Part shown: positions 1 through 64,000 of the stretch, in pieces | How the letters are laid out: every line of letters starts with the position of its first letter | Numbering within the stretch: position 1 is the stretch's first letter | From: Nitrospirota bacterium | Lineage (GTDB): Bacteria > Nitrospirota > Thermodesulfovibrionia > Thermodesulfovibrionales > Dissulfurispiraceae | Direction of reading: 5' to 3' | Assembly: GCA_004321915.1 (NCBI GenBank) | Contig: SCQE01000021.1 | Span: forward strand, 186,001-250,000 | Length of the DNA: 64,000 nt | Translations under genes and position numbers: made by a program | Notes under the pieces: model-generated | The model's input: the letters and a program-made list of their open reading frames with translations, nothing else | Database searches by the model: none | What the model was told of the DNA's origin: nothing

Positions 1-1
1 G

Positions 2-283
2 AAAGATCTTCCCGCCTTCCTCGGCCCCGGAGAGAGGGCTGCCATAAGTCTTGCCGTTAAAGAAGGTATTGCAAAAGTTTTTATTGACGAGGCCAAGGCG
101 CGCAGGGTTGCGAGGTTCAAGGGGCTTGAGCCTAAGGGCACGCTGGGAATATTGTGGGATGCGTATAAAAACAGGATTATCGACAGAAAAACTACGGAGC
201 TTCTTGTCTTCGATCTTGTTCAGGAAGGCTACAGGATTAAAGAGGATATTTTTATTGAGTTCTTGAGAAAACTGAAGGGTTGA
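2..283 (+). CDS. DUF3368/PIN-like protein, C-terminal part only
   Basis: The reading frame is open from the left edge to TGA at 281-283, so the N terminus lies outside the window. The 93 visible residues contain a 'GERAAISLAVKEG' segment, then 'VFIDEAKARRVA' and 'PKGTLGILWDAY'. This is the order and spacing seen in DUF3368 proteins, a PIN-domain family often encoded as VapC-like toxins: an acidic residue of the GEAEAI-type motif, a D-(D/E)-xxAR motif, and a GT(L/I)G turn. Family knowledge would make it a putative Mg-dependent ribonuclease, normally paired with a small antitoxin upstream, here unseen. The call rests on motif resemblance only. Confidence 0.7.
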   Translation, partial: KDLPAFLGPGERAAISLAVKEGIAKVFIDEAKARRVARFKGLEPKGTLGILWDAYKNRIIDRKTTELLVFDLVQEGYRIKEDIFIEFLRKLKG

Positions 284-424
284 ACAAAAAAAATACTTTG
301 AGCTATTGAGGCATCTATGTCGCCAAGAGTTTTTTATGACGATTTCTTCCACCGGCAAAATATAGAACAATTACGGGCAACTATTGCAGTATGATTGAAA
401 TTAAACAGAAGGCTGGAATATCGC

Positions 425-943
425 ATGCGTAAAGGCTACATACAGGTTTACACAGGCAACGGCAAGGGCAAGACGACCGCCGCGCTCGGGCTTGCCTTGC
501 GGGCTGCCGGCGCAGGTCATAAAGTCTTTATTGCGCAGTTTATCAAAAAACGCAGGTGCAGCGAGCATAAGGCGCTCGAAAGATTCAGCGATGTTATAAC
601 CGTAAAACAGTACGGCAAGGGGTTTATCTTGAAAAAGAAACCCTCGGCTGCCGATATAGGCGCTGCGCAGAAGGCCGTCACGGAATTAAAGGCTATAGTG
701 AAGTCAGGCGCTTATCATGTGGTAATACTAGATGAAGCCAATGTTGCGGTATACCACAAACTTATTTCGATAGAAGACCTTTTAGCTCTCATCGAATCCA
801 AACACAAAAAAACCGAACTGGTAATCACAGGCAGGTACGCGGACGAAAAAATAATAGAGGCCGCAGACCTTGTCACCGAAATGAATCCGCTCAAACACTA
901 TGTCTACAACGGGATCAAGGCAAGGGTCGGCATCGAAAAGTAG
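425..943 (+). CDS. cobO: Cob(I)alamin adenosyltransferase, CobA/CobO type
   Basis: Transfers the adenosyl group of ATP to cob(I)alamin or corrinoid precursors in coenzyme B12 formation. The P-loop 'GNGKGKTTAALGLALRA' sits at the extreme N terminus, as is typical of this family, and 'VVILDEANVA' supplies the second acidic motif; at 172 residues the length is normal. I chose ATG 425 because the family usually starts a few residues before 'IQVYTGNGKGKTT'; a TTG at 395 would add ten residues unlike the family. The last 44 bases overlap cbiD, so the two genes are likely translationally coupled. No cobalamin riboswitch was seen in the 141 bases upstream. Confidence 0.9.
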   Translation: MRKGYIQVYTGNGKGKTTAALGLALRAAGAGHKVFIAQFIKKRRCSEHKALERFSDVITVKQYGKGFILKKKPSAADIGAAQKAVTELKAIVKSGAYHVVILDEANVAVYHKLISIEDLLALIESKHKKTELVITGRYADEKIIEAADLVTEMNPLKHYVYNGIKARVGIEK

Positions 944-2180
944 GCTGCTCCGCTCCGGCTACACCACCGGCGCTTGCGCTGCTGCGGCTGCAAAGGCAGC
1001 GGCAATAATACTGCTCGAAGGACAAGAGGCAATAGGCGATAGGCAAGAAGTTGTTCATGTGGGCAGTGTTGAAATCCCCTTCCCCGACGGCAGCAGGCAT
1101 TCATTCAGGGTTCAGGGTTCAGGGTTCAGGGTTCAGGACAATGTCGCGTGGGCTTCTGTCATCAAAGACGCAGGCGACGATCCGGATGTTACCAACGGGG
1201 CGGAAATAATAGCTGAAGTGAGAAGTAAGAAGTTAGAAGTGGGAGCTGACAATTCTGAAAATAATACTTCTGTTTTCTCACTTCTGAGTTCCCACTTGAT
1301 CTCTATCAAAGGCGGCCCCGGTGTCGGGAGGATTACCAAGCCCGGACTTTCGATACCTGTCGGAGAACCTGCAATTAATCCTGTGCCGCGAGAGATGATA
1401 AGAACGGCAGTCAAGGAAGCAGTCAAGGAAGCAGTCAACAGTCGTCAGTCAACAGTCGTCAGTCAAGGGGAGACAAAGGGGGACTGTACCAGATTTATGG
1501 GCGAAGCCGTAGAATCGGGACTGTCCCCATCTATAGAAATAACCATTTCGGTGACTGACGGTGAAGAGCTTGCGAAGAGGACCCTTAACAGCAGACTCGG
1601 TATTATCGGCGGGATTTCTATACTCGGCACGACCGGTATAGTGCGTCCGCTTTCTGCAGAGGCATGGACGGCCTCGATAAAATCGGCTATGGACGTGGCC
1701 AAGGCCGTAGGCTGCGATGAGGTTGTTCTTTCGTCAGGCAGAACTTCCGAAAAAGCGCATATGAAGAAATTCGGTCTTCCCGAGGAATCCTATGTGATGA
1801 TGGGCGATTATCTTGAGTTTTCATTTAAGGAGGCTGCGACGCACGGGTTCAAAAGGATACATCTCTGCGCGCAATGGGCAAAGATGCTCAAGATCGCGAT
1901 GGGCACGCCGCAGACCCATGTGCGCCACGGGGTTATAGAACTCAGAAAATCGGTTGAGTTATTGAAAGGTCTCGGTATACAAATGCCTGACGGACGGGAG
2001 TTCAATACAGCGCGCGAGATATACGAATATCTCGCATCCTCATATCCGGACTCTTATTTGACATTCCTCGAAAAGGTTTGTTCTCGCGCAAAAGAAACAA
2101 CTGGGCAACTCACAAAAGGGGTTCCTGTAACCGGCCATCTTGTATCATACGGCGGCCTGATAATAGCGGACAGCGAATAA
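900..2180 (+). CDS. cbiD: Cobalt-precorrin-5B C1-methyltransferase CbiD, with in-frame repeat insertions
   Basis: CbiD methylates C1 of cobalt-precorrin-5B in the anaerobic cobalamin pathway. Hallmarks are 'RSGYTTGACAAAAAKAA' near the start, 'ASVIKDAGDDPDVTNGAEI', 'GGPGVGRITKPGL', 'VGEPAINPVPREMI' and 'LGIIGGISILGTTGIVRP'. The protein has 426 residues, while family members are commonly about 340-380. The excess falls between conserved blocks, where the DNA is tandem or inverted repeat (about residues 41-52, 68-79, 107-131 and 175-207). The frame is kept through all of them and the conserved blocks are intact, so the enzyme is probably functional. It starts inside the end of cobO. Confidence 0.9.
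   Translation: MSTTGSRQGSASKSRLLRSGYTTGACAAAAAKAAAIILLEGQEAIGDRQEVVHVGSVEIPFPDGSRHSFRVQGSGFRVQDNVAWASVIKDAGDDPDVTNGAEIIAEVRSKKLEVGADNSENNTSVFSLLSSHLISIKGGPGVGRITKPGLSIPVGEPAINPVPREMIRTAVKEAVKEAVNSRQSTVVSQGETKGDCTRFMGEAVESGLSPSIEITISVTDGEELAKRTLNSRLGIIGGISILGTTGIVRPLSAEAWTASIKSAMDVAKAVGCDEVVLSSGRTSEKAHMKKFGLPEESYVMMGDYLEFSFKEAATHGFKRIHLCAQWAKMLKIAMGTPQTHVRHGVIELRKSVELLKGLGIQMPDGREFNTAREIYEYLASSYPDSYLTFLEKVCSRAKETTGQLTKGVPVTGHLVSYGGLIIADSE
1104..1137 (+). repeat. Tandem heptamer TTCAGGG, 4.9 copies, inside cbiD
   Basis: Four exact copies of TTCAGGG (1104-1131) are followed by a partial TTCAGG. The period of 7 is not a multiple of 3, so each repeat is read in a different frame and gives the repetitive peptide 'FRVQGSGFRVQ'. 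The total insertion nevertheless leaves the downstream CbiD frame open. Confidence 0.95.
1215..1297. repeat. Inverted AGAAGT-rich repeat block inside cbiD
   Basis: GAAGTGAGAA (1215-1224) is the exact reverse complement of TTCTCACTTC (1275-1284), and AAGTGGGA (1237-1244) is the exact reverse complement of TCCCACTT (1290-1297). The two pairings cross each other, so this is not a simple hairpin but two copies of one AGAAGT-rich unit in opposite orientation. The encoded 'RSKKLEVGADNSENN' and the following residues look foreign to CbiD. Confidence 0.8.
1407..1527. repeat. Tandem 12-mer and 14-mer plus GGGACTGT repeats inside cbiD
   Basis: GCAGTCAAGGAA is repeated about 2.6 times from 1407, then a 14-base unit containing CAGTCGTCAGTCAA is repeated twice up to about 1466. 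GGGGGACTGTACC near 1479 and GGGACTGTCCCC near 1517 form a pair of short GGGACTGT units, the second of which is palindromic in its outer bases. The block encodes repetitive 'AVKEAVKEAV' and low-complexity residues between conserved CbiD segments. Confidence 0.8.
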
Positions 2181-2207
2181 AAACGGATATTTATAATTCG
2201 TATTTTA

Positions 2208-2237
2208 TTGCAAGTCGCAGTTTCTATGTTTTATTAT
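2208..2237 (+). promoter_or_regulatory. Possible sigma70-type promoter for the cNMP/motA/motB operon
   Basis: TTGCAA (2208-2213) and TATTAT (2232-2237) are separated by 18 bases, in the 94-base gap after cbiD and about 37 bases before the next start codon. Both boxes are imperfect. The Shine-Dalgarno-like GGGGGCGAG follows downstream. Confidence 0.4.
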
Positions 2238-2274
2238 AGTTTCCAACGCGGCTAAAGGGGGCGAGAGCGGAATT

Positions 2275-3405
2275 ATGGGCACCTACAACATCAAGACCTT
2301 TTATAAAGGACAGCTTATATGCAAAGAGGGACAGACCGGCGAGACCGCTTTTCTGGTAAAGAGCGGGGCGGTCACCATTTATAAAACGGTAAATAACAAT
2401 CAGGTGACCTTGGCCCATATCAAGCCGGGCCAAGTTTTCGGAGAGATGGGTGTGCTTAGCGGCGAGCCGAGAAATGCGTCTGCTGTGGCGGACGATTTCT
2501 GCGAGATCATCATAATTGACAAAGATGTGCTGGAACAGCATCTCCGTGAAAGTCCCAAGATAATTCAGGCCATAACAAAATCTGCCATAGACAGGCTTCA
2601 CAAAACAAACAAAAAGATTTCCGAACAGCCGGCAGGCAATGTGTTTATGAGCGTCTGCAGCATAATCGAGTTCATGTATCTGTCCAACAACAAACAAGGC
2701 GATGATACCGGAATACCGTATCACGAAGTTTCCCAGAGGATAAGGGAGATACTCTCCATCCCGCAGCTCGAAATCGATACGATCATCAAAAAACTGACAA
2801 GCATAAATATACTCGATGTGCTTGAGAAGAAAATCGGGTCCGAGGTTGTCAAGTCTTTAAAGATGCCGGATTCCAAAACATTCTTGAAGAAGGCAAAGCA
2901 GTTTTATGATGAATACCGGGACACGCTCCAGTATGCGGCGCAGGAAAGGGAGTTTATAGACATTCATGAGTTTGCGGACATCGTAAATACAACGCCCGAG
3001 CTTATTTACAAGAAGATCGGGACCGGAGAGATCCCGGACAATATTTTCTTCATACATAAACGGGCTGCCGTTGACTGGTCGCGCGAGGTGGGGGAGGGCT
3101 TTTTCAAGAAGGTGAAGAGGCGTTCACTCAATATCGAGGACCTGTCCGAGGTGGACGATATTGTGTATGTCGACGGAAACACGCTTCAGGAGGCGTTTTC
3201 GAGACTCGGCCATTACAAGATGGGGATTCTGGCTTTTATTGCCGGAGAGGAGGCCAAGGCCAAGATTTACGCAAATCTTTCATCGAAGATTGCAGGAGTT
3301 GTTAAAGAACAGGTCAGCGCCCGGCAGGAAGTTGACGAAATAGAAGCGGGCGATATCGAGAAAGAACTTATCCTTCTCATCAAATCCCTTAAAGGCGTGA
3401 AGTAG
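2275..3405 (+). CDS. Cyclic-nucleotide-binding protein with FliG-C-like C-terminal domain
   Basis: Residues ~8-120 form a cNMP-binding domain. Its phosphate-binding cassette keeps the key Glu and Arg ('FGEMGVLSGEPRNASA'), so nucleotide binding is plausible. A helical middle follows, with a possible HTH-like segment ('HEFADIVNTTPELIYKKI', ~228-245). Residues ~290-376 align almost without gaps, from memory, to the C-terminal domain of the flagellar switch protein FliG: 'DIVYVDGNTLQEAF', 'AKIYANLSSKIAGVVKE' and 'EKELILLIKSL' match FliG 'xLVxVDDxSIQ', 'EKFLRNMSxRAADIL' and 'AILLIVRRL'. The charged torque-helix residues look poorly kept. It is followed immediately by motA (stop and GTG overlap) and motB, so a role in motor control is inferred. 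The strong SD GGGGGCGAG supports ATG 2275. Confidence 0.75.
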   Translation: MGTYNIKTFYKGQLICKEGQTGETAFLVKSGAVTIYKTVNNNQVTLAHIKPGQVFGEMGVLSGEPRNASAVADDFCEIIIIDKDVLEQHLRESPKIIQAITKSAIDRLHKTNKKISEQPAGNVFMSVCSIIEFMYLSNNKQGDDTGIPYHEVSQRIREILSIPQLEIDTIIKKLTSINILDVLEKKIGSEVVKSLKMPDSKTFLKKAKQFYDEYRDTLQYAAQEREFIDIHEFADIVNTTPELIYKKIGTGEIPDNIFFIHKRAAVDWSREVGEGFFKKVKRRSLNIEDLSEVDDIVYVDGNTLQEAFSRLGHYKMGILAFIAGEEAKAKIYANLSSKIAGVVKEQVSARQEVDEIEAGDIEKELILLIKSLKGVK

Positions 3406-4181
3406 TGAATATAGCCACAATACTCGGCATTATCTTCGGGATCGGCATCTTGTCGTATGCGACCTCAGAGGCGACCACAAGTCTGCGCGTTTTTTTTAAT
3501 TTCTCGGGGATAGCGATCGTTCTCGGCGGCACTATCGCCGCCACTTTTATATGTTATCCGCTCAAACAGGTCATGCAGGTGTTCAGCGCTTTCTTTGTGG
3601 TCATGAAAAGGGAAGATCTTCCAATAGGAAACTATATCCACGAACTTGTTTATATTTCGGACCAGTTGTCTACGAAAGGCAGAGTCAATTTAGAAAAAGA
3701 GCTGCCGGGCATCGAGAATATTTTCCTGAAAGACGCGGTCCAGATGCTTATCGACGGGTATTCAAGGGAAGAACTCAGGGAGATACTGGATACGAGGATA
3801 AACCAGACCTATGAGCAGGAAATGGCTTCCACCGGCGTTTTCCGGTCGATGGCAAAATTCTCGCCCGCCTTTGGCCTCGTCGGAACGCTTATAGGACTTA
3901 TCAGCATGATGCAGACTATGGGCGGCGACATAAAACAGGTCGGCCCTGCAATGGCGGTTGCGCTTACCGCTACCCTGTACGGGATCCTTTTGGCCTATAT
4001 GGTATTTCTTCCGATAGCGGTAAAGGTCGAGGGCAGGATCGAGGAGCGTATCATTCTTATGTCTGTCATCAGGGACGGTATACTTTTTATGAAAGACAAG
4101 GCGCCGGGCCCGATTGTTATGGACAAATTAAAGGCTTACCTGCCGCCAAGAAAATGGGCTTCCATTAAGAAAAGAAGTTGA
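3405..4181 (+). CDS. motA: Flagellar stator protein MotA
   Basis: Inner-membrane ion-channel subunit of the flagellar stator. It has 258 residues and four hydrophobic segments (about 2-22, 27-50, 150-172, 182-205), with a large cytoplasmic loop between the second and third. The conserved 'SPAFGLVGTLIGLI' precedes segment 3, and 'GPAMAVALTATLYGILLAY' holds the small and hydroxyl residues of the channel-lining helix. The GTG start at 3405 overlaps the upstream stop codon by one base, which implies coupled translation with the cNMP/FliG-like protein. Whether the ion is H+ or Na+ cannot be told safely. Confidence 0.9.
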   Translation: MNIATILGIIFGIGILSYATSEATTSLRVFFNFSGIAIVLGGTIAATFICYPLKQVMQVFSAFFVVMKREDLPIGNYIHELVYISDQLSTKGRVNLEKELPGIENIFLKDAVQMLIDGYSREELREILDTRINQTYEQEMASTGVFRSMAKFSPAFGLVGTLIGLISMMQTMGGDIKQVGPAMAVALTATLYGILLAYMVFLPIAVKVEGRIEERIILMSVIRDGILFMKDKAPGPIVMDKLKAYLPPRKWASIKKRS

Positions 4182-4206
4182 TATATCCGATACCGCAGTA
4201 TTCAAT

Positions 4207-4869
4207 ATGACAAAAAAGAAGCTGTTTCAGAGAAGAAGAGAGGAAGAGGCAGAGCAGTGGCAACTCGCCTTTGCCGACATGGTCATACAGCTCATGTGCT
4301 TTTTCGTTCTGATTGCCGCAGTTTCGACTGTTGATGTGGAGCAGTATAAGACCATAGCGCAGTCTCTAGGAAAGGCCCTCGGCACAGATATAAAAGGTCT
4401 GCAGCAGAAGGAAAAAGACCTTCAAGACATAAAGAAAGAACTGGAAACCGTGGTAGGCAGTCAGCAGGACGCAATGGCCTTTGAGGTCAGGGCCAACGGG
4501 GTTGCGATACAGCTCAAGGAAGGGGTCTTTTTCTCTCTCGGCAAGGCCGACCTTATGGAGGACGCGTTTTCTATCCTGAAAAGCGTTACGCCGAGCTTAA
4601 TGAATATGAAATACCGGATCACTATTGAAGGGCATACGGACAATATCCCGATGCAGTCGGCCCAATTCCCCTCCAACTGGGAGCTCTCTGCAGCGCGCGC
4701 AAGCGCTGTTGCGCGATTTCTTATTGAACAGGGATTTCCTAAGGAGAAGATACAGGTGCTCGGATTGGCCGATACTAAACCCCTTGTGCCTAATACGGAC
4801 AACAGCAGCCAGCCCATACCCGAAAATCAGGCAAAGAACCGCCGCGTAGTGATTCTTATAAGTCAGTAA
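4207..4869 (+). CDS. motB: Flagellar stator protein MotB
   Basis: Peptidoglycan-anchoring stator subunit and partner of MotA. The single N-terminal transmembrane helix carries the ion-binding Asp in 'FADMVIQLMCFFVLIAAVS' (~21-39), and a short linker leads to an OmpA-like domain (~95-215) with 'ITIEGHTDNIP', 'NWELSAARASAV' and a final 'NRRVVILIS', which bind the cell wall. At 220 residues it is slightly short for MotB. It lies 25 bases after motA with no obvious strong SD. Confidence 0.9.
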   Translation: MTKKKLFQRRREEEAEQWQLAFADMVIQLMCFFVLIAAVSTVDVEQYKTIAQSLGKALGTDIKGLQQKEKDLQDIKKELETVVGSQQDAMAFEVRANGVAIQLKEGVFFSLGKADLMEDAFSILKSVTPSLMNMKYRITIEGHTDNIPMQSAQFPSNWELSAARASAVARFLIEQGFPKEKIQVLGLADTKPLVPNTDNSSQPIPENQAKNRRVVILISQ

Positions 4870-4896
4870 GTTCTTTAGAGATATTCTCGAAATAAA

Positions 4897-4982
<86 letters not shown>

Positions 4983-5086
4983 ACATGCCTGACTGAGCAG
5001 GTCTTTTATTTTAGCATAAACCCTCGCTTCATTAGCACAATGTGGTAAAATATCAAGTCTTAACAACATTTTTTGAGGAGCCTCAA

Positions 5087-6793
5087 ATGACAAATCAGAA
5101 TCCCGAAACAGCTCCGTCCGCGCCTTCGAATTTTATACGCCAGATAGCGGCCGAAGATATGCAGACCGGCAAGTTCGGAGGCAGGCTTATGACCCGCTTC
5201 CCTCCCGAGCCTAACGGCTATCTGCACATCGGACACGCCAAATCGATATGCCTGAACTTCGGTCTCGCCGACGAATTCAAAGGGCTCTGCAATTTTCGTT
5301 TCGACGATACCAACCCGAGCAAGGAAGATATCGAGTATGTCGAATCGATCATGGAAGACGTGCACTGGCTGGGCTTTGACTGGGCCGACAGGCTTTATTA
5401 TGCCTCCGATTATTTTGAAAGAATTTACGAGCACGCAGTCCAGCTGATCAAGGCAGGGAAAGCTTATGTATGCGACCTGAATGCCGATCAAATTCGGGAA
5501 TATAGAGGAACGCTTACGCAGCCGGGCAAAGAGAGCCCATTCCGCAATCGCTCTATTGACGAAAATCTCGACCTTTTCAGGCGCATGAGGGACGGAGAAT
5601 TCGAAGACGGCTCGCGAGTGCTCCGCGCAAAAATAGATATGTCTTCCGGCAATATCAATATGCGCGACCCTGTTATGTACAGAATAAAGAAAGAGGACCA
5701 TCACAGGACGGGCGATAAATGGCGCATCTATCCGATGTACGACTATGCGCATCCTTTGTCCGACTCGTACGAAGGCATTACGCATTCCATCTGCACTATA
5801 GAGTATGAAGACCACCGGCCGCTGTACGACTGGTTTCTTGACGAACTCGGCATACATCATCCGCAGCAGATAGAGTTTGCGCGTCTCAATATGAGTTATA
5901 CGGTGTTGAGCAAACGAAGGCTTTTGAGGCTTGTGAACGAAGGCCATGTGAGCGGCTGGAACGATCCTCGCATGCCGACATTGGCGGGGATGAGAAGGCG
6001 CGGATATACGCCTGCGGCCATCCGGAATTTCTGCGAGCGGATCGGCGTCGGCAAAAAAGAGAGCCTTGTCGATATTGCGCTGCTCGAATACTGCGTGCGG
6101 GAAGACCTGAACAAGAAAGCGCCGCGTGTTATGGCTGTTCTCAGGCCCCTGAAGGTTGTTATCACCAACTACCCGGAAGGGCAGGAGGAATTTCTCGATG
6201 CGATCAACAACCCCGAAGACCCTGCTGCAGGCACGAGAAAGGTCCCGTTTTCAAAAGAGCTGTATATCGAGAGAGACGATTTTATGGAGGCACCGCCGAA
6301 GCAATTTTTCAGACTTGCGCCCGGCAGGGAAGTTCGTTTGAGATACGCTTATTTTATAAAATGCGAAAGCGTTGTAAAAGATGAGCGCGGTGAGATCAAG
6401 GAAATTCATTGCACTTACGATCCGGCCACGCGCGGAGGCGACGCGCCCGACGGACGCAAGGTCAAGGCCACTCTGCACTGGGTTTCCGCCCGCCATGCTG
6501 TCGGGTCTGAGGTGAGACTCTACGATGCCTTATTCACAAAGGACAACCCCAACGATTCCGGGGAGGGTAAAGACTTTACCTCTTACCTTAATCCCAAATC
6601 CGTCGAGACGCTGGACAGGTGTTATCTTGAGCCGGGACTCAAGGATGCTGAGCCCGGAGACGGTTTTCAGTTCGAGAGGCTCGGATATTTCTGCGTGGAC
6701 ACTGCGGACTCAAAACCCGGCAGACCTGTATTCAATCGCACGGTTACGCTCAAAGACGAATGGGCCAAGCTGCAGAAGGCCTCTTCCAAATAG
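5087..6793 (+). CDS. glnS: Glutaminyl-tRNA synthetase
   Basis: Charges tRNA-Gln with glutamine. Class I signatures are '[13 protein letters not shown]' (HIGH) and 'TVLSKRRL' (KMSKS-type). '[19 protein letters not shown]' and '[10 protein letters not shown]' are typical of GlnRS rather than GluRS, and 568 residues is the usual length without an appended YqeY domain. ATG 5087 is preferred over GTG 5042 because GAGGAG lies just upstream and the protein then begins in the usual place. An extended -10-like TGGTAAAAT lies at 5043-5051. A separate gltX lies at 22040, so both direct charging routes exist. Confidence 0.95.
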
Positions 6794-6802
6794 GAATATC
6801 CG

Positions 6803-7318
6803 TCAGCGGTTTTTGGTCTTGTTGTTCTTTTTGGAGATTCGGGCCAAGCTTGGCGTTTGCTTGGTTTTAGGGTCAAAAAGGGCCTTTACTTCTTCCATTA
6901 GATCGTTTATATCTTTAAACTGTCTGTAAACCGATGCGAACCTTACATAAGCCACTTTGTCCAGATCTTTAAGCGCGGACATTATCTCCTCGCCTACCCA
7001 TGAACTCGGTATCTCTTTTGCCCCCAGCGCGAAAAGTTTCTTTTCGATCTCACCCTCGACTTCTTCGAGGCGGCTGATCGGTATCGGTCTTTTTTCACAG
7101 GCTTTTTTCAGGCCGGTTATAATTTTGTGCCTGTCGAAAAATTCACGGCTGCCGTCTTTTTTTATCACCATCGGGAGGGGGTCTTCGACGCGTTCGTAAG
7201 AAGTGAAACGCTGACCGCATTTGAGGCACTCTCTTCTTCTGCGGGTCACATCGCCGTCTTTGGCTGTCCTTGAGTCAATTACCTTGTCTTCGATGCTGCC
7301 GCAGAAGGGACATTTCAT
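6803..7318 (-). CDS. nrdR: Transcriptional repressor NrdR
   Basis: ATP/dATP-sensing repressor of ribonucleotide reductase genes. The N-terminal zinc ribbon has 'MKCPFCGS' and 'CLKCGQRFTSYER' (four Cys), and an ATP-cone follows from about residue 46 ('VIKKDGSREFFDRHKI', 'VAYVRFASVYRQF'). At 171 residues it is slightly longer than usual because of a Lys/Asn-rich tail. It is the last gene of the rpiB-glyA-nrdR operon, 7 bases after glyA, and ends 9 bases from the convergent end of glnS. Confidence 0.95.
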   Translation of the reverse strand: MKCPFCGSIEDKVIDSRTAKDGDVTRRRRECLKCGQRFTSYERVEDPLPMVIKKDGSREFFDRHKIITGLKKACEKRPIPISRLEEVEGEIEKKLFALGAKEIPSSWVGEEIMSALKDLDKVAYVRFASVYRQFKDINDLMEEVKALFDPKTKQTPSLARISKKNNKTKNR

Positions 7319-7325
7319 CTCGGTA

Positions 7326-8561
7326 TTATTTGTAGATAGGATGTCTGTCGCATAAGGCCTTAACGCGATCGTTCATTTTTGAAATGACCGATCCGTCGGA
7401 GCTGTTTTTTATTACGGCGGCTATAATGTCCGCGATCTCGTCCATCTCCTCGGGCCCGAAGCCCCTTGTGGTGACGCAGGGGGTGCCAAGCCTTATCCCG
7501 CTTGTAACGGCCGGGGGTCTGGTGTCATGCGGTATCGCATTTTTGTTTGCGGTTATGCCGGCTTTGTCCAGCGCTTCCTCCGCCTCTTTTCCGGTAACGC
7601 TCATGTCCCTTAGGTCCACTAACATAAGATGATTGTCCGTTCCTCCGGAGAAAATCTTAAAACCGCGCTTTATCAAACCTTCGGCCAACTTTGCGGCATT
7701 GGAGACCACTCTTTTCTGATAATCTTTAAAACCGGGTTCCAGCGCTTCTTTGAAGGCCACAGCTTTTGCAGCAATGACATGCACAAGCGGCCCGCCCTGA
7801 ATTCCCGGGAATATCAATTTGTCGACAGCTTTAGCATGCTCGCTTTTGCACATTATCATTCCGCCGCGAGGCCCCCTAAGCGTTTTATGTGTGGTCGAGG
7901 TGACGAAGTCGGCGTAGGGCACCGGAGACGGGTGGATCCCCGCTGCAATAAGCCCTGCTATGTGCGCTATGTCGGCCATAAGATAGGCGCCGACCGATTT
8001 TGCAACATCGGAGAATGCCTTGAAATCTATTGTCCGCGAATAAGCGCTCGCACCCACCACTATCATTTTGGGTTTGTGTTTTTCCGCGAGGGCTTTCACT
8101 TCGTCCATGTCTATGTAGCCGGTCTCTTTATGGACGCCGTAGTAGTCCGCTTTGTATATCATTCCCGTAAAGTTAACGGAGGCGCCGTGGGTAAGGTGTC
8201 CGCCGTTGCTGAGGCCCATTCCGAGTATCGGGTCTCCGGGCTTGAGGACCGAAAAATATACGGCCATGTTGGCCTGACTGCCTGAATGGGGCTGGACATT
8301 CACATGTTCGGCCCCGAATATTTCTTTTGCCCTGTTGATGGCAAGCTCTTCGACAGTGTCGGCATACTCGCATCCGCCGTAATAACGCTTATGCGGATAT
8401 CCTTCCGCATACTTATTGGTAAATACGGAGCCTTGCGCTTCGAGTACCGCCTTGCTCGCATAATTTTCTGAAGCGATCAAAAGTATTTTTTCCTGCTCTC
8501 TTCGGGTCTCGCCCTGAATAGCATTATAAATGTCCGGGTCTGTCTTCTTTAAATTTTCCAT
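7326..8561 (-). CDS. glyA: Serine hydroxymethyltransferase
   Basis: PLP enzyme that converts serine and tetrahydrofolate to glycine and methylene-THF. Evidence: 'LIASENYAS' near the N terminus, '[15 protein letters not shown]', 'QPHSGSQAN' and the PLP-lysine motif '[16 protein letters not shown]'. I start at ATG 8561 (411 residues), where '[15 protein letters not shown]' matches the usual N terminus; upstream in-frame codons to 8627 would add 22 atypical residues. AAGG lies ahead of the ATG. It is the middle gene of the operon with rpiB and nrdR. Confidence 0.95.
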
Positions 8562-8587
8562 TCTTGCCTTGTTCCGCGTAGCTGGCG

Positions 8588-9046
8588 CTAAACGGCTCCG
8601 ATCTTTGTTTTGTCCTCTATGAGGCATATTTTTTTAAGTCTGTTGCCGTGCCTGCCGCCCTCGAAAGAAGTTGTAAGCCATGTCTTGACAATCTCCTTGG
8701 CCAGATCTTTCCCTATTATCCTGCCTCCCAGCACGAGTATATTGGCGTCGTTGTGAAGCCTGCTCATCCTTGCCGAAAAGAGCTCATTGCAGAGCGCGGC
8801 GCGCACATTCGGGAATTTATTCGCCACGATAGACATGCCGATCCCTGTGCCGCATATCAGTATGCCGCGTTCTATTTTTCCGGTCGAGACCGCAGATGAA
8901 ACCTTTTCCCCGAAGTCGGGATAATCGACCGAATCGGGGGTGTCGGTGCCGTAGTCCGTATATTCGTGTCCGAGGTCTTTTAGGACCGAAATGACCTCTC
9001 TTTTCATTTCGAGGCCGGCATGGTCAGAGCCTATGGCGATATGCAT
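8588..9046 (-). CDS. rpiB: Ribose-5-phosphate isomerase B
   Basis: Interconverts ribose-5-phosphate and ribulose-5-phosphate (RpiB/LacAB family). '[13 protein letters not shown]' begins the protein, and '[16 protein letters not shown]' carries the catalytic Cys and the phosphate-binding loop; '[12 protein letters not shown]' is also typical. ATG 9046 is chosen because AGGAGG lies about ten bases upstream and the family begins at this '[11 protein letters not shown]'. At 152 residues the length is normal. First gene of the rpiB-glyA-nrdR operon. Confidence 0.95.
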
Positions 9047-9121
9047 TCGGCGAATCCTCCTGAAAACGGCGCTAATAAAATACGATAAATAGAGTCTGTC
9101 CATAAACTCTACTCTTTCGTC

Positions 9122-9200
9122 TGTCATTCCCGAAGTTCTTAATCGGGAATCCAGTGTTTCCAATATGTTCTGGATCCCCGGGTCAAGCCCGAGGATGACA
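9122..9200. repeat. Palindromic intergenic repeat, copy 1
   Basis: Starts TGTCATTCCCG and ends CGAGGATGACA, with TGTCAT/ATGACA inverted ends. An internal CGGGAATCCAG faces CTGGATCCCCGGG. The same unit recurs at 17158-17232 and 18953-19037. It lies in the gap upstream of rpiB and carries no reading frame. Flanking GTCTGTCC and GGACAGAC also form an outer inverted pair (near 9097 and 9217). Confidence 0.9.
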
Positions 9201-9315
9201 ACTGCTTACTTTAAGGACAGACACTAAATAGCGAGTTTGTTATCATATAAAACGATTTCGGATGAAGTCAAGAAAACGGTAAACGGCTTCGATTACAGTT
9301 CAAGTATGCGGTATC

Positions 9316-9492
9316 TTAGCGGCGCAGCGCGATGTAAAGCATTACTATTATACCGCCGATGACCGAAAGGAACATGCCCTGCGTTGCCTGTATTGCGGCC
9401 TCTGCATAGGTGGTCTCAACCGGCATATAAAGAATCGAGTAGCCGGCAACGATCATTGATATCCCACATATAAGTAGAATGTGCCTGAACAT
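9316..9492 (-). CDS. Small two-helix membrane protein, unknown
   Basis: 58 residues from ATG 9492. Two hydrophobic segments, 'HILLICGISMIVAGYSILYM' and 'GMFLSVIGGIIVMLYIAL', are separated by a short polar loop, which predicts a small hairpin inner-membrane protein. An earlier in-frame start at 9558 would add 22 residues but overlap the divergent upstream region. I do not recognise the family. Coding status is likely but not certain. Confidence 0.5.
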   Translation of the reverse strand: MFRHILLICGISMIVAGYSILYMPVETTYAEAAIQATQGMFLSVIGGIIVMLYIALRR

Positions 9493-9582
9493 CGGATTAT
9501 TGCTAACTATAGCAGATAAAAGGCTTTGTGTAAAGATAAATTGCGCTCTGCCTTTCAAAAAAACTATAATCCAGATTGCGCT

Positions 9583-10671
9583 ATGAAAAACGTTACGGAT
9601 AATAATGTTTCATCTTTTTGGCAGAAGCCTTTTGCCCATGCGCTTATAATTGCGCTTGTCGGCTTGTTTGTCTATTCCGAGACTTTTTCTGTGCCGTTTC
9701 TTTTTGATGACGCTTCAGGCATTTCAGAAAATCCGCTGGTCAAAGACCTAAAGAATTTTTTGAGCATAGAGGGTTTTAAAAACAATATCAGCAATACAAG
9801 ATTCATAGGCTATCTCTCGTTTGCGATCAATTATAAGATTCATGGTGTTGAGCTGGCCGGTTACCATGCGGTCAATCTTGTAATCCATATCATAAATGCA
9901 CTGCTTGTTTACTATTTGATAATCTTTTCTTTCAGGACACCTGTCCTAAAAGACTCACTTTTAAAACATCGGACAAGGCACATCGCCTTTTTTGCCGCTT
10001 TGCTTTTTGTTTGTCACCCGATACAGACGCAGGCTGTTACATACATTGTCCAGAGATTTGCTTCTCTCGCTGCATTATTTTACCTGCTTTCTGTCGTTCT
10101 TTATGTGAAATGGAGACTGGACCGAAAGTGCGAATCCGGAAGTGAAAAGTCGGAAGACAAAGAATCTAAGAGTTCATGGCTTTGGTATGCGGGGGCTCTC
10201 TTATCGGCTGTTCTCGCTATGAAGACAAAAGAAATATCGTTTACCCTTCCGGTTGCGATTGCAGTTTATGAGTTTATGTTTTTTGAAGAAAAATCAAAAA
10301 AGAGAATTTTATTTCTTGTGCCGTTTATTGTAACAATGCTGATTATTCCTTTCAGCATGATCAATCTAAACAAGCCTGTCGGCAGCATTATGGATGACGT
10401 GGATACGTCGACAAGAGTACAGACATTACTTTCCCGCCCGGACTATTTGTTTACGCAAGTTAGAGTGATCATGACTTACATAAGACTTTTTTTCTTTCCA
10501 ATAAACCAAAATCTCGACTATGATTACCCACCCTCTCATTCGCTCTTTGAGCCTGAAGTATTCATGTCCTTATTATTTCTCGCAGCAATCGTCTCTGTCA
10601 GCATATATTTGCTTGTAAAATCAGGCGAAAAGATATCTGAGCGAAGGCTCATCTCATTCGGAATATTCTGA
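9583..10671 (+). pseudogene. TPR membrane protein, 5' part ended by in-frame TGA
   Basis: N-terminal multi-helix membrane part (~360 residues) of a protein resembling the membrane-plus-TPR family. 'PFLFDDASGISENP', 'NLVIHIINALLVYYL' and 'FVCHPIQTQAVTYIVQR' are typical of these large proteins, which resemble glycosyltransferase-like integral membrane proteins. The frame stops at TGA 10669-10671 after 'ISFGIF' and continues in the same frame at once as FFVTLSVESSIIPI. At that place relatives, as I recall them, carry Trp (TGG). A single G-to-A change would explain the break. ATG 9583 is preferred over an earlier GTG/ATG region because it starts the natural hydrophobic N terminus. Confidence 0.7.
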
Positions 10672-10683
10672 TTTTTTGTAACT

Positions 10684-11586
10684 TTGTCTGTGGAATCAAG
10701 CATAATTCCGATTGTTGATGTGATTTTCGAACATCGCGTCTATCTGCCTTCCGTTGGTTTTTTTACGGCTGGCAGCATTGCAATTTTTACGGCTGCCGAG
10801 CGATTACGGATAAAAAGCAAACCCGTCTTTTATGGTTGTGCCTTAATAGTGGCAGTTCTTTCAAGCGCAGCATACCTAAGAAATACTGTCTGGATAACAG
10901 ACTTTTCCTTATGGGAGGATGTTGTCAGCAAAAGTCCTAACAATGAACGAGCGCATAACAATCTTGGCAACGCATACCTAAGACTCGGACATATTGACAA
11001 AGCTATAGAAATGTTTAACAGATCAATATCGCTGGCGCCTAAATATAACTTACCTTATCACAATTTAGGAGAGGCGTATCTCGCAAAAGACGAAACGGAA
11101 AGGGCTATTGAGCATTATAAGAAATCGATTTCGATGAGCCCATCATACTTCAAAAGCTACATGGGGCTGGGAATAGCTTATTCTCAAATTGACGATGACG
11201 ATAATGCGATAAAGAATTACAAAAAAGCGCTTGAACTGGATCCTGCATCAGAAATTGCCTTAAATGCTATTGGTCTTTACTATGCAAAGAAAACTGACTA
11301 CCAACAAGCTATTTCATATTACAGCAAGGCATTAGCGGCCAACAAAATATATTCCCCTGCTTACGCAAATATGGGGAAAGCATATATTGAATTTGGGGAG
11401 TTTGACAAGGCTATCCTTCATCTAACCCGCGCAATTGAGTTAAAGCCTGATCTTGTTTCCGCCTATGTCGGCAGGGCAATGGCTTATTCAAAAAAAGGCG
11501 AGAGCAATCTTGCATTGCAGGATTTTCAGAAAGCTTGCGAGATAGGGAATAATGATGCGTGCAAGAAAGTTAAGGGGTTACGTTGA
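10684..11586 (+). pseudogene. TPR membrane protein, 3' part (same frame after TGA)
   Basis: In-frame continuation of the gene at 9583. It has the last membrane helices ('GFFTAGSIAIF', 'YGCALIVAVLSSAAYL'), the loop 'DFSLWEDVVSKSPNNERAHNNLG', and then about five to six tetratricopeptide repeats of 34 residues (signature pairs such as 'AYLRLGHIDKAIEMF', 'ALELDPAS', 'AIELKPDL'). TTG 10684 or another internal start could in principle give a separate TPR protein, but no SD precedes it, and the natural reading is one broken 667-residue gene. Base composition is AT-richer than the flanking housekeeping genes. Confidence 0.7.
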
Positions 11587-11662
11587 GCAATATTATTTTC
11601 AGCAACTTAACGTATAGTTATCAGACAGATTCTTGTTGGTGCGATAAGGTATAATTAACAAT

Positions 11663-11950
11663 ATGAGGATTTCAGAAGAAAAAATAAGCTTTATTAAACA
11701 GGAGATTACAACCCTGCTGCCCGACGCTTCAATCTATCTTTTCGGGTCACGCGTTGATGACAGTAAGAGAGGCGGCGACATAGATATAATGATTCTCTCT
11801 AATAGAAAGCTGGGCTGGAAAGAAAAGTCTCTGTTAAGGTGGAAATACTTTAGTAAATACGGCGAACAAAAGATAGACTTGATAACCTTTTTGTTTGGAG
11901 AGGACTGCCCTTTCAAACAGATAGTTTTAGAGAAAGGTGTGAAATTGTGA
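11663..11950 (+). CDS. MNT-type nucleotidyltransferase (antitoxin-like)
   Basis: 95-residue minimal nucleotidyltransferase. The catalytic signature 'FGSRVDDSKRGGDIDIMI' gives GS followed by DxD, with a later Asp in 'KIDLITF'. In HEPN/MNT (HepT/MntA) modules this protein AMPylates or otherwise neutralises the HEPN toxin encoded next to it. The downstream gene overlaps by four bases (GTGA) and encodes exactly such a partner. Substrate and activity are inferred from the family. Confidence 0.85.
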   Translation: MRISEEKISFIKQEITTLLPDASIYLFGSRVDDSKRGGDIDIMILSNRKLGWKEKSLLRWKYFSKYGEQKIDLITFLFGEDCPFKQIVLEKGVKL

Positions 11951-12426
11951 AAACTGAAAAATTGATGGCAGCCGAACTGAAGGAGAATTTTGACGGCCTA
12001 TACCGCGCTTTGGAAATAATGAAGTATTCGTTAAATAAGTGCAAAGAAATAGGCATAAAAGAAGCGTATCCATTAACAGAACTCGACACCTTTGAGAACC
12101 TGACTTCAAGATTCGCAAGAACAAGCGACATCTATACGCAGAAAATAATGAAAGGGATAACGCTGATCTCAAGGGAAGACGCCGAGACATTTCTCGACAG
12201 GGCTAATTTATTTGAAAAGCTGAATATAGCTTCTGCCGATGAACTGAAAATGATAAGGGACTTGAGAAACGAGATTGCTCACGAGTACAGACTGACTGAC
12301 ATATCTGAAATATTTGAGGCAGTTCTTGAATATAGCGATATCCTGCTTAAAATCATAGAAAAGACAAATAGGTTTGCCCAAGAAAAAGGCTGGGTTGAAA
12401 AAAACAATGCTACTTCAGCAGTTTGA
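11947..12426 (+). CDS. HEPN-domain protein (HepT-like toxin)
   Basis: 159-residue all-helical protein with the RxxxxH ribonuclease-type motif in 'RDLRNEIAHEY' near residue ~108, the hallmark of HepT-like HEPN toxins. The GTG start overlaps the stop of the nucleotidyltransferase gene, so the pair is translationally coupled, as in MntA/HepT systems. Its 3' end overlaps by 17 bases with the convergent gene at 12410. Confidence 0.8.
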   Translation: MKTEKLMAAELKENFDGLYRALEIMKYSLNKCKEIGIKEAYPLTELDTFENLTSRFARTSDIYTQKIMKGITLISREDAETFLDRANLFEKLNIASADELKMIRDLRNEIAHEYRLTDISEIFEAVLEYSDILLKIIEKTNRFAQEKGWVEKNNATSAV

Positions 12427-12664
12427 CGAGGGCGGCGATAACTGCGGCTTGAGCAACGAGCATTCCGGCAACCCATTTAATGATATCCACTTTAAGTTCG
12501 GCCATATCTCGCTTTAGATTCAGTTCAAGCTCTTTAAGGTCTGTTTTGGTTGCAAGTTTGTCCTCGACTATTTCGGCGAGTGTTTCGGCTTTCACTTGCT
12601 TGTTATTTTCATGAGCATTATAAAAATACCGATATTCATGGTGATGAGAACACCCATCATCCAT
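12410..12664 (-). CDS. Coiled-coil membrane protein, diverged duplicate with altered N terminus
   Basis: 84 residues. From 'AETLAEIVEDKLATKTDLKE' onward it is nearly identical to the protein at 13302-13583: an amphipathic coiled coil followed by the C-terminal membrane helix 'WVAGMLVAQAAVIAALVKLL'. The first ~26 residues (His/Tyr-rich 'GCSHHHEYRYF') differ completely, while the other copy has a normal 'THAYVKRLRAVGFTEDQAEA' start. It is likely a truncated or recombined paralogue; expression is doubtful. The architecture resembles DUF1640/CCDC90-like small coiled-coil membrane proteins. Function unknown. Confidence 0.5.
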   Translation of the reverse strand: MDDGCSHHHEYRYFYNAHENNKQVKAETLAEIVEDKLATKTDLKELELNLKRDMAELKVDIIKWVAGMLVAQAAVIAALVKLLK

Positions 12665-12737
12665 TTTACCAGCCTTATATCGCCACGGATTTCAACGATC
12701 GCATGCTCGATGCTTGAGAGTCGTTCTTCTTGCATTT

Positions 12738-12777
12738 GAAAAATCAAATAGTCGCTGTCGTTGTTTTAGTGTTTAAA
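12738..12777. repeat. Short intergenic repeat, copy A
   Basis: About 40 bases (GAAAAATCAAATAGTCGCTG and following, ending TTTAAA) match 13694-13733 with a few differences. Each copy lies just past the 3' end of a reverse-strand gene or overlaps it (here the end of the gene at 12773). It is part of the segment duplicated with the coiled-coil genes. Confidence 0.7.
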
Positions 12778-13195
12778 GGAGATTAAAGCGTTTGAGGACT
12801 TCGGCCACGCTTGAATCGGTCTTGCTGAGGTCTCTCAGAGACAAAATGAGAGAATGTAATTGATTCTTGTTTTCCGAGATGTCGTCCTCCATCTTTCGAA
12901 CCTTGTCTTCGAAAGGGCGGACCATAGTTCGCCTGTCCCAGATAGCAAAGCCTATTACAGCAACAACCAGAGTAGTGAATATGGCAGACATACGGTTAAG
13001 CTGAGAATTAATATCCTCAAAACGTTTGTTCATATCCTCAAGCCGTTTGTCCATCGCATCAATCTTAGTTTCAAGTCTTACAAGTCTCTCTGTTACCCCT
13101 CTCTCGTTCACTACTGGAGTTTTATTTTCAGCAAACGACTTGGAAGATATAAACAGCGCTAAAATCAGGACAATTATGTTTGCATATCTTTGCAT
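12773..13195 (-). CDS. Secreted or membrane coiled-coil protein, unknown
   Basis: 140 residues from ATG 13195 (a TTG at 13201 adds two). The N-terminal hydrophobic segment 'IIVLILALFISSKSFAENK' looks like a signal peptide ending SFA/EN. A heptad-like coiled coil follows ('RLVRLETKIDAMDKRLEDM' and onward), then the membrane helix 'IFTTLVVAVIGFAIW' (~77-91) and a second charged helical part. The layout resembles its neighbours at 12410 and 13302 (coiled coil next to a membrane helix), but the sequence differs. No known function. Confidence 0.6.
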   Translation of the reverse strand: MQRYANIIVLILALFISSKSFAENKTPVVNERGVTERLVRLETKIDAMDKRLEDMNKRFEDINSQLNRMSAIFTTLVVAVIGFAIWDRRTMVRPFEDKVRKMEDDISENKNQLHSLILSLRDLSKTDSSVAEVLKRFNLL

Positions 13196-13301
13196 ACACA
13201 AAGTTTATCATCTAAAATTGTTTGAAGTCAACAGATAGATAATGATAGAAATAAACAAAAACGGTAGATTTAGAATACGACAGGCTTTGCGTTGATTTGC
13301 G

Positions 13302-13583
13302 CTATTTCAGTAGCTTCACAAGGGCGGCGATAACTGCGGCTTGGGCAACGAGCATACCGGCAACCCATTTTACAATATCAGTAACTATGGCAGCTTTAAG
13401 TTCGGCCATCTCTCGCCGCAGGTTCAGTTCAAGCTCTTTAAGGTCTGTTTTGGTTGCAAGCTTGTCCTCGACTATTTCGGCGAGTGTTTCGGCCTGAGCC
13501 TCAGCTTGATCTTCTGTAAAGCCGACTGCCCTGAGCCTTTTTACATATGCATGGGTGTCGAATGTCAATGCTCCGGATTTCAT
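13302..13583 (-). CDS. DUF1640-like coiled-coil membrane protein
   Basis: 93 residues from ATG 13583. 'THAYVKRLRAVGFTEDQAEAQ' leads into the coiled coil 'AEIVEDKLATKTDLKELELN' and a C-terminal transmembrane helix ('WVAGMLVAQAAVIAALVKLL'). This organisation, 'GF(T/S)xxQAEA' followed by 'LATKxDL' and a tail anchor, is typical of bacterial DUF1640-type proteins, whose role is unknown. A truncated paralogue lies at 12410-12664. An earlier in-frame start at 13895 would run through the terminator and into the pilin gene and is rejected. Confidence 0.75.
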   Translation of the reverse strand: MKSGALTFDTHAYVKRLRAVGFTEDQAEAQAETLAEIVEDKLATKTDLKELELNLRREMAELKAAIVTDIVKWVAGMLVAQAAVIAALVKLLK

Positions 13584-13652
13584 AATTGTAATTATACCTG
13601 TTGATAATTGAAGATTACAAGACAACGCGCGAAGAAAAATGATGCAAACACC

Positions 13653-13686
13653 AAAAAAAGAGGAGGGCAATTGCCCTCCTCTTTTT
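13653..13686 (-). terminator. Rho-independent terminator of the pilin gene
   Basis: A perfect 32-bp palindrome (13655-13686) centred on CAATTG, with an A-run on one side and a T-run on the other, so it could work in both directions. It lies 65 bases past the stop of the pilin gene on the reverse strand and gives a GC-rich stem followed by a U-tract. Confidence 0.9.
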
Positions 13687-13693
13687 CTCATCT

Positions 13694-13733
13694 GAAAATT
13701 AAATGGTCGCTGTCCCTGTTTTAGTGGTTTAAA
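13694..13733. repeat. Short intergenic repeat, copy B
   Basis: GAAAATTAAATGGTCGCTGT and following, ending TTTAAA, matches 12738-12777. A partial echo (TTCTTGTTTTAGTGTT, about 13743-13758) follows immediately and overlaps the end of the pilin gene. Confidence 0.65.
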
Positions 13734-13750
13734 TAGGAACTGTTCTTGTT

Positions 13751-14542
13751 TTAGTGTTCGAGAATCATGCCGAGGGTGCAAAGGGTGTTTACGTTTGTTG
13801 CAACCGCCCACCTTGCAGGTGCAGAGGCCACGTTGGCTGCCGCATTTGCTGTCTGAGCAATTGCAGCCCCGGTATTGGCAGCATCGTTTGCACAACCTAG
13901 ATTAACTATTGATCCGCCCTCCCCTGAGTCGGCGCCGTCATAAATCTTGTCTATGGCTATTGCAACATCCAAAGGCATGCCGGTAAAGTAAAGAACATTT
14001 TTCTTCTGCACAATGCCAGCTAAAGTCAGTCTCAGATTAGTAAAACCTACTGTAACCGTCTGGTTAGCCGAGAATTCGCCATCAACCTTTGTCTGTCCGA
14101 CGTTCTTGCTGTCAGCGCACTGGGTGGCAGGAGCTGCACCGGGTGCCGCATCAAAGAGTTTGCTTTTTACAATTTGGCAAGGATCAATACCTACTCTTCT
14201 CATGGCTGCTATTACTCTTACTCTATCGGCATCCGCAGCAAGAAGGTCTGTGGCGGCTCCGTCCATATAACCATCAAGATTGTCAGCAAAGGCAATTGTT
14301 CCGCCATTCCTACTTGTATCCGCCAAATTCTGTCCTGTCTTGTCATAGTACTGGTTGACCATTGTCTGCCACTTTCCGACATATGCATTTGCAAATTCCT
14401 TTATCTGCGAACCTTTGATAACATCTCTGCCTTTCATAATTGAGCCTATGATTATACCGATAATAACGAGCACGATCGCCATTTCGATGAGCGTAAAGCC
14501 TTTTTCATTTCCAGCAGCCAATCTCTTATGCAATTTCCTCAT
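13751..14542 (-). CDS. Type IV pilin-like prepilin
   Basis: 263 residues. The prepilin peptidase site is 'NEKG/FTLIEMAIVLVIIG', with Glu at mature position 5 and a hydrophobic helix, followed by 'GRDVIKGSQIKEFANAYVGKWQTMV', as in pilins and pseudopilins. The C-terminal globular part is Ala/Asp-rich with several Cys that may form disulfides; at this length it is more like a large or minor pilin than a compact major pilin. AGGAGG precedes ATG 14542. It is monocistronic, with a good promoter upstream and a strong terminator downstream. No other pilus genes are in the window. Confidence 0.85.
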   Translation of the reverse strand: MRKLHKRLAAGNEKGFTLIEMAIVLVIIGIIIGSIMKGRDVIKGSQIKEFANAYVGKWQTMVNQYYDKTGQNLADTSRNGGTIAFADNLDGYMDGAATDLLAADADRVRVIAAMRRVGIDPCQIVKSKLFDAAPGAAPATQCADSKNVGQTKVDGEFSANQTVTVGFTNLRLTLAGIVQKKNVLYFTGMPLDVAIAIDKIYDGADSGEGGSIVNLGCANDAANTGAAIAQTANAAANVASAPARWAVATNVNTLCTLGMILEH

Positions 14543-14859
14543 TTGAACCTCCTAAAATTTTTATTGTTTATTAAACCGCATCTGGACTTTCCCCCCACTT
14601 CAATACCTTATTATTGACCACCCCCTCGTATAAAATTTGTTGATAGAAGAGTTAGCGCTTTAAAAATAAATTTCAAGAAAACGTTACTAATTAAAGCAGA
14701 TTATAAGCATGTTGTCAAGGTTAATATTACCTGCACCGCGTTTTAAATTAAAAAATACTAAACCACGTACATTGCCGGTGAGAATCTGTGTTATACTATT
14801 CTTTAAATCTAAGGGTTGTAACAGGTGCGATTTTTGCCTGTTTTATTAATGGAGGGGAT
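14543..14859. other. Divergent intergenic region between pilin and bamA
   Basis: 317 bases, AT-rich, no gene seen. It holds the reverse-strand pilin promoter (14690-14718) and, on the forward strand, a -10-like TATACT at 14792-14797 without a convincing -35 box, which may serve bamA. The bamA Shine-Dalgarno GGAGGGG lies just before 14860. Confidence 0.6.
14690..14718 (-). promoter_or_regulatory. Sigma70-type promoter of the pilin gene
   Basis: On the reverse strand TTGACA (14718-14713) is separated by exactly 17 bases from TTTAAT (14695-14690). The predicted start near 14683 gives a leader of about 140 bases before the pilin ATG. Confidence 0.65.
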
Positions 14860-17118
14860 ATGGCGAGGAATATATTGACGACCTTTATTCTTTTGGCCTT
14901 TTTGCTTGTTTCGACATCGCAGGTATTTGCGGAAGAGCAGCCTATCGTAACGGCAATAGAGGTGAAGGGGCTTAAACGTATAGAGGAAGGCGCGATAAGG
15001 GCGCGGGTCTCCCAGAAAATAAGCACGCCGCTTTCTCAGGACAAGACAACCGAAGACATAAAAACAATCTACAAAATGGGTTATTTCGACAACGTAAAGG
15101 TCGACATAGAACCTTTCGAAGGCGGGATAAAAATAGTTTATGTCGTGGTTGAAAAGCCGACTATCGTCAAAGTGGAATTACAGGGCCATAAAAAATACGA
15201 TACGGAACAGTTGATGGAGAAAATCACATTGACTGCCGGAGCGATAGCAGATATAAACCTGATAAACGAAAACGCCGCAAAGCTGCGGGCTTACTATGAG
15301 GATGAGGGCTACTATCTTGCAACGGTGGTCCCGGTCGTAAGCAAGGCAAAAGACGGGGAAGTTGTAGTCACCTACCAGATCGAGGAAAACAACAAGGTCA
15401 AGATAAGGAGTATCTCCATAATCGGAAACAGCGCCATGTCCGAAAGGAAGATCAAGAAAGCGATAAAAACTGAAGAGAGAGGTTTTTTTAAATTCTGGGG
15501 CGGCTATTTAAAGAGGGAGGAATTAGCCTTAGATGTGCTCAGAATTAAAGAGCTTTACTTCAACAACGGATACATCAAGGCCGCAGTGGGCGAACCTAAA
15601 GTTGAGCTCGATGATGACAAAAAAGGCATGAGGATCACTATCACGGTATCCGAAGGTCAGCAGTTCAAAGTATCATCTATTGATATTGCGGGCAACAAGG
15701 CTTTTTCGAAAGACGAACTTAATCAGTTGATTAAACTAGCTCCTAAAGCGGTCTTTAACAAAAAGAAGCTGACCCAAGATGTTGCGGCGCTTTCTGATAA
15801 ATACTCGGACAACGGCTTTGCCCTTGCTTCGGTCACGCCTGACCTTACTTCCAACGATGAGACCCGCGAAACAAAGGTTACCTATAAGATTGATGAGGGC
15901 GACAAATACAGCATCGGAAGGGTCGAGATTTCGGGCAACACTAAAACGAGAGATAAGGTCATACGCAGGGAAGTAAGGGTTGACGAGGGCGAAACATATT
16001 CGGCCTCAAAGATAAAAAGGAGCGAAGATAGGCTAAAAAACCTTCAGTTTTTCGAAACTGTCGACATGGCCCAAAAACCAAAGCAGGAAGACAAGACCGT
16101 AGATCTTGATGTAAAAGTAAAAGAGAAGAATACCGGGTTCCTGAGCATCGGCGGAGGTTACAGCTCTGTCGATAAGCTTGTTGCGATGATTGACATTACA
16201 CAGGGCAACCTATTTGGAAAAGGACAACTCATAAAACTGCGCGGAGAGTTAGGCGGCAGAAGCACCTACTACGAACTGGCCTTCAGAGACCCTTACTTTC
16301 TCGATTATCCGGTATCCTTCGGGACGAGTATTTACAGGTCTTTCAGGGATTACGGCAACTATGAAAGGCGGTCAACCGGGTTCGATGTTTCGTTGGGCAA
16401 GAGCTTCTGGGAATATTGGGGCGCTTCTATTACTTATGGGCTGGATGTTTCGACCATTGCCAATGTCAGAGACGACGCTTCGCAGTATGTCAAAGACCAG
16501 TCAGGAGAAAGCACAACAAGCAGCATAGGGTATTCTATCGGCAGGGACACAAGGGACAACCACCTTGACCCGACAAGAGGCTCCAAAATAGCCTTGTACG
16601 AAACATTTGCGGGTTTGGGCGGCACTAACGCCTTTGCAAAAGCTCTGCTCGACGCGGGCTGGTTTTATCCCATACCTCTTTTTGAGGATACGCCCACAAC
16701 CTATCACTTGCGGGGAAGGGCCGGCACTGCAGGCGGTATTCTGGGAAAAGAGTTGCCGATCTATGAGAAGTATTACATTGGCGGTATAAATACGGTGCGC
16801 GGTCTCGGATACGGCGACGGCGGGCCTAAAGACCCGAACGGAGAGCCTATCGGCGGCTTTAAGGAGTTGATCATAAACAACGAAATAATATTCCCCATAG
16901 TGCCGGAACTGCGTTTTAAGGGTGTTGTGTTCTTTGATATGGGCAGGGCATACGGAGATGGCGAAACATTCGGGAGCTCGCTGCGGCGCACTGCAGGGGC
17001 GGGTATAAGATGGATGTCGCCGATAGGGCCGTTGAGGGTCGAATGGGGAAATAATCTTTCGCCGAGAAAAGGCGAAGCAGGCAGTAAAATGGAATTTACT
17101 TTCGGGACATTCTTCTAA
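14860..17118 (+). CDS. bamA: Outer membrane protein assembly factor BamA
   Basis: Central beta-barrel insertase of the BAM complex. 752 residues from ATG 14860, which has GGAGGGG upstream and opens with a clear signal peptide ('ILTTFILLAFLLVSTSQVFA' then EEQ). Five POTRA repeats are visible between residues ~27 and ~420 (e.g. 'VTAIEVKGLKRIEEGAI', 'VKIRSISIIGNSAMSERKI', 'SIGRVEISGNTKTRDKVI'). The barrel starts near 'GFLSIGGGYSS' and has the conserved loop-6 motif as 'NTVRGLGYG' and an aromatic C-terminal residue ('FTFGTFF'). It heads the operon with skp, lpxD, fabZ, lpxA and lpxI. Confidence 0.95.
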   Translation: MARNILTTFILLAFLLVSTSQVFAEEQPIVTAIEVKGLKRIEEGAIRARVSQKISTPLSQDKTTEDIKTIYKMGYFDNVKVDIEPFEGGIKIVYVVVEKPTIVKVELQGHKKYDTEQLMEKITLTAGAIADINLINENAAKLRAYYEDEGYYLATVVPVVSKAKDGEVVVTYQIEENNKVKIRSISIIGNSAMSERKIKKAIKTEERGFFKFWGGYLKREELALDVLRIKELYFNNGYIKAAVGEPKVELDDDKKGMRITITVSEGQQFKVSSIDIAGNKAFSKDELNQLIKLAPKAVFNKKKLTQDVAALSDKYSDNGFALASVTPDLTSNDETRETKVTYKIDEGDKYSIGRVEISGNTKTRDKVIRREVRVDEGETYSASKIKRSEDRLKNLQFFETVDMAQKPKQEDKTVDLDVKVKEKNTGFLSIGGGYSSVDKLVAMIDITQGNLFGKGQLIKLRGELGGRSTYYELAFRDPYFLDYPVSFGTSIYRSFRDYGNYERRSTGFDVSLGKSFWEYWGASITYGLDVSTIANVRDDASQYVKDQSGESTTSSIGYSIGRDTRDNHLDPTRGSKIALYETFAGLGGTNAFAKALLDAGWFYPIPLFEDTPTTYHLRGRAGTAGGILGKELPIYEKYYIGGINTVRGLGYGDGGPKDPNGEPIGGFKELIINNEIIFPIVPELRFKGVVFFDMGRAYGDGETFGSSLRRTAGAGIRWMSPIGPLRVEWGNNLSPRKGEAGSKMEFTFGTFF

Positions 17119-17157
17119 AGTGGTTACTAAGGAATACATTTACAATGCTACATGATT

Positions 17158-17232
17158 TGTCATTCCCGCGAAGGCGGGAATCCAGAAATATCTTGAAAAT
17201 ACTGGATCCCCGGGTCAAGCCCGAGGATGACA
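17158..17232. repeat. Palindromic intergenic repeat, copy 2
   Basis: TGTCATTCCCGCG to CGAGGATGACA with inverted ends. Internal CCCGCGAAGGCGGG makes a small hairpin, and CCAG...CTGG brackets the centre. It lies between bamA and skp and is about 40 bases past the bamA stop, so it would be transcribed if the operon runs through. Confidence 0.9.
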
Positions 17233-17302
17233 GATATGAGGCTTTGTCATGTTAGTTCTTAGTAGTTCTTAAAAATAACAAATTAACAACCGGAGGACAG
17301 TA

Positions 17303-17848
17303 ATGAAAAGATTTGTTTCACTTGTTTGCTTGATGGCGTTTGCTTTGACGATAATCACCGGCCTTGTTTCTTCCGTAAGCGCCGCTGACATCAAGATCGG
17401 AGTAGTGGATGTAAGAAAGGCCCTTTTTGAGTCCGAGGCCGGCAAGAGAGCGTCTGCCGACTTGGATGTCCTCGTAAAGGCCAAGCAAACCGCCATAGAC
17501 GAAAAGGCCAAGGCCATCGATAAAATGAAGGCCGACCTTGAGAGACAGGCTTCGGCAATTTCCGTGGATGCCAGAAAAGCCAAAGAAGCCGAGATGGAAC
17601 GCCTTGTTAGGGACTATCAGAGAATTGCCGCCGATTCTCAGGCAGACCTTAAGAAAAAAGAGGCCGAGCTTAGCGATGATATTCTTAAAGAGATATTCGA
17701 TGTGATCAACAAACTCGCGCAGGAAGAGAAGTATTCGCTTATAGTCGAGAAGCTTGCAGGCATTGTTTACAGCGACAAGGCGCTCGATATAACAGAAAAA
17801 GTGATCGCCAGATATAACGAATCGAAGAAGGCGGCCCCGGCGAAATAA
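17303..17848 (+). CDS. skp: Periplasmic chaperone Skp/OmpH family
   Basis: 181 residues with a signal peptide ending 'SSVSA/ADIKIGVVDVRKAL'. Skp/OmpH proteins start the mature chain with just such a 'KIGVVDVxxAL' strand and continue in a long Lys/Glu/Ala-rich coiled coil (~55-140), closing with 'DITEKVIARYN'. The protein escorts outer membrane proteins to BamA, which is encoded just upstream. CCGGAGGA precedes ATG 17303. Confidence 0.9.
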   Translation: MKRFVSLVCLMAFALTIITGLVSSVSAADIKIGVVDVRKALFESEAGKRASADLDVLVKAKQTAIDEKAKAIDKMKADLERQASAISVDARKAKEAEMERLVRDYQRIAADSQADLKKKEAELSDDILKEIFDVINKLAQEEKYSLIVEKLAGIVYSDKALDITEKVIARYNESKKAAPAK

Positions 17849-17872
17849 GTTGAGCAATAAGCCGTTTTTAGA

Positions 17873-18904
17873 ATGAAACTTTCAGAAATTGCAGCGCTTG
17901 TAAACGGTTCGATCAAAGGCGACGCTGACCTTTTGATAACAGGCGTTGCAGGAATATCCAACGCGGCACACGGCGACATAACGTTTCTTGCCGGCACGAA
18001 GGCCTTGAAAGAACTGAAGCGCTCTAAAGCTTCGGCCGTGCTCGTAGTCAGAGAAACGGAAGAGCTTGAGCAGGCCCAAGTTGTGGTCAGAAACCCTCAG
18101 TACGCCTTTGCACAGCTTCTTGAAAAATTTCATCCCCGAATACAATCGTGGAACGGGACCAGCAAGGACGCTTTTGTGTCGGAAAACGCTGTCCTCGATA
18201 AAGATGTGACCGTCTATCCGTTTGCTTTTATAGGCGACGGTGTAAGGATAGGAGCGGGTACTGTCATATATCCGGGCGTGTTCATCGGCGCAGGCAGTTC
18301 TATCGGAAGCAACTGTACGTTTTATCCTAATTCAACCGTTAGGGAAGGCATAACTATAGGCAATAATGTAATTCTGCATGCAGGCGCGGTCATAGGCGCG
18401 GACGGTTTCGGTTATGTTTTTGAAAACGGCAGACATAACAAGATACCGCAAGTAGGCGGTGTGATAATAGAGGACGATGTAGAGATAGGCGCCAACACTA
18501 CGATAGACAGGGCAACCACAGGAAACACCGTTATAGGCAAGGGCGCCAAGATAGACAACCTCGTGCAGGTTGGACACAATGTACGCGTAGGGAGACATGT
18601 GATACTTGTCGCGCAGACCGGTATCGGAGGGAGTTCCGAAATAGGCGACGGTGTGCTTATAGGCGGACAGGTAGCAGTGGCGGACCACACAAAGGTCGAA
18701 GCAGGCGCTATGATAGGTGCGAGGGCCGGATTGATGGGCACTGTTCCGAAGGGCATATTCTCGGGCGCTCCTGCTATTCCTCACAGGGATTGGCTTAAAA
18801 GCTGCGCCGTATTCGCGGTGCTGCCGGAATTGAAAAAGAAGGTCGCCGAGCTCGAAGAAAAACTCAAGAGGCTTAGTCCTGACGAAAACGAAAGAGAAAA
18901 ATGA
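17873..18904 (+). CDS. lpxD: UDP-3-O-acyl-glucosamine N-acyltransferase LpxD
   Basis: Adds the N-linked acyl chain in lipid A synthesis. 343 residues: an N-terminal uridine-binding domain ('ISNAAHGDITFLAGTKALKEL'), then hexapeptide repeats of a left-handed beta-helix (~100-310) with the catalytic His in 'DNLVQVGHNVRVGRHVI'. The C-terminal helix is 'PELKKKVAELEEKLKRL'. It follows skp by 24 bases. Confidence 0.95.
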   Translation: MKLSEIAALVNGSIKGDADLLITGVAGISNAAHGDITFLAGTKALKELKRSKASAVLVVRETEELEQAQVVVRNPQYAFAQLLEKFHPRIQSWNGTSKDAFVSENAVLDKDVTVYPFAFIGDGVRIGAGTVIYPGVFIGAGSSIGSNCTFYPNSTVREGITIGNNVILHAGAVIGADGFGYVFENGRHNKIPQVGGVIIEDDVEIGANTTIDRATTGNTVIGKGAKIDNLVQVGHNVRVGRHVILVAQTGIGGSSEIGDGVLIGGQVAVADHTKVEAGAMIGARAGLMGTVPKGIFSGAPAIPHRDWLKSCAVFAVLPELKKKVAELEEKLKRLSPDENEREK

Positions 18905-18952
18905 AACTGCAGAGTACAAAGAGGCAACGCTTTCAAACAAAGCACTTAGGTC

Positions 18953-19037
18953 TGTCATTCCCGCAGTATGTTGGGCGGGAATCCAGAAGACTTGAAATAC
19001 TTGACTGGATGCCCGATTAAGAATTTCGGGCATGACA
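18953..19037. repeat. Palindromic intergenic repeat, copy 3
   Basis: TGTCATTCCCGC to TCGGGCATGACA. The centre differs from copies 1 and 2 (CTGGATGCCCGATTAAGAAT instead of CTGGATCCCCGGG), and the end reads like the variant arm of copy 1. It sits between lpxD and fabZ and ends 14 bases before the fabZ start, next to its Shine-Dalgarno. Confidence 0.85.
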
Positions 19038-19051
19038 GTCTGGGAGGCAAT

Positions 19052-19483
19052 ATGATAGATATCAAAGAGATTTTGTCGCTTCTTCCTCACAGGTACCCGT
19101 TTCTGCTTGTGGACAAGGTATTGGAATTGGCCGAAAACAAGTCGGCGGTCGGAATAAAAAATGTCAGCATTAACGAGCCGTTCTTTGCGGGGCATTTCCC
19201 GGGCAATCCTGTAATGCCGGGCGTGCTTATAGTCGAAGCTATGGCCCAATTGGCCGGTATACTGGCCTTCAAGTCGGGTGTTGCAGGCACCTCGGTCTAT
19301 TTTATGAGCATGGAGAAGGTCAAGTTCAGAAAGCCTGTGTTCCCGGGCGACCAGCTCAGGCTGGAAGTTAATGTCACGCATATGCGGGGGAATGTCTGGA
19401 AGTTTGCCGCCACTGCAAGCGTTGAAGGACAGGTAAAATCAGAAGCGGAGTTCACGGCTATGGTCTCCGACAAGAAACTTTAG
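19052..19483 (+). CDS. fabZ: 3-hydroxyacyl-ACP dehydratase FabZ
   Basis: Dehydrates 3-hydroxyacyl-ACP in fatty acid elongation and competes with LpxA/LpxD for hydroxyacyl chains. The active-site motif '[21 protein letters not shown]' holds the catalytic His and Glu, and '[17 protein letters not shown]' is the standard N terminus. ATG 19052 has GGGAGG upstream; the earlier in-frame ATG at 18968 would translate the palindromic repeat and is rejected. 143 residues is normal. Confidence 0.95.
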
Positions 19484-19491
19484 GAGGGGCT

Positions 19492-20271
19492 ATGGCGAAG
19501 ATTATACATAAAAGCGCAATAGTAAGCAAAAAAGCGAAGATAGGAAGCAATGTGGAGATTGGCCCTTTCTGCATAGTAGGAGACGGGGTCGAGCTCAAGA
19601 AAGGCACCAAGCTCGTATCGCATGTTACGGTGGAAGGCGGCACTGAAATCGGAGAGAACTGCACAATCTATCCTTTTGCGTCTATCGGGTTTCCGCCGCA
19701 GGACCTCAAATATAAAGACGAAAAAACAGGTTTGAAAATAGGCGACAATAACATAATACGCGAATATGTCTCGATCCACCGCGCCTCTGTGGGCGGAGAC
19801 GGTTTTACTACGGTCGGCGACAACAATTTCCTGACCGCATATGTGCATATAGCGCATGACTGCAAACTTGGAAACAATATAGTCATAGCCAGCGCGACCG
19901 CCCTGGCAGGACATGTGCTTGTTGAAGACTTTGCATATATAGGGGGAGTCACCGCGATACATCAGTTTACCCGGATAGGGACGCATTCCATGGTAGGCGG
20001 GTTCAGCGGCATCGGGCAGGACATACCCCCGTACACCATAGCGTCGGGCTCTCGGGCAAAGTTGTACGGGCTGAACGTAATAGGCCTTAAGAGACGCGGT
20101 TTTTCCGAAGAGACCATAAACGACCTCAAAAAGGCATACAAGATACTCTTCAGGGAAAAACGCACCCTGAAAGAGGCCCTGAAAAAAATAAAAGCGGAAC
20201 TGCCGCAAACCGAACCTATAAACCATCTGGTCGAATTTATCGAGAAGAACAAACGCGGAATATGCAGATAG
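19492..20271 (+). CDS. lpxA: UDP-N-acetylglucosamine acyltransferase LpxA
   Basis: First committed enzyme of lipid A synthesis, O-acylating UDP-GlcNAc. 259 residues with hexapeptide beta-helix repeats through ~190 and the catalytic His in 'YVHIAHDCKLGNNIVIA', followed by a helical C-terminal domain ('INDLKKAYKILFREKRTLKEA'). AGGAGG lies just upstream of ATG 19492. The last ten bases overlap lpxI. Confidence 0.95.
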   Translation: MAKIIHKSAIVSKKAKIGSNVEIGPFCIVGDGVELKKGTKLVSHVTVEGGTEIGENCTIYPFASIGFPPQDLKYKDEKTGLKIGDNNIIREYVSIHRASVGGDGFTTVGDNNFLTAYVHIAHDCKLGNNIVIASATALAGHVLVEDFAYIGGVTAIHQFTRIGTHSMVGGFSGIGQDIPPYTIASGSRAKLYGLNVIGLKRRGFSEETINDLKKAYKILFREKRTLKEALKKIKAELPQTEPINHLVEFIEKNKRGICR

Positions 20272-21080
20272 GCATCATTGCAGGGACCGGTGAACTGCCG
20301 GTAATTATCGCAAAGGATGCGCAGGAACGGGGCTACAGTGTCGTGACCGTAGCGCTCGAAGGCTTGGCGTCGGAGGCGATGAATCAGGTTTCCAATCATA
20401 TCTCATGGGTCAATGTCGGAAAGCTCGGAGAACTTATAGAAACGCTGACAAAGGCAAAAGTCACTCAGGCCATAATGGCCGGCAAGGTGCCGAAAGCCCT
20501 CATCTATAAATCGAAGATAATACCCGACTTCAGGGCCGTGAAGATCCTCTTTTCTCTTAAGGACAAGAGCGACGACTCGATACTGAATGCATTAAAGGCC
20601 GAACTCGAAAAAGAAGGGGTCAATATTATCGATACGGCTTCGTTCAGTCCGGACCTCCTTACGCCTGAGGGGACGCTCACGAAGAACAAACCTACGGATG
20701 ATGAATGGAAAGATATAAAATTCGGATGGCGCATAGCGAGAGAAATAGGCAGGCTCGACATAGGCCAGACGGTTGTCGTTAAAGGTCAGGCCGTCATGGC
20801 AATCGAGGCCATAGAAGGGACGGATGAAGCGATACTCAGGGGCGGCAAGTGGTGCGAAGAAGGGGCGGTTGTCATAAAGGTCAGCAAACCGCAGCAGAGC
20901 ATGAAACTGGATGTGCCGGTTGTGGGCGCGGATACGCTTAGGAGCATAGGAGCGGTCAAGGGAAGGGTCCTCGCGGTAGAGGCGGGCAGGAGCATAATTA
21001 TAAACAGGGCCGGTTTTATCAAAGAGGCCGAAGAAAAAGGCATAGCCGTAGTTGGATACAAAGGGAACGACGCCGACTGA
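20262..21080 (+). CDS. lpxI: UDP-2,3-diacylglucosamine pyrophosphatase LpxI
   Basis: 272 residues of the LpxI family (formerly DUF1009), which hydrolyses UDP-2,3-diacyl-GlcN to lipid X and UMP in bacteria without LpxH. Typical segments are 'IGIIAGTGELPVIIA', 'AIMAGKVPK', 'GQAVMAIEAIEGTDEAI' and 'LDVPVVGADTL'. Its place right after lpxA and overlapping it fits. lpxB and lpxK are not in the window. Confidence 0.9.
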   Translation: MQIGIIAGTGELPVIIAKDAQERGYSVVTVALEGLASEAMNQVSNHISWVNVGKLGELIETLTKAKVTQAIMAGKVPKALIYKSKIIPDFRAVKILFSLKDKSDDSILNALKAELEKEGVNIIDTASFSPDLLTPEGTLTKNKPTDDEWKDIKFGWRIAREIGRLDIGQTVVVKGQAVMAIEAIEGTDEAILRGGKWCEEGAVVIKVSKPQQSMKLDVPVVGADTLRSIGAVKGRVLAVEAGRSIIINRAGFIKEAEEKGIAVVGYKGNDAD

Positions 21081-21085
21081 AATTT

Positions 21086-22039
21086 ATGACTTACGTTGAA
21101 GCTCTAAAAGACGGGTTCAAAACAGTGCACAAGAACTGGCAGCTGGTGCTGATCCAGTTTCTTTCGATGCTGATCAGCTTTATAAGTTTCTTCATAATAG
21201 TGGGCACCCCCATAGGCATCGCCTTTATCATATTCGGACTGGACCTTACAGAGATACTCAAGATGAGCGATGTTTTCAGCGCCTTCAGGGATTCGGCAGA
21301 GCTTCTCAAGAAATACTTTGCGATGGCCATTGTTATTATCCTCAGCCTCCTAGCGTATCTCAGCTTTATCGTCGTGCTGTGGACATTTACCTTCGGCGGC
21401 ATAATAGGCGTTATTACTGACAACATATTCGACGAAAAACAGCGTTTCGGACTTAAGATTTTTATCAACGACGGCAAGAGATATTTTTTCCCTGTTTTCA
21501 TCTTCTCCGCCGTAATAGGCATTATTTTTATCGTTATTTCTTTTGTACTCGTAATTCTAGGCGGCATATCCTCGTCAATAATAGAAATAGCCAAAGGCGA
21601 GGAGGTTACGTTTGCCCTCTTCCTAGGAGTGTTCTTTTCGCTGATACTCGTTTCGGCAGGACTTTTTCTTATTCTTGCAACTCTGGCCATAACCGTTTAC
21701 GGCATAGCCACACTTGCATTCAAACACACAAAATCTTTCGAAACACTGAAGGTTACGGCAAAATATCTTGTATCGACCCCTTCCGCGATCTGGTTTTACG
21801 GCCTGCTTATGTTAGGATACGCCCTCGTGAGCCTGATATTCATGCTGATAGGCTCTCCGATAACCTTTATCCCTTTCATCGGGCCGTTGCTTGCAGTGCC
21901 TTATCATCTTCTTTTGTATCTTGTACAGGGCTATTTCGGCCTTATCACGATAGCCGCGGCATTTCATTACTACCACAAAACAGCTTTTGTCGCTCCGGTC
22001 GAGAAACCGGAGCTGCCGGAACATGTTCAGGAGGTTTAG
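21086..22039 (+). CDS. Polytopic membrane protein, unknown
   Basis: 317 residues with about six hydrophobic segments, the clearest around 20-48, 75-105, 135-160, 175-210, 235-262 and 265-295. Gly/Ile-rich helices ('ILVSAGLFLILATLAITVYGI') alternate with short charged loops; no catalytic motif is seen. It resembles the general class of DUF4013/glycerophosphodiester-domain-type membrane proteins only in topology. It follows lpxI by five bases and touches gltX, so it is co-transcribed with the envelope genes. Confidence 0.75.
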   Translation: MTYVEALKDGFKTVHKNWQLVLIQFLSMLISFISFFIIVGTPIGIAFIIFGLDLTEILKMSDVFSAFRDSAELLKKYFAMAIVIILSLLAYLSFIVVLWTFTFGGIIGVITDNIFDEKQRFGLKIFINDGKRYFFPVFIFSAVIGIIFIVISFVLVILGGISSSIIEIAKGEEVTFALFLGVFFSLILVSAGLFLILATLAITVYGIATLAFKHTKSFETLKVTAKYLVSTPSAIWFYGLLMLGYALVSLIFMLIGSPITFIPFIGPLLAVPYHLLLYLVQGYFGLITIAAAFHYYHKTAFVAPVEKPELPEHVQEV

Positions 22040-23446
22040 TTGAATAACGAAATAAGGGTCAGGTTTGCTCCGAGCCCGACAGGGCATCTTCATATAGGCG
22101 GCGCCCGGACAGCGCTCTTTAACTGGCTTTTCGCAAGGCACAATAACGGCAAATTCATTTTGCGGATCGAGGATACGGATACAACACGCTCTACAGAGGA
22201 ATATATCGAAGCCATAGTGCAGGGAATGAAATGGCTCAAGCTCGACTGGGACGAGGGGCCGTTCAGGCAGACGGCAAGGTTCGATATATACCGAAACTAT
22301 GTCGAGAAACTTCTCGGAGAGGGGAAGGCTTACCGGTGTTACTGCACTGCGGAAGAACTTGAGCAGAGACGGCAGGAGGCCTTGTCTCAAGGAAGGCCTC
22401 CGAAGTACGACGGGAGATGCAGAGACGCGGAACAGCATCCTGATAGGCCGTTTACAGTCAGATTCAAGACACCGCAGGAAGGCCGGACCATTGTCAATGA
22501 TTTGATAAAAGGCGTTATCGAGTTCGAGAACAACCAGCTCGATGACATGATAATAATGCGCTCTGACGGCACCCCGACATACAACTTTGTGGTTGTTGTG
22601 GACGACATAGATATGAGGATCACCCACATAATCCGGGGCGACGACCACCTGAATAATACTCCGAAGCAAATCCTTATATACAAGGCCTTTGATTGGACAC
22701 CCCCGGCATTCGGCCATCTGCCTATGATATTGGGCGCTGACAAGGCGCGGCTGAGCAAAAGGCACGGGGCCACTTCGGTCATGGCCTACGAAGAGATGGG
22801 CTATCTCCCTGACGCGCTGGTCAACTATCTTGTACGGTTGGGCTGGGCGTACGGAGATCAGGAGGTCTTCTCCCGTGATGAACTGGTCAATTTTTTCGAC
22901 CTCGAAAATATCGGCAAATCGGCGGCCGTATTCAACCCCGAAAAACTGCTCTGGTTGAACGGTCAATACATAATCGATTCCGGGGCCGCAGAAATTGCGG
23001 AAGCTGTTTTACCGTTTCTTGTCAGGACCGGGATTGTCCGTGCTGATGAGTCTTTGGATAAAGCATGGCTTTCCAAGGCGGTCAAAACATTGCAGGAGCG
23101 CTCAAAAACTCTGATTGAACTTGCAGCCTCACTGAAATATTACATCCACGAGCATGTGGAAATAGACGCGAAAGCAAAAGAAAAATTCCTGAAACCGGAC
23201 AATATTAAAATTTTGGCGGAACTCAAGGCCGCGCTTGAAAATATGTCCGGTTTTACCGCCGTGGAACTGGAGAAAGTTTTTGTTTCTCTCGCAGAAAGAC
23301 TTTCGATAAAACTCGGAAACATCGCACAACCCGCAAGGGTTGCAATAACCGGAAGCACGGCAAGTCCCGGCATTTTCGAAGTAATCGAGCTTGTAGGCAA
23401 AGACAAGACGCTTAAACGGCTGGGAAAAGTTATAGAGGGGAGATAA
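22040..23446 (+). CDS. gltX: Glutamyl-tRNA synthetase
   Basis: Class I synthetase of 468 residues. 'FAPSPTGHLHIGGARTALFNWL' region gives HIGH and 'ARLSKRHGATSVM' gives the KMSKS-type loop; 'ILRIEDTDTTRSTEEY' and 'YRCYCTAEELE' are typical of bacterial GluRS. The TTG start at 22040 overlaps nothing but abuts the upstream stop directly, with AGGAGG a few bases before it, and the protein then begins exactly where the family does. GlnRS is also encoded here, so this enzyme is expected to charge tRNA-Glu. Confidence 0.95.
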   Translation: MNNEIRVRFAPSPTGHLHIGGARTALFNWLFARHNNGKFILRIEDTDTTRSTEEYIEAIVQGMKWLKLDWDEGPFRQTARFDIYRNYVEKLLGEGKAYRCYCTAEELEQRRQEALSQGRPPKYDGRCRDAEQHPDRPFTVRFKTPQEGRTIVNDLIKGVIEFENNQLDDMIIMRSDGTPTYNFVVVVDDIDMRITHIIRGDDHLNNTPKQILIYKAFDWTPPAFGHLPMILGADKARLSKRHGATSVMAYEEMGYLPDALVNYLVRLGWAYGDQEVFSRDELVNFFDLENIGKSAAVFNPEKLLWLNGQYIIDSGAAEIAEAVLPFLVRTGIVRADESLDKAWLSKAVKTLQERSKTLIELAASLKYYIHEHVEIDAKAKEKFLKPDNIKILAELKAALENMSGFTAVELEKVFVSLAERLSIKLGNIAQPARVAITGSTASPGIFEVIELVGKDKTLKRLGKVIEGR

Positions 23447-23447
23447 A

Positions 23448-23621
23448 ATGGCGGTAAGCAAACAACTGTTGGATATTTTAGCATGCCCTAAATGCAAGGG
23501 CAACCTTGCGTATAAAGAGGCCGAACAAAAACTTATTTGCGAAAATTGCAAACTGATCTATGCCGTTAAAGACGACATCCCGATAATGTTGATAGACGAA
23601 GCGGTCCCGCTGAAAGACTGA
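23448..23621 (+). CDS. Trm112-family small zinc-ribbon protein
   Basis: 57 residues. 'LLDILACPKCKGNLAY' and 'LICENCKLIYAVKDDIPIML' give the CxxC...CxxC zinc ribbon and the closing 'Y.V.DGIPxML'-type segment of Trm112/YcaR proteins. Relatives often sit next to lipid A genes (ycaR beside lpxK in enterobacteria), and here it follows gltX by one base in an envelope-rich operon. The biochemical role of bacterial members is unclear. Confidence 0.9.
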   Translation: MAVSKQLLDILACPKCKGNLAYKEAEQKLICENCKLIYAVKDDIPIMLIDEAVPLKD

Positions 23622-23640
23622 GCTACTACCGGAGGTAAAA

Positions 23641-23973
23641 ATGATATTAGACGCAATCATAGAAAAGGAATCTCTGTCCATAGAAATAGAAGACCCGTTC
23701 AAGGCCAACGTAGAATCGATCACAAAAAAAATAGAAGATTTCGCATGTTCCAAAAGCGCGGACATTGCGGGCTGCGATATTCGGGGCCTGATACCAAAGA
23801 TGATAAAAGGGATCGCAGGGTGCGAGAGCGGCTGCCCTGCAAACGCAAAAAGCCTTGTCGAAAATGGATTCAATAATTTCGAACTGAAATACATCGAGGG
23901 CGGAATCCTAGCGGCAAAAACGGCGATAGAAGGCGGCAGATCATTACAGATCAAGATGTTTCCGGATTTTTAA
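23641..23973 (+). CDS. Small cysteine-containing protein, unknown
   Basis: 110 residues with CGGAGG before ATG 23641. Cys residues fall in 'DFACSKSADIAGCDIRGL' and 'GIAGCESGCPANAKSLV', so a CxxxC pair and two further Cys could bind metal or a cofactor. The C-terminal half ('FELKYIEGGILAAKTAIEG' then 'LQIKMFPDF') looks like a compact beta-rich unit. It brings to mind small uncharacterised proteins of anaerobes (DUF6951-like), but I cannot name a function. Confidence 0.65.
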   Translation: MILDAIIEKESLSIEIEDPFKANVESITKKIEDFACSKSADIAGCDIRGLIPKMIKGIAGCESGCPANAKSLVENGFNNFELKYIEGGILAAKTAIEGGRSLQIKMFPDF

Positions 23974-24039
23974 AGATAGGCGCGAAAGTGTTGTTTAGGT
24001 TGTTTTCTTGTCCGGTGCGGCGTTCAATCAGACAGGGCC

Positions 24040-24543
24040 ATGGATATCTTTGAAGCCATCTATACCCGCAGAAGTGTGCGGCAGTTTACGACGGAACCGG
24101 TCATTCCGGAAGAGCTTATCGAGATCATCAAGGCAGGGACATGGGCGCCGTCAGGCCTGAACAATCAGCCGTGGCGTTTTGTGATTGTGCGGGACAGGGA
24201 CAAACTTTCAGAGATTGCAAAACTCACCAAGTATAAAAAAATAATAGACGGTGCGGCTGCGTGCATCGTAGTGTTTGTGGACCGCGAGGCCATGTACAAC
24301 GATGTAAAAGACCACCAGTCTATGGGGGCCTGTCTGCAGAACATGCTTCTTGCGGCCCACGGCCTTGGTTTAGGGGCCGTCTGGCTGGGGGAAATTCTGA
24401 ATAATTCCGTAAAAGTGAGAGACGTCCTCAAATTGCCTGTTGCCATGGAACTGATGGCCGTACTCGCAATAGGCCACCCTGCTGCCGGTTTTAGAAAATC
24501 CACCCGAAAGAATGTTTCCGAGGTCATACTTAAGGAAATATAG
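24040..24543 (+). CDS. Nitroreductase-family FMN protein
   Basis: 167 residues. 'IYTRRSVRQFTTEPV' supplies the FMN-phosphate-binding Arg residues near the start, 'WAPSGLNNQPWRFVIV' the flavin-contact Ser and Asn, and 'LGLGAVWLGEI' and 'ELMAVLAIGHPA' the C-terminal FMN site. These are standard NfsB/NADH-oxidase-like features; the substrate cannot be told. It is the last forward gene before tRNA-Lys. Confidence 0.9.
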   Translation: MDIFEAIYTRRSVRQFTTEPVIPEELIEIIKAGTWAPSGLNNQPWRFVIVRDRDKLSEIAKLTKYKKIIDGAAACIVVFVDREAMYNDVKDHQSMGACLQNMLLAAHGLGLGAVWLGEILNNSVKVRDVLKLPVAMELMAVLAIGHPAAGFRKSTRKNVSEVILKEI

Positions 24544-24608
24544 AAATAGTGGGACTTTCGGTACAGACCCGTATTAAGGCGTGACCGTCCTGTAGTCAAC
24601 AAGACAAG

Positions 24609-24639
24609 AAAAAAGGTTTGCCGAAATCATCGGCAAACC
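24609..24639 (-). terminator. Rho-independent terminator after tRNA-Lys
   Basis: GGTTTGCCGA (24615-24624) and TCGGCAAACC (24630-24639) form a perfect 10-bp stem with a 5-base loop. Read on the reverse strand it is followed by six T (24614-24609). It lies 11 bases past the tRNA 3' end. Confidence 0.9.
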
Positions 24640-24650
24640 CTGTGTTTGCT

Positions 24651-24726
<76 letters not shown>

Positions 24727-24797
24727 TTAATAAAAGATATTAATACTAAAAAATTAGCTCCGCAACTGTCAACTTGAAATTATTTTAAACATGCAAT

Positions 24798-26645
24798 CTA
24801 AAGCAGTGAGATAAGTTCGGCAAGGTTTTTGTATTCCTCTTCGCACAAAGCTATATCTTCTTTTAACAGCCTTAGCCCTTCGGGCACATGTTTTAAGAAA
24901 TATTTCTTGCCTTTGATCTTTGAGAGAAAACCGTAAGCCCCGAGGGCCTGCATATGTCTTTGCAAACGGCAAGAAAGAAGGGAGCGCCGAACATCTTCAG
25001 CGATTTCGGTTTTTGTATTAGACAGATAATGTCTCAACAGGTTTTCCCTAACCGTATCAGGCAGGAGGTAATACGGGTCCCAGAGGATCGAGGCGATATC
25101 ATACGCAGGAGGCGCCATGCGCGCGCCCTGATAGTCAATTATTCTCGGGTTGTTGTTCATAATCATAATATTTTGAGACTGGAAATCCCTGTGGATTATA
25201 GTCTTCCGGAAGGAATCTGATAAGGATGCAAGCTTGTTAAGCTCGCTTTCAACAGCGGCAATGTTTTCTGGCTCTATGCCGCGCATACCCCTAACGAACC
25301 TATCTATAAAATATTCTGTTTCCCAACGGAAATACGCATAGTCGAAAATTCTTGATGCAAGAGCAGGACATTCATCGACCCTATCCGATGCGTCGGTATG
25401 GATTTTGATCAAGACATCCATTGTTTTTTTGTACATCCGTTCAATGTCCGGCGCCGGCCGCGTACATTTAAGCCAAGAATAAAGAGAAAGGTCTCCCAAG
25501 TCTTCAAATATCACTTCTTTGCGTGCATAATCGACCGAAATAAGTTCAGGAACAGACACGCCGCACGAGGAGAAAAACCTTGTGTATTCCAGATGTCTTT
25601 CAAAATCCGGGTCGCCGTCTCCGGCTTTCATGACAACATAAGATTGCCCTGCTCCACGCTGCCTGAAATAGTTTCTGTCGGAACCACCGCTGCCTATCAG
25701 TATCGATTCTGAGTTTTCGGGCATGCCTAAGAACTCATGCTCTTTCAGCTGTAGTTCGAAATCGAGCCCAATAATACAGTTGTTGTACGGCTTTGCCTCG
25801 ATTTTTGCCCCCGGGAGCAAGAGGCAGTTGCAAAGCTTTGCCCCTTCGTGGATTTTACCTTCATTTTCTACAATAACAAACCCGTTGATTTCGACATTGC
25901 CGCATATGCCGGTTGACGGTCCTAAATAAACCGTTTCACCGTTCGTTCTTAGAAAATCAGTAACGGTAGAGGCATAGGCGGCAGGAGTGCCGATGTCGCT
26001 CCATTTTGCGCCCGTAAAATCGCAGACCCCTATCGTTTCTCCTGAAGATGCGGCTGTAAGCCATGCGTCCACGACGCTGGAAACCCCCTGAGGCAGAAAC
26101 CGCAGAAATTCAGGTTCGTAAACAGCGATGCCGGCAAAGGCCCTGCTGACAAGGTTTTGAGAATATTCAGGCCGCGACAACCCTACATTTTTTAACAGAC
26201 CCGCTTCATCGAGGAAAAGGTTGTTGAATTTTGGGAAATCGTGGACGGCCAAGGTGACCAGATTGCCTTTGCGTTTATGGTAAGCAATAAGGCGGTTGAT
26301 ATCGATGTCAGAAAATATGTCCGAATTATGGACCACAAAGGTCTTATCTGAAAGAAACGCTCCGGCATTTTTAAGAGCGCCGCCGGTGCCGAGGATCTCA
26401 TCTTCCACAAATATTTTCACATTGCTAAAAGAGGATGATTTAAGCCACCCCTCCAAGGTCTCTTTTTGATAATGAAGGTTTATGCCGATCTCGCCCGAAA
26501 CCGAAACGCGGATTTTATCGAGAATCCGTTCCAGCAGCGGTTTTCCGGCGATGGGAATAAGCGGCTTGGGAATCCGATTGGTTATAGGTCTGAGTCTTAA
26601 GCCAAAGCCGGCAGCAAGGACAAAGGCATTTACAGTTTCAGTCAT
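24798..26645 (-). CDS. Bifunctional MurU-AmgK-like protein (sugar-1-P uridylyltransferase plus anomeric sugar kinase)
   Basis: 615 residues in two enzymes. Residues 1-~235 are a nucleotidyltransferase with 'VLAAGFGLRLRPITNRIPKP', 'LGTGGALKNAG' and 'HNSDIFSDID', as in MurU. Residues ~235-310 look like a short beta-helix linker. Residues ~315-615 are an aminoglycoside-phosphotransferase-type kinase with 'IIHRDFQSQNIMI' and 'IIDYQGARMAPPAYD', as in AmgK. In Pseudomonas AmgK and MurU are separate and convert MurNAc to UDP-MurNAc, bypassing MurA. Here they are fused in the order MurU-AmgK and overlap a NamZ homologue by eight bases, which strongly suggests peptidoglycan recycling. An alternative is a different sugar salvage activity. 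Confidence 0.8.
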   Translation of the reverse strand: MTETVNAFVLAAGFGLRLRPITNRIPKPLIPIAGKPLLERILDKIRVSVSGEIGINLHYQKETLEGWLKSSSFSNVKIFVEDEILGTGGALKNAGAFLSDKTFVVHNSDIFSDIDINRLIAYHKRKGNLVTLAVHDFPKFNNLFLDEAGLLKNVGLSRPEYSQNLVSRAFAGIAVYEPEFLRFLPQGVSSVVDAWLTAASSGETIGVCDFTGAKWSDIGTPAAYASTVTDFLRTNGETVYLGPSTGICGNVEINGFVIVENEGKIHEGAKLCNCLLLPGAKIEAKPYNNCIIGLDFELQLKEHEFLGMPENSESILIGSGGSDRNYFRQRGAGQSYVVMKAGDGDPDFERHLEYTRFFSSCGVSVPELISVDYARKEVIFEDLGDLSLYSWLKCTRPAPDIERMYKKTMDVLIKIHTDASDRVDECPALASRIFDYAYFRWETEYFIDRFVRGMRGIEPENIAAVESELNKLASLSDSFRKTIIHRDFQSQNIMIMNNNPRIIDYQGARMAPPAYDIASILWDPYYLLPDTVRENLLRHYLSNTKTEIAEDVRRSLLSCRLQRHMQALGAYGFLSKIKGKKYFLKHVPEGLRLLKEDIALCEEEYKNLAELISLL

Positions 26646-27843
26646 AGAGTAGATATTTTCTTCTTACATTCTTGTTGAAAACCGCACATTCAGAAGCCCA
26701 CCAGCTTTCGATTTTATCGAGGTTTTTATGTTCCTCTATTTCCGTTCTGAGCCTGTCCGAACCGGAGAGTATATCCACCGGCATTTTTTCGGTCTCATAC
26801 TCGTACGGAGGAAGTTTCCAGAGGGGATAGGCAGGGTAAAGCTCGTTTGCGGCCTTCAATATTGCGACGGCTGTTTTAAACGGCTTGAACAATTTTCTGT
26901 CTAACACATGGATCTGGGCGCCGCCGCATAGTCTTCCCGCATGCTTTTGGAATGTGGGCTGGAAATGGAGCGGCCTGAAAACAACGCCTTTAAGTTTGAA
27001 ATCTCCAAGTCTTTTTACAAACGCGTCGGGCCCGATAAACGGCGCTCCGAATATCTCAAAGGGTCTTGTAGTCCCACGCCCCTCGCTGAGATGAGTGCCT
27101 TCGAGCAGGCACATGCCCGGATAAACCAATGCGGTATCGAGCGTCGGCATGTTGGGAGAAGGCATGACCCACGGCAGGCCTGTCCTGTCGTACCACAGGC
27201 TGCGTTTCCAGTTCCTCATCTTAACAATATGCAAATCAAGTTCAGGATAAAAAGTATTTTTGAGATAAAGCGCAATCTCGCCGATGGTCATGCCGTGCCT
27301 TACAGGAAGCGGTCTCTGTCCCACAAAAGAGGCATACTCGATGTCCAAGACCGGCCCCTCGGTCTGTATGCCGCCGATAGGGTTCGGCCTGTCGAGTACA
27401 ACCGCCGCTTTGTTGTTTTCAAGGCAGGCCTGCATGCAAAGTTCCATGGTCCAGATAAAGGTGTAGTAGCGCGCCCCGACATCCTGTACGTCGATGACCA
27501 TGCAGTCAAGGTTTTTGAGCATCTGCGGCAGGGGCTTTCTGGTATTACCGTAAAGACTGTAAACAGGCAGTCCGGTCTTTTTGTCTAAAAAACCCTCCCA
27601 CTCTATCATATTGTCCTGCGTCTCTCCCCTGATGCCGTGCTGCGGGCCCAAAAGGGCCTTGAGCTCGAAATCTTTGAAGCGCGCGACACAGTCCACCGCA
27701 TGTTCGATCCGGGCGTTTACGGACGCCGGATGCACAAGAAGTCCTGCCCGCGCTCCTGTCAGCCGTTTAGGCCAGCGTTTGCGGAGCATATCCAGACCGG
27801 ACAAAACCGTTTGGGAAGGACTCTTTGCTATAACATTCCGCAC
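26638..27843 (-). CDS. NamZ-like exo-beta-N-acetylmuramidase (DUF1343/GH171)
   Basis: 401 residues of the DUF1343 family, whose founder NamZ releases MurNAc from non-reducing ends of muropeptide glycans. Conserved segments include 'GLDMLRKRWPKRLTGARAGLL', 'LLGPQHGIRGETQ', 'DVQDVGARYYTFIWTM', 'LDRPNPIGG' and 'EGTHLSEGRGTTRPFEIFG'. No signal peptide is visible, so a cytoplasmic form acting on imported muropeptides is likely. The GTG start at 27843 is kept because the family begins with the 'GLDxL' segment; no SD precedes it and coupling to tupC (6-base gap) is probable. The downstream MurU-AmgK fusion would use its product. Confidence 0.85.
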   Translation of the reverse strand: MRNVIAKSPSQTVLSGLDMLRKRWPKRLTGARAGLLVHPASVNARIEHAVDCVARFKDFELKALLGPQHGIRGETQDNMIEWEGFLDKKTGLPVYSLYGNTRKPLPQMLKNLDCMVIDVQDVGARYYTFIWTMELCMQACLENNKAAVVLDRPNPIGGIQTEGPVLDIEYASFVGQRPLPVRHGMTIGEIALYLKNTFYPELDLHIVKMRNWKRSLWYDRTGLPWVMPSPNMPTLDTALVYPGMCLLEGTHLSEGRGTTRPFEIFGAPFIGPDAFVKRLGDFKLKGVVFRPLHFQPTFQKHAGRLCGGAQIHVLDRKLFKPFKTAVAILKAANELYPAYPLWKLPPYEYETEKMPVDILSGSDRLRTEIEEHKNLDKIESWWASECAVFNKNVRRKYLLYD

Positions 27844-27849
27844 AGAAGA

Positions 27850-28500
27850 TTATAGCAGTTTCAGTCGGCCTTCGGTCATGCTTAGGATTTGTGAATCCAG
27901 ACGTTCTGCCTGATGGAGGTCGTGTGTGGCGATGATCACAGTCCGTTGCCGGTCTTTGAATTTCGAGATCAACTCTTCGATTATGCCTTTGCTCTCCGCA
28001 TCTACAAATGCTGTGGGCTCATCGAGGAAAATTATTTCCGGTTCGAACACCATGGCCCGCGCTATCCCGAGTCTCTGCGTTTCTCCGCTCGAAAGCGTTT
28101 GGGCGTTTTGTGCGCTCTTGCCTGCAAGCTTTACCAGCTTGAGAATACGGGCTGCTTTTTCTTTTATCTCATTTCCTGCAATGCCCCGAATTTTCAATCC
28201 ATACGCCGCATTGTTGAACACAGACGAGTTGAACACGCCGGTCTTAGGCAAGACCAGCGTTATTTTCCTTTTCAAAGGGATTTCGTGAGGCTGCTCGGCA
28301 TCGCCGCAAAAAAATCTTACCGCACCCTTATCAGGCTGCTCAAGCAGTGCGCAAATTCTGAGAAATGTGGATTTGCCGCTGCCGTTGGACCCGATCAGCG
28401 CGTAAGTCTTGCCTGCTTCGAATTCAAAACGGCAACCGTCTAGCACGGCATTGCCGTCATAGCTTTTGCTTATTCTGTCTATAGAAAGGCGTAAGCTCAT
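27850..28500 (-). CDS. tupC: ABC transporter ATPase, tungstate uptake
   Basis: 216 residues. Walker A 'IGSNGSGKSTF', signature 'TLSSGETQRLGIARAM' and Walker B 'IIFLDEPTAFVD' with the H-loop in 'IIATHDLHQ'. It lacks the C-terminal regulatory domain of ModC, as TupC does. The four-base overlap with tupB and the tungstate-type binding protein upstream define it. Confidence 0.85.
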   Translation of the reverse strand: MSLRLSIDRISKSYDGNAVLDGCRFEFEAGKTYALIGSNGSGKSTFLRICALLEQPDKGAVRFFCGDAEQPHEIPLKRKITLVLPKTGVFNSSVFNNAAYGLKIRGIAGNEIKEKAARILKLVKLAGKSAQNAQTLSSGETQRLGIARAMVFEPEIIFLDEPTAFVDAESKGIIEELISKFKDRQRTVIIATHDLHQAERLDSQILSMTEGRLKLL

Positions 28501-29186
28501 TTTTTGTCCTGAAAATGCCCTTTTCTCTGGACCATATGCAAAACAACGTTAATCAAAAGTGAAATCGCAAGCAGAATTATACCGAGCGCGAGCGCGAGTT
28601 CAAAGTTCCCTTTGTCGGTTTCGAGCGCGATGGTCGTGGTCATTACGCGGGTGTATCCTGCGATATTGCCGCCTACTATCAGTATGGCGCCGACCTCGGC
28701 CATCACCCTCCCCAGCGCGGCGATTACTGCGGCTGTTATTCCATAGCGCGCCTCCTTTACCACGGTCAACGATTCCTGCAAAGGCGATGCCCCGAGCGTT
28801 TTAGCGGCCTGTTTTATAACAGGGTCGACGCCTACGACAGCCGAGTGTGTTAAGGAAGCGACAATCGGGAAGGCAAGGATCGTCTGTGCTATGACCATCG
28901 CCGACGGCGTGTAAAGCAGCGACATAAAACCTAGAGGCCCGCTCCTCGAAAGGGTGAGATAAACACACAAACCTACGACTACAGGCGGCAGGCCCATAAA
29001 GGTGTTGAGAAGGCTTACAACACCTCCCCTGAAACGAAATTTTTTAAGCCCTGTAAGCGCCCCGACCGGGACCCCCGCAATCGAAGCAAGACACAAGGCG
29101 CACAAAGAAACCTGAAGCGACAACAGAATGATCGCAAAAAGCTCATGGTCGGTATTAAAAATAAGTGCAAACGCCTTTTCGAACAT
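28497..29186 (-). CDS. tupB: ABC transporter permease, tungstate uptake
   Basis: 229 residues with about five membrane helices. The EAA-like loop 'QAAKTLGASPLQESLTVVKEA' and 'GRVMAEVGAILIVGGNIAG' match TupB permeases. It starts 23 bases after tupA and overlaps tupC. Confidence 0.9.
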   Translation of the reverse strand: MFEKAFALIFNTDHELFAIILLSLQVSLCALCLASIAGVPVGALTGLKKFRFRGGVVSLLNTFMGLPPVVVGLCVYLTLSRSGPLGFMSLLYTPSAMVIAQTILAFPIVASLTHSAVVGVDPVIKQAAKTLGASPLQESLTVVKEARYGITAAVIAALGRVMAEVGAILIVGGNIAGYTRVMTTTIALETDKGNFELALALGIILLAISLLINVVLHMVQRKGHFQDKK

Positions 29187-29209
29187 CTTCCGCTGCCCCT
29201 CCCTGCAAG

Positions 29210-30031
29210 CTACTTTGCGTTAGGATAAAAAAGCTGATTGCCGTGGCTGTCCTTAAAGGATTTTATGGCCTGTTGCCCTTCTTTCGAGATTATCCAATTC
29301 ACGAATTCCAGCGCCTCCTTGTGTTTTACGTGTTTGTGTTTTAGGGGATTAACAGCCATAACTCCGTATTGGTTAAAAAGCGGCGGGTCGCCTTCGAACA
29401 CAAGCTCCATATCGAGCTTGTCCCTGTCCTTAACGGCAAGCCATGTGCCCCTGTCTCCGATAGTGTATGCCCGCTTCTCGTTTGCGATTCTCTGTGTCTT
29501 TTCCATGCCCTGACCTACCTCAAGATACCACTTTTGATCTTTTGGATTAATGCCGGCTTTTTTCCATATATCAAGCTCTTTGATATGAGTTCCTGATTTG
29601 TCCCCTCTCGAAACAAAAAGCGCATTGTCGGCAGCTATTTTTTTAAAGACCTCGATAACAGTCTTTGAACGTTTAATTTTAGATGGATCGTCTTTCGGTC
29701 CGATTATTATAAAATCATTGTACATAACATCATGGCGACTCACAAACCAGCCTTCCTCAAGCGCTTTCAGTTCGAGCTCTTTAGCATGCACCAATACCAC
29801 ATCCGCGTCGCCCCTCTTGCCCATCTCGATTGCGGCCCCTGTACCCCTCGCCACAACTTTCACTTTGATGCCTGTCTTTTTTTCAAAGGCAGGCAATATA
29901 TGTCCAAGCAGTCCCGAATTTTCGGTGCTTGTAGTCGAGGCGCAGATGATCTCGAACGCCGCCGAAGCATGGATTGCAAAGACGGCAAAAATAAATACAG
30001 ATATAACATAGATTGCCGTTTTCTTACACAT
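29210..30031 (-). CDS. tupA: Tungstate-binding periplasmic protein
   Basis: 273 residues with a signal peptide ('IYVISVFIFAVFAIHASA'). The mature N terminus 'ICASTTSTENSGLL' carries the TTS motif that binds the oxyanion in TupA, and 'GTGAAIEMGKRGDADVVLVHA' plus 'NDFIIIGPKDDP' are equally typical; 'FVSRGDKSGTHIKELDIW' completes the family profile. Tungstate supply fits a radical-SAM- and cobalamin-rich anaerobic metabolism that often includes W- or Mo-pterin enzymes. Overlaps the upstream regulator by eight bases. Confidence 0.9.
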   Translation of the reverse strand: MCKKTAIYVISVFIFAVFAIHASAAFEIICASTTSTENSGLLGHILPAFEKKTGIKVKVVARGTGAAIEMGKRGDADVVLVHAKELELKALEEGWFVSRHDVMYNDFIIIGPKDDPSKIKRSKTVIEVFKKIAADNALFVSRGDKSGTHIKELDIWKKAGINPKDQKWYLEVGQGMEKTQRIANEKRAYTIGDRGTWLAVKDRDKLDMELVFEGDPPLFNQYGVMAVNPLKHKHVKHKEALEFVNWIISKEGQQAIKSFKDSHGNQLFYPNAK

Positions 30032-30452
30032 AACTACCCCCGTTTTTTTGTTTAAGATTTTTTACATAACAGCTTTTTTTGTCGAAGCTAAGTTTCCCGC
30101 CCTCTCTTTTCAAGAATTTTTGGAAATTATCGTAGAACCTCCAAAAAAGTTTCACGGCATCCTCCCCTGCATCGGTAAGGACCGCGCCGCCGCCGCCTTT
30201 ACCTCCGGTGGAGGCCTCGACAAGGCGTTTGGGTGATTGGCTGTTCATGGATTCGACGAGTTCCCACGCCCGCCTGTAGGACATCTTCATGGATTTCGCG
30301 GCCTGAGTGATGGAGCCGTATTCCTTTATCCTCTCAAGCAGCACGATCCTGCCGTAGCCGAGAAAAGTCCCTTCCGCTCCGTCTATCCAGATGCGGCCTT
30401 TTAAGCCGCCGGACGATGTTTTTTCCGGCGAACGCCCATTTTTTTTGTGCAT
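30024..30452 (-). CDS. ModE-type winged-helix regulator of tungstate/molybdate uptake
   Basis: 142 residues, equal to the DNA-binding half of ModE. 'LLERIKEYGSITQAAKSMKM' and 'SYRRAWELVESMN' form the LysR-like helix-turn-helix, and 'GGKGGGGAVLTDAGEDAV' the wing. The metal-binding TOBE/MOP domains of full ModE are absent, so a different sensing mode or a partner is implied. First gene of the operon; presumably autoregulated. Confidence 0.85.
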   Translation of the reverse strand: MHKKNGRSPEKTSSGGLKGRIWIDGAEGTFLGYGRIVLLERIKEYGSITQAAKSMKMSYRRAWELVESMNSQSPKRLVEASTGGKGGGGAVLTDAGEDAVKLFWRFYDNFQKFLKREGGKLSFDKKSCYVKNLKQKNGGSYV

Positions 30453-30519
30453 AGCGTAATATACTTTCGGGAATAACGAAAAATCAAATGAAAAATATTC
30501 GCATGGAAAGGGGTGTGCT

Positions 30520-32337
30520 CTAAGTTTCGAAGACCGGGTCTTTTTTCAGAAGGTCATGGAGCGTTTCGGCGCTAAGGGGTTTGCTGAAGTAGTAGCCTTG
30601 TATTTCATCGCAGTCGTTTGAGCGCAGGAATTCGACTTGGTCACGGGTTTCGACCCCTTCCGCCACTACTTTATGTTTGAGCCCGTGGGCCAACGCGATT
30701 ATGGATTCTACGACCCTGCAATTTTCGGGGATGCTTAAGTCGGATATGAAAGAAGCGTCTATCTTGAGTTCGTCCAATGCGAATTTGTTCAGGTAATTAA
30801 GGGAAGAGTAACCGGTCCCGAAATCGTCTATCGAAACGCTTACGCCGGCGTCCCTTAAAGCGTTAAGCATGATTATGGTCCCGGATATGTCCTCGATAAT
30901 AGTGGATTCCGTGATCTCCAACATCAGGTATTTGGGATCAAGGCCTGTCTCGGAAAGTATTTCTTTCACAATCGTCAAAAAGTCGCGCTTCCTGAACTGT
31001 CTGACCGATAAATTGACCGATACCCTTATCGGTCTTAGGCCTTCGTCCTGCCATTCCTTGTTCTGTCGGCAGGCCTCTCTCAGCGCCCATTCTCCGAGCG
31101 GGATTATCAATCCGGTCTCTTCGGCAAGAGGGATGAACAGGGTAGGCCTTACCTGTCCCTGGTCCGGATGGTACCAGCGCAGCAGGGCCTCCATTCCGAT
31201 AATGCGTCCGGTTTTAATATCTATCTTCGGCTGGTAGTTCAGGTGAAACTCCAGCTTGTCCAAGGCCTGCCTGAACCTAGTTTCAAGGACGAAACGCTCC
31301 ACAGTGCTCTTGTTGATGTCCTCGGTGAAAAATTTAAAATTGTTTTTCCCTTGGGCCTTGGCATGGTACATCGCCGTGTCGGCGTTCTTGACTAAAACAT
31401 CGGGGTCGCTGCCGTCGTTAGGGAACATTGTTACTCCGATGCTTGCCGAAATATAAAGGTCGTGGCCTGAGAGCAAGAACGGCGATGCTAGAAGCGAGTT
31501 GAATTTTTGCGCCAAGTGTGCGGCATTGGTTGCGCTGCCCACATCAGGCAGTATGACCAAAAATTCGTCTCCGCCCATCCGGGCCGCCGTATCGCTTTTT
31601 CGTATCGCGCCGGCAAGCCTTGCCGAGGCTTCGACCAAAAGCTGGTCGCCCACATGATGGCCGAGCGTGTCGTTGATCTCCTTAAACCGGTCAAGGTCTA
31701 TAAGCATGATCGCAATAAGCTGGCGGTATCTTGACGCAAAAGTAAGCGCTTGCCGCAGACGGTCATACATAAGAGACCGGTTGGGAAGTTTGGTAAGCAC
31801 ATCGAAATGGGCCATCTCTTGCAGCATTTTTTCATTGTTTTTAAAGCGGGTTATGTCCCAGAACGCCGTAGTATATTTTTGTATCTTGTCTTTTTCGTCT
31901 TCGAACTTGGCGATTATGAGCCAAGCAGGGAAGGTCTTTCTGCCCTTTTTGCGGCATAAAATCTCGCCCTGCCAATTTTCGTTGCCGAGCAAGGCGTCCT
32001 TGATCTTTTGTATCGCTTGGTTATCGTTTGCGTTTAATAGGCAATCGAACAAATTTTTGCCGAGCGCTTCTTTTTCCGTTAATCCGGTAAGGTCTAAAAG
32101 GGTCTTGTTCAAAGCGGTTATGCGCTGGTCGGCATCCATGATCGTATATGCTATTCCGGCCAGACGGACCGCGCGGATTTCGCTTTTATGGAGATTTTCC
32201 GACTTTTCCGCTGCTTTGAGCCGACGTCTTAGTTGAGAAACAAGACCCAACAGTTCGGTTTTTTTTAAATTTTCGTATCCGGAGGGCGTTGTATTTTTTC
32301 TGAGCGGTTTAATATCTTTTTTTGTCTTGTCGGGCAT
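30520..32337 (-). CDS. PAS-GGDEF-EAL cyclic-di-GMP signalling protein
   Basis: 605 residues. A short coiled N terminus, a PAS domain (~60-165, 'ITALNKTLLDLTGLTEKEALG'), a GGDEF domain (~180-335) with intact 'RMGGDEFLVILPDVG', and an EAL domain (~350-600) with 'GMEALLRWYHPD', 'ITESTIIED' and 'IDDFGTGYSSLNYL'. Both catalytic signatures look complete, so synthesis and breakdown of c-di-GMP are both possible, with the PAS domain as sensor. No membrane segment, so it is cytoplasmic. It stands alone between the tungstate operon and a small gene. A link to the motility or glycan genes is only a guess. Confidence 0.9.
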   Translation of the reverse strand: MPDKTKKDIKPLRKNTTPSGYENLKKTELLGLVSQLRRRLKAAEKSENLHKSEIRAVRLAGIAYTIMDADQRITALNKTLLDLTGLTEKEALGKNLFDCLLNANDNQAIQKIKDALLGNENWQGEILCRKKGRKTFPAWLIIAKFEDEKDKIQKYTTAFWDITRFKNNEKMLQEMAHFDVLTKLPNRSLMYDRLRQALTFASRYRQLIAIMLIDLDRFKEINDTLGHHVGDQLLVEASARLAGAIRKSDTAARMGGDEFLVILPDVGSATNAAHLAQKFNSLLASPFLLSGHDLYISASIGVTMFPNDGSDPDVLVKNADTAMYHAKAQGKNNFKFFTEDINKSTVERFVLETRFRQALDKLEFHLNYQPKIDIKTGRIIGMEALLRWYHPDQGQVRPTLFIPLAEETGLIIPLGEWALREACRQNKEWQDEGLRPIRVSVNLSVRQFRKRDFLTIVKEILSETGLDPKYLMLEITESTIIEDISGTIIMLNALRDAGVSVSIDDFGTGYSSLNYLNKFALDELKIDASFISDLSIPENCRVVESIIALAHGLKHKVVAEGVETRDQVEFLRSNDCDEIQGYYFSKPLSAETLHDLLKKDPVFET

Positions 32338-32398
32338 AAACTTTTTGCGGTTGTTCCGTATCTATAGTTCTTTTCGACTTGAACTGTGAAGGTGGCCG

Positions 32399-32596
32399 TC
32401 AGGACTTTGCCTGCTCAGCCATAGTGTTCTTCAGTTTAACTCCAAGTTTGTCCATGACCAGTTTTGTAATGCCGAAATAGGTCTTAATCTCTTCGATGTC
32501 AGGATTAAGGTGGTCTTTGCCGTCTTTTATAAGGCCAAAGCTCGTTTTACCCGTACCCTTATTGAACCTGATGATAATTTCATATATTCCTGCCAT
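32399..32596 (-). CDS. Small conserved-looking hypothetical protein
   Basis: 65 residues with AGGAG a few bases before ATG 32596. 'YEIIIRFNKGTGKTSFGLIKDG' suggests a two-stranded start, followed by a helical 'PDIEEIKTYFGITKLVMDKLG'. The 'GTGKT' is too short to be a P-loop in this setting. No known family; coding is supported by the good ribosome binding site. Confidence 0.55.
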   Translation of the reverse strand: MAGIYEIIIRFNKGTGKTSFGLIKDGKDHLNPDIEEIKTYFGITKLVMDKLGVKLKNTMAEQAKS

Positions 32597-32739
32597 GTTA
32601 TTCTCCTATCGTACTTGGTGATTTGTCTTCCATCATTATAATATGTTTGGCCGTGATTTGATATATTTTTAAATGGATAGGAGACAATAACATCCGGTAG
32701 CGGACCGTAAAAGGCAGCTAAAAGTCATTGATTTACAAA

Positions 32740-32824
32740 TGCCGGAGACGAGAATCGAACTCGTACGGGGCTATGCCCCGAGGGATTTTAAGTCCCTTGC
32801 GTCTGCCAGTTCCGCCACTCCGGC
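32740..32824 (-). tRNA. tRNA-Leu (anticodon TAA)
   Basis: Reverse strand GCCGGAG...CTCCGGC acceptor stem, the anticodon stem AGGGA/TCCCT around CTTAAAA giving TAA, a long GC-rich variable arm (CGGGGCATAGCCCCG), and the T-loop GTTCGATTC. 85 nt; CCA not encoded. It is the last housekeeping feature before the glycan cluster. Confidence 0.95.
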
Positions 32825-32888
32825 AAGAAGGTTAGCCTATCATAAAGGCTTTTGGGGTGTCAAAAACGGACCGACCGCGTTTTTTCTA

Positions 32889-32918
32889 TTGACTCAAAAG
32901 CGTTTGGCATGGTATTGT
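32889..32918 (+). promoter_or_regulatory. Probable promoter of the glycan cluster, leaderless geometry
   Basis: TTGACT (32889-32894), an 18-base spacer ending in TGG, and TATTGT (32913-32918) make a sigma70 promoter with an extended -10. Transcription would start about 7 bases later, at or next to the ATG 32926, and no Shine-Dalgarno is present, so the first mRNA may be leaderless. Confidence 0.45.
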
Positions 32919-32925
32919 TCATGGC

Positions 32926-33507
32926 ATGAACGGTAAAATGCAGCACGATGAAATATCGTTGAAGCTCCTCGACAATATCGCAAAAGAACCGCAAACAACT
33001 CAAAGAACTCTTGCCGACGATTTAGGAATTGCGCTGGGTTTGGTGAACGCATACCTGAAACGGCTTTGCAAAAAAGGCTATATAAAAATCACCACGCTGC
33101 CCAGAAACAGGATCAAATACATCATAACCCCCAAGGGTTTTGCCGAAAAAACGAAGCTCACATACACCTACATGCATTACTCTCTCGAATATTTCAAAGA
33201 AGCGAGGCAGAAGATGGAGGACGCTTATAAAACCATGATAGAAAACGGCTGCAAGACGGTCCTTATCTGGGGTGACGGCGAGCTTGCGGAACTCTGTTAT
33301 ATATCCACGCGCGGCCTGCCGTTGAGCGTGGTCGGTATTGTAGGCGGCCAAAGGATCGAGAACGGCTTTTTCGGACATGACATTTATTCGGTCGAGGACG
33401 TTAAAGGGCTTTCTTTCGATGCCGTTATCGTTGCGTCCATCGAGGACGGAATTTTAGAAACAATAAGGGAGCACGGTGTCGTCCCTGAAAGTATTTACAG
33501 CCTATAA
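32926..33507 (+). CDS. Winged-helix regulator with nucleotide-sugar-type Rossmann tail
   Basis: 193 residues. Residues ~8-75 are a winged helix ('RTLADDLGIALGLVNAYLKRL', wing 'NRIKYIITPKGF') of the type found in EPS-associated MarR-like regulators. Residues ~105-193 resemble the N-terminal Rossmann half of PglD-like proteins ('VLIWGDGELAELC', 'VVGIVGGQR', 'DAVIVASIED'). Such proteins open polysaccharide clusters in many deltaproteobacteria-like genomes next to a UpxY/RfaH protein, exactly as here (12-base gap). A second in-frame ATG lies at 32938. A role in switching the cluster in response to a sugar or nucleotide is inferred. Confidence 0.8.
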   Translation: MNGKMQHDEISLKLLDNIAKEPQTTQRTLADDLGIALGLVNAYLKRLCKKGYIKITTLPRNRIKYIITPKGFAEKTKLTYTYMHYSLEYFKEARQKMEDAYKTMIENGCKTVLIWGDGELAELCYISTRGLPLSVVGIVGGQRIENGFFGHDIYSVEDVKGLSFDAVIVASIEDGILETIREHGVVPESIYSL

Positions 33508-33519
33508 CGGGAACATGAT

Positions 33520-34050
33520 ATGAGTTCGATTATTAATGCGACGGCGGCTGAAGGTCCGTTTTGGTTTGCGGTGCATGTGAAGTCGAGGCACGAGTTTAAG
33601 GTGCAAGAGCGTTTGGCAAAAAGCGGGATAGAGGTATTTTTGCCTGTGGTCGAGAGACTCAGCAAATGGAAAGACAGAAAGAAGCTTGTCGAATTTCCGA
33701 TGTTCAACGGTTATTTGTTTGTGCATATTCACAGGGCCCATGGGGCCATGTTGACTGTGCTGAAGACCCCCGGAGTGGCCCGGTTTATAGGGCTGACGCC
33801 CGGAGATCCGGAGCCTGTGCCGGACGAGCAGATAGAATCGCTAAAAAAGGTCGTAGAAAACAAGGAAGCCATCGATCCTTACCCTTATTTAAAAGAGGGC
33901 AACAGGGTGCGCATAAAAAGAGGCGCGCTCTCAGGTGTGGAGGGTCTTCTGGTGCAGAAGGCAGGTCAGCATCTGCTTGTGCTGTCGGTCGATTTGCTGC
34001 AGCAGGGTATCTCTCTTAAAATAGACTCGTCAGAAGTAGAGCCTATATAA
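33520..34050 (+). CDS. NusG-like transcription antiterminator (UpxY/RfaH type)
   Basis: 176 residues. NGN domain with 'WFAVHVKSRHEFKVQERL' and 'MFNGYLFVHI', and a C-terminal KOW domain with 'LKEGNRVRIKRGALSGVEGLLV'. It is not the housekeeping NusG, because it stands at the head of a glycan cluster rather than beside secE/rplK. Members of this group keep RNA polymerase processive through long polysaccharide operons. No clear ops element was found in the 92 bases that follow. Confidence 0.9.
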   Translation: MSSIINATAAEGPFWFAVHVKSRHEFKVQERLAKSGIEVFLPVVERLSKWKDRKKLVEFPMFNGYLFVHIHRAHGAMLTVLKTPGVARFIGLTPGDPEPVPDEQIESLKKVVENKEAIDPYPYLKEGNRVRIKRGALSGVEGLLVQKAGQHLLVLSVDLLQQGISLKIDSSEVEPI

Positions 34051-34142
34051 TATCAAATCGTATTTCGGGCCTTCTTTGTCATGCTTGCGCTGTGCGTAAT
34101 GTGACCGAGAGGGCGGAGCAGTGTAAAGAGCGGCAGCCTGAA

Positions 34143-35231
34143 ATGGATCTTAAACACCTACTTTCTTCCTGTAAATTCATACCCGCTTATCTCGAGCGGA
34201 AGGACGCGGCAAGGAACAAGCTGGGCCCTTATGCGGTGGAGCTCCACTGGACTTCGGTTTGCAACTATAAGTGTATGCATTGCTCATACGGGATCAGACG
34301 AAAGAGCCTTCAATCGTTGTCCCGGCAGGTCATAGATTCTTTGGTGGAGGACTTGTCCGCAATGAAGGTAAAGGCTGTATATCTTTCGGGCGGTGGCGAG
34401 CCTACGGTTGTGCACGGCTGGGCAGAGCATGCCGAAAGGCTTATAGATAAAGGCTGCGAACTGGCGCTGATCACGAACGGCGTGAACATCAGGGAAAAGC
34501 ATCTTAATGTTCTCAGGAGGTTCAATTATATCGCTGTATCGGTCTATTCGGACAATGAAAAGGTCTATAGCGCGATTACCTCGGGCAATGCTTTCGACAA
34601 CCAGTTTCGCCTTCCAGCTCTTATAAAGGCCGGAGGCAAATATCCCGTAGTGGGGGCAAGATGCGTTATCAATAAGGCAAACCATAAAGGCATTGTTTCG
34701 CTTTACCGCAGGGCCATATCTTCAGGATACGACTACATAATTTTCATCCCGGTGGTTGATTATGAGAAACGGGGTATAGAAATCGGGGAAGCCGAACTTG
34801 AAAGCGTGAAAGTATTGATAGACAAGCATTACAGAACATTCGATTTTAGCAGGACAAACCTTGACAGTCTTTTAAAGAGGAACATCAGCCATTACGAGCG
34901 CCGCGATTACCGTGATGATTTTGCGCAGCCGCCGGCCGGATGCTGTGCGCTGGACATACGAGGAAACGCTTTTGTGAATTATGACGGCGGCGTTTACACA
35001 TGCCAGCCCCATATAGGCAGGGAAGAATACTGCATCGGGAACCTGAATGAAGAGCGGATGTCCGATATCTGGAACTCCAAGAGGCACGTGGCTGTGATAA
35101 AGGCGCTCAACAAAGAGTTTTCTGCAGGCAGATGCAGGAACTGCCGTTCAATCGCCTTCAACAAGAAGGCGGACGAATTCGAAAATTCGAGGGACGCTGT
35201 TTTTGAGATAGTAAAGGACAGGTTCATTTGA
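34143..35231 (+). CDS. Radical SAM protein with SPASM-like C terminus
   Basis: 362 residues from ATG 34143 (in-frame GTG codons at 34092 and 34101 are alternatives). 'CNYKCMHC' at ~40-47 binds the SAM [4Fe-4S] cluster, followed by 'VYLSGGGEPT' (GGE motif) and 'ITNGVNI'. Further Cys in 'AGCCALDIRG', 'VYTCQPHIG' and 'GRCRNCRS' form a SPASM/twitch-like auxiliary cluster region. The stop codon overlaps the next aminotransferase start. Substrate unknown; a sugar or nucleotide sugar is inferred from context. Confidence 0.85.
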   Translation: MDLKHLLSSCKFIPAYLERKDAARNKLGPYAVELHWTSVCNYKCMHCSYGIRRKSLQSLSRQVIDSLVEDLSAMKVKAVYLSGGGEPTVVHGWAEHAERLIDKGCELALITNGVNIREKHLNVLRRFNYIAVSVYSDNEKVYSAITSGNAFDNQFRLPALIKAGGKYPVVGARCVINKANHKGIVSLYRRAISSGYDYIIFIPVVDYEKRGIEIGEAELESVKVLIDKHYRTFDFSRTNLDSLLKRNISHYERRDYRDDFAQPPAGCCALDIRGNAFVNYDGGVYTCQPHIGREEYCIGNLNEERMSDIWNSKRHVAVIKALNKEFSAGRCRNCRSIAFNKKADEFENSRDAVFEIVKDRFI

Positions 35232-36331
35232 TGCGAAATAAAGTTATACAACTCGACGCGCCGAATATAGGCGAGCGCGAAAAGGAGTTCTTGATAAGGG
35301 CCGTCGAGAGCGGGTATGTCTCAACCGCAGGACCGCTGGTGGCTGAATTCGAAGCGGCGTTTGCCGGACTTCTCGGAACGAAGAAGGCCGCTTCGACACA
35401 AAGCGGAACAGCGGCGCTTCATATGGCGCTTTACGAACTCGGTATAGGCAAAGGCGACGAGGTGATAGTGCCTGCAACCACCTTTGCCGCAACCGTTAAT
35501 CCCGTTCTTTATGTGGGGGCCACGCCTGTTATTGCGGATGTCGATGTCGAAACGTGGACACTCTCGCCCGAAAGCGTAGAATCAAACCTGACCGGGCGCA
35601 CAAAGGCCGTAATACCCGTGCATCTTTACGGTGTGCCGTGCCGCATGGATGAGATTATGGGGATAGCTGAAAAACATGGATTGAAGGTTGTAGAAGACGC
35701 CACTGAAAGCCTTTGTTCCAGATACAAAGGAGAGTTTACAGGCACTTTCGGAGATATGGGCTGTTTCAGTTTCAACGGGAACAAGACGATTACGACGGGC
35801 GGCGGCGGGATGGTGGTAAGCAGGGAAGAACAATGTATAGAGCATATAAAATTTTTGATAAATCAGGCGCGCGACGAGTCTGCGGGGTATTACCATCCTG
35901 AGGTCGGGTTTAATTATCGCATGACAAATCTCGAGGCTGCTTTGGGTCTGGCGCAGATGGGGAGACTCGAAGAGTTTGTCGCAAAAAAGCGGAGGTTCAA
36001 TAAAATTTACCGTGAGGAGCTTAGCGGCTGCGGATTTATAAGGTTTCAGCAAGGGCCGGCTTTTTCCGAAAGCTCATGGTGGCTGACCTGCATACTTTTC
36101 GAAAAAGATACGGACATCCCTGAGTTGCAGTTGCGTCTAAAATCCGAGGGTGTCCCTGCGCGAAGAGTTTTTATGCCGCTGGGAGAGATGCCGCCTTATG
36201 CTTCATTTGTCCGGAACCCTTGCGGCAATGCCGCTTTACTGTATGAAAGAGGGCTGTGCCTTCCGTCGTCGACCCTTAATTCGGATGATGACATCAGGCA
36301 TGTCTGCAAAATATTGCGGGAGCTTATCTGA
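35231..36331 (+). CDS. DegT/DnrJ/EryC1 aminotransferase, LegC-like
   Basis: 366 residues. PLP enzyme that in the legionaminic pathway aminates the 4-keto sugar. 'QSGTAALHMALYELGIGKGDEV', cut here as the family hallmark around residues 57-78, and 'FSFNGNKTITTGGGGMVV' (Schiff-base Lys ~182) are diagnostic; 'LDAPNIGEREKEFLIRAVES' resembles LegC-type N termini. I use ATG 35231, which overlaps the upstream stop by one base. It is followed directly by an acetyltransferase, NeuB and NeuC genes, the usual LegC setting. Confidence 0.85.
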   Translation: MRNKVIQLDAPNIGEREKEFLIRAVESGYVSTAGPLVAEFEAAFAGLLGTKKAASTQSGTAALHMALYELGIGKGDEVIVPATTFAATVNPVLYVGATPVIADVDVETWTLSPESVESNLTGRTKAVIPVHLYGVPCRMDEIMGIAEKHGLKVVEDATESLCSRYKGEFTGTFGDMGCFSFNGNKTITTGGGGMVVSREEQCIEHIKFLINQARDESAGYYHPEVGFNYRMTNLEAALGLAQMGRLEEFVAKKRRFNKIYREELSGCGFIRFQQGPAFSESSWWLTCILFEKDTDIPELQLRLKSEGVPARRVFMPLGEMPPYASFVRNPCGNAALLYERGLCLPSSTLNSDDDIRHVCKILRELI

Positions 36332-36952
36332 ATGAAAAGACAGGGACTGATACTAATAGGCGGCGGCGGACATTGTAAGGCCTGCATCGACGTTATAGAG
36401 GCGGAAAACAGGTTCAGGATAGTCGGGGTCGTGGACGTAAAGGGTAAGGTGGGGCGGAAGGTGCTTGATTATGAGATCATAGGCTACGACGACGACCTGC
36501 CGACACTTGCCGAAAGCTATGGGAATTTTCTTGTTACGATAGGCCAGATCAAAAGTCCTGCAGTGCGTATCAGCAGATTTGAATTTTTGAAGAGGGTGGG
36601 GGCGAAACTGCCGGTGATAATATCTCCCAACGCGTACGTGTCAAAACATGCGGTCATAGGTGAGGGCACGATTATAATGCACAGGGCTGTTATAAATGCA
36701 GGCGCAAGGGTAGGCCGCAATTGCATTATCAACACGGGGGCGATTATCGAGCATGACGCCATAATAGGGGACCACTGCCATGTATCGACATCTGCCGTAA
36801 TCAACGGCGGCGTTAGGGTGGGGGACAGGACCTTTTTCGGCAGTAATGCCGTGGCAAAAGAAGCGATAGAGATAGGAGAGGATTGCATAGTGGGTGCCGG
36901 AGTGAGTGTTATGAAATCCTTGAAGTCAGGCTCTCTATCAAAGAACAGGTAA
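36332..36952 (+). CDS. NeuD/PglD-family acetyltransferase (LegH-like)
   Basis: 206 residues. The N-terminal Rossmann part ('LILIGGGGHCKACIDVIEAE') precedes hexapeptide beta-helix repeats (~100-200) with 'GAIIEHDAIIGDHCHVS', whose His is the catalytic base in PglD. It would N-acetylate the amino group introduced by the neighbouring LegC-like enzyme. The start follows the upstream stop directly. Confidence 0.85.
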   Translation: MKRQGLILIGGGGHCKACIDVIEAENRFRIVGVVDVKGKVGRKVLDYEIIGYDDDLPTLAESYGNFLVTIGQIKSPAVRISRFEFLKRVGAKLPVIISPNAYVSKHAVIGEGTIIMHRAVINAGARVGRNCIINTGAIIEHDAIIGDHCHVSTSAVINGGVRVGDRTFFGSNAVAKEAIEIGEDCIVGAGVSVMKSLKSGSLSKNR

Positions 36953-36958
36953 GTATTC

Positions 36959-37963
36959 GTGCGCAGAACTTTTATCATAGCAGAGGCGGGCGTTAACCAT
37001 AACGGAAGTCTCGAAACTGCAAAGAGGATGATAGACGCTGCTTTTGACGCAGGGGTCGATGCGGTCAAATTTCAAACCTTTAAGACCGAGAAACTTGTTA
37101 GCAGAAACGCGCCTAAAGCTGAATACCAGAAGAAAGCGACCGAGGAACACGAGTCCCAGTTCGATATGATAAAAAAACTGGAGCTCGATGAAAAAGCGCA
37201 TGTGGAGTTGATTGGATATTGTCGGGCCAAAGGGGTGATGTTCCTCTCATCGCCGTTTGATCCGGAAAGCATAGATCTGCTGAACAGACTCGGGCTTGAA
37301 ATATTCAAGATACCGTCCGGCGAAATTACAAATCTCCCTTATCTCGAAAGGCTTGGTCTGTTGAAGAAAAGAATCATTCTTTCTACCGGGATGGCTGATA
37401 TGAGTGAGATAGGGGCGGCCCTTGATATTCTTATTTCAGCCGGGACCGCTAGGAAAGATATAACGCTTTTGCATTGCAACACGGAATATCCTACGCCTTT
37501 TGAGGACGTTAACCTTCTCGCAATGCTCAGCATAAAGGATGTTTTTAAGGTGGCGGTAGGTTATTCCGACCATACGACGGGCATAGAGGCATCGGTTGCA
37601 GCGGCAGCGCTCGGCGCAGCTGTGATCGAAAAACATTTTACCCTCGACAGGGAGATGAAAGGGCCCGACCATAAGGCTTCACTTGAACCGGAAGAACTGA
37701 AGGCCATGGTTGCGGCTGTGCGGAACATAGAGAAGGCCTTAGGAGACGGGGTCAAGAGACCGTCCCCGTCAGAGCTTAAAAATATGCCTGTTGCAAGGAA
37801 GAGTATAGTAGCTGCTAAGGACATAAAGCGCGGTGATGTCTTCAGCGAAGATAATATCGCCGCCAAAAGGCCGGGCACAGGCATAAGTCCTATGAGGTGG
37901 CATGAGGTCGTCGGCACAGAGGCCAAAAGGGATTTCAGACAGGAAGAGCAGATAGAGATATGA
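36959..37963 (+). CDS. Nonulosonic acid synthase, NeuB/LegI family
   Basis: 334 residues, GTG start. Condenses phosphoenolpyruvate with a 6-carbon diacetamido sugar to form the nine-carbon keto acid. 'FIIAEAGVNHNGSLETAKRMI' contains the N-terminal NeuB motif, 'VKFQTFKTEKLVS' and 'VGYSDHTTGIEASVAAAALG' are canonical, and the C-terminal SAF (antifreeze-like) domain is visible at ~280-334 ('KSIVAAKDIKRGDVFSEDNI'). The neighbouring LegG- and PtmE-like genes favour legionaminate over sialate. Confidence 0.9.
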   Translation: MRRTFIIAEAGVNHNGSLETAKRMIDAAFDAGVDAVKFQTFKTEKLVSRNAPKAEYQKKATEEHESQFDMIKKLELDEKAHVELIGYCRAKGVMFLSSPFDPESIDLLNRLGLEIFKIPSGEITNLPYLERLGLLKKRIILSTGMADMSEIGAALDILISAGTARKDITLLHCNTEYPTPFEDVNLLAMLSIKDVFKVAVGYSDHTTGIEASVAAAALGAAVIEKHFTLDREMKGPDHKASLEPEELKAMVAAVRNIEKALGDGVKRPSPSELKNMPVARKSIVAAKDIKRGDVFSEDNIAAKRPGTGISPMRWHEVVGTEAKRDFRQEEQIEI

Positions 37964-39126
37964 AACGCAAAATTTGTGTGGTGACGGGGACAAGGGCGGA
38001 GTACGGTATCCTCTACTGGATAATAAAGGGGATACACGAAGACCCTGATCTTGAGCTGCAGCTTGTCGTGACCGGCATGCATTTATCTGCGGAGTTCGGC
38101 CTAACGGTCAAGGTTATCGAGGGGGACGGGTTTCCGATCTCGGAGAGGGTTGAAATGCTGCTGTCCGCCGATACGGAAGCGGCTGTAGCTTCGTCCATGG
38201 GGATAGGCATGATCGGATTTGCGAAGGTGTATGAACGGCTCAAGCCTGATCTTATAACTGTTTTGGGGGACAGGTTCGAGATTTTTGCGGCTGTTGCTGC
38301 GGCCGTGCCGTTCAGGATCCCTATCGCACATATTCATGGCGGCGAGGCGACCCAAGGCGCGATGGACGAATGTTTTCGCCACGCGATTACAAAGATGAGC
38401 CACCTGCATTTTCCTGCTGCCGGGGTCTATGCAAAACGGATAATGCAGATGGGCGAGAACCCGGAGAATGTTTTTTGTTTTGGGGCACCGGGTCTCGATA
38501 ATATACGGAAATTGAAACTTTTGGAAAGGGACGAATTGTTCTCCGAACTGCAGTTGCCGGAGGACAAGACGATCGGTGTAGTCACATTTCACCCGGTCAC
38601 CCTTGAAAAGGACGCGGCGGAGATGCAGATGACGGCATTGCTCGGTGCGCTGCGGAATTTCGAGGATATTTATTGGGTCTTTACCATGCCGAATGCCGAT
38701 ACGGGCGGGCGGGCAATCGCATGGATGATGAATAATTTTGTGAAGGACTCCCCTGCCTCAGGGAAGGTGTTCGCCTCGCTCGGACAGGTCAGATATCTTT
38801 CTCTTTTGAAGCATGCCGCGTTGATGGTAGGGAACTCTTCGAGCGGAATAATAGAGGCCCCGTCTTTCGGGCTTCCGGTGGTCAATATAGGTGACAGGCA
38901 AAGAGGAAGGATGCGCGCTGCCAACGTTATAGATATCGAGGATTGCCGAAGCGATTTCATTGTCGCGGCTATTAGGAGAGCCGTGTCTTTAGATTTTAGG
39001 AATTTGCTGAAAGGCATTGTTAATCCCTATGGGGCCGGAGATGCTAGCGATTCAATAGTGTCAAAGATAAAAAGCGTTGGGCTGGACTCAGGGCTGATAA
39101 AAAAATCTTTTCAGGAGGCGGTTTGA
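37960..39126 (+). CDS. Hydrolysing UDP/GDP-sugar 2-epimerase, NeuC/LegG family
   Basis: 388 residues. Releases the nucleotide while inverting C2, giving the substrate of the NeuB enzyme. 'VVTGTRAEYGILYWII', 'VTGMHLSAEFG', 'TVLGDRFEI', 'IAHIHGGEAT' and 'MVGNSSSGIIEAPSFGLPVVNIG' match the family throughout. It overlaps neuB by four bases (ATGA). The order neuB-neuC-ptmE equals that of the Campylobacter legionaminate genes as I recall them. Confidence 0.9.
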   Translation: MKRKICVVTGTRAEYGILYWIIKGIHEDPDLELQLVVTGMHLSAEFGLTVKVIEGDGFPISERVEMLLSADTEAAVASSMGIGMIGFAKVYERLKPDLITVLGDRFEIFAAVAAAVPFRIPIAHIHGGEATQGAMDECFRHAITKMSHLHFPAAGVYAKRIMQMGENPENVFCFGAPGLDNIRKLKLLERDELFSELQLPEDKTIGVVTFHPVTLEKDAAEMQMTALLGALRNFEDIYWVFTMPNADTGGRAIAWMMNNFVKDSPASGKVFASLGQVRYLSLLKHAALMVGNSSSGIIEAPSFGLPVVNIGDRQRGRMRAANVIDIEDCRSDFIVAAIRRAVSLDFRNLLKGIVNPYGAGDASDSIVSKIKSVGLDSGLIKKSFQEAV

Positions 39127-39129
39127 ATT

Positions 39130-40209
39130 ATGGAAAGAGAAAAATTAAATAGCCTTCTCGTCTCCCCGGATAAGACAATAAAACAGGCTATGCAGATACT
39201 TACTCTTACATCAGAAAAGATTTTGTTCGTGGTCGACTCGAAGGAAAAACTTCTCGGAACGCTGACGGACGGCGACATCAGATCCGGTCTGATAAACGGT
39301 CTGGATTTCTCGGAAACTATAGATAAGGTGATGAACATCGAGTTTATTTCACTTGGCATTGATGAGCCGGGTATGCGCGAAAAGGCTAGAACTCGTATGG
39401 TTGAGAATAAGATTGAGCAGGTGCCGGTTATTGATGAAAAAGGCAAAATAATAGATATTTTTCTATGGACAGACATACTCGGAGAGAAAAGAGTATCAAA
39501 GCCCGCTAAACTCCTCGGGAACCAGGTGGTGATTATGGCAGGGGGAAAAGGCACTAGGCTAGACCCTTTTACAAAGATTCTTCCCAAGCCTTTGATACCG
39601 GTCGGAAATCGGGCCATAATAGAACTTATAATGGAGAAGTTTTACTTTTCAGGCTTTCACAGATTTATATACACACTCAATTATAAAAAAGAGTATATCA
39701 AGCTTTTTTTAAAGGAGAACTCGCTTCCTTACGACATAAGCTGGATAGACGAGGATGAGTTTTTGGGTACGGCCGGAGGGCTTTCTTTGCTTCGTGATAA
39801 GATTGCCGATACTTTTTTTGTCACGAACTGTGATTCTCTTATAAGCGTGGATTTTAACGATGTGCTTAATTGGCACAAGAACCATAAGGCCATGATGACG
39901 GTTGTAGGCTGCCACAATGAAGTAAGGATACCTTTCGGCGTCCTTCAGTTCTCAAACGGCAAACTCGAAAGGATAATGGAGAAACCTGTTCATGATGTGA
40001 TAATCAACACCGGCGTTTATGTGATAGAGCCGCATGTGCTCTCGATGATTCCTGAAGGACAGCATATGGACATGAATCAACTTATAGACAAAGCTGCGCA
40101 GGAAGGGGTTGTGGCGGTCTACCCTATTTATGACGGATGGCTTGATATAGGGCAGTGGGAAGAATACCGGAAGAGCCTTGAAAAGATGGGCGATATAAAG
40201 GAGTATTGA
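39130..40209 (+). CDS. CBS-domain sugar-1-phosphate nucleotidyltransferase, PtmE-like
   Basis: 359 residues. Two CBS motifs (~5-120, 'LGTLTDGDIRSGLINGLDFS', 'VPVIDEKGKIIDIFLWTDIL') are fused to a nucleotidyltransferase (~130-359) with 'VIMAGGKGTRLDPFTKILPKP', 'FLGTAGGLSLL' and 'TNCDSLI'. PtmE of Campylobacter has this architecture and makes GDP-glucosamine for the GDP-route to legionaminic acid; the same role is inferred here. Confidence 0.85.
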   Translation: MEREKLNSLLVSPDKTIKQAMQILTLTSEKILFVVDSKEKLLGTLTDGDIRSGLINGLDFSETIDKVMNIEFISLGIDEPGMREKARTRMVENKIEQVPVIDEKGKIIDIFLWTDILGEKRVSKPAKLLGNQVVIMAGGKGTRLDPFTKILPKPLIPVGNRAIIELIMEKFYFSGFHRFIYTLNYKKEYIKLFLKENSLPYDISWIDEDEFLGTAGGLSLLRDKIADTFFVTNCDSLISVDFNDVLNWHKNHKAMMTVVGCHNEVRIPFGVLQFSNGKLERIMEKPVHDVIINTGVYVIEPHVLSMIPEGQHMDMNQLIDKAAQEGVVAVYPIYDGWLDIGQWEEYRKSLEKMGDIKEY

Positions 40210-40213
40210 GGAT

Positions 40214-41386
40214 ATGATCGACAAATTCGGATTTCAGCTGAACACTATTATGTTCTACGGCATAGGCCATTCAATGACGTTGGGAGATTTTCTAAAACAA
40301 AAGGGACACGAAAAGGTGCTGTTCCTTGCCGATGAAGGGGTTGTAAAGGGCGCTGATTATTTCGGCAGGGTCAAGGAGACGGTCCGGTCATGTGTTGACA
40401 AGCTGCATGTAATTGCCTTGCGGGGCAATGAGGAGCCCGACTATGATTATTTGGATGCGGTCGCCGCCGAAGTCCGTTCGCTCGGCAAAATAGATGCGGT
40501 TGTCGGAATAGGGGGCGGAAGCTGTCTTGATATGATGAAGGCCGTTGCAGTATTGATGACCAATCCCGGCAGAGGAATCGATTACAGGGGATTCGATAAG
40601 CTTCAAAATCCCGGAGTGCCTACAATAGCTATTCCTACCACTGCAGGCACAGGCAGCGAGGTAACTATAAATGCCGTGTTTACGGACAAAAAAGAGATGA
40701 AGAAGCTTGGCATCAACGGTCTTTATATGAATGCCACTTACGCCATACTCGATGCCGAATGGACATTGAGCTGTCCTGTGCATGTTGCGGTCTCCTCAGG
40801 CATGGATGCCATGACCCACGCCCTTGAAAGTTTTATGTGCAGGAAAGCTAACGGCCTTACAAGGGTATTCAGCAAAGAGGCGTTCAGGTTGCTTTACGGG
40901 GCGTTGCCGTCGCTTATAGACGATCCCGGGAACAAGACGAAGCGACAGGAGCTGCTTTTAGGCAGTTATCTTGCCGGAGCGGCGCTTTTCAATTCCGGTT
41001 CCGGCATAGCCGGAGCTCTTTCTTATCCCATAGGCGTTCATTTTAAAGTTCCTCATGGTATTGGAGGTGCAATATTTCTTTCGTCGGTCGTAGAGTTTAA
41101 TGTCAGCAAGGGATATTACGATTATTCCGAGCTGCTCGATCTGGTTGAGCCGTGCTCTGGGCTTTCGGCAAAGGCAAAGGCTGAAAAATTTTCGGTCTTA
41201 ATGAAGGACCTTTCGATCAAGCTCGGCGTGCCCGATTATCTTGATCAGTGGGGCATAACAAAAGATAACGTTCAGGAAACAGCGAAACTCATGCTGCCGC
41301 TGCAGGCCGCTTTTGACCAAAACCCCGTATCTTTTTCAGCCGAGAAGGATGCGCCGGAAATGCTTTTCAGGCATATCAGACACTAA
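40214..41386 (+). CDS. Iron-containing (type III) alcohol dehydrogenase, KdnB-like candidate
   Basis: 390 residues. NAD-binding 'VVGIGGGSCLDMMKAVAV' and 'PTTAGTGSEVT', and the metal site 'SGMDAMTHALESF' with a later His in 'VPHGIGGAIF', define the family. In Shewanella KdnB of this family oxidises C8 of Kdo for later amination by KdnA; a KdnA-like gene lies at 45123, so oxidation of an ulosonic acid side chain is a reasonable inference. Other sugar-alcohol oxidations remain possible. Confidence 0.75.
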   Translation: MIDKFGFQLNTIMFYGIGHSMTLGDFLKQKGHEKVLFLADEGVVKGADYFGRVKETVRSCVDKLHVIALRGNEEPDYDYLDAVAAEVRSLGKIDAVVGIGGGSCLDMMKAVAVLMTNPGRGIDYRGFDKLQNPGVPTIAIPTTAGTGSEVTINAVFTDKKEMKKLGINGLYMNATYAILDAEWTLSCPVHVAVSSGMDAMTHALESFMCRKANGLTRVFSKEAFRLLYGALPSLIDDPGNKTKRQELLLGSYLAGAALFNSGSGIAGALSYPIGVHFKVPHGIGGAIFLSSVVEFNVSKGYYDYSELLDLVEPCSGLSAKAKAEKFSVLMKDLSIKLGVPDYLDQWGITKDNVQETAKLMLPLQAAFDQNPVSFSAEKDAPEMLFRHIRH

Positions 41387-41409
41387 TCCTAAGACAGGAG
41401 AGACGATAA

Positions 41410-42090
41410 ATGAGCGAAAACAGATACACGAAAATCCATTACAACGAGAGTTTAAGGCCTTATACGGAATATCCCGTTAAACTCTGCAACCACCTTGCGG
41501 ATAGGTATTTTAAAAAAAGGTCGGGCAACCTTCTCGATATCTGTTGCGGCAGGGGGGAGCATGTCGAAATTTTTCAGAAAATAGGATTTAAGGCTTACGG
41601 TATAGACCGAGACTCGGTCGGGAAAGATAAGGGGTTGAATATTTCTGTGGCGGATGTAGAGGCCGATATGTTTCCGTTTGAAGACAATTTCTTTGACGCA
41701 ATTATGATGAAGTCCGCTATCGAACATATACGGAACATAGACCATCTGATGAAAGAGATATACAGGGTGTTGAAGCCCGGGTGCCCGGTGGTGGTTACGA
41801 CCTGCGACTGGAAGAGGAACTATAAGGTCTTCTACGACGACTATACGCATAAGACACCGTTCACAAAGGCGTCTATGGAGGATATGTTCAGGATGTTCGA
41901 TTTTAAAAATAGCAGGGTCGAGTTTTTTTATCACCTGCCGTTTACATGGAAGTGTGATTTCAACAAACAGATTGCACGGATGTTGTCTTTGATCCCTCTG
42001 AAATACACGCAGACTACAGAGCTTACGGAATACAAGAAGCTGATAAGATTTTCCAAGGAAGTCCAGCTTCTCGGATACGCAGAGAAATAG
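41410..42090 (+). CDS. Class I SAM-dependent methyltransferase
   Basis: 226 residues. 'NLLDICCGRGEHVEIFQKIG' is motif I of a SAM methyltransferase, 'YGIDRD' supplies the acidic ribose contact, and 'DNFFDAIMMKSAIEHI' and 'EIYRVLKPGCPVVVTT' are the later motifs of the Methyltransf_11 type. GGAG lies before ATG 41410. Substrate unknown, likely a glycan precursor or its lipid-linked form. Confidence 0.85.
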   Translation: MSENRYTKIHYNESLRPYTEYPVKLCNHLADRYFKKRSGNLLDICCGRGEHVEIFQKIGFKAYGIDRDSVGKDKGLNISVADVEADMFPFEDNFFDAIMMKSAIEHIRNIDHLMKEIYRVLKPGCPVVVTTCDWKRNYKVFYDDYTHKTPFTKASMEDMFRMFDFKNSRVEFFYHLPFTWKCDFNKQIARMLSLIPLKYTQTTELTEYKKLIRFSKEVQLLGYAEK

Positions 42091-42107
42091 CCGACAGGGA
42101 TGGTTTA

Positions 42108-44090
42108 ATGAAAAAGAAGACAAAAATATATTTGGCAGACCTCGTGCATAATTTTCTCGGCGGCGGCTCTTACATGTTTCCGCTGAATATAGGCTTTATC
42201 GCTTCTTATGCGAAAAAGGCTTTTGGCGATGAGGCAGAGATTACCCTGTTCAAGTATCCTGACATGCTTGTAAAACGTTTAAAAGAAGCCCCCCCTGATA
42301 TATTGGGACTGAGCAGCTATACATGGAACACCCACCTTAACAGTCAGGTTTCCCGGCTTATGAAATCCTTAAACCCTGCTGCTATGGTTGTTTATGGCGG
42401 CCCGAACGTCAACCATACGGACGGTGGTTATAGAGATTTTTTCAGTAAGAATCCCTGCGTTGATTTTTATGTGATCAATGAGGGCGAGGTCGGATTTTCG
42501 AATCTCTTAAGCCGTTATTTCGAGTCCGGACAGGACTTGCGCGCGATGAAGGGTGCAGGACCTGTTGACGGCTGTGTCTTTTTTGACGGAGCCCCGGTGG
42601 CCGGCGCGAGGCTGCCAAGAATGCAGAGCCTCGATGAAATACCTTCCCCTTATCTCAGCGGGATTCTGGATGAGTTCTTTAAATTCGACCTCATCCCTAT
42701 AGTTGAGACCAACAGGGGATGTCCCTATGCCTGTACGTATTGCGCACAGGGGATCGGCTCGCAATATAAGGTGAAATTTTTCGACATAGAGCGCGTTCTT
42801 TCCGAACTCGATTACATTGCCGGTCATGTGAATAATACGAACCTTCTATGCTTTGCCGACGCCAATTTCGGCATAGCCCAGAGGGATATCAGGATCGCGG
42901 AGCATATAAGGAACCTTCAACAGACAAAAGGCTACCCGAGGCGGTGCACCATAAACTGGATAAAGACAAGGCAGAGCATAGAGCTTGCAAAGATAATGGG
43001 ACAGTCTACATATCTGGTCTCGTCCCTTCAATCGCTCGACCCGATCGTACTGAAGAACATAAAGAGGCATAACATAGACTATTCGCACTTCAAGGAGATT
43101 GTGGACCAGACCAATGAGATGGGCGGGGTGTCCGGGACCGAGATAATACTTGCGCTTCCGGGAGAAACAAAGGAAAGCCATCTTAACAGTCTCAGAAAAC
43201 TCTTCGACTGGGATGTAAGCTATATAATATGTTACAACTGCCTTCTTATAGACGGAAGCGAACTGACACTGCCTGAACAGCGCGGGGAGTATAAGCTCAG
43301 GACGAGGTTCAGGCTTGTTGACAGCGCCTTCGGCCATTATGACAGTATCAGCTCCTTTGAATGCGAGGAAGGCATCCGCTCGACCTCGGCAATGTCTGAG
43401 GATGAAATACTCTTTTTCAGGCCCGTTCATTGGCTTATTCAGTTCTTCTGGAATTACAGATGTTACTTTGAGCTGCTAAAGTTTATGAACGGCCACGGCA
43501 TCAATCCCGTGGATTTTATAGTGGCACTTATAAACAACGCCGCATCGGCGCCCGCCTCGGTCAAGGGCATATTTCAGGATTTCGGCCGGGAGGCTGTCGA
43601 GGAATGGTTCGAATCTCCGGAAGCGCTCTGCAAATATTACGAGATCCCTGAGAACTTCGCGAAACTCGAGAGCGGCGAAGTGGGCAAAATGAACGGAAAA
43701 TACACATGGAGGGTCATCCTTGAATGCAAGAATGATTTCGACCGTTTTGTTAAGGATACCGCATCAGGCATGCTGCCTGACCACAGCGAGGCCATAGCGG
43801 ATATCGTTCTTTATGCGTCGAACGCGTTACTTGATTTTAGTCAGAACTTTAATTTTACCGCCAAGCAGCTGAAGTTCTCGCACGATGTTATTGCATGGAA
43901 GGAAAGCAAATACAAAAGTGGCCTGAGCAAGAAAGAGTGTGCTTATTCGTTTGTCTTTCCGGACGAGAAAAAGGGCGCGCTTGAAGTGCTTTTGAACCAG
44001 TACAAGCATTCTAACAAAAATGTAACCATGCGCAAGATGACCGAGCATATGAGAATCACCGACATCTATTATGATGTGAGTCCTGTTTGA
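42108..44090 (+). CDS. B12-binding-type radical SAM protein
   Basis: 660 residues. A Rossmann-like B12-binding region (~1-165, 'PPDILGLSSYTWN', 'VVYGGPNVNHTDGG', 'VINEGEVGF') without an obvious DxHxxG motif precedes the radical SAM core. 'NRGCPYACTYC' (~201-211) carries the CxxxCxxC cluster ligands, and 'SGTEIILALPGETKE' is the typical beta-strand 6 region. The C-terminal ~230 residues are helical. Members methylate or rearrange unactivated carbons; in this context a sugar carbon is the likely target. Confidence 0.85.
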   Translation: MKKKTKIYLADLVHNFLGGGSYMFPLNIGFIASYAKKAFGDEAEITLFKYPDMLVKRLKEAPPDILGLSSYTWNTHLNSQVSRLMKSLNPAAMVVYGGPNVNHTDGGYRDFFSKNPCVDFYVINEGEVGFSNLLSRYFESGQDLRAMKGAGPVDGCVFFDGAPVAGARLPRMQSLDEIPSPYLSGILDEFFKFDLIPIVETNRGCPYACTYCAQGIGSQYKVKFFDIERVLSELDYIAGHVNNTNLLCFADANFGIAQRDIRIAEHIRNLQQTKGYPRRCTINWIKTRQSIELAKIMGQSTYLVSSLQSLDPIVLKNIKRHNIDYSHFKEIVDQTNEMGGVSGTEIILALPGETKESHLNSLRKLFDWDVSYIICYNCLLIDGSELTLPEQRGEYKLRTRFRLVDSAFGHYDSISSFECEEGIRSTSAMSEDEILFFRPVHWLIQFFWNYRCYFELLKFMNGHGINPVDFIVALINNAASAPASVKGIFQDFGREAVEEWFESPEALCKYYEIPENFAKLESGEVGKMNGKYTWRVILECKNDFDRFVKDTASGMLPDHSEAIADIVLYASNALLDFSQNFNFTAKQLKFSHDVIAWKESKYKSGLSKKECAYSFVFPDEKKGALEVLLNQYKHSNKNVTMRKMTEHMRITDIYYDVSPV

Positions 44091-44114
44091 AGGTGCACGC
44101 CGGATAGATATAAT

Positions 44115-45107
44115 ATGAGCGCGACCCCGCAAAGAATAACTGAAGAGCGTGTAGGCTACGGCGATGGTGTTCTTGCCAAGCTATTCGGCGATAGATACAC
44201 ACAGTACCGCGAGCTCTGGAACAAGGCCTGCAAAAGGGAGACGATCACGGAATTCCCGCTTTACCTGCAGTTTGAGTTCACCCCCTTCTGCAACCTTTCC
44301 TGCGTGTCCTGCATTCACGGCATTGAGGAGTTGAAGTCCTCTTATACTGCCGTGGATCTTTCTATGGATTACGAAAAGATAATACTTGAAGCCGAGCGGT
44401 TCGGGTGTCCGTCTATCTCGTTCCACAACAACAACGAGCCGTTGCTCGTAAGGGATTTGGAAGATAAAATAGGTTTTGCGAAACGGCATGGGTTTATAGA
44501 CCTTATCCTCACCACAAACGCGACTCTTCTTAGCGAAGAAAGGGCAGACCGCCTGCTTGAGTCCGGACTTACAAAGATCAATTTCAGCATAGACGCATAC
44601 AGCGAAGAAGCGTACAGGCTCACGAGAAGAAAAGGAGACTTCCGTCAGGTGCTGGCAAACATAGAGGGATTTCTTGAACTGAAGAAAAAGCGCGGCTATG
44701 AGCTTCCTATTACAAGGGTTACGTTCCTGATAAACAGGAATAACTATGCCGAGACCGGGCAGTTCAGGGCGTTCTGGAAAGACCGCGTAGACCTTGTCGA
44801 GTTTCAGAATTTTCAGGCGCTTGACGGTTATACGGAGGCCCTGTGCCCTCCGGGGTATGAGAGGTATGAAGGTTTTGAGTGCACATATCCGTGGCAGCAG
44901 GTTGTTGTCAGGTCCAACGGCGATGTTCTGCCATGCTGCTCTTTTTACGGGGCGGATATTGTTTTGGGGAATATTGCCCAAAACTCGATATATGAATTGT
45001 GGCACGGAGAGAAGATTAAGGCTTTGAGGGAGTCTCTTTCACACAAGTCATATGCGCACGCCTCCTGCAGGCGGTGCGCAAGAACTTTTTATAAAAAAAG
45101 CGAATAA
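44115..45107 (+). CDS. Radical SAM/SPASM protein
   Basis: 330 residues. 'EFTPFCNLSCVSCIHG' (CxxxCxxC ~58-65), 'SISFHNNNEPLL' in place of the GGE motif, and 'LILTTNATLL'. The C terminus has SPASM-like cysteines ('CTYPWQQVVVRSNGDVLPCC', 'CRRCARTFY'). A paralogue lies at 53667. Its GGE motif is replaced by NNE, as in several SPASM enzymes acting on sugars or peptides. Reaction unknown. Confidence 0.85.
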   Translation: MSATPQRITEERVGYGDGVLAKLFGDRYTQYRELWNKACKRETITEFPLYLQFEFTPFCNLSCVSCIHGIEELKSSYTAVDLSMDYEKIILEAERFGCPSISFHNNNEPLLVRDLEDKIGFAKRHGFIDLILTTNATLLSEERADRLLESGLTKINFSIDAYSEEAYRLTRRKGDFRQVLANIEGFLELKKKRGYELPITRVTFLINRNNYAETGQFRAFWKDRVDLVEFQNFQALDGYTEALCPPGYERYEGFECTYPWQQVVVRSNGDVLPCCSFYGADIVLGNIAQNSIYELWHGEKIKALRESLSHKSYAHASCRRCARTFYKKSE

Positions 45108-45122
45108 GGAGCGAGAAAGAAA

Positions 45123-46292
45123 ATGCCCGGTTTTGAGGTCTTTGGAAAAGAGGAGCAGCAGGCGATAAATGATCTGTTCGAAGCGAACGGCGGTATACTT
45201 TTTGCGCACGGCTTTGACGCGATGCGGAAGGGTGTTTACCGTGTAAGGGAATTCGAAGCTGCCTTCGCTAAGAGAATGGGAACGGGTTATGCTCAGGCTG
45301 TGTCGTCCGGTTCCACTGCGCTGAAGGTCGGGCTCAAGGCCTTGGGCGTGCATAAGGGTGACGAGGTTATAACGCAGTCGTTTACTTTTGTGGCGACTGT
45401 TGAGGCGATACTCGAGGTCGGCGCTACACCGGTTATTGTCGATATTGACGAAACCCTCAATATGTGCCCTGTCAGCCTTGAGAAGACGATAACTGAAAAG
45501 ACAAGGGCCGTTATCCCTGTGCATATGATGGGCTCTCCCGCTGCAATGGATGAGATTATGGCGGTTGCAAAAAAATATAACCTGTCAGTGCTTGAAGACA
45601 CGGCGCAGGGCTGCGGCGGCACATATAAAGGAAAGACGCTTGGCACGATCGGGCATGCCGGGGCGTTCAGTCTCGATGCCGGGAAAACCATTCAAACAGG
45701 CGAGGGCGGCATGGTGATAACCTCCCGGGAAGATATTTATACAAGGGCGCGGGCATATCACGACCATGGTCATGAATACAGCAAGAGCATGGGTAGGGGC
45801 GAGGAAGGCGCGTTGCTGACCGGATTCAACTACAGGATGACCGAACTGCAGGGCGCAATAGGGCTGGTGCAGTTGTCCAAGCTCGATATGATCCTCGATA
45901 ATCAGAGGAAGAACAAGGCAAAGATGATGCAGGGGTTGGGGCAGCTGCCGTTCGGCTTCAGAAAAGAACTCGATCCTGCCGGAGAACTTGGCGATACGAT
46001 CGTGTTTTTCCTCGATTCGAAAGAGCAGGCCGGTGAATTTGTGTCCAAGATGAAGGCTGCCGGTCTCGGGACCAAGAACCTTCCAGATGCCATAAGGTGG
46101 CACTTTGCAAGGCATTGGGGCCACATGTTCATGGAGCATGGTTTTTATGCAGACACATGGCAGCAGGAGTGGCAGAAATCCGCTGACTTGCTCGAAAGGG
46201 CGGTCGCCCTGCCCGTTATGGTGAATATGACGGATGAGAGGATTGAAGAAGTTACCCGGAAGATACTTGAAGTAGCGGAAAAGGTAAAATGA
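45123..46292 (+). CDS. DegT-family aminotransferase, KdnA-like
   Basis: 389 residues. The start 'MPGFEVFGKEEQQAINDLFE' and 'FSLDAGKTIQTGEGGMVIT' (PLP Lys ~192) closely resemble KdnA, the PLP enzyme that aminates C8 of 8-keto-Kdo in Shewanella (recalled from memory), and less so the LegC-like enzyme at 35231. 'HMMGSPAAMDEI' and 'FNYRMTELQGAIGLVQL' are shared with the family. With the Fe-alcohol dehydrogenase at 40214 it could install an amino group on an ulosonic acid. The next gene, a CMP-sugar synthetase, overlaps by four bases. Confidence 0.8.
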   Translation: MPGFEVFGKEEQQAINDLFEANGGILFAHGFDAMRKGVYRVREFEAAFAKRMGTGYAQAVSSGSTALKVGLKALGVHKGDEVITQSFTFVATVEAILEVGATPVIVDIDETLNMCPVSLEKTITEKTRAVIPVHMMGSPAAMDEIMAVAKKYNLSVLEDTAQGCGGTYKGKTLGTIGHAGAFSLDAGKTIQTGEGGMVITSREDIYTRARAYHDHGHEYSKSMGRGEEGALLTGFNYRMTELQGAIGLVQLSKLDMILDNQRKNKAKMMQGLGQLPFGFRKELDPAGELGDTIVFFLDSKEQAGEFVSKMKAAGLGTKNLPDAIRWHFARHWGHMFMEHGFYADTWQQEWQKSADLLERAVALPVMVNMTDERIEEVTRKILEVAEKVK

Positions 46293-46975
46293 GAATAACG
46301 GCGTTTATCCCCGCGAGGGGCGGTTCAAAGGGCATTCCCAAGAAAAACCTCGCTTTGCTGAACGGGAAGCCTCTGATTCAGTACACGATAGAGGCGGCAA
46401 AAAAAAGCAGGTATATTAACGATATTTTTGTATCGAGCGATGATTCTGAAATTATCGGGTTTTGCGAATCAGTCGGGGTTTCGGTGCCTTACCGCAGGCC
46501 GGAAGAGCTTGCAACGGATTCGTCATCCATAGTTGATACTCTGATGCATGCTTTGGACTGGATGGGAAAACGGAAAGAATTGCCCTATGTCATAATGCTT
46601 CTGCAGCCGACATCTCCTTTAAGGACAGCTAATAATATTGATGAAGCCGTTGAATTGTTCGTATCGGATGGTGCCGAAAGCCTTATTAGTGTACACCGCA
46701 TGGTTGAACACCCCTATGAATGTTTGAAGGTTGCGGCTGGTGGATGGGAGTATCTGGTACGTCCTGAAAAAGAAGCCTTTAGAAGGCAGGACTACAACGA
46801 AGATTTTTATTACATAAACGGTGCTATTTATATAGTGAAAACAGACTTCTTTATAAGGGAAAAGAAATTTGTTCTTGAGAACAGAACAAAATTATACATT
46901 ATGCCTCCTGAAAAAGGAGTTGATGTTGATGATGCTCTTGGATTAAAAAAGGCGGAATGCTATTTTGGATTATGA
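46289..46975 (+). CDS. CMP-nonulosonate cytidylyltransferase, NeuA/LegF family
   Basis: 228 residues. Activates the nine-carbon acid as CMP-sugar. 'FIPARGGSKGIPKKNLALLNG' (residues ~6-26) holds the nucleotide-binding signature, 'MLLQPTSPLRTANNI' and 'GVDVDDALGL' the catalytic and metal-binding Asp motifs. It overlaps the KdnA-like gene, so its acceptor may be the aminated product. A diverged paralogue is at 54665. Confidence 0.9.
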   Translation: MRITAFIPARGGSKGIPKKNLALLNGKPLIQYTIEAAKKSRYINDIFVSSDDSEIIGFCESVGVSVPYRRPEELATDSSSIVDTLMHALDWMGKRKELPYVIMLLQPTSPLRTANNIDEAVELFVSDGAESLISVHRMVEHPYECLKVAAGGWEYLVRPEKEAFRRQDYNEDFYYINGAIYIVKTDFFIREKKFVLENRTKLYIMPPEKGVDVDDALGLKKAECYFGL

Positions 46976-47005
46976 GCAAGAACGCCTTGGACATATAGAC
47001 GCCAG

Positions 47006-47623
47006 ATGATAGTTATAATTGATTGTGGTATAGGCAATGTCGGTTCTGTTGCGCATGCTCTTGAGTATCTGGGCGGAAAATATTTTATTTCAGGTAATAG
47101 AAAGGACTTTGAGAGTGCGGACGCTCTTGTGCTTCCGGGAGTTGGCGCTTTTCCTGCAGGCATGAAGAATCTGAGAGAGTTCGGGCTGGTAGATGAAATG
47201 GAGAAACAGGTCTTAATAAATAAGAAGCCTTTTATGGGGATATGCCTTGGTATGCAATTGCTTGCTTCCGATTCAACTGAGGGGGGATTTAATACAGGGC
47301 TGGGTTGGATTGAAGGGCATGTAATTTCTTTAAGTCCGGAAGGGAATCTACGCGTTCCTCATGTGGGGTGGAATGATGTCAAATTCGACCGGTCTTCGTG
47401 TTTTTCTCATAACATTGACGAAAACGCTCATTTTTATTTTGACCACAGTTTTCATCTTCAATGCGATAAAAGTTTGGCTATAGCTACATGTGAGTATGGC
47501 GGCACATTGGTTGCCGCCATACAAAGAGAAAATATTTTCGCGACACAATTTCATCCTGAGAAAAGCCAGAGGAACGGCTTGAAAGTTCTAAGAAATTTTT
47601 TGAATTTTGTGGGAAAGCATTAA
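47006..47623 (+). CDS. HisH-type glutamine amidotransferase (HisH2)
   Basis: 205 residues. Class I glutaminase triad: the nucleophile Cys in 'FMGICLGMQLLAS' and the His/Glu in 'TQFHPEKSQ'. 'IIDCGIGNVGSVAHALEYLG' is the family N terminus. In O-antigen clusters HisH2 with HisF2 feeds ammonia to an N-acetyl-sugar amidotransferase; the next three genes are HisF2 and two such enzymes, which argues against a role in histidine synthesis. Base composition is clearly AT-richer than upstream genes. Confidence 0.85.
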   Translation: MIVIIDCGIGNVGSVAHALEYLGGKYFISGNRKDFESADALVLPGVGAFPAGMKNLREFGLVDEMEKQVLINKKPFMGICLGMQLLASDSTEGGFNTGLGWIEGHVISLSPEGNLRVPHVGWNDVKFDRSSCFSHNIDENAHFYFDHSFHLQCDKSLAIATCEYGGTLVAAIQRENIFATQFHPEKSQRNGLKVLRNFLNFVGKH

Positions 47624-47635
47624 TGGTAACAGGAC

Positions 47636-48505
47636 ATGCTTAAAGCAAGAATTGTCGCAATATTAATTGTCAAAGGCGAAATAGTAGTGCAAAGTATCAA
47701 CTTTAAACAATTTTTGCCTGTAGGTTCTCCTTCCATAGCAGTAGATTACCTTAACAGTTGGGGTGTTGATGAAATTGCTATTATCGATATCGATGCGACA
47801 CCCGGAAAAAGAAATCCTCGCTTTGACCATATCTCAGAATATTCTAAATATTGCCAAGTCCCTCTTTCGGTGGGAGGAGGGATTAAGAATGTTGATGATA
47901 TCAAGAGAGCGGTCCATATTGGTGCAGACAAAGTAGTTATAAATACGGCAGCCGTAAAATATCCGCGACTCATAAGCGAAAGCGCAGGCTTATTCGGCAA
48001 TCAGTGCATTATAGTTTCGATGGATGTTAGAAAAGTGTCTAAAAAAAAATATGAAGTGTATATTAACTCTGGAAACGTTTCCACAGGCTACTCTCCTGCA
48101 GATTTAGCCAAAAGATCCGAAGAGCTTGGCGCCGGTGAAATTTTGCTCACATCTATCGATCGTGACGGAACAAAGAAGGGATACGATTTAGAGTTGATAG
48201 GACAAGTGTTGAATGTTGTAAATATCCCTGTGATTGCTTGCGGAGGCGTTGGCCATCCGCAACATTTTCTGGATGCGATCAATATGGGAGTTTCGGCTGT
48301 AGCGGCTGCAAATTTCTATCACTATTCCGAACATAGTGTTACTACTATCAAAAGCTACCTGAAAGCTGCCGGCGCTAATATTCGTCTTGACTCTTATGCA
48401 ACTTATAATGAGTTTGCGTTTGATCGTCTTGGCCGACCGCGAAAAAAAGATGACATCTTTCTCGAGAAACTTCATGTCGAATACATCCCCGAAGAAATCA
48501 TATGA
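47636..48505 (+). CDS. HisF-type cyclase-like subunit (HisF2) lacking the first catalytic Asp
   Basis: 289 residues. A (beta/alpha)8 barrel with two phosphate-binding half-barrels ('VGGGIKNVDDIKRAVHIGAD', 'IACGGVGHPQHFLDAI'). The canonical 'PCLDV' at the N terminus, whose Asp is a catalytic residue of HisF, reads 'VAILIV' here, so that Asp is lost, as in HisF2/WbuZ-type proteins. 'SMDVRK' and 'TSIDRDGTKKGYD' are kept. About 35 extra C-terminal residues ('FDRLGRPRKKDDIF') are unusual. It would conduct ammonia from HisH2 to the amidotransferase. Confidence 0.85.
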   Translation: MLKARIVAILIVKGEIVVQSINFKQFLPVGSPSIAVDYLNSWGVDEIAIIDIDATPGKRNPRFDHISEYSKYCQVPLSVGGGIKNVDDIKRAVHIGADKVVINTAAVKYPRLISESAGLFGNQCIIVSMDVRKVSKKKYEVYINSGNVSTGYSPADLAKRSEELGAGEILLTSIDRDGTKKGYDLELIGQVLNVVNIPVIACGGVGHPQHFLDAINMGVSAVAAANFYHYSEHSVTTIKSYLKAAGANIRLDSYATYNEFAFDRLGRPRKKDDIFLEKLHVEYIPEEII

Positions 48506-49800
48506 AATACTGTAAACGCTGTCTTTATCCTGCCAATCATCCGCTAAATATTACGTTTGACGGTTATGGCGTGTGCAGCGGATGCAGAGTACATGAGGAA
48601 AAAGATGTACTTGATTGGGATGAGCGAAAAGAAAAACTGGAAAAGATATTCAGCGAATTCAGATCAGGGACACAAAAGACATATGATTGCATTATTCCGG
48701 TCAGTGGGGCGCGCGATTCATATTTCATTGTGTATATGGTGAAAAATATTTTCAAAATGCATCCGTTACTTGTCACCTATAACAAACATTACAATACAAA
48801 AATAGGGATCAGAAATCTTGCGTATTTGCAGACAATTTTCGGATGCGACCTTATTAGCTGCACTGTGAGCCCTGAGAGAGTCAAGCGAATCACACGTGAA
48901 AGCTTGAGACGTAAAGGCAGCATCTACTGGCATTGCCTTGCAGGATCCACGGTTTTTCCTGTGCAAACCGCTGTTAAACTTAAAATTCCTCTTATCGTAT
49001 GGGGCGCTCATCAGGGCTGTGATCAGACAGGCATGTTTTCTCATCTGGATGAAGTTGAGATGACAAGAAAATACCGGAAAGAACATGATCTGATGGGGAT
49101 GGAAGCGGAAGACTTTATTCGTGACAGCGATGTTGTGGCCATTGAAGACATGAAACAATATATTTATCCTCATAACAAGGAACTGGAGAGCGTGGGAGTC
49201 AGGGGTATTTATCTGAGCAACTATATACGCTGGGACTCCAAGGCCCAGCACGAGTTGATGATTGAAAAATATGGTTACGAAACCATGCTTCAGCAGCGTA
49301 CTTTTGATACATACAATGATGTGGATTGTTTTCATTATTCCGGTATTCATGACTATATAAAATTTTTGAAGTGGGGATATGGTAAGGTGACGGACCATGC
49401 TTCCAGAGAAGTCCGTTTGAAAAGAATGACACGTGAAGAAGGCATTTCCATGGTCCGTAAGTTCCAGAATATATATCCAAAGGATTTGTCGATTTTCCTT
49501 GAATGGCTCGGCATGAGTGAAAATGAATTTTTTGGATATATTGATAAGCACCGGGATCCGCGCATATGGCAGAAAAATGATTGCGCGGACTGGGAGCTTA
49601 AGGATTCAATTGTCAATCATGCCGGAGATGAAGGTGTCGATGACGTCCGGCTGCAACGCAAAGAAGGATGCGAATTTTTGCTTGTTCCTTCTAAAGAACC
49701 GAATGAGGTTGAAGACAATCACGTGCTTATTGGCAGGGCCTGTGTTGACAACGGACATCTTCCTGAAGTTATAAAAAGGTATCCTGATGAAATATTGTAA
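48502..49800 (+). CDS. N-acetyl sugar amidotransferase 1, variant PP-loop
   Basis: 432 residues. The N-terminal zinc finger 'MKYCKRCLYPANHP' with 'CSGCR' is followed by an ATP pyrophosphatase domain. The PP-loop is 'PVSGARDSYFIVYMV', where most relatives have SGGKDS or SGGRDS, so Gly is replaced by Ala. The family (TIGR03573-like, WbpG/WbuX) converts acetamido to acetamidino groups with ammonia from HisH2/HisF2. The ~60-residue C-terminal tail is absent from its neighbour. It overlaps HisF2 by four bases. Confidence 0.8.
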   Translation: MKYCKRCLYPANHPLNITFDGYGVCSGCRVHEEKDVLDWDERKEKLEKIFSEFRSGTQKTYDCIIPVSGARDSYFIVYMVKNIFKMHPLLVTYNKHYNTKIGIRNLAYLQTIFGCDLISCTVSPERVKRITRESLRRKGSIYWHCLAGSTVFPVQTAVKLKIPLIVWGAHQGCDQTGMFSHLDEVEMTRKYRKEHDLMGMEAEDFIRDSDVVAIEDMKQYIYPHNKELESVGVRGIYLSNYIRWDSKAQHELMIEKYGYETMLQQRTFDTYNDVDCFHYSGIHDYIKFLKWGYGKVTDHASREVRLKRMTREEGISMVRKFQNIYPKDLSIFLEWLGMSENEFFGYIDKHRDPRIWQKNDCADWELKDSIVNHAGDEGVDDVRLQRKEGCEFLLVPSKEPNEVEDNHVLIGRACVDNGHLPEVIKRYPDEIL

Positions 49801-50902
49801 AAAGTGCGTTCAGCCCGATACAAGACCGAGAATCTATTTTAACGAGGACGGAGTTTGTGGGGCTTGTCTGTGGAAGGAGGAAAAAAAGACCATTGATTGG
49901 GAAGCGCGCAGACAGGAACTGCAGGGCATTGCCGATTGGGCAAAAAAGGAAGCAAAAAAACGCGGCACATATGATTGTGTTTTGGGAGTAAGCGGAGGAA
50001 AGGACACGACTTTCACATCTTTATATGCTCGGGACAGATTGGGATTGAATTGCCTGCTGGTCAATGCATGGCCTGAACAGATGACAGAAATAGGCCGGTA
50101 TAATATCGAGAATTTATGCAAGCTGGGATTTGACATCATTAATATCAAAACAAACCCGAGGGTCATGAGAAAAATTATAAGGGACGATTTTTTCAAGCGT
50201 GGCAATTTGAATATCTCTACCGAATACACTATTTGGTCAAGTGCCTATAGGGTTGCAATGGAGCATAAAGTTCCCTTGATTATACAGGGGGAAAATGAGG
50301 CGTTGACGCTGGGGGCCAGCGAAGGACAGACAAGAGATGGCGAGGCTACTCAGGTATACAAAAACAATACACTCTCAGGGGTCAATGCATTCCAGAGGTA
50401 TGCTGACTGTGAAGGTGTATCAAGGAAAGACCTTTTTTTATACAACTTCCCTGATCCCGGATTGCTTGATAGGATAGGTATTAGGGCTTATTATCTTGAA
50501 TTCTATATTAACGAGTGGGACCAGGTCGGCAATGCAGAATTTTCAATAAAGCATGGCCTGAAAATACGGGAGGATGATCTGTCGGAACTGGGGTCCGTCC
50601 AGAAATTCTGTGCTTTGGACTCAGACCTCTGGCTGGTAAATCAACTTATCAAGTATTACAAGCTCGGGTTTGGTTATGCCACTGACGAGGCCTGTTACGA
50701 GATACGGGAAGGCCGTATTACTAGGGAGGAAGGGTTTGAGCTTGTCAGAAAATATGATGGCAAATGCGGTGAAAAATATATAAAGAAGGCGTGTGATTAC
50801 ATCGGAATAACAACCGACATATTCTGGCGGGAAATTGAAAAGTGGCGCGGACCGATGTGGCGTAGAGATTCAGGAGGCAGTTGGACTTTGAAAAATGATT
50901 AA
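49787..50902 (+). CDS. N-acetyl sugar amidotransferase 2, canonical PP-loop
   Basis: 371 residues. 'MKYCKKCVQPDTRP' with 'CGACLW' forms the N-terminal zinc site, and 'LGVSGGKDTTFTSLYARDR' the intact PP-loop. 'IIQGENEALTLG' and 'ATDEACYEIREGRITREEG' are further family segments. It overlaps amidotransferase 1 by 14 bases. Two such enzymes with a single HisH2/HisF2 pair suggest either two amidination sites on one sugar or a heteromeric enzyme. Confidence 0.85.
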   Translation: MKYCKKCVQPDTRPRIYFNEDGVCGACLWKEEKKTIDWEARRQELQGIADWAKKEAKKRGTYDCVLGVSGGKDTTFTSLYARDRLGLNCLLVNAWPEQMTEIGRYNIENLCKLGFDIINIKTNPRVMRKIIRDDFFKRGNLNISTEYTIWSSAYRVAMEHKVPLIIQGENEALTLGASEGQTRDGEATQVYKNNTLSGVNAFQRYADCEGVSRKDLFLYNFPDPGLLDRIGIRAYYLEFYINEWDQVGNAEFSIKHGLKIREDDLSELGSVQKFCALDSDLWLVNQLIKYYKLGFGYATDEACYEIREGRITREEGFELVRKYDGKCGEKYIKKACDYIGITTDIFWREIEKWRGPMWRRDSGGSWTLKND

Positions 50903-52085
50903 AAGGGTTGTTTTTGTCCCTCAAGGCAAATTTACCCGGAGAGACTACCAGCGTTTTGGCATAGAATTATTGAGAGGGAATGGGTTCAGTGTTGAGATTT
51001 GGGACATGACGTCTTTTCTGTATCCGGAGTTTGCAACTGCTAGTGCTGCCTCCAATATTTTAGACCGCTCAGAGTTGATTGCATTTAGCGATAAAAAAGC
51101 TGCGTGCAACAGGCTTTCAGGTTTATCAGAGAGTGATTTTGTAATAATGTTAGTGCCTTATATGTATGAGAGTTTATGGATTTACAAGGCATTGAGTAAA
51201 TCGTCGGCAGCTTATGCAGCCTATTGTGCAAATGCCCTTCCAATATTCAAGGATGGAGTTGATGGGACTGCAATGAAAATACTGCATTACCTGAATACCA
51301 AGCCAATGGCCCTAGTCAAACATCTGGTAATGAGATTGCCTTTTTTGTTTGTCGGAGTGAAGCCGGTCAATTTGATTCTTGCCGGCGGGAACAAGTGTTT
51401 ACAATACAATTATCCAACAGGCAGGAATACGGAGATATTATGGGTCCATTCTTTAGACTACGACATTTATCTGCAAGAAAAAGACAAGCCTGATGAAAAA
51501 CGAAATATAGCAGTATTTATTGACGAATTTTTGCCGCTGCACCACGAATATTCCATGTTTGGCATTGAGCCTCCGATTGAGGCAGGGAAATACTACGCAT
51601 TGCTTGCCAGGTTCTTTGATTTGGTTGAGAAAGAAACAGGCCATGAGGTGGTCATAGCCGAGTGTCCGGAGGCAAATTATGAAGAATTGCCTGATTATTT
51701 TAAAAGACGCAAACGTTTAAAGGGGCAGACAGCAAACCTTGTGAAGCAGAGCAAATTGGTCTTAGGCCACTATAGTACTGCTTTGAGCTTTGCCAATCTT
51801 TTCAGGAAGCCTGTTATTTTCATGACATGCGCAGATTTTTACGGAAAATTTGAATATTATCAAATCCCGGAAATGGCCAAATGGTTTGGGAAAAAACCGG
51901 TTTTTATAGACAGTGAGGATAATATTGATTGGAAATTTGAATTGACTGTGAGTGATGAGCATTATGATCGGTATCGCAAGGCTTATATAAAGACAGATGA
52001 CAGTCAGGACTTGTTTTTTTGGCAGGTTGTCGCGAATAAAATAAAGAACTGGGGAACTGCTGACGGTTTGCTGTCAAGGAAATAG
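50895..52085 (+). CDS. Putative GT-B-type glycosyltransferase-like protein
   Basis: 396 residues, no membrane segments. The N terminus 'VVFVPQGKFTRRDYQRFGIELL' resembles a Rossmann domain of GT-B enzymes, and the C-terminal half contains 'LVKQSKLVLGHYSTALSFANLF' (shown in part: the KLVLGHYSTAL loop) and 'RKPVIFMTC', the pattern of nucleotide-sugar-binding halves in capsule and surface-glycan transferases. It lies between the amidotransferases and the flippase, a natural place for the transferase of the finished sugar. No specific family was recognised. Confidence 0.55.
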   Translation: MIKRVVFVPQGKFTRRDYQRFGIELLRGNGFSVEIWDMTSFLYPEFATASAASNILDRSELIAFSDKKAACNRLSGLSESDFVIMLVPYMYESLWIYKALSKSSAAYAAYCANALPIFKDGVDGTAMKILHYLNTKPMALVKHLVMRLPFLFVGVKPVNLILAGGNKCLQYNYPTGRNTEILWVHSLDYDIYLQEKDKPDEKRNIAVFIDEFLPLHHEYSMFGIEPPIEAGKYYALLARFFDLVEKETGHEVVIAECPEANYEELPDYFKRRKRLKGQTANLVKQSKLVLGHYSTALSFANLFRKPVIFMTCADFYGKFEYYQIPEMAKWFGKKPVFIDSEDNIDWKFELTVSDEHYDRYRKAYIKTDDSQDLFFWQVVANKIKNWGTADGLLSRK

Positions 52086-53624
52086 ATGATAGAAGATGGT
52101 ATTGAAACAGACTCGCTTAAAAAAAGATATATATCCAAACTCTCAACCAATATCGTGGGCATGGCCGTCAATCTGATAGCTCAGGCGGTCATTCCACGGG
52201 GTCTTGGGCCCAAGGCTTACGGTGATTATAATTTTCTGATGAATTTTTTTACCGAGCTTGTAAATTTCCTCGACATGGGCACCTCCACATGTTTTTATAC
52301 AGAGCTGTCCCGCCGAAGGGGTGAACATGAACTGGTGCGCTTTTATGTGCGGTTTGCGGGCCTGCTGTGTCTGATTGTCTTCGGATTTGTAGCAGTTGTG
52401 AATATTTCAGGGGGTTGCAGGGAGATATGGCCTGGGCAGGACATGTACTATGTTTATTTGTCTGCCGGCTTGGCTGCGCTGACATGGATACTGAAGGTGC
52501 TGAACAGTATTGCTGACGCGCATGGGTTGACAGTATCTTCGGAGTTTGCAAGAATGGGGCACAGAATTTTGTGGTTAGTTCTGATATTGGCATTTTATTC
52601 CACACAGGGCCTTGCTCTCGGAAGTTTTTTTTACTGCTCTATTGCCGCCCTGTTTATGCTTGCGGCTGCATACTTTTTAATAATGAAGAAAAATGTCCTG
52701 TCGCTGAAATTTACCGGCGGAGTCGCGGCAGCATTAATAAAAAAATATATGCATGATTTTTACAGCTACAGCCATCCATTTTTTGCGTACAGCCTTATCG
52801 GCTTCGCAGTTGTCGTAGCAGACAGATGGCTTCTGCAGCAGTTCGGCGGCAGTGTGCAGCAGGGTTTTTTCGGACTTGCGTCACAGATGGGGGCTTTCAG
52901 TTTTCTTTTTGCAGGCGCAATGACCCCGCTTTTCATAAGGGAGTTTTCCATCTCATACGGATCCAATGATATCGTACACATGGGGCATTTGTACCGCCGG
53001 TACATCCCGCCTCTTTTTTCGCTCGTGGCTTACTTCTCATGTTTTGTGGCTGCCCAGGCTGAAAAGGCGATCTACATATTCGGGGGCCCCGGGTTTCGCG
53101 AAGCAGGGCAGGTGGTCACAATAATGGCCTTCTTGCCAATACATCAAACCTATGGACAGCTGAGCAGTTCCGTATTCTTGGCCACAGGGCAGACTAGGCT
53201 GTACACAAATATCGGCATTGTCTTTATGCTTCTCGGTCTGCCGTTGACCTATTTTTTAGTAGCATCTCACGATAGGATGGGACTGAACGCGGGGGCCGCA
53301 GGACTCGCTATTAAAATGGTGCTGATGCAGTTCGTGGGAATCAATGTCCAGATTTATTTCAATACAAAACTTCTTAAACTTCCTTTCTACAAATATTTTA
53401 TTCACCAGTTCGCAAGCGTAGGATTTTTGCTGGCAATTGCTCTTGCAGCGGCTTTTCTTGCCGACGGGCCGCTCGGTTTTGGCCGGATGCCGGTAGCAGG
53501 TTTTCTTCTGTCAGGAGTGCTATATACCCTTATGACATTCTGCATGGTTTGTGGCGTGCCTGCGCTTTTTGGATTGAAGCGGAGCGATATCCGTTCTGTA
53601 TTTGCCCGTATGTCGTTTAAGTAA
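52086..53624 (+). CDS. Polysaccharide flippase, Wzx/MATE-like
   Basis: 512 residues with about 12-14 hydrophobic helices. 'LIAQAVIPRGLGPKAYGDYNF' at the N terminus is the classical start of Wzx-type lipid-linked oligosaccharide flippases, and 'YSHPFFAYSLIGFAVVVADRW' covers the middle. It would move the lipid-linked glycan across the inner membrane. No wzy polymerase was recognised in the window. Confidence 0.9.
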   Translation: MIEDGIETDSLKKRYISKLSTNIVGMAVNLIAQAVIPRGLGPKAYGDYNFLMNFFTELVNFLDMGTSTCFYTELSRRRGEHELVRFYVRFAGLLCLIVFGFVAVVNISGGCREIWPGQDMYYVYLSAGLAALTWILKVLNSIADAHGLTVSSEFARMGHRILWLVLILAFYSTQGLALGSFFYCSIAALFMLAAAYFLIMKKNVLSLKFTGGVAAALIKKYMHDFYSYSHPFFAYSLIGFAVVVADRWLLQQFGGSVQQGFFGLASQMGAFSFLFAGAMTPLFIREFSISYGSNDIVHMGHLYRRYIPPLFSLVAYFSCFVAAQAEKAIYIFGGPGFREAGQVVTIMAFLPIHQTYGQLSSSVFLATGQTRLYTNIGIVFMLLGLPLTYFLVASHDRMGLNAGAAGLAIKMVLMQFVGINVQIYFNTKLLKLPFYKYFIHQFASVGFLLAIALAAAFLADGPLGFGRMPVAGFLLSGVLYTLMTFCMVCGVPALFGLKRSDIRSVFARMSFK

Positions 53625-53666
53625 AGCCTTGCAGGTAAAATAAGTAAAAATATCCGGAGATGATGA

Positions 53667-54662
53667 ATGCTAAAAAATGATGTGATAATCGAAGCAAACT
53701 CGAATTTCCATCGCGTAGCAGGCGAGGACCTTTTCGAGAGAAGAGATGAGCGTTATATGGAATACCGCAGGAAGTGGAAGGAATGGCCGGAGACTTTTCA
53801 TGTGGGAGAATTCCCGCTCTTCCTAGACGTGGAGGTCACGAGCGCCTGCAATCTCAAATGCCCTTTTTGTGCTACAACATACAGGGGCGGGCTCATTAAG
53901 AAAGGTTTCATGCAGTTTGACTTATTAAAGGGGATAATAGATGAAGGCGCTGCAAACAACCTTTACGGCGTAAAGTTCAATATCAGGGGAGAGCCGCTTC
54001 TTCATCCGCAGATACACGATTTCGTGGGGTACGCGAAAAAGAAAGGGCTTGTGGATGTGTATTTCAATTCCAACGCAATGCTCCTGACCGATGAAATTGC
54101 GAATAGACTTATAGATGCAGGACTCGACAGGATATCAATATCATTTGAAGGCTTTACAAAAGAAGTTTACGAGAGACACAGAGTGGGGGCCAATTACGAG
54201 ACTGTTTTGAATAATATAGAAGGACTCCAGTCCCTTAAGAAGAAACTTGGAGTTTCTCATCCCAAGGTCAGGATCCAGACAGTCATGTTGCCGGACATCC
54301 AGCCTGTATTTGAACAATACAGAAAGTTCTGGTCGGCCAAGGCGGATGAGGTCGCTTTTCTTGATTTCAAGGAAATGAAAGCCAAGAAAAAGGGAATGGT
54401 TTATCCGTGGGCATGTTCCCAGATATGGCAGCGGATGGCTATCTGGTGGGACGGCACGATACTGCCCTGCAACCATGATGACGACGCTCTGCTTGCTCTC
54501 GGCAGGTTTGGCGATATAACAATCAGCGGGGCGTGGCATTCAGAGCGGCTTAACGCAATACGCTCGGCGCATACAAAAGGGACTGCCCATGAAATACCGG
54601 CATGTGACGGCTGTTATTTAAGAGACAGCGAGATATTGAAGCTTAAGGAGAGAGGAAAGTAA
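53667..54662 (+). CDS. Radical SAM/SPASM protein, paralogue of the enzyme at 44115
   Basis: 331 residues. 'TSACNLKCPFCATTY' (CxxxCxxC ~61-68), 'FNIRGEPLLHPQI' as the GGE-equivalent (RGE) and 'YFNSNAMLL'. The C-terminal cysteines 'PWACSQIW', 'ILPCNHDD' and 'IPACDGCYL' suggest a SPASM auxiliary cluster. The N-terminal 'RDERYMEYRRKWKEWPETF' resembles the start of the protein at 44115. CGGAG precedes ATG 53667. Substrate unknown. Confidence 0.85.
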   Translation: MLKNDVIIEANSNFHRVAGEDLFERRDERYMEYRRKWKEWPETFHVGEFPLFLDVEVTSACNLKCPFCATTYRGGLIKKGFMQFDLLKGIIDEGAANNLYGVKFNIRGEPLLHPQIHDFVGYAKKKGLVDVYFNSNAMLLTDEIANRLIDAGLDRISISFEGFTKEVYERHRVGANYETVLNNIEGLQSLKKKLGVSHPKVRIQTVMLPDIQPVFEQYRKFWSAKADEVAFLDFKEMKAKKKGMVYPWACSQIWQRMAIWWDGTILPCNHDDDALLALGRFGDITISGAWHSERLNAIRSAHTKGTAHEIPACDGCYLRDSEILKLKERGK

Positions 54663-54664
54663 AA

Positions 54665-55399
54665 ATGGTAATAGCGCTTTTGATGGGCAGAAAGGGAAGC
54701 AAAGGCTTTCCCGGAAAGAACACTTACCCTGTGCTCGGGAAGCCTCTATCGTATTACCCTATGAAGGCTGCCATAGACTGTCCTGAGATCGACAGGACAT
54801 ACCTCTCTACTGACGATGAGCAGCTTATGGAAATCGCGACCGCGAATGGTGTAGAGGTAATAGTAAGGCCGCAGGAACTATGTGCTGACAAGGCGCTCGG
54901 GGAGCATGTTTATGTACACGCCTACCATACAGCAAAGGAACGTAATCCAGGCAGCACAGTTGAATTGGTTGTGCTACTGATGTGTAATGCTCCTACTATA
55001 GTGTCCTCAACAATCTCCGAGGGCATAAAGGTTTTGAGGGACAATCCTGCTTATGATTCAGCAGTCACGGTTTCACGTTATAATATGTGGAGTCCTCTAA
55101 GGGCGAGGAAGGAAGGCGAGGACGGACTGCTTCGTCCTTTTGTGCCGTTTGAGACTTTCGGAGACCCGAAGACTCTTAATTGCGACAGGGATTCGCAGGG
55201 CGACGTCTGGTTTGCGGACATGGGCGTTTCCATTGTAAGGCCTCAATGTCTTGAAAACCTTGATTCCGGCCTGCTTCCCCAGAAATGGATGGGGCAGAGT
55301 ATATATCCCCTGAAGCAGTGGGGCGGGCTTGATGTGGATTACGAATGGCAGTTGCCGCAGGTCGAATTCTGGCTGCAGCAGCATGGGTTTGGCGGGTAG
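54665..55399 (+). CDS. CMP-sugar cytidylyltransferase-like protein, diverged
   Basis: 244 residues. 'LLMGRKGSKGFPGKNTYPVLG' (signature residues ~5-25) is a variant of the NeuA/KdsB nucleotide-binding motif: the usual PARGGSKG reads GRKGSKG. The 'LQPTSPLR' motif is replaced by 'LLMCNAPTI'. 'LDVDYEWQLPQVEFWL' supplies the late Asp pair. It probably activates a sugar acid, but the deviations suggest a substrate other than that of the enzyme at 46289. Confidence 0.75.
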   Translation: MVIALLMGRKGSKGFPGKNTYPVLGKPLSYYPMKAAIDCPEIDRTYLSTDDEQLMEIATANGVEVIVRPQELCADKALGEHVYVHAYHTAKERNPGSTVELVVLLMCNAPTIVSSTISEGIKVLRDNPAYDSAVTVSRYNMWSPLRARKEGEDGLLRPFVPFETFGDPKTLNCDRDSQGDVWFADMGVSIVRPQCLENLDSGLLPQKWMGQSIYPLKQWGGLDVDYEWQLPQVEFWLQQHGFGG

Positions 55400-55402
55400 A
55401 GT

Positions 55403-56224
55403 TTGAGGCTTTCTGTTTCGAACATCGCCTGGGAGCCTGCTGAACTCGAAGCGCATCTGATACTGCTGAAGGACTTGGGATGTGACGGTGTAGAGATCGC
55501 TCCGAGTTGTGTATGGAATGAGCCTGTGGACATTCCTGTTGAGGAAATAAAAGGGCTCAGGGACATGGTATTTTCTCATGGCCTGTCTATCCCGGCTATT
55601 CATGCCCTTCTTTATACAAGGCCTGATCTGTACCTGTTCGGCGACGGTTCCATGAGGCGAGATACTGTAAAATATCTCAAGGGCCTGATAAGGCTGGCTG
55701 GTTCGTTGTCCGCAGGTGTGCTTGTTTACGGTTCTCCGGCAAGCAGGCGGGTAGGAGAGAGGCCATACGCTGAATGCTACGCGCTGGCAGTTGATAGTTT
55801 CAGAGAGCTGGGCAAGGAAGCCTCGCTTTATGATACGGTGTTTTGCATAGAGCCTCTCGCCCCATCTGAGAGTGATTTTATCTGCAGCGCAGACGAAGGA
55901 CACGCTTTTGTGCAGGACATCAGCCACCCGAACATAGGCCTTCATCTTGACGCCAGGGCCATGGTGGACGCAGGAGAAGACTTCGGTCTCGTATTCGGTA
56001 AATACGGAAACGACATTAAACATTTTCATGTCGGAGATAAGGGGCTTGCACCACCGGGCCATACAGGATTTGACCACGCGGAGATCGGCGCGTGTCTCTC
56101 GCGGTCAGCGTACACGGGGTTTGTATCTATAGAAATGAAGAGGGGATTTGGCAACTCAATGGATGTTGTGAAAACTGCTGTAAAATATGTGCGTGAAAAA
56201 TATTTTCCAAAGGGAGAGTCATGA
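55403..56224 (+). CDS. Sugar phosphate isomerase/epimerase (AP-endonuclease-2 TIM barrel)
   Basis: 273 residues from TTG 55403. Xylose-isomerase-like barrel with metal ligands in 'VFCIEPLAP' (Glu), 'GLHLDARAM' (Asp), 'KHFHVGDKG' (His) and 'VSIEMKRG' (Glu). 'GCDGVEIAPSCVW' is the usual strand-2 region. It follows the CMP-synthetase paralogue by three bases and overlaps the next gene by four, so it belongs to the second sugar block. It probably isomerises a keto sugar; substrate unknown. Confidence 0.8.
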   Translation: MRLSVSNIAWEPAELEAHLILLKDLGCDGVEIAPSCVWNEPVDIPVEEIKGLRDMVFSHGLSIPAIHALLYTRPDLYLFGDGSMRRDTVKYLKGLIRLAGSLSAGVLVYGSPASRRVGERPYAECYALAVDSFRELGKEASLYDTVFCIEPLAPSESDFICSADEGHAFVQDISHPNIGLHLDARAMVDAGEDFGLVFGKYGNDIKHFHVGDKGLAPPGHTGFDHAEIGACLSRSAYTGFVSIEMKRGFGNSMDVVKTAVKYVREKYFPKGES

Positions 56225-57735
56225 AGGATTTTAAGGTTCTTTTCATATATCCGAATCTGAGGGGCATGAACATGCTGCCTCCTGCCATAGCTTTATTTTC
56301 GAGGATACTTAAAGACAACGGTTTTCAGGTGGGCCTGTTCGATACTACCTACTACAATACGGGTGACGATTTCGATTCGGACAAGGAAAAGGAAAAAAAT
56401 CTCGCGGTGCGGCCTTTTGATATGTCCGGACAGGTAACGCTCAAGACTACCGATCCGCTTGCTGATCTCGATGATATGGTAACGTCATATCAGCCGGATT
56501 TGATCGCGATGTCAGTTACAGAGGACATCTTTCCGCTTGGTATCAGACTGCTAAGGCATATAGACAGGCACAATGTGCTTACACTTGTGGGCGGTGTTTT
56601 CCCGACGTTCGCGCCGCACAAGGTGCTAAGAAATAAAGAGGTGGATATTGTCTGTGTTGGCGAAGGAGAACACGCGCTTCTAGAATTGTGCAAGCGGCTC
56701 AGGGAAGGAAAGCCTTTCTCGGACATCGGCAATCTCTGGGTCAAGGGAAAGGATGGAGAAATTGTAAAAAATCCGATATGCACTGCAACTGATATAGACA
56801 GAAACCCGTTGCCGGACTTCTCTCTTTTTGAAGAGGCAAGGCTCTACAGGCCTATGGCCGGAAAAATATACCGTATGTTTCCGGTCGAAACCCACAGGGG
56901 CTGTCCGTACCTCTGCACATATTGCAATTCACCGGCGCAGCAGAGATTGTACAGGGAATCGAAGGCCGGACAATTTTTCAGGAAGAAATCTGTTGATGCG
57001 GTCAGGCGGGAGATGAAATTCTACAGGGACGAATGGGGCGCGGAGTATTTTTATTTCTGGGCTGATACGTTCTTTGCCTATACCGACAGGGAGTTCGACG
57101 AGTTCATAGAAATGTATGCTGACATAAAGGTCCCGTTCTGGTGTCAGACCAGGCCTGAAACCATAACCGAGGAGAGGATTAAAAAGCTCAGGGAAGTCGG
57201 ACTTCACAGGATGGCGCTCGGCATAGAACATGGGAATGAGGAGTTCAGAAAAAAGATCATCAACAGGCATGTCAAGAACGAAACCATTGTAAAGGCTTTT
57301 GACATAATCTCGGCACATTCCCTTCCGGCTGGCGTCAGCGTGAACAACATTGTCGGATTTCCGACCGAGACCCCTGAACTCGCTTTTGACACCATAGAAC
57401 TGAACAGGAGGATAGCGGACAAGGTGGACACCATGAACTGTTACGCCTTCACGCCTTTTCACGGGACGCCCCTCAGGGACATGTCCGTAAAACTCGGCTA
57501 TATCGATGAGGACGCTTTTACCGGTTGTCTCACTGGGGAACCTGTTCTGAACATGCCTCAGTTTCCAAAGGAAAGGATCAAGGGGATAATGAGGACGTTT
57601 TCGATTTATACACGGTTCGACAAATCCAGATGGCCTGAAATAGAAGCAGCCGGGAAACCTACTCCAGAAGGTGAAGCCATATTAGAAAAACTCCGGGCTG
57701 AATATACAGGTAAATATTTTTCAAAAGGGGAATAA
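56221..57735 (+). CDS. B12-binding-type radical SAM protein
   Basis: 504 residues. B12-binding-like Rossmann domain (~1-160, 'VLFIYPNLRGMNMLPPAIALF', 'LIAMSVTEDIFP', 'TLVGGVFPTFAP') and radical SAM core with 'HRGCPYLCTYCNSP' (~225-237), followed by 'HRMALGIEHGNEEFRKKI' and 'GVSVNNIVGFPTETPELAF'. The architecture matches methyltransferases or ring-contracting enzymes of cobalamin-dependent radical SAM type. In the window, cobO and cbiD indicate that the host can make B12. Confidence 0.85.
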   Translation: MKDFKVLFIYPNLRGMNMLPPAIALFSRILKDNGFQVGLFDTTYYNTGDDFDSDKEKEKNLAVRPFDMSGQVTLKTTDPLADLDDMVTSYQPDLIAMSVTEDIFPLGIRLLRHIDRHNVLTLVGGVFPTFAPHKVLRNKEVDIVCVGEGEHALLELCKRLREGKPFSDIGNLWVKGKDGEIVKNPICTATDIDRNPLPDFSLFEEARLYRPMAGKIYRMFPVETHRGCPYLCTYCNSPAQQRLYRESKAGQFFRKKSVDAVRREMKFYRDEWGAEYFYFWADTFFAYTDREFDEFIEMYADIKVPFWCQTRPETITEERIKKLREVGLHRMALGIEHGNEEFRKKIINRHVKNETIVKAFDIISAHSLPAGVSVNNIVGFPTETPELAFDTIELNRRIADKVDTMNCYAFTPFHGTPLRDMSVKLGYIDEDAFTGCLTGEPVLNMPQFPKERIKGIMRTFSIYTRFDKSRWPEIEAAGKPTPEGEAILEKLRAEYTGKYFSKGE

Positions 57736-57742
57736 ACCTGAT

Positions 57743-58480
57743 ATGAAATACGGACAGAAAATTCTCATAGCAGGCGCGAGCAGTGATATCGGGTCTGCGC
57801 TCGTTAAAAGCCTTTGCGGGTCCGGGGCAATGGTCGGTCTTCATTACAATACCAACGCGGCGTCCCTGTCAGAATATCAGGATGGCGACAGAATAAGAAA
57901 GTTTCAAAAGGACCTGGCTTCTTCTGAGTCATGTTTTGAACTGGTCGATGACTTTACAGCATGGGCTGGCGGTATAGACGGCCTTATACAGCTTTCCGGT
58001 GATGTGAGAAGGCCTGTTCATTGGGAGGAACTGACTGACGCTGACTGGCAGCACGACCTGTCTGTTAATCTCGTTATGCCGTTTTTTCTGTCTCAAAGGG
58101 CAATCAGCCAAATGAAAAATACCGGCGGCAGAATAATACTTACGAGCACAGCGTCAGCTGGTCACGGCGGCGGGGCATCGTCTCTTGCCTATGGTACGGC
58201 CAAGGCTGGTATTGAGTGCATGGTCAAGGGGCTGGCTAGGGACTGCGCAAAGAACAATGTCCTAGTGAATGCAGTTGCCCCTGGTTTTATATTCACGAAA
58301 TTTCACACTGAGAAGATGAAGAGAACGAAGGAGCAGCTTGATGAGCGTGCGAAGCTGATACCACTGAATCGGGCCGGCACGCCTGAAGAGTTTGCAGATA
58401 CTGTGCTGTTCCTTTTGTCCAAAGGCTCATCATATATAACAGGCCAGGTCATCGCCGTGAGCGGCGGCGACTGGCTTTAA
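57743..58480 (+). CDS. Short-chain dehydrogenase/reductase
   Basis: 245 residues. 'ILIAGASSDIGSALVKSL' is the NAD(P)-binding glycine motif, 'STASAGHGGGASSLAYGTAKAG' (parts: catalytic Ser, Tyr and Lys in YxxxK) the active site, and 'VAPGFIFTKFH' plus 'GQVIAVSGGDWL' the FabG-type C terminus. PtmA of Campylobacter legionaminate clusters is an SDR as well; a similar role is possible but not shown. It starts eight bases after the radical SAM gene. Confidence 0.85.
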   Translation: MKYGQKILIAGASSDIGSALVKSLCGSGAMVGLHYNTNAASLSEYQDGDRIRKFQKDLASSESCFELVDDFTAWAGGIDGLIQLSGDVRRPVHWEELTDADWQHDLSVNLVMPFFLSQRAISQMKNTGGRIILTSTASAGHGGGASSLAYGTAKAGIECMVKGLARDCAKNNVLVNAVAPGFIFTKFHTEKMKRTKEQLDERAKLIPLNRAGTPEEFADTVLFLLSKGSSYITGQVIAVSGGDWL

Positions 58481-58499
58481 CTTTAAAGGAGATAACTAT

Positions 58500-59324
58500 A
58501 TGTACGATTTTTATTTTGGCTCCCAAGAGGAAATAGGAAAAGACCCTAGGAAGTTCCTGCTTACTGTAAAAAGAATGATGCCGAGGTGGTGCAACGGCAT
58601 ACCGGATTCTGAATTTCTTGCCCTGTATGATGTAATCGCTGCCATGGAGCTTCCGCCCAAGCCGGTGTTTATAGAAACCGGGAGTGGTGCTAGTACCATT
58701 GTGCTTTCATACTTCGCTGTGAAACACGGCGGAGAGCTTTATACCTGGGACGTAAGCGGGAGCAAGCTTTTTTATTTAAGGGGAGTGATCAATGACACCC
58801 TGATGAGGCATTTTGATGACAGAAATCTGAGCGTCCACTGGAAGCACATCGCATTTGACAGCAATTCGGAATTTGCAGGGATCCGCGTGCTCAAAGAGCT
58901 TGACAGAAAAGTAAGCGCCTGCTTTTTTGACAGCGAACATACACTGAACGTGCTGATGTCCGAGGTAAAATCCGTGTGCGACGTGCTCGCTGACACGGCT
59001 GTTGTAGCCATCGACGATGCTAATTACTCGTACATCAATTGCAATACCGCCTATATAAACATGGTGAGGACAAAACTCGGACTCCCTGCTATTCAGGAAC
59101 CTCCAGGCAATATCGGCAGGCCTTTCTGGGCTGAAGTCGAGGAGTATCTCAAAACGAAATTCGCTTTGGTAGAGCATCTTGATGACTCTTACAAGAAGAA
59201 TTATCAGTCTGATATTTTCTGGTCTTATTACAGGAGCGACAGAGAGGCCATGGCGTCCCTAGCAATGGAAAAGACCGAAGACCTTGAGCACAGGTTTGAC
59301 GCGTGGAGGGTATGCAGGAGTTGA
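58500..59324 (+). CDS. Class I SAM-binding-fold protein, possible methyltransferase
   Basis: 274 residues. 'VFIETGSGASTIVLSYFA' resembles SAM motif I (ETGxGxS), 'LYTWDVSGSKL' the acidic strand-2 end, and 'ACFFDSEHTLNVLMSEV' with 'VAIDDANYSYI' the later D-rich motifs, as in Methyltransf_24/CmcI-like proteins. No further signature fixes the reaction. GGAG lies before ATG 58500. Confidence 0.65.
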   Translation: MYDFYFGSQEEIGKDPRKFLLTVKRMMPRWCNGIPDSEFLALYDVIAAMELPPKPVFIETGSGASTIVLSYFAVKHGGELYTWDVSGSKLFYLRGVINDTLMRHFDDRNLSVHWKHIAFDSNSEFAGIRVLKELDRKVSACFFDSEHTLNVLMSEVKSVCDVLADTAVVAIDDANYSYINCNTAYINMVRTKLGLPAIQEPPGNIGRPFWAEVEEYLKTKFALVEHLDDSYKKNYQSDIFWSYYRSDREAMASLAMEKTEDLEHRFDAWRVCRS

Positions 59325-60229
59325 AAATAGCGATTACAACATCGTCTTTCGGGAAATACGACACAAGGCCCCTTGATATTCTTGGGGTGAAGGGTTACGA
59401 AATAGTGCTGAACCCATACAAGAGAACACTCAGCGAAGGCGAAGTGTTAGAGGTTTGCAACGGGGTTGTTGGTATTATTGCCGGGACTGAACCTCTGCGC
59501 CGGGACACATTAAAGGCATTACAGGAACTAAAGGTCATATCCCGCTGCGGTACCGGCATGGACAATGTGGATGTCATAGCAGCAGAGAACATCGGGATCA
59601 AGGTTTACAATACCCCTGACGCGCCTACTCTTGCTGTTGTAGAACTTGCGGTAGGAATGATTCTCTCACTGCTGAGAAATGTCCGGGAGATGGACGCTTC
59701 AGTGAGAAACAATAGATGGGAAAAGGTCATGGGCAATCTGCTGAACGGCAAAACTGCCGGTATCATAGGCTTTGGAAGGATCGGCAGAAAGCTTGCGGAA
59801 GTCCTGAAATATTTTGGATGTATTGTCGTATTTCATGATATCAGTAATGCTGTGGAGTCTGGAGGCTTTGATCGGGTCGACCTTAAAGATCTCCTCTCCA
59901 GAAGCGACATTGTTTCTCTGCACGTATCTTCCAAAACACTGATTATGGGGGAGGACGAAATCTCCAGAATGAAAAAAGGTGCATGGCTCATCAATGTTTC
60001 AAGGGGAGGCGTGGTTGATGAGGGTGCACTTTATAAATCATTGAAGGCAGGACATCTGAGGGGCGCTGCCCTTGATGTCTATGAGAAAGAACCTTATGAG
60101 GGACCGCTAACAGGGTTGGAAAATGTTGTCCTCACGCCGCATGTCGGTTCATACGCAGTGGAATCGAGGGTCGAAATGGAGGTGCAGGCAGTGCAAAATC
60201 TCTTGAAAGGATTGGGGTGTCCAGTATGA
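59312..60229 (+). CDS. D-isomer-specific 2-hydroxyacid dehydrogenase
   Basis: 305 residues from ATG 59312 (GTG 59303 and TTG 59321 are in-frame alternatives; GGAGGG lies at 59306). NAD-binding 'GIIGFGRIGRKLAEVL', and the catalytic Arg, Glu and His in 'INVSRGGVVDEGAL', 'LDVYEKEPYEG' and 'LTPHVGSYA', follow the SerA/phosphoglycerate-dehydrogenase pattern without an ACT domain. Its place among sugar genes suggests oxidation or reduction of a 2-keto acid unit. It overlaps the preceding stop. Confidence 0.85.
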   Translation: MQELKIAITTSSFGKYDTRPLDILGVKGYEIVLNPYKRTLSEGEVLEVCNGVVGIIAGTEPLRRDTLKALQELKVISRCGTGMDNVDVIAAENIGIKVYNTPDAPTLAVVELAVGMILSLLRNVREMDASVRNNRWEKVMGNLLNGKTAGIIGFGRIGRKLAEVLKYFGCIVVFHDISNAVESGGFDRVDLKDLLSRSDIVSLHVSSKTLIMGEDEISRMKKGAWLINVSRGGVVDEGALYKSLKAGHLRGAALDVYEKEPYEGPLTGLENVVLTPHVGSYAVESRVEMEVQAVQNLLKGLGCPV

Positions 60230-61173
60230 AAGTTGTGGTTTTAGGAGGTTCCGGGTTTCTTGGCAGCCATGTGTCAGACGCGCTGACAGAGGCTGGCCAT
60301 GAAGTTTTGATCTTTGATATAAAGCATTCACCTTATCTCAGGCCGGGGCAACAGATGGTGGTCGGAGACATCCTTGATGAGAGGGCTGTGGAAGATTCGG
60401 TCCAAGGCGCTTCGGTTGTATACAATTTCGCGGGAATCGCGGATATCGCTGAAGCGAGTCAGCGTCCGATAGACAGCGTGAAATTCAATATTCTTGGCAA
60501 TTCGATTGTTCTTGAGGCCTGCCGTAAGGCCGGAGTCAAGCGATTTGTCTTTGCAAGCTCGCTTTATGTTTACAGCAAGGCAGGCTCGTTCTACAGGTCT
60601 ACGAAACAAGCCTGCGAACTTCTCATCGAAAATTATCACGAGGTCTTCGGTCTATCATATACAATCCTGCGTTATGGTTCGCTTTACGGGCCGAGGGCTG
60701 ACAAGAAAAACGCCATTTACAACTTCGTCAAGCAGGCGATTGCAAGTGGAAAGATCATCAGGCATGGCGACGGTGAGGAGCTTAGAGAATATATCCATGT
60801 GCTTGATGCCGCAAAGGGCAGTTGTGAAATTCTGTCCGACGAGTTTGCGAACCAGTACGTTATTCTTACGGGCCAGCAACAGATGCGTATCAAGGACCTT
60901 CTCATAATGATAAACGAGATGCTGGACAATAAGGTTACTGTCGAATTCGCCCCGGCCAACGAAAGTTATCATTACGAGATAACCCCCTTTTCTTTTGCTC
61001 CGCGGGTTGGGAAAAGACTGACCGGAAAGACCTATCTAGACCTAGGACAGGGGATACTTGATATCATATACTCCGTATATCGTGAAGTGAATCCTTTTCC
61101 GATAGTAAACGGGATTGTGCTGAATGATTCTATGCAGGCCGTTGACGGCCAAGCTCCCCAAAAGATTTCCTGA
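60226..61173 (+). CDS. NAD-dependent nucleotide-sugar epimerase/dehydratase
   Basis: 315 residues from ATG 60226 (GTG 60217 possible). Rossmann motif 'VVLGGSGFLGSHVSDAL', active-site 'FASSLYVYS' and the 'YRSTKQACE' YxxxK pair, and 'LRYGSLYGPRAD'. It is an extended SDR acting on a nucleotide sugar. It lacks the strong features of 4,6-dehydratases such as LegB (no clear 'DE' next to the catalytic Thr), so epimerase or reductase activity seems likelier. It overlaps the dehydrogenase upstream by four bases. Confidence 0.85.
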   Translation: MKVVVLGGSGFLGSHVSDALTEAGHEVLIFDIKHSPYLRPGQQMVVGDILDERAVEDSVQGASVVYNFAGIADIAEASQRPIDSVKFNILGNSIVLEACRKAGVKRFVFASSLYVYSKAGSFYRSTKQACELLIENYHEVFGLSYTILRYGSLYGPRADKKNAIYNFVKQAIASGKIIRHGDGEELREYIHVLDAAKGSCEILSDEFANQYVILTGQQQMRIKDLLIMINEMLDNKVTVEFAPANESYHYEITPFSFAPRVGKRLTGKTYLDLGQGILDIIYSVYREVNPFPIVNGIVLNDSMQAVDGQAPQKIS

Positions 61174-61264
61174 TCCTAGCACCTGAGAAAAACGAACAGG
61201 GCGGATGAGACTCGACGTCATTTGCCATCAATGCGCCTGCCGGGTGGACTCCAAGGGAAAGAGA

Positions 61265-61927
61265 GTGAAATACGTTTTTCTGTCGCATGCCCTCACACGG
61301 GAGTTGCCGGTATACGGCGGCGGTGCGAACCTTGAGATAACACAGGTCAAGTCGCTGGAGGGCGGAGATTCGTCCAATGTGTACAGGTTTGGCATGGAAA
61401 ATCACTGGGGGACCCATGTGGACTGCCCGGCGCATTTTTTTCAAAATGGGATGCGCATTTCCGATTACGCCGCCACAGAATGGATTTTTGAAAGCCCCTT
61501 TTTGCTCGAAACTGGCATGAATGAAAACAGGGTAATCATCCCCGAAGATGTTTTTTCAGTGCCTGAGACCGCTGACATGCTTCTAATCAAAACCGGATTT
61601 GCCTGCTTAAGAGGCTCTGAAAAATACGTGATGAAAAATCCCGGCTTCAGTCCTGAAGCCGGATTCTGGCTTCGAAAAAACAGGCCTGCCGTCAGGGCGG
61701 TAGGCTTCGATTTTGTTTCCCTATCACCATTCCATAATAGAGAAATGGGGAGGGAAGCGCACAGGGCTTTTTTGGACCCAGAAGGGGAGAACGCCCCGAT
61801 TCGAATAATCGAGGATATGCATCTTATTGGGAATATCTCTAGGCTTGTGTCGGTCTGGGTAGCCCCGCTCGTGATCGAAGGACTGGATAGCGCGCCGTGT
61901 ACAGTGATAGGAGCCTTGGAGGAGTGA
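61265..61927 (+). CDS. Cyclase-family metal hydrolase (kynurenine-formamidase-like)
   Basis: 220 residues. 'NHWGTHVDCPAHFF' is the HxGTHxDxPxHF metal site of the cyclase family (Pfam Cyclase). I start at GTG 61265, where 'YVFLSHALTRELPVYGGG' matches the usual '(I)xLSHxLxxxxPxY' beginning; an ATG at 61205 adds 20 residues with an odd CHQCAC segment. These enzymes hydrolyse amide or lactone-type bonds, so lactone opening or deformylation of a sugar acid is conceivable. It overlaps the HAD gene by one base. Confidence 0.8.
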   Translation: MKYVFLSHALTRELPVYGGGANLEITQVKSLEGGDSSNVYRFGMENHWGTHVDCPAHFFQNGMRISDYAATEWIFESPFLLETGMNENRVIIPEDVFSVPETADMLLIKTGFACLRGSEKYVMKNPGFSPEAGFWLRKNRPAVRAVGFDFVSLSPFHNREMGREAHRAFLDPEGENAPIRIIEDMHLIGNISRLVSVWVAPLVIEGLDSAPCTVIGALEE

Positions 61928-62574
61928 TGGTCAGGGTTATTTTGCTGGACTTTGATGGTGTAATAGCAGAGTCGGTCGAGATAAAAACAAAAGCGTTTCA
62001 GAAGCTGTTTGAAGACGAGGGCGCTGACGTGATGGAACAGGTCAGGGATTACCATCTACAACATGGGGGGGTTTCCCGGTTTGAGAAGTTCAGGTATTTT
62101 TATGATGAAATTTTGAAAAGGCCGCTTTCGGAAAAAACTTTCCAAGATTTGTGTGACAGGTTTTCAAGGCTGGTCATCGATGAAGTTGTCGATTCTCCGT
62201 ATGTCTCTGGGGCAAGGGAATTCATCGAAGAGTATGCTATTAGATGCGCCCTTTTTGTGACATCGGCAACGCCGCAGCAGGAGATCGAAGAGATAATGCG
62301 ACGCAGGGATTTGGACCGGTTTTTCAAAAGAATATACGGCGCTCCTAAGTCAAAGTCTGACGCAGTGAGAGAGATTATAAAGTCCGAAAAGATTTCTCCG
62401 GGAGAGACCGTATATATAGGAGACGCGTTAAGCGATTACGAAGCTGCTAGAGATAATAATATCGTATTCATCGCAAGAATCGGCAATTCGGAAGCGGAAG
62501 CGTTATTCCGTGACCTGCCATGCGCCAAGGTAACTGATTTGACCTGCGTGAGAGATATCATAAACGCCCTGTGA
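61927..62574 (+). CDS. HAD-superfamily phosphatase
   Basis: 215 residues from ATG 61927, which overlaps the upstream stop by one base. HAD motif I 'ILLDFDGVIAES', motif II in 'ALFVTSATPQQ', the conserved Lys in 'GAPKSKSDAV', and motif III/IV 'YIGDALSDYEAARDN', with a helical cap between (~17-85), as in beta-phosphoglucomutase or phosphoglycolate-phosphatase types. In a sugar acid pathway it could dephosphorylate the condensation product. The next gene starts inside its stop codon. Confidence 0.85.
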   Translation: MVRVILLDFDGVIAESVEIKTKAFQKLFEDEGADVMEQVRDYHLQHGGVSRFEKFRYFYDEILKRPLSEKTFQDLCDRFSRLVIDEVVDSPYVSGAREFIEEYAIRCALFVTSATPQQEIEEIMRRRDLDRFFKRIYGAPKSKSDAVREIIKSEKISPGETVYIGDALSDYEAARDNNIVFIARIGNSEAEALFRDLPCAKVTDLTCVRDIINAL

Positions 62575-64000
62575 CCGGACCGTTTGACACGATAGATATG
62601 CAGTGCCTGAATCCTGAACAGGCCAGACTTATGGACAGCATTTCAAAAGAAGTCCGCGCAGTCTATAATGCCGTGATAACAGACCTGTCTTCACGAAATA
62701 GAGACAGTATTGACTGGTGGGTTTCTAATATCGCCAGCAGGAACGTATTTGTTAGCCAACTATTCTCAGACTGTTGTCGCTTGTATATGATTGAGCGACT
62801 TGTCGGAGACGGTATTTCAATCGGGACAGTCAGGGTGAAGTCAAGAGCGCTTGCGGAAACCTTGCGGCGATATTTTAGCGCAAGGGGGTTGTCCGCGAGA
62901 GTGGAGTGCAGGGTCGGGTTGTCAGAAAGACTGGCGAGGGCATTCAGGCGTCTGTGCGGTTATCCATACCAAGTCTTCAGGTTTCTGGCGTCATTCGTTT
63001 CTGCGAGACTCACAAGAAAATATCAGAGGCTGTCCCCCGATGGACAGCTCACCATTATTGACACATTTGTTTTTGAGGACAGCTTCAGGAATGGAGCATA
63101 CATTGATCGGTACTACTGCGGCATGCTCGACTTCCTGTCGCCACTGGAGAGGAAGACGATATGGTATACCCCAACGTTTTATAGTGTAAGGGTAAAAAGT
63201 TTTCTGGACCTGTTTCTGAAGATGAGGACCGCCAGCGAGAATTTTCTTTTGAAGGAAGACCTGCTGCGCATGTCTGATTACTTCTATGCCTTGACCTATC
63301 CATTCAGGGCGGCTCGTTTTGGGTTCGCTGACATAATGTTTTCGGGCTTTGACATTACCCCTCTGATCAGAGAGGAGCTCAGTGCCGGCATCTTTTCGTC
63401 AAGTTCCATGGAGGCGCTGCTTAAATATCGTTTTGCTCAAAGACTTTGCGAATCAGGCGTGAAATTGAGGCTTATAGTGGACTGGTTTGAAAATCAACCA
63501 ATAGACAGGGGTGCGAACGCAGGCTTCAGGGTGTTTTTTCCGGAAACACATATCATAGGATATCAGGGGTTTGTTGTCACGACAAACTATCTGGGGTTAT
63601 ACCCTACGGATATGGAAAAAGAGTGTGGCGTGATACCTCACGAGGTGGCTGTCAGCGGGAAGGGACTGGTCGGCAGGGCAAGGGAGTTTTGTTCGTCCCT
63701 TGAGGTGTCGGTTGCCCCAGCTTTCCGTTATGCCGAACTTAGCGACAAAAGAAAGCATCGGCCGGAACACTCCGGGTTCTCCATTCTCATCGCTTTGCCC
63801 ATGATGTGGAGGGACGCCGCGGATATACTTATGATTGCTGATCAGGTTATAGGAGACAGTGACTTTTCCGATGTTACTTTCTTGATAAAGCCCCATCCCA
63901 CTCATGCCGCCGGATTAGTGGAAGATTTCCTGAAATCAAAAGAGAGGGAGAACGTGCTCTTTATAAACGGCGCTTTTGCCGAATGCCTAGAGAAGGCGCG
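62571..64000 (+). CDS. Surface-glycan biosynthesis protein (glycosyltransferase-like), 3' end beyond window
   Basis: Open from GTG 62571, which overlaps the HAD stop (GTGA), to the right edge: at least 476 residues with no stop. 'IIDTFVFEDSFRNGAYIDRYY' (part of it, 'DTFVFEDSF'), 'LRLIVDWFENQPIDRG' and 'GYQGFVV' and, near the end, 'FLIKPHPTHAAG' and 'FINGAFAECLE' suggest a GT-B-like C-terminal half with the KPHP loop seen in capsule and teichoic-type transferases. It reminds me of the long surface-carbohydrate proteins of Leptospira O-antigen clusters (LIC_13510/TIGR04326 type), but this is low confidence. Confidence 0.6.
   Translation, partial: MTGPFDTIDMQCLNPEQARLMDSISKEVRAVYNAVITDLSSRNRDSIDWWVSNIASRNVFVSQLFSDCCRLYMIERLVGDGISIGTVRVKSRALAETLRRYFSARGLSARVECRVGLSERLARAFRRLCGYPYQVFRFLASFVSARLTRKYQRLSPDGQLTIIDTFVFEDSFRNGAYIDRYYCGMLDFLSPLERKTIWYTPTFYSVRVKSFLDLFLKMRTASENFLLKEDLLRMSDYFYALTYPFRAARFGFADIMFSGFDITPLIREELSAGIFSSSSMEALLKYRFAQRLCESGVKLRLIVDWFENQPIDRGANAGFRVFFPETHIIGYQGFVVTTNYLGLYPTDMEKECGVIPHEVAVSGKGLVGRAREFCSSLEVSVAPAFRYAELSDKRKHRPEHSGFSILIALPMMWRDAADILMIADQVIGDSDFSDVTFLIKPHPTHAAGLVEDFLKSKERENVLFINGAFAECLEKA

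Follow-up and report, generated by a model that had tools for sequence, protein, structure and literature searches.

The window analysed here, a 64,000-nucleotide stretch of a 3.6 Mb Nitrospirota draft genome (G000), encodes a 376-amino-acid protein in which a cyclic-nucleotide-binding (cNMP) domain is joined to FliG_C, the domain by which the flagellar rotor protein FliG contacts the stator, and the gene directly precedes those of a MotA-like and a MotB-like stator protein. Our best reading, which we rank ahead of four rivals and hold, by a slight lean, to be the probable one, is that this cNMP-FliG_C protein is a soluble, cNMP-responsive clutch, brake or recruiter that binds the stator. It is supported by the stator-contact domain itself, the coupling of the gene to motA, purifying selection, the lack of rotor domains, and the cyclase gene that neighbors a divergent homologue in another genome (G154).

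All three genes lie on the plus strand of the window. The fusion gene begins with ATG and spans positions 2275..3405, stop codon included (ORF call and Pfam), followed by the motA-like gene with a GTG start at 3405..4181 (Pfam and best PDB matches) and by the motB-like gene, whose product carries a channel Asp and an OmpA domain, at 4207..4869 (Pfam and alignment to PomB). The GTG of motA starts on the last base of the fusion gene's TAG stop, i.e., the two genes overlap by one base and motB follows, exactly as a preliminary description of this region had placed them. A promoter-like site, TTGCAA-18-TATTAT, was found just 5' of the fusion gene (2208..2237, plus strand) by a consensus scan that returned 3 sites where 4.1 were expected in shuffles, hence no excess; its counterpart in the related genome MYbin3 reads TTGCAA/TATGAT. 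The three-gene unit is bounded upstream by cobalamin genes (cobO-like and cbiD, window 395-2180) and downstream by a tRNA-Leu(CAG) on the minus strand (window 4898-4983).

Among 176 genomes of the order, the fusion was detected in three, namely two members of the window's genus (the source genome and MYbin3) and G154, a member of another family; phyla outside the Nitrospirota were covered by exact peptide patterns taken from the window sequence alone. The MYbin3 protein is 88% identical to that of the window and the G154 protein about 40%, and MYbin3 displays the same gene order, with a fusion-motA overlap of four bases. MYbin3 has been described as the genome of a magnetotactic member of the Nitrospirae with affinity to Thermodesulfovibrio and the Dissulfurispiraceae (PMC5955933, PMC9376291), and the fusion may thus bear on steering in such cells (PMC5955933). 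An occurrence in three of 176 genomes would also fit a chance or decaying fusion without motor function. However, dN/dS against MYbin3 was 0.05 for the fusion gene and 0.042 for its FliG_C domain (0.014 for motA, 0.031 for motB), which indicates purifying selection, including on FliG_C, and a member of another family retains the architecture although only about 40% identical. Purifying selection therefore largely refutes such a fusion, which we find barely credible. No cNMP-FliG fusion came up among the titles and abstracts listed by searches of open-licence papers on such fusions, on second-messenger motor control, or on FliF-FliG fusions.

The homology of the fusion C-terminus to FliG_C (FliG_CC; residues 291-372, 3145..3390, plus strand) is, on sequence comparison, firm. 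Pfam FliG_C (PF01706) aligned residues 291-372 to positions 19-100 of its 108-position profile with 23.6 bits, just over the curated cut-off of 23.3 bits, and the homologues scored 25.2 bits in MYbin3 and 34.6 bits in G154 (E 2.5e-8). In the reciprocal direction, a family profile made without any FliG, from the C-terminal ~150 residues of all three members, was run on 396 Nitrospirota genomes and gave a match in 213 of these, with a best E-value of 1.7e-9 beyond the family itself. Apart from the three members, the matches listed were mostly ORFs the size of FliG (326-390 aa), aligned through the profile's FliG_C portion, and at 24 of 28 inspected loci a distinct ORF fragment bore the FliG EHPQ and MFxF motifs. 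When the same profile was compared to the PDB, Thermotoga maritima FliG came out on top and FliG accounted for most matches. A mixed alignment of CRP-like and FliG sequences put the FliGs at the N-terminus, and an alignment of the C-terminal half was used instead. The profile aligned to T. maritima FliG (1qc7, positions 4-84) without gaps, and the alignment to 18 Nitrospirota FliGs was gap-free over FliG_C. The FliG likeness first noted in this protein is thus borne out by Pfam, by the reciprocal profile and by the PDB, without the one-residue gap that had been described with it.

Structure prediction is consistent with this assignment. An AlphaFold2 model of residues 220-376 reached a pLDDT of 85 (about 95 over FliG_C), and Foldseek searches with this model placed FliG first. 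The modelled C-terminus superposes on FliG_C: across 83-87 residues, VIA scored it at Z 11-14 against the C-terminal domains of FliG, including 12.4 for the FliG of the MotAB-FliG complex 8ucs (rmsd 2.4) and 14.0 for C-ring FliG, and at Z ≤5 against non-FliG rows. Since the alignment behind the model contained FliG rows, the model is not fully independent of FliG and shows compatibility more than homology, for which the sequence searches are the proof.

Within this domain, the gap-free FliG alignment and helix 118-130 of the model place the torque-helix equivalent at residues 337-349 (3283..3321, plus strand), where K338, E345 and Q346 align to what we take to be R281, D288 and D289 in E. coli FliG numbering. 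In all three members the R281 site is Lys and the D288 site Glu or Asp, the D289 site is Gln in both genus members and Glu in G154, and the equivalents of K264 and R297 are lost (F321 and D354). Of the MotA-facing charges of FliG (K264, R281, D288, D289 and R297), two are therefore kept, two are lost, and the D289 site varies. In the flagellar motor, FliG_C is reported to lie between two MotAs, which hold it like a pincer through the torque helix (PMC11302681). A protein carrying this domain might be imagined as an alternative C-ring subunit that replaces some of the FliG copies. However, neither Pfam nor the sequence revealed a FliG_N, FliG_M, EHPQ or MFxF motif in the fusion protein, and without FliG_N, FliG_M and EHPQ, i.e., without the FliF and FliM contacts, it is not possible for it to replace FliG in the ring by the usual contacts. 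One canonical full-length fliG is present in the source genome (C68), within a flagellar cluster where FliF, FliH, FliI, FliM and a hook protein were recognized by reading the sequence, not by profile. Taken together, these absences and the canonical fliG argue that the fusion is not a normal rotor subunit, and a place in the C-ring appears very unlikely; where the preliminary description spoke of a rotor or clutch component, the clutch is the better half.

The co-encoded stator genes are well supported by profiles, with 91 bits to MotA_ExbB for the motA product, and 57 bits to MotB_plug and 65 bits to OmpA for the motB product. PomA and MotA structures were the best PDB matches of the former, and the latter aligned to PomB with an FAD motif that includes the channel Asp. 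In a MotA tree, the window MotA falls with PomA-like MotAs (support 88/88) on a long branch, and it is 97% identical to the MYbin3 MotA and at most 38% identical to any other MotA in the order. The MotA loop of the window's genus is without an Arg kept by all other aligned MotAs, with Ser-Thr or Thr-Thr instead and the next Glu kept, at a site that by alignment is presumably PomA R88-K89. This loss of charge on both the MotA loop and FliG_C, seen within a single genus and hence one lineage, may reflect co-divergence of the two partners. A reading of the pair as Zorya defence genes (ZorAB) was rejected, as PADLOC gave no ZorA match for MotA, and ZorB matches arose via general MotB similarity only. 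A count of the remaining motor genes, proposed along with the original description, showed that, besides the single fliG, the genome has two more genes of the MotA/ExbB family at C49 and one at C143. At C49 (L040:1720-4563), motA, motB and the genes for a PilZ protein and for a second MotA-like protein lie consecutively and make up the genome's other stator set.

A FliG_C scan of the order further identified FliG_C ORFs of 474-505 aa directly before motA in five genomes (L126 in G254, L127 in G152, L128 in G344, L129 in G360, and L125 in G422). According to Pfam, these ORFs combine a FliF_C-type domain (over the cut-off in two and just under it in three) with FliG_M and FliG_C, and are followed 3' by motA and a gene for a MotB-like protein; most also have another gene of the latter type and one for a TPR protein. 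The pairing of a FliG_C protein with MotAB is thus recurrent in these relatives, and the window holds its soluble, sensor-bearing version. Because four of the five genomes (G254, G152, G344 and G360) have no other FliG_C match, the FliF-FliG/MotAB units are probably non-flagellar rotor-stator units. The cNMP-FliG_C protein could itself be what moves in such a machine outside the flagellum, powered by the MotAB encoded with it, and would then be their soluble equivalent. The common order of FliG_C then motA and the divergence of the window MotA fit this proposal. However, the window protein has neither the FliF part nor FliG_M, and its FliG_C resembles flagellar FliG more than it does the FliF-FliG fusions, the family profile having no match in G152. 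The MotA tree also places the window MotA nearer to PomA-like MotAs, the MotAs of FliF-FliG units being the sister group of both (all on long branches), and the source genome has a flagellar cluster. A separate machine therefore seems unlikely. In another genome, two ORFs of 450 and 505 aa lie close together (G412:C61, L130) with three FliG_C matches between them and a FliG_M in the 450 aa ORF; no MotA was recognized among the ORFs seen there.

The N-terminal half of the fusion carries the predicted sensor. Its cNMP-binding domain (PF00027; residues 7-91, 2293..2547, plus strand) scored 77.9 bits (E 5.9e-22), lies above the Pfam cut-off in all three members, and matches PKA and PKG regulatory subunits in the PDB. 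The ligand-binding Glu and Arg to which the preliminary description had drawn attention, E57 and R66 in the phosphate-binding cassette, are invariant in the window, MYbin3 and G154 proteins, and residue 67, after the Arg, is Asn in the window protein and Thr in the other two. A CRP-like winged-helix region probably follows (residues 122-200, 2638..2874, plus strand), as suggested by tblastn, in which CRP-like Nitrospirota proteins of 210-240 aa match the fusion to about residue 187-213, and by a helix-helix-helix-strand-strand pattern (pLDDT about 60-77) in a first, full-length AlphaFold2 model; with only three family members as input, that low-confidence model (pLDDT 43.5) is the basis for this pattern alone and for no other fold claim. 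A protein of 209 aa (G174, L042:2918-3547) matches fusion residues 3-213 and ends before the linker and FliG_C. The linker itself (residues 223-275, 2941..3099, plus strand) is modelled as a small helical domain with a pLDDT of about 75-86. It has no Pfam match, and VIA matched it weakly to the folds of MerR and CbpM (Z 3-4), so that it may be called weakly MerR-like, although the list of fold matches leaves room for other folds.

Such an N-terminal half, which resembles the CRP-like cNMP and winged-helix proteins common in Nitrospirota, and the weak MerR-like matches of the linker would both suit a CRP-type transcription factor, whose FliG_C would sense free MotA or stator status and which would feed this back to motility genes, its own operon among them. 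However, no Pfam HTH match was found in the fusion protein, the segment at residues 117-200 that includes the winged helix is acidic (net charge -3 in the genus and -2 in G154), the MerR-like segment has a net charge of -5 in G154, and the G154 fusion gene is not beside recognized flagellar genes. We thus regard a transcription factor as rather unlikely.

In G154, a 6 Mb genome, no motAB adjoins the cNMP-FliG_C gene, which is the last of a same-strand run (L039:908-9165) that encodes a periplasmic-binding-protein receptor, an MCP-type protein, an Ion_trans-PilZ protein, a class III cyclase and the fusion, the latter starting 12 bases after the cyclase stop. The receptor has a weak ligand-gated-channel-like membrane part, and the Ion_trans-PilZ protein is a voltage-gated channel fused to PilZ. 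When aligned to CyaB, the cyclase has Glu and Gly at its specificity positions, the same pair as guanylyl cyclase Cya2 (PMC4215837), and is without the usual transition-state Asn, a position at which the active cyclase Ma1120 naturally has Ala (PMC4215837). Class III cyclase matches numbered 19 in G154, and four over the cut-off in the window genome, where Lys, the adenylyl-type residue, was seen wherever the motif was found by pattern. Based on these specificity residues, the fusion may bind cAMP in the window's genus and cGMP in G154. The G154 context strengthens the idea of a second-messenger route put forward at the outset and weakens the accompanying one that the protein is dedicated to one stator set, which agrees with the gene order in two genus members and not with G154. 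A fuller version, in which a direct cyclic-mononucleotide line leads to the rotary motor, with a sensory signal in G154 raising cGMP so that FliG_C grips or releases stators, and with the effector in the window's genus paired with its own co-diverged stator, is a tentative proposal that we put forward with some doubt.

Returning to the clutch, brake or recruiter reading, the protein would consist of a CRP-like front half (cNMP domain and winged helix), a helical linker domain and a stator-contacting FliG_C. Binding of a cyclic nucleotide would expose or hide FliG_C, which could then dock between adjacent MotA cytoplasmic domains in the manner of rotor FliG and, once docked, compete with, hold back or engage stator units. 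Its target would probably be, in the window's genus, the diverged MotAB encoded alongside it, and in G154 whichever MotAB is at work in the cell. This reading is weakened by the lost K264 and R297 sites, the Gln at the D289 site in the genus, the lack of motAB beside the G154 gene, and the missing Asn of the cyclase.

Overall, this analysis suggests possible direct control of a rotary motor by a signal of the cAMP or cGMP type, and the FliF-FliG/MotAB units point to a reusable module in which MotAB drives a FliG_C partner. To our knowledge, direct second-messenger control of flagellar motors is so far that by c-di-GMP and PilZ proteins. If the clutch reading is true, a sensor bearing the rotor's own stator-contact domain would represent a different way to control torque; as far as we know, no cyclic mononucleotide has been seen in such a role before. 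Compared with FliG, the window protein has a homologous C-terminal domain with the same predicted fold and a torque helix retaining the R281 (as Lys) and D288 (as Glu/Asp) charges, but it has a cNMP sensor in place of FliG_N and FliG_M, and changes at the K264, R297 and, in the genus, D289 sites. With the CRP/FNR family it shares a cNMP domain followed by a winged-helix-like region, which is however acidic and extended by the linker and FliG_C. Like the FliF_C-FliG_M-FliG_C units, it is a FliG_C protein encoded directly before motA, whereas those units include a membrane FliF-type part, FliG_M and a second MotB-like gene, and no nucleotide sensor. Its proposed logic is closest to that of PilZ proteins of the YcgR, FlgZ and MotI type, soluble second-messenger receptors that act directly on the flagellar motor or stator. 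These non-homologous proteins use PilZ and c-di-GMP along with a separate motor-binding surface, whereas the window protein uses a cyclic-mononucleotide domain and carries FliG_C instead.

Follow-up and report, generated by a model that had tools for sequence, protein, structure and literature searches.

The window, a stretch of 64,000 nucleotides from a Nitrospirota bacterium, contains a run of genes for a nonulosonic acid into which a type III alcohol dehydrogenase (ADH) and a KdnA-like aminotransferase are inserted (Table 1). As in legionaminic acid and di-N-acetylbacillosamine-type clusters, LegC-like, NeuD, NeuC, NeuB, PtmE-like, and NeuA genes lie in one run. In contrast to such clusters, the window adds the ADH and the KdnA-like gene, and the genome offers a PglF-type dehydratase (PF02719, 376 bits; same contig, 12 kb beyond the window) and no LegB passing its cutoff (TIGR04180, cutoff of 475; best genome-wide match, 147 bits). 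NeuB-, NeuC-, and NeuD-type enzymes are all present, their three models passing cutoff, and the cluster looks legionaminic-type, with a methyl group at C9. Because no LegB passed and LegC scored below its cutoff, assigning a 9-deoxy sugar depends on a route of the PglF type.

Table 1. Genes of the nonulosonic acid cluster (window positions)
Feature	Position	Strand	Basis and proposed role
LegC/PglE-type 4-aminotransferase	35228..36331	+	TIGR04181, 393 bits (cutoff, 420); first DegT of the cluster; candidate source of the future C7 amine
NeuD/PglD-type sugar N-acetyltransferase	36332..36952	+	TIGR03570, 191 bits (cutoff, 161; passed)
NeuB-type nonulosonic acid synthase	36959..37963	+	TIGR03569, 518 bits (cutoff, 400; passed); PseI model below its own cutoff
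NeuC/LegG-type 2-epimerase	37960..39126	+	TIGR03568, 470 bits (cutoff, 236; passed)
PtmE-like CBS/nucleotidyltransferase	39130..40209	+	Nucleotidyltransferase models, none passing cutoff
Type III (iron-type) alcohol dehydrogenase	40214..41386	+	390 aa; proposed role, oxidizing the free nonulosonic acid at its C8 hydroxyl with NAD
KdnA-like PLP aminotransferase	45123..46292	+	389 aa; ORF plus sequence, fold, and tree; proposed C8 amination
NeuA/PseF-type cytidylyltransferase	46289..46975	+	PseF model, 143 bits (below cutoff of 205.7); proposed to activate the aminated acid as its CMP form
HisH, HisF-like (WbuZ-like), and two WbuX N-acetyl sugar amidotransferases	47006..50902	+	Profile matches

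A preliminary description had placed a KdnB/KdnA-like pair inside a legionaminic-type cluster. The setting held, with NeuB, NeuC, and NeuD genes 5' of the pair and the NeuA-type gene overlapping the 3' end of the aminotransferase gene, but the two genes are not adjacent: a methyltransferase, a B12-type radical SAM protein, and a SPASM radical SAM protein are encoded between them. The nucleotidyltransferase gene preceding the ADH is PtmE-like. Downstream of NeuA, HisH and both WbuX proteins (330 and 329 bits) passed their cutoffs, WbuZ fell short (264 bits; cutoff, 299.7), and an acetamido group is probably converted to an acetamidino group by these enzymes.

Aminotransferase 45123 is a relative of KdnA

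Among solved structures, the best match to aminotransferase 45123 was KdnA, the 8-amino-Kdo transaminase of Shewanella oneidensis (PDB 5k8b), at 287 bits, with the second-best structure at 185 bits. The alignment starts at residue 1, and the MPGFE start and the region of the catalytic lysine are common to both proteins, confirming the earlier observation that the protein begins like KdnA and matches it in the PLP region. KdnA was also the top match in fold comparison (TM, 0.94; 39% identity), and both proteins carry a WH..W motif close to the C terminus. Within the DegT family, 15 KdnA-type rows, 45123 included, formed one clade (100/100) against 16 other DegTs, and 45123 did not join ArnB, WecE, perosamine synthase, LegC, or any of ten further DegTs encoded by this genome; the LegC/PglE-type enzyme of the cluster itself fell outside the KdnA clade. 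No grouping with 3- or 4-amino-sugar enzymes appeared, in keeping with the family first proposed for this gene. Sequence, fold, and tree thus identify 45123 as a KdnA relative. The PLP lysine K188 and the conserved active-site residues D159, S183, and N236 were invariant in all 86 KdnA-like rows aligned (31 from the clade described below and 55 others). This genome has only one KdnA-like gene at an E value of ≤1e-65, and plasmid records searched at an E value of ≤1e-70 returned no relatives.

A lineage linked to NeuB rather than KdsB

Genomes were scanned with four nonulosonate-linked proteins as seeds, and the best 80 of 409 relatives were kept, so shares in this sample are not population frequencies. 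In a tree of these and added rows (a first tree minus 17 unlabeled rows and a single long outgroup row, plus seven further rows), the window protein fell into a 31-member clade with support of 98/94. Among loci drawn mainly from the best 80 of 409 relatives, NeuB was found in 27 of 31 inside the clade versus 0 of 54 outside it. KdsB showed the opposite pattern, being present in 26 of the 54 outside loci with no clear KdsB in the 31. At a threshold of at least 80 bits, neither KdsB nor WaaA, KdsA, or KdsD was found in any clade locus, meaning that the Kdo gene link of KdnA is missing here. Immediate neighbors followed the same division: NeuA was no more than 300 bp from the KdnA-like gene in 11/31 clade loci and 0/54 others, and KdsB was that close in 0/31 and 8/54. 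The type of neighboring cytidylyltransferase therefore matches the sugar acid, NeuA in the clade and KdsB outside it. Mapped on the KdnA tree, the "NulO" locus label required 4 changes versus 23 to 24 when shuffled; in the first tree this label took priority over Kdo labels, and it includes five loci with weak KdsB-like matches as well (L034, L045, L051, L053, and L056; 48 to 53 bits) and one labeled by NeuC and PtmE without NeuB (L024).

Residues also distinguish the lineage. F19, D291, and A323 occurred in 31/31 clade rows and were rare elsewhere, position 323 being Asn in 50 of the 55 other rows, so that a Kdo-linked feature of the C-terminal loop is absent. Over this loop, 45123 reads TKNLPDAxxWHFA, compared to CFYWYVNNWHY in KdnA. 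Clade members in this sample come from ten named phyla of bacteria and from one archaeon, a methanogen. Methanolobus psychrotolerans YSF-03 is a cultured carrier of the gene, and Desulfobulbus alkaliphilus carries the Kdo type.

Candidate oxidizing partners of the KdnA-like genes

A type III ADH had been reported upstream of 45123, and the open reading frame there does carry both Pfam Fe-ADH domains (PF00465, 121 bits; PF25137, ADH_Fe_C, 107 bits). Its assignment to the KdnB family did not survive. KdnB, the Kdo 8-oxidase (PDB 5k8c), scored 105 bits, compared to 160 bits for methanol dehydrogenase and 148 for FucO; the AlphaFold model (pLDDT, 93) had methanol dehydrogenase and FucO as its nearest folds, with KdnB at rank 43. 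Metal ligation differed too. Type III ADHs bind metal through Asp, His, His, and His, and the KdnB subfamily is FeADH3/cd08184, according to PMC5125639. KdnB keeps the third metal-ligand His, which is Gly in the window ADH. In an alignment of 59 ADHs, this position was Gly, Ala, or Ser in 13/13 members of the window's ADH clade, in a tree that joins long branches and thus places the window ADH weakly, and His in the remaining 46. Ligand positions follow FucO residue numbering. The tree covered same-strand ADHs of at least 300 aa, with FucO and methanol dehydrogenase as the only outside rows. Score, fold, and metal ligand all spoke against naming the ADH KdnB, and that assignment was rejected; the two share the type III superfamily and fold and a proposed role as oxidizing partner of a KdnA-type enzyme, not the KdnB subfamily. 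Because one of four metal ligands is lost, catalysis could be altered. D40, at the coenzyme-deciding position, was Asp in all 14 aligned ADHs, which points to NAD.

An iron-type ADH lay within 6 kb of the KdnA-like gene in 23/31 clade loci and within 300 bp in 18/31. Six other clade loci had a PhyH-type oxygenase within 1 kb in place of the ADH, giving an oxidizing partner in 29/31; of the two loci without one, L032 starts just 131 bp before its KdnA-like gene. The PhyH-type partner was found, in this sample, in Pelagibacteraceae and in one genome of the window's phylum, and in other phyla the neighbor of a NeuB-linked KdnA gene can be a true KdnB-subfamily protein (L020, L021, and L023). Across the window's phylum, the ADH was detected at an E value of ≤1e-50 in 4/295 genomes, three of which also had the KdnA-like gene. 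At the nearest relative locus (L018), the ADH and KdnA-like genes are adjacent, and the order ADH, KdnA-like gene, NeuA is kept.

Proposed pathway, alternatives, and significance

Because the clade is linked to NeuB and lies near an oxidizing partner, the best explanation is that a completed nonulosonic acid is first oxidized and then aminated, and the probable product of the gene pair is a sugar acid bearing one extra amino group. The cluster would build a legionaminic-type acid with amino groups at C5 and C7 and a methyl group at C9. The C8 hydroxyl is tied up in the ring of the hexose precursor and becomes free only once NeuB has formed the nine-carbon chain. The ADH would then use NAD to oxidize this hydroxyl to a C8 ketone, the KdnA-like enzyme would aminate the ketone to a 5,7,8-triamino-3,5,7,8,9-pentadeoxy nonulosonic acid, and the neighboring NeuA would convert the aminated acid to its CMP form. 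That the pair oxidizes and then aminates C8 of a finished legionaminic-type acid is, judged from gene content and phylogeny, fairly probable; C8 is the likely site because the cluster looks legionaminic-type. In Kdo, KdnB and KdnA act on a primary alcohol at the terminal C8. The predicted scheme applies their Kdo8N route to a nine-carbon sugar acid, with an inner carbon as the target in place of the terminal one, making the pair a new, if putative, variant of KdnA/KdnB chemistry, in which a secondary alcohol as substrate is a real change.

Alternatively, plain Kdo8N for the lipopolysaccharide (LPS) core could be the product of the pair, which would then sit in a nonulosonate cluster incidentally. 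KdnA is the closest characterized relative of 45123, and the genome encodes KdsA and KdsB (both passing cutoff, on other contigs) and a single KdnA-like gene at the E value given above. This is nonetheless unlikely, as 45123 belongs to the NeuB-linked clade (27/31) rather than with KdsB-linked KdnAs, shares the three clade-specific residues, and is overlapped by NeuA, not KdsB. Action on a nucleotide hexose to give a 3- or 4-amino sugar, with the ADH an unrelated neighbor, appears more improbable still: most DegT enzymes use nucleotide sugars as substrates, the pair is interrupted by three genes in the window, and further sugar genes lie downstream, but the 100/100 grouping with KdnA, away from the hexose aminotransferases, and the recurrence of the ADH beside the KdnA-like gene (18/31 clade loci, and across the phylum) argue against it.

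Amination at C9 had also been suggested; in this reading the sugar would be of the sialic acid type, with its C9 hydroxyl free. The aminated position would then truly correspond to the end carbon, C8, of Kdo. Four clade loci (L034, L040, L045, and L051) have NeuB with no LegC or NeuC nearby, two of them (L034 and L051) with a cytidylyltransferase; a PhyH-type oxygenase could in principle oxidize a C9 methyl; and in this genome LegC is under cutoff and no LegB passes. In the window, however, LegC/PglE-type, PglD/NeuD, and PglF-type genes lead to a 6-deoxy hexose and hence a 9-methyl acid, and a methyl group is not oxidizable by a dehydrogenase. These 9-deoxy sugar genes disfavor C9, leaving it a slim chance. 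A tetraamino product, raised at the same time, was rejected, no gene supporting a fourth amination.

The triamino acid predicted by C8 amination is not novel as a type, contrary to what had been supposed. PMC3210612 describes an 8-amino-5,7-diamido-pentadeoxy nonulosonic acid in the LPS O-polysaccharide of Flexibacter (Tenacibaculum) maritimus, which resembles the predicted product in its amino groups at C5, C7, and C8 and methyl at C9; configuration and acyl groups may differ, and the window amidotransferases suggest an acetamidino group. Open-license PMC papers were searched for genes linked to 8-amino nonulosonic acids, with none found, and the consulted passages of the T. maritimum genome paper (PMC5561996) do not describe the genes for this sugar. 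The "second aminotransferase" of the Aliivibrio Leg clusters in PMC7371886 was suspected as a candidate, but section 8 of that paper does not say which enzyme it is.

More broadly, the clade may represent a KdnA-derived lineage dedicated to C8 amination of nonulosonic acids. Three enzymes that are distantly related, or not related at all, would have replaced one another as its oxidizing partner: an ADH of the KdnB type, another ADH type whose metal site is altered, and a PhyH-type dioxygenase that depends on oxygen. We consider this wider reading slightly more likely than not. If true, it would supply the pathway that 8-amino nonulosonic acids have lacked, and positively charged sialic-acid-like sugars of this type would be common. 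The genes described here are candidates for making a sugar known from the LPS of one fish pathogen. One transaminase lineage appears to switch between two sugar acids along with the matching CMP-sugar synthetase. Genomes flagged for seeking the sugar include marine Pelagibacteraceae and a methanogen, where an additional amine, free or acylated, would alter surface charge and recognition by sialic-acid-binding proteins.

A KdnA-like aminotransferase in a nonulosonic acid cluster

The preliminary description had reported a type III alcohol dehydrogenase (ADH) and an aminotransferase resembling KdnA, the Shewanella transaminase that works with the oxidase KdnB in 8-amino-Kdo (Kdo8N) synthesis; both genes lie where it placed them, and that observation was sound. 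The aminotransferase is a DegT family protein whose best solved relative is Shewanella oneidensis KdnA (287 bits, versus 185 for the next), with the alignment beginning at the first residue. A tree check of 31 DegT proteins bore out the resemblance to KdnA, placing the window protein and Shewanella KdnA within a group of 15 (support 100/100), clear of ArnB, WecE, perosamine synthase, two LegC proteins, and 7b0m; ten other DegT proteins of the same genome also fell outside this group. KdnA was likewise the first fold match to the AlphaFold model (pLDDT 94; TM 0.94, rmsd 1.9, 39% identity), with 7b0m behind.

The surrounding gene run encodes, in order, a LegC-like aminotransferase, NeuD, NeuB, NeuC, a PtmE-like protein, the ADH, a methyltransferase, B12-type and SPASM radical SAM proteins, the KdnA-like protein, NeuA, HisH, an HisF-like protein, and two WbuX proteins. 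The NeuD, NeuB, and NeuC homologs scored over curated profile cutoffs, while the NeuA/PseF-type cytidylyltransferase, which overlaps the last codons of the KdnA-like gene, scored under the PseF cutoff. The genome (99.6% complete) has a single KdnA-like gene at E<=1e-65, and its KdsA and KdsB lie away from the cluster. A PglF-type 4,6-dehydratase is found on the same contig, 12 kb beyond the window end, and no LegB over the cutoff was found in the genome; together with the cluster genes, this makes a legionaminic-type 9-deoxy acid formed by a diacetylbacillosamine-like route the likely sugar.

The products of the three genes separating the ADH from the aminotransferase could C-methylate the sugar; the KedN5-like B12 radical SAM protein scored 195 bits against a cutoff of 700. 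The amidotransferase row points to one or two acetamidino groups, and a second run is perhaps for a further unusual sugar.

Coordinates of features in the window and at other loci with KdnA-like genes (L-numbers)
Locus	Coordinates	Feature	Remark
Window	35228-50902	Gene run	
Window	40214-41386	Type III ADH	
Window	41410-45107	Methyltransferase, KedN5-like B12 radical SAM, SPASM radical SAM	Between ADH and aminotransferase
Window	45123-46292	KdnA-like aminotransferase	
Window	47006-50902	HisH, HisF-like, two WbuX amidotransferases	Consecutive
Window	53667-58480	SPASM radical SAM, NeuA-like cytidylyltransferase, epimerase-like, B12 radical SAM, SDR	Second run
L010	1814-2575	PhyH-type oxygenase	Beside KdnA-like gene
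L035	9243-9998	PhyH-type oxygenase	Beside KdnA-like gene
L049	8466-9194	PhyH-type oxygenase	Beside KdnA-like gene
L072	9256-10011	PhyH-type oxygenase	Beside KdnA-like gene
L077	9208-9996	PhyH-type oxygenase	Beside KdnA-like gene
L096	9247-10011	PhyH-type oxygenase	Beside KdnA-like gene
L155	7502-10606	Cytidylyltransferase, ADH, KdnA-like	Order read directly; NeuB not adjoining
L156	7563-10646	Cytidylyltransferase, ADH, KdnA-like	Order read directly; NeuB not adjoining
L164	9402-12432	Cytidylyltransferase, ADH, KdnA-like	Order read directly; NeuB not adjoining

Nonulosonate-linked and Kdo-linked KdnA proteins

Loci were compared for the best 80 of 409 relatives from named genomes, four from the window's phylum, and the window itself. 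A careful tree of 78 rows recovered a clade of 31 that includes the window protein (support 98/94). Within this set (best 80 of 409 plus five), NeuB was present at 27 of 31 clade loci versus 0 of 54 outside, and KdsB (at least 80 bits) at 0 of 31 versus 26 of 54. The sugar-type label changed 4 times on the tree, versus 23 to 24 times in shuffles. In the same best 80 plus five, NeuA lay no more than 300 bp from the KdnA-like gene at 11/31 clade loci versus 0/54 outside, and KdsB at 0/31 versus 8/54; the identity of the neighboring CMP-sugar synthetase therefore follows the sugar. Three Kdo-linked loci (L029 to L031) were placed immediately outside the clade.

Every one of the 31 clade rows has F19, D291, and A323, three residues seldom found elsewhere; their Kdo-side counterparts among 55 rows are Leu (48), Thr (47), and Asn (50), respectively. 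Where KdnA has the loop CFYWYVNNWHY, the clade has TKNLPDAxxWHFA, which contains A323. Among the loci listed, the clade spans ten named bacterial phyla besides Nitrospirota and includes one archaeon, Methanolobus psychrotolerans.

Five Actinomycetota loci (L034, L040, L045, L051, and L053) share the order KdnB, KdnA-like, short gene, NeuB, with NeuC and LegC not nearby; their product is perhaps another sugar acid, one whose C9 hydroxyl is free. The short gene of L034 encodes a family 2 glycosyltransferase, and in L034 and L051 a cytidylyltransferase follows NeuB, with an inositol-monophosphatase-type gene adjoining. The L040 record bears the title Bifidobacterium breve, but its KdnA-like protein groups within those from other Actinomycetota MAGs, and the label seems doubtful.

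In the phylum of the genome carrying L020, KdnA-like matches at E<=1e-80 were obtained in 86 of 395 sampled genomes. Ten stretches around such matches were taken and nine annotated, five of them from a numerous small-genome group whose gene content suggested green sulfur bacteria. All five encode a NeuA-like cytidylyltransferase; in L157 and L158, one or both other cassette genes were lost to overlapping frames in ORF picking. The KdnA-like proteins of the other three (L155, L156, and L164) branch as the sister group of the nonulosonate clade (98/82). Elsewhere in ten small genomes checked, NeuB was found in nine, and KdsB exceeded the cutoff in all ten. The remaining four stretches (L159 to L162) encode KdnA nearer to Shewanella's, with KdsB and KdnB adjoining it in all except L159, where they are absent beside it.

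Proposed oxidizing partners

The window ADH had also been assigned to the KdnB family; its domains uphold a type III ADH, but by sequence, fold, and a metal ligand it is not KdnB. Methanol dehydrogenase and FucO are the solved structures that it most resembles in both sequence and fold, and KdnB ranks 43rd by fold. PMC5125639 names four metal ligands for the family, the third of which is replaced by Gly in the window ADH; all 13 members of its group have G, A, or S at this position, and the other 46 of the 59 rows have His. Two ligands are lost in the L011 ADH, and none of the four is kept (G, R, G, Q instead) in that of L041 (at 8731), a member of the same group that still adjoins a KdnA-like gene. 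Either three ligands may suffice at such sites or catalysis may proceed without metal, as in maleylacetate reductases (PMC5125639). Asp40, at the coenzyme position, occurs in all 14 aligned ADHs and therefore points to NAD, following PMC5125639.

Among the best 80 of 409 relatives plus five, a type III ADH lies within 6 kb at 23 of 31 clade loci, within 300 bp at 18 of these, and is either of a KdnB-subfamily type (e.g., L020, L021, and L023) or of the window type. Of the other eight clade loci, six (five from Pelagibacteraceae, one from the window's phylum) have instead a PhyH-type 2-oxoglutarate oxygenase (Pfam PF05721, 84-132 bits) no more than 1 kb away, the distance being at most 300 bp at five of them; no such oxygenase adjoins the KdnA-like gene at the 54 loci outside the clade in this set. 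Their iron-binding pattern, to which we take the invariant columns H114, D116, H202, and R213 to belong, is intact; EvdO2 and SnoK are among the solved proteins closest to that of L010. No oxidizing partner was seen at the L019 locus, and the L032 contig starts 131 bp before its KdnA-like gene.

Window-type ADHs (E<=1e-50) occur in 4 of 295 genomes of the window's phylum: the window's, G060, and G294, which also have a KdnA-like gene, and G231, a weak match (5e-52) without one. A fourth phylum genome with nonulosonate-linked KdnA (G284) carries PhyH, and G230, of the window's genus, has neither ADH nor KdnA-like gene. Such swapping of partners is consistent with a shared role, conversion of an alcohol to the carbonyl required by the transaminase.

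Proposed pathway and product

The oxygen destined for C8 is the one that closes the ring of the hexose precursor, and oxidation at this carbon must therefore await formation of the nine-carbon acid by NeuB. Where C9 is a methyl group, no side-chain hydroxyl other than that of C8 remains. Together these argue for an order in which NeuB would form the nine-carbon acid, its product would be oxidized and then transaminated at C8, and NeuA would give the CMP-activated acid. This would copy the route of Kdo8N synthesis, but with a secondary alcohol as substrate.

KdnB/KdnA-like chemistry is the activity predicted for the window pair. For such a transplanted system, the aminotransferase and sugar class are well supported, the exact carbon aminated less so. 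We found no gene assignment in open-licence papers for the 8-amino sugar of Flexibacter maritimus, whose O-polysaccharide contains a 5,7-diamido-8-amino-3,5,7,8,9-pentadeoxy nonulosonic acid (review PMC3210612). Given that report, calling a triamino acid novel was too strong, and the predicted product would be of a known kind.
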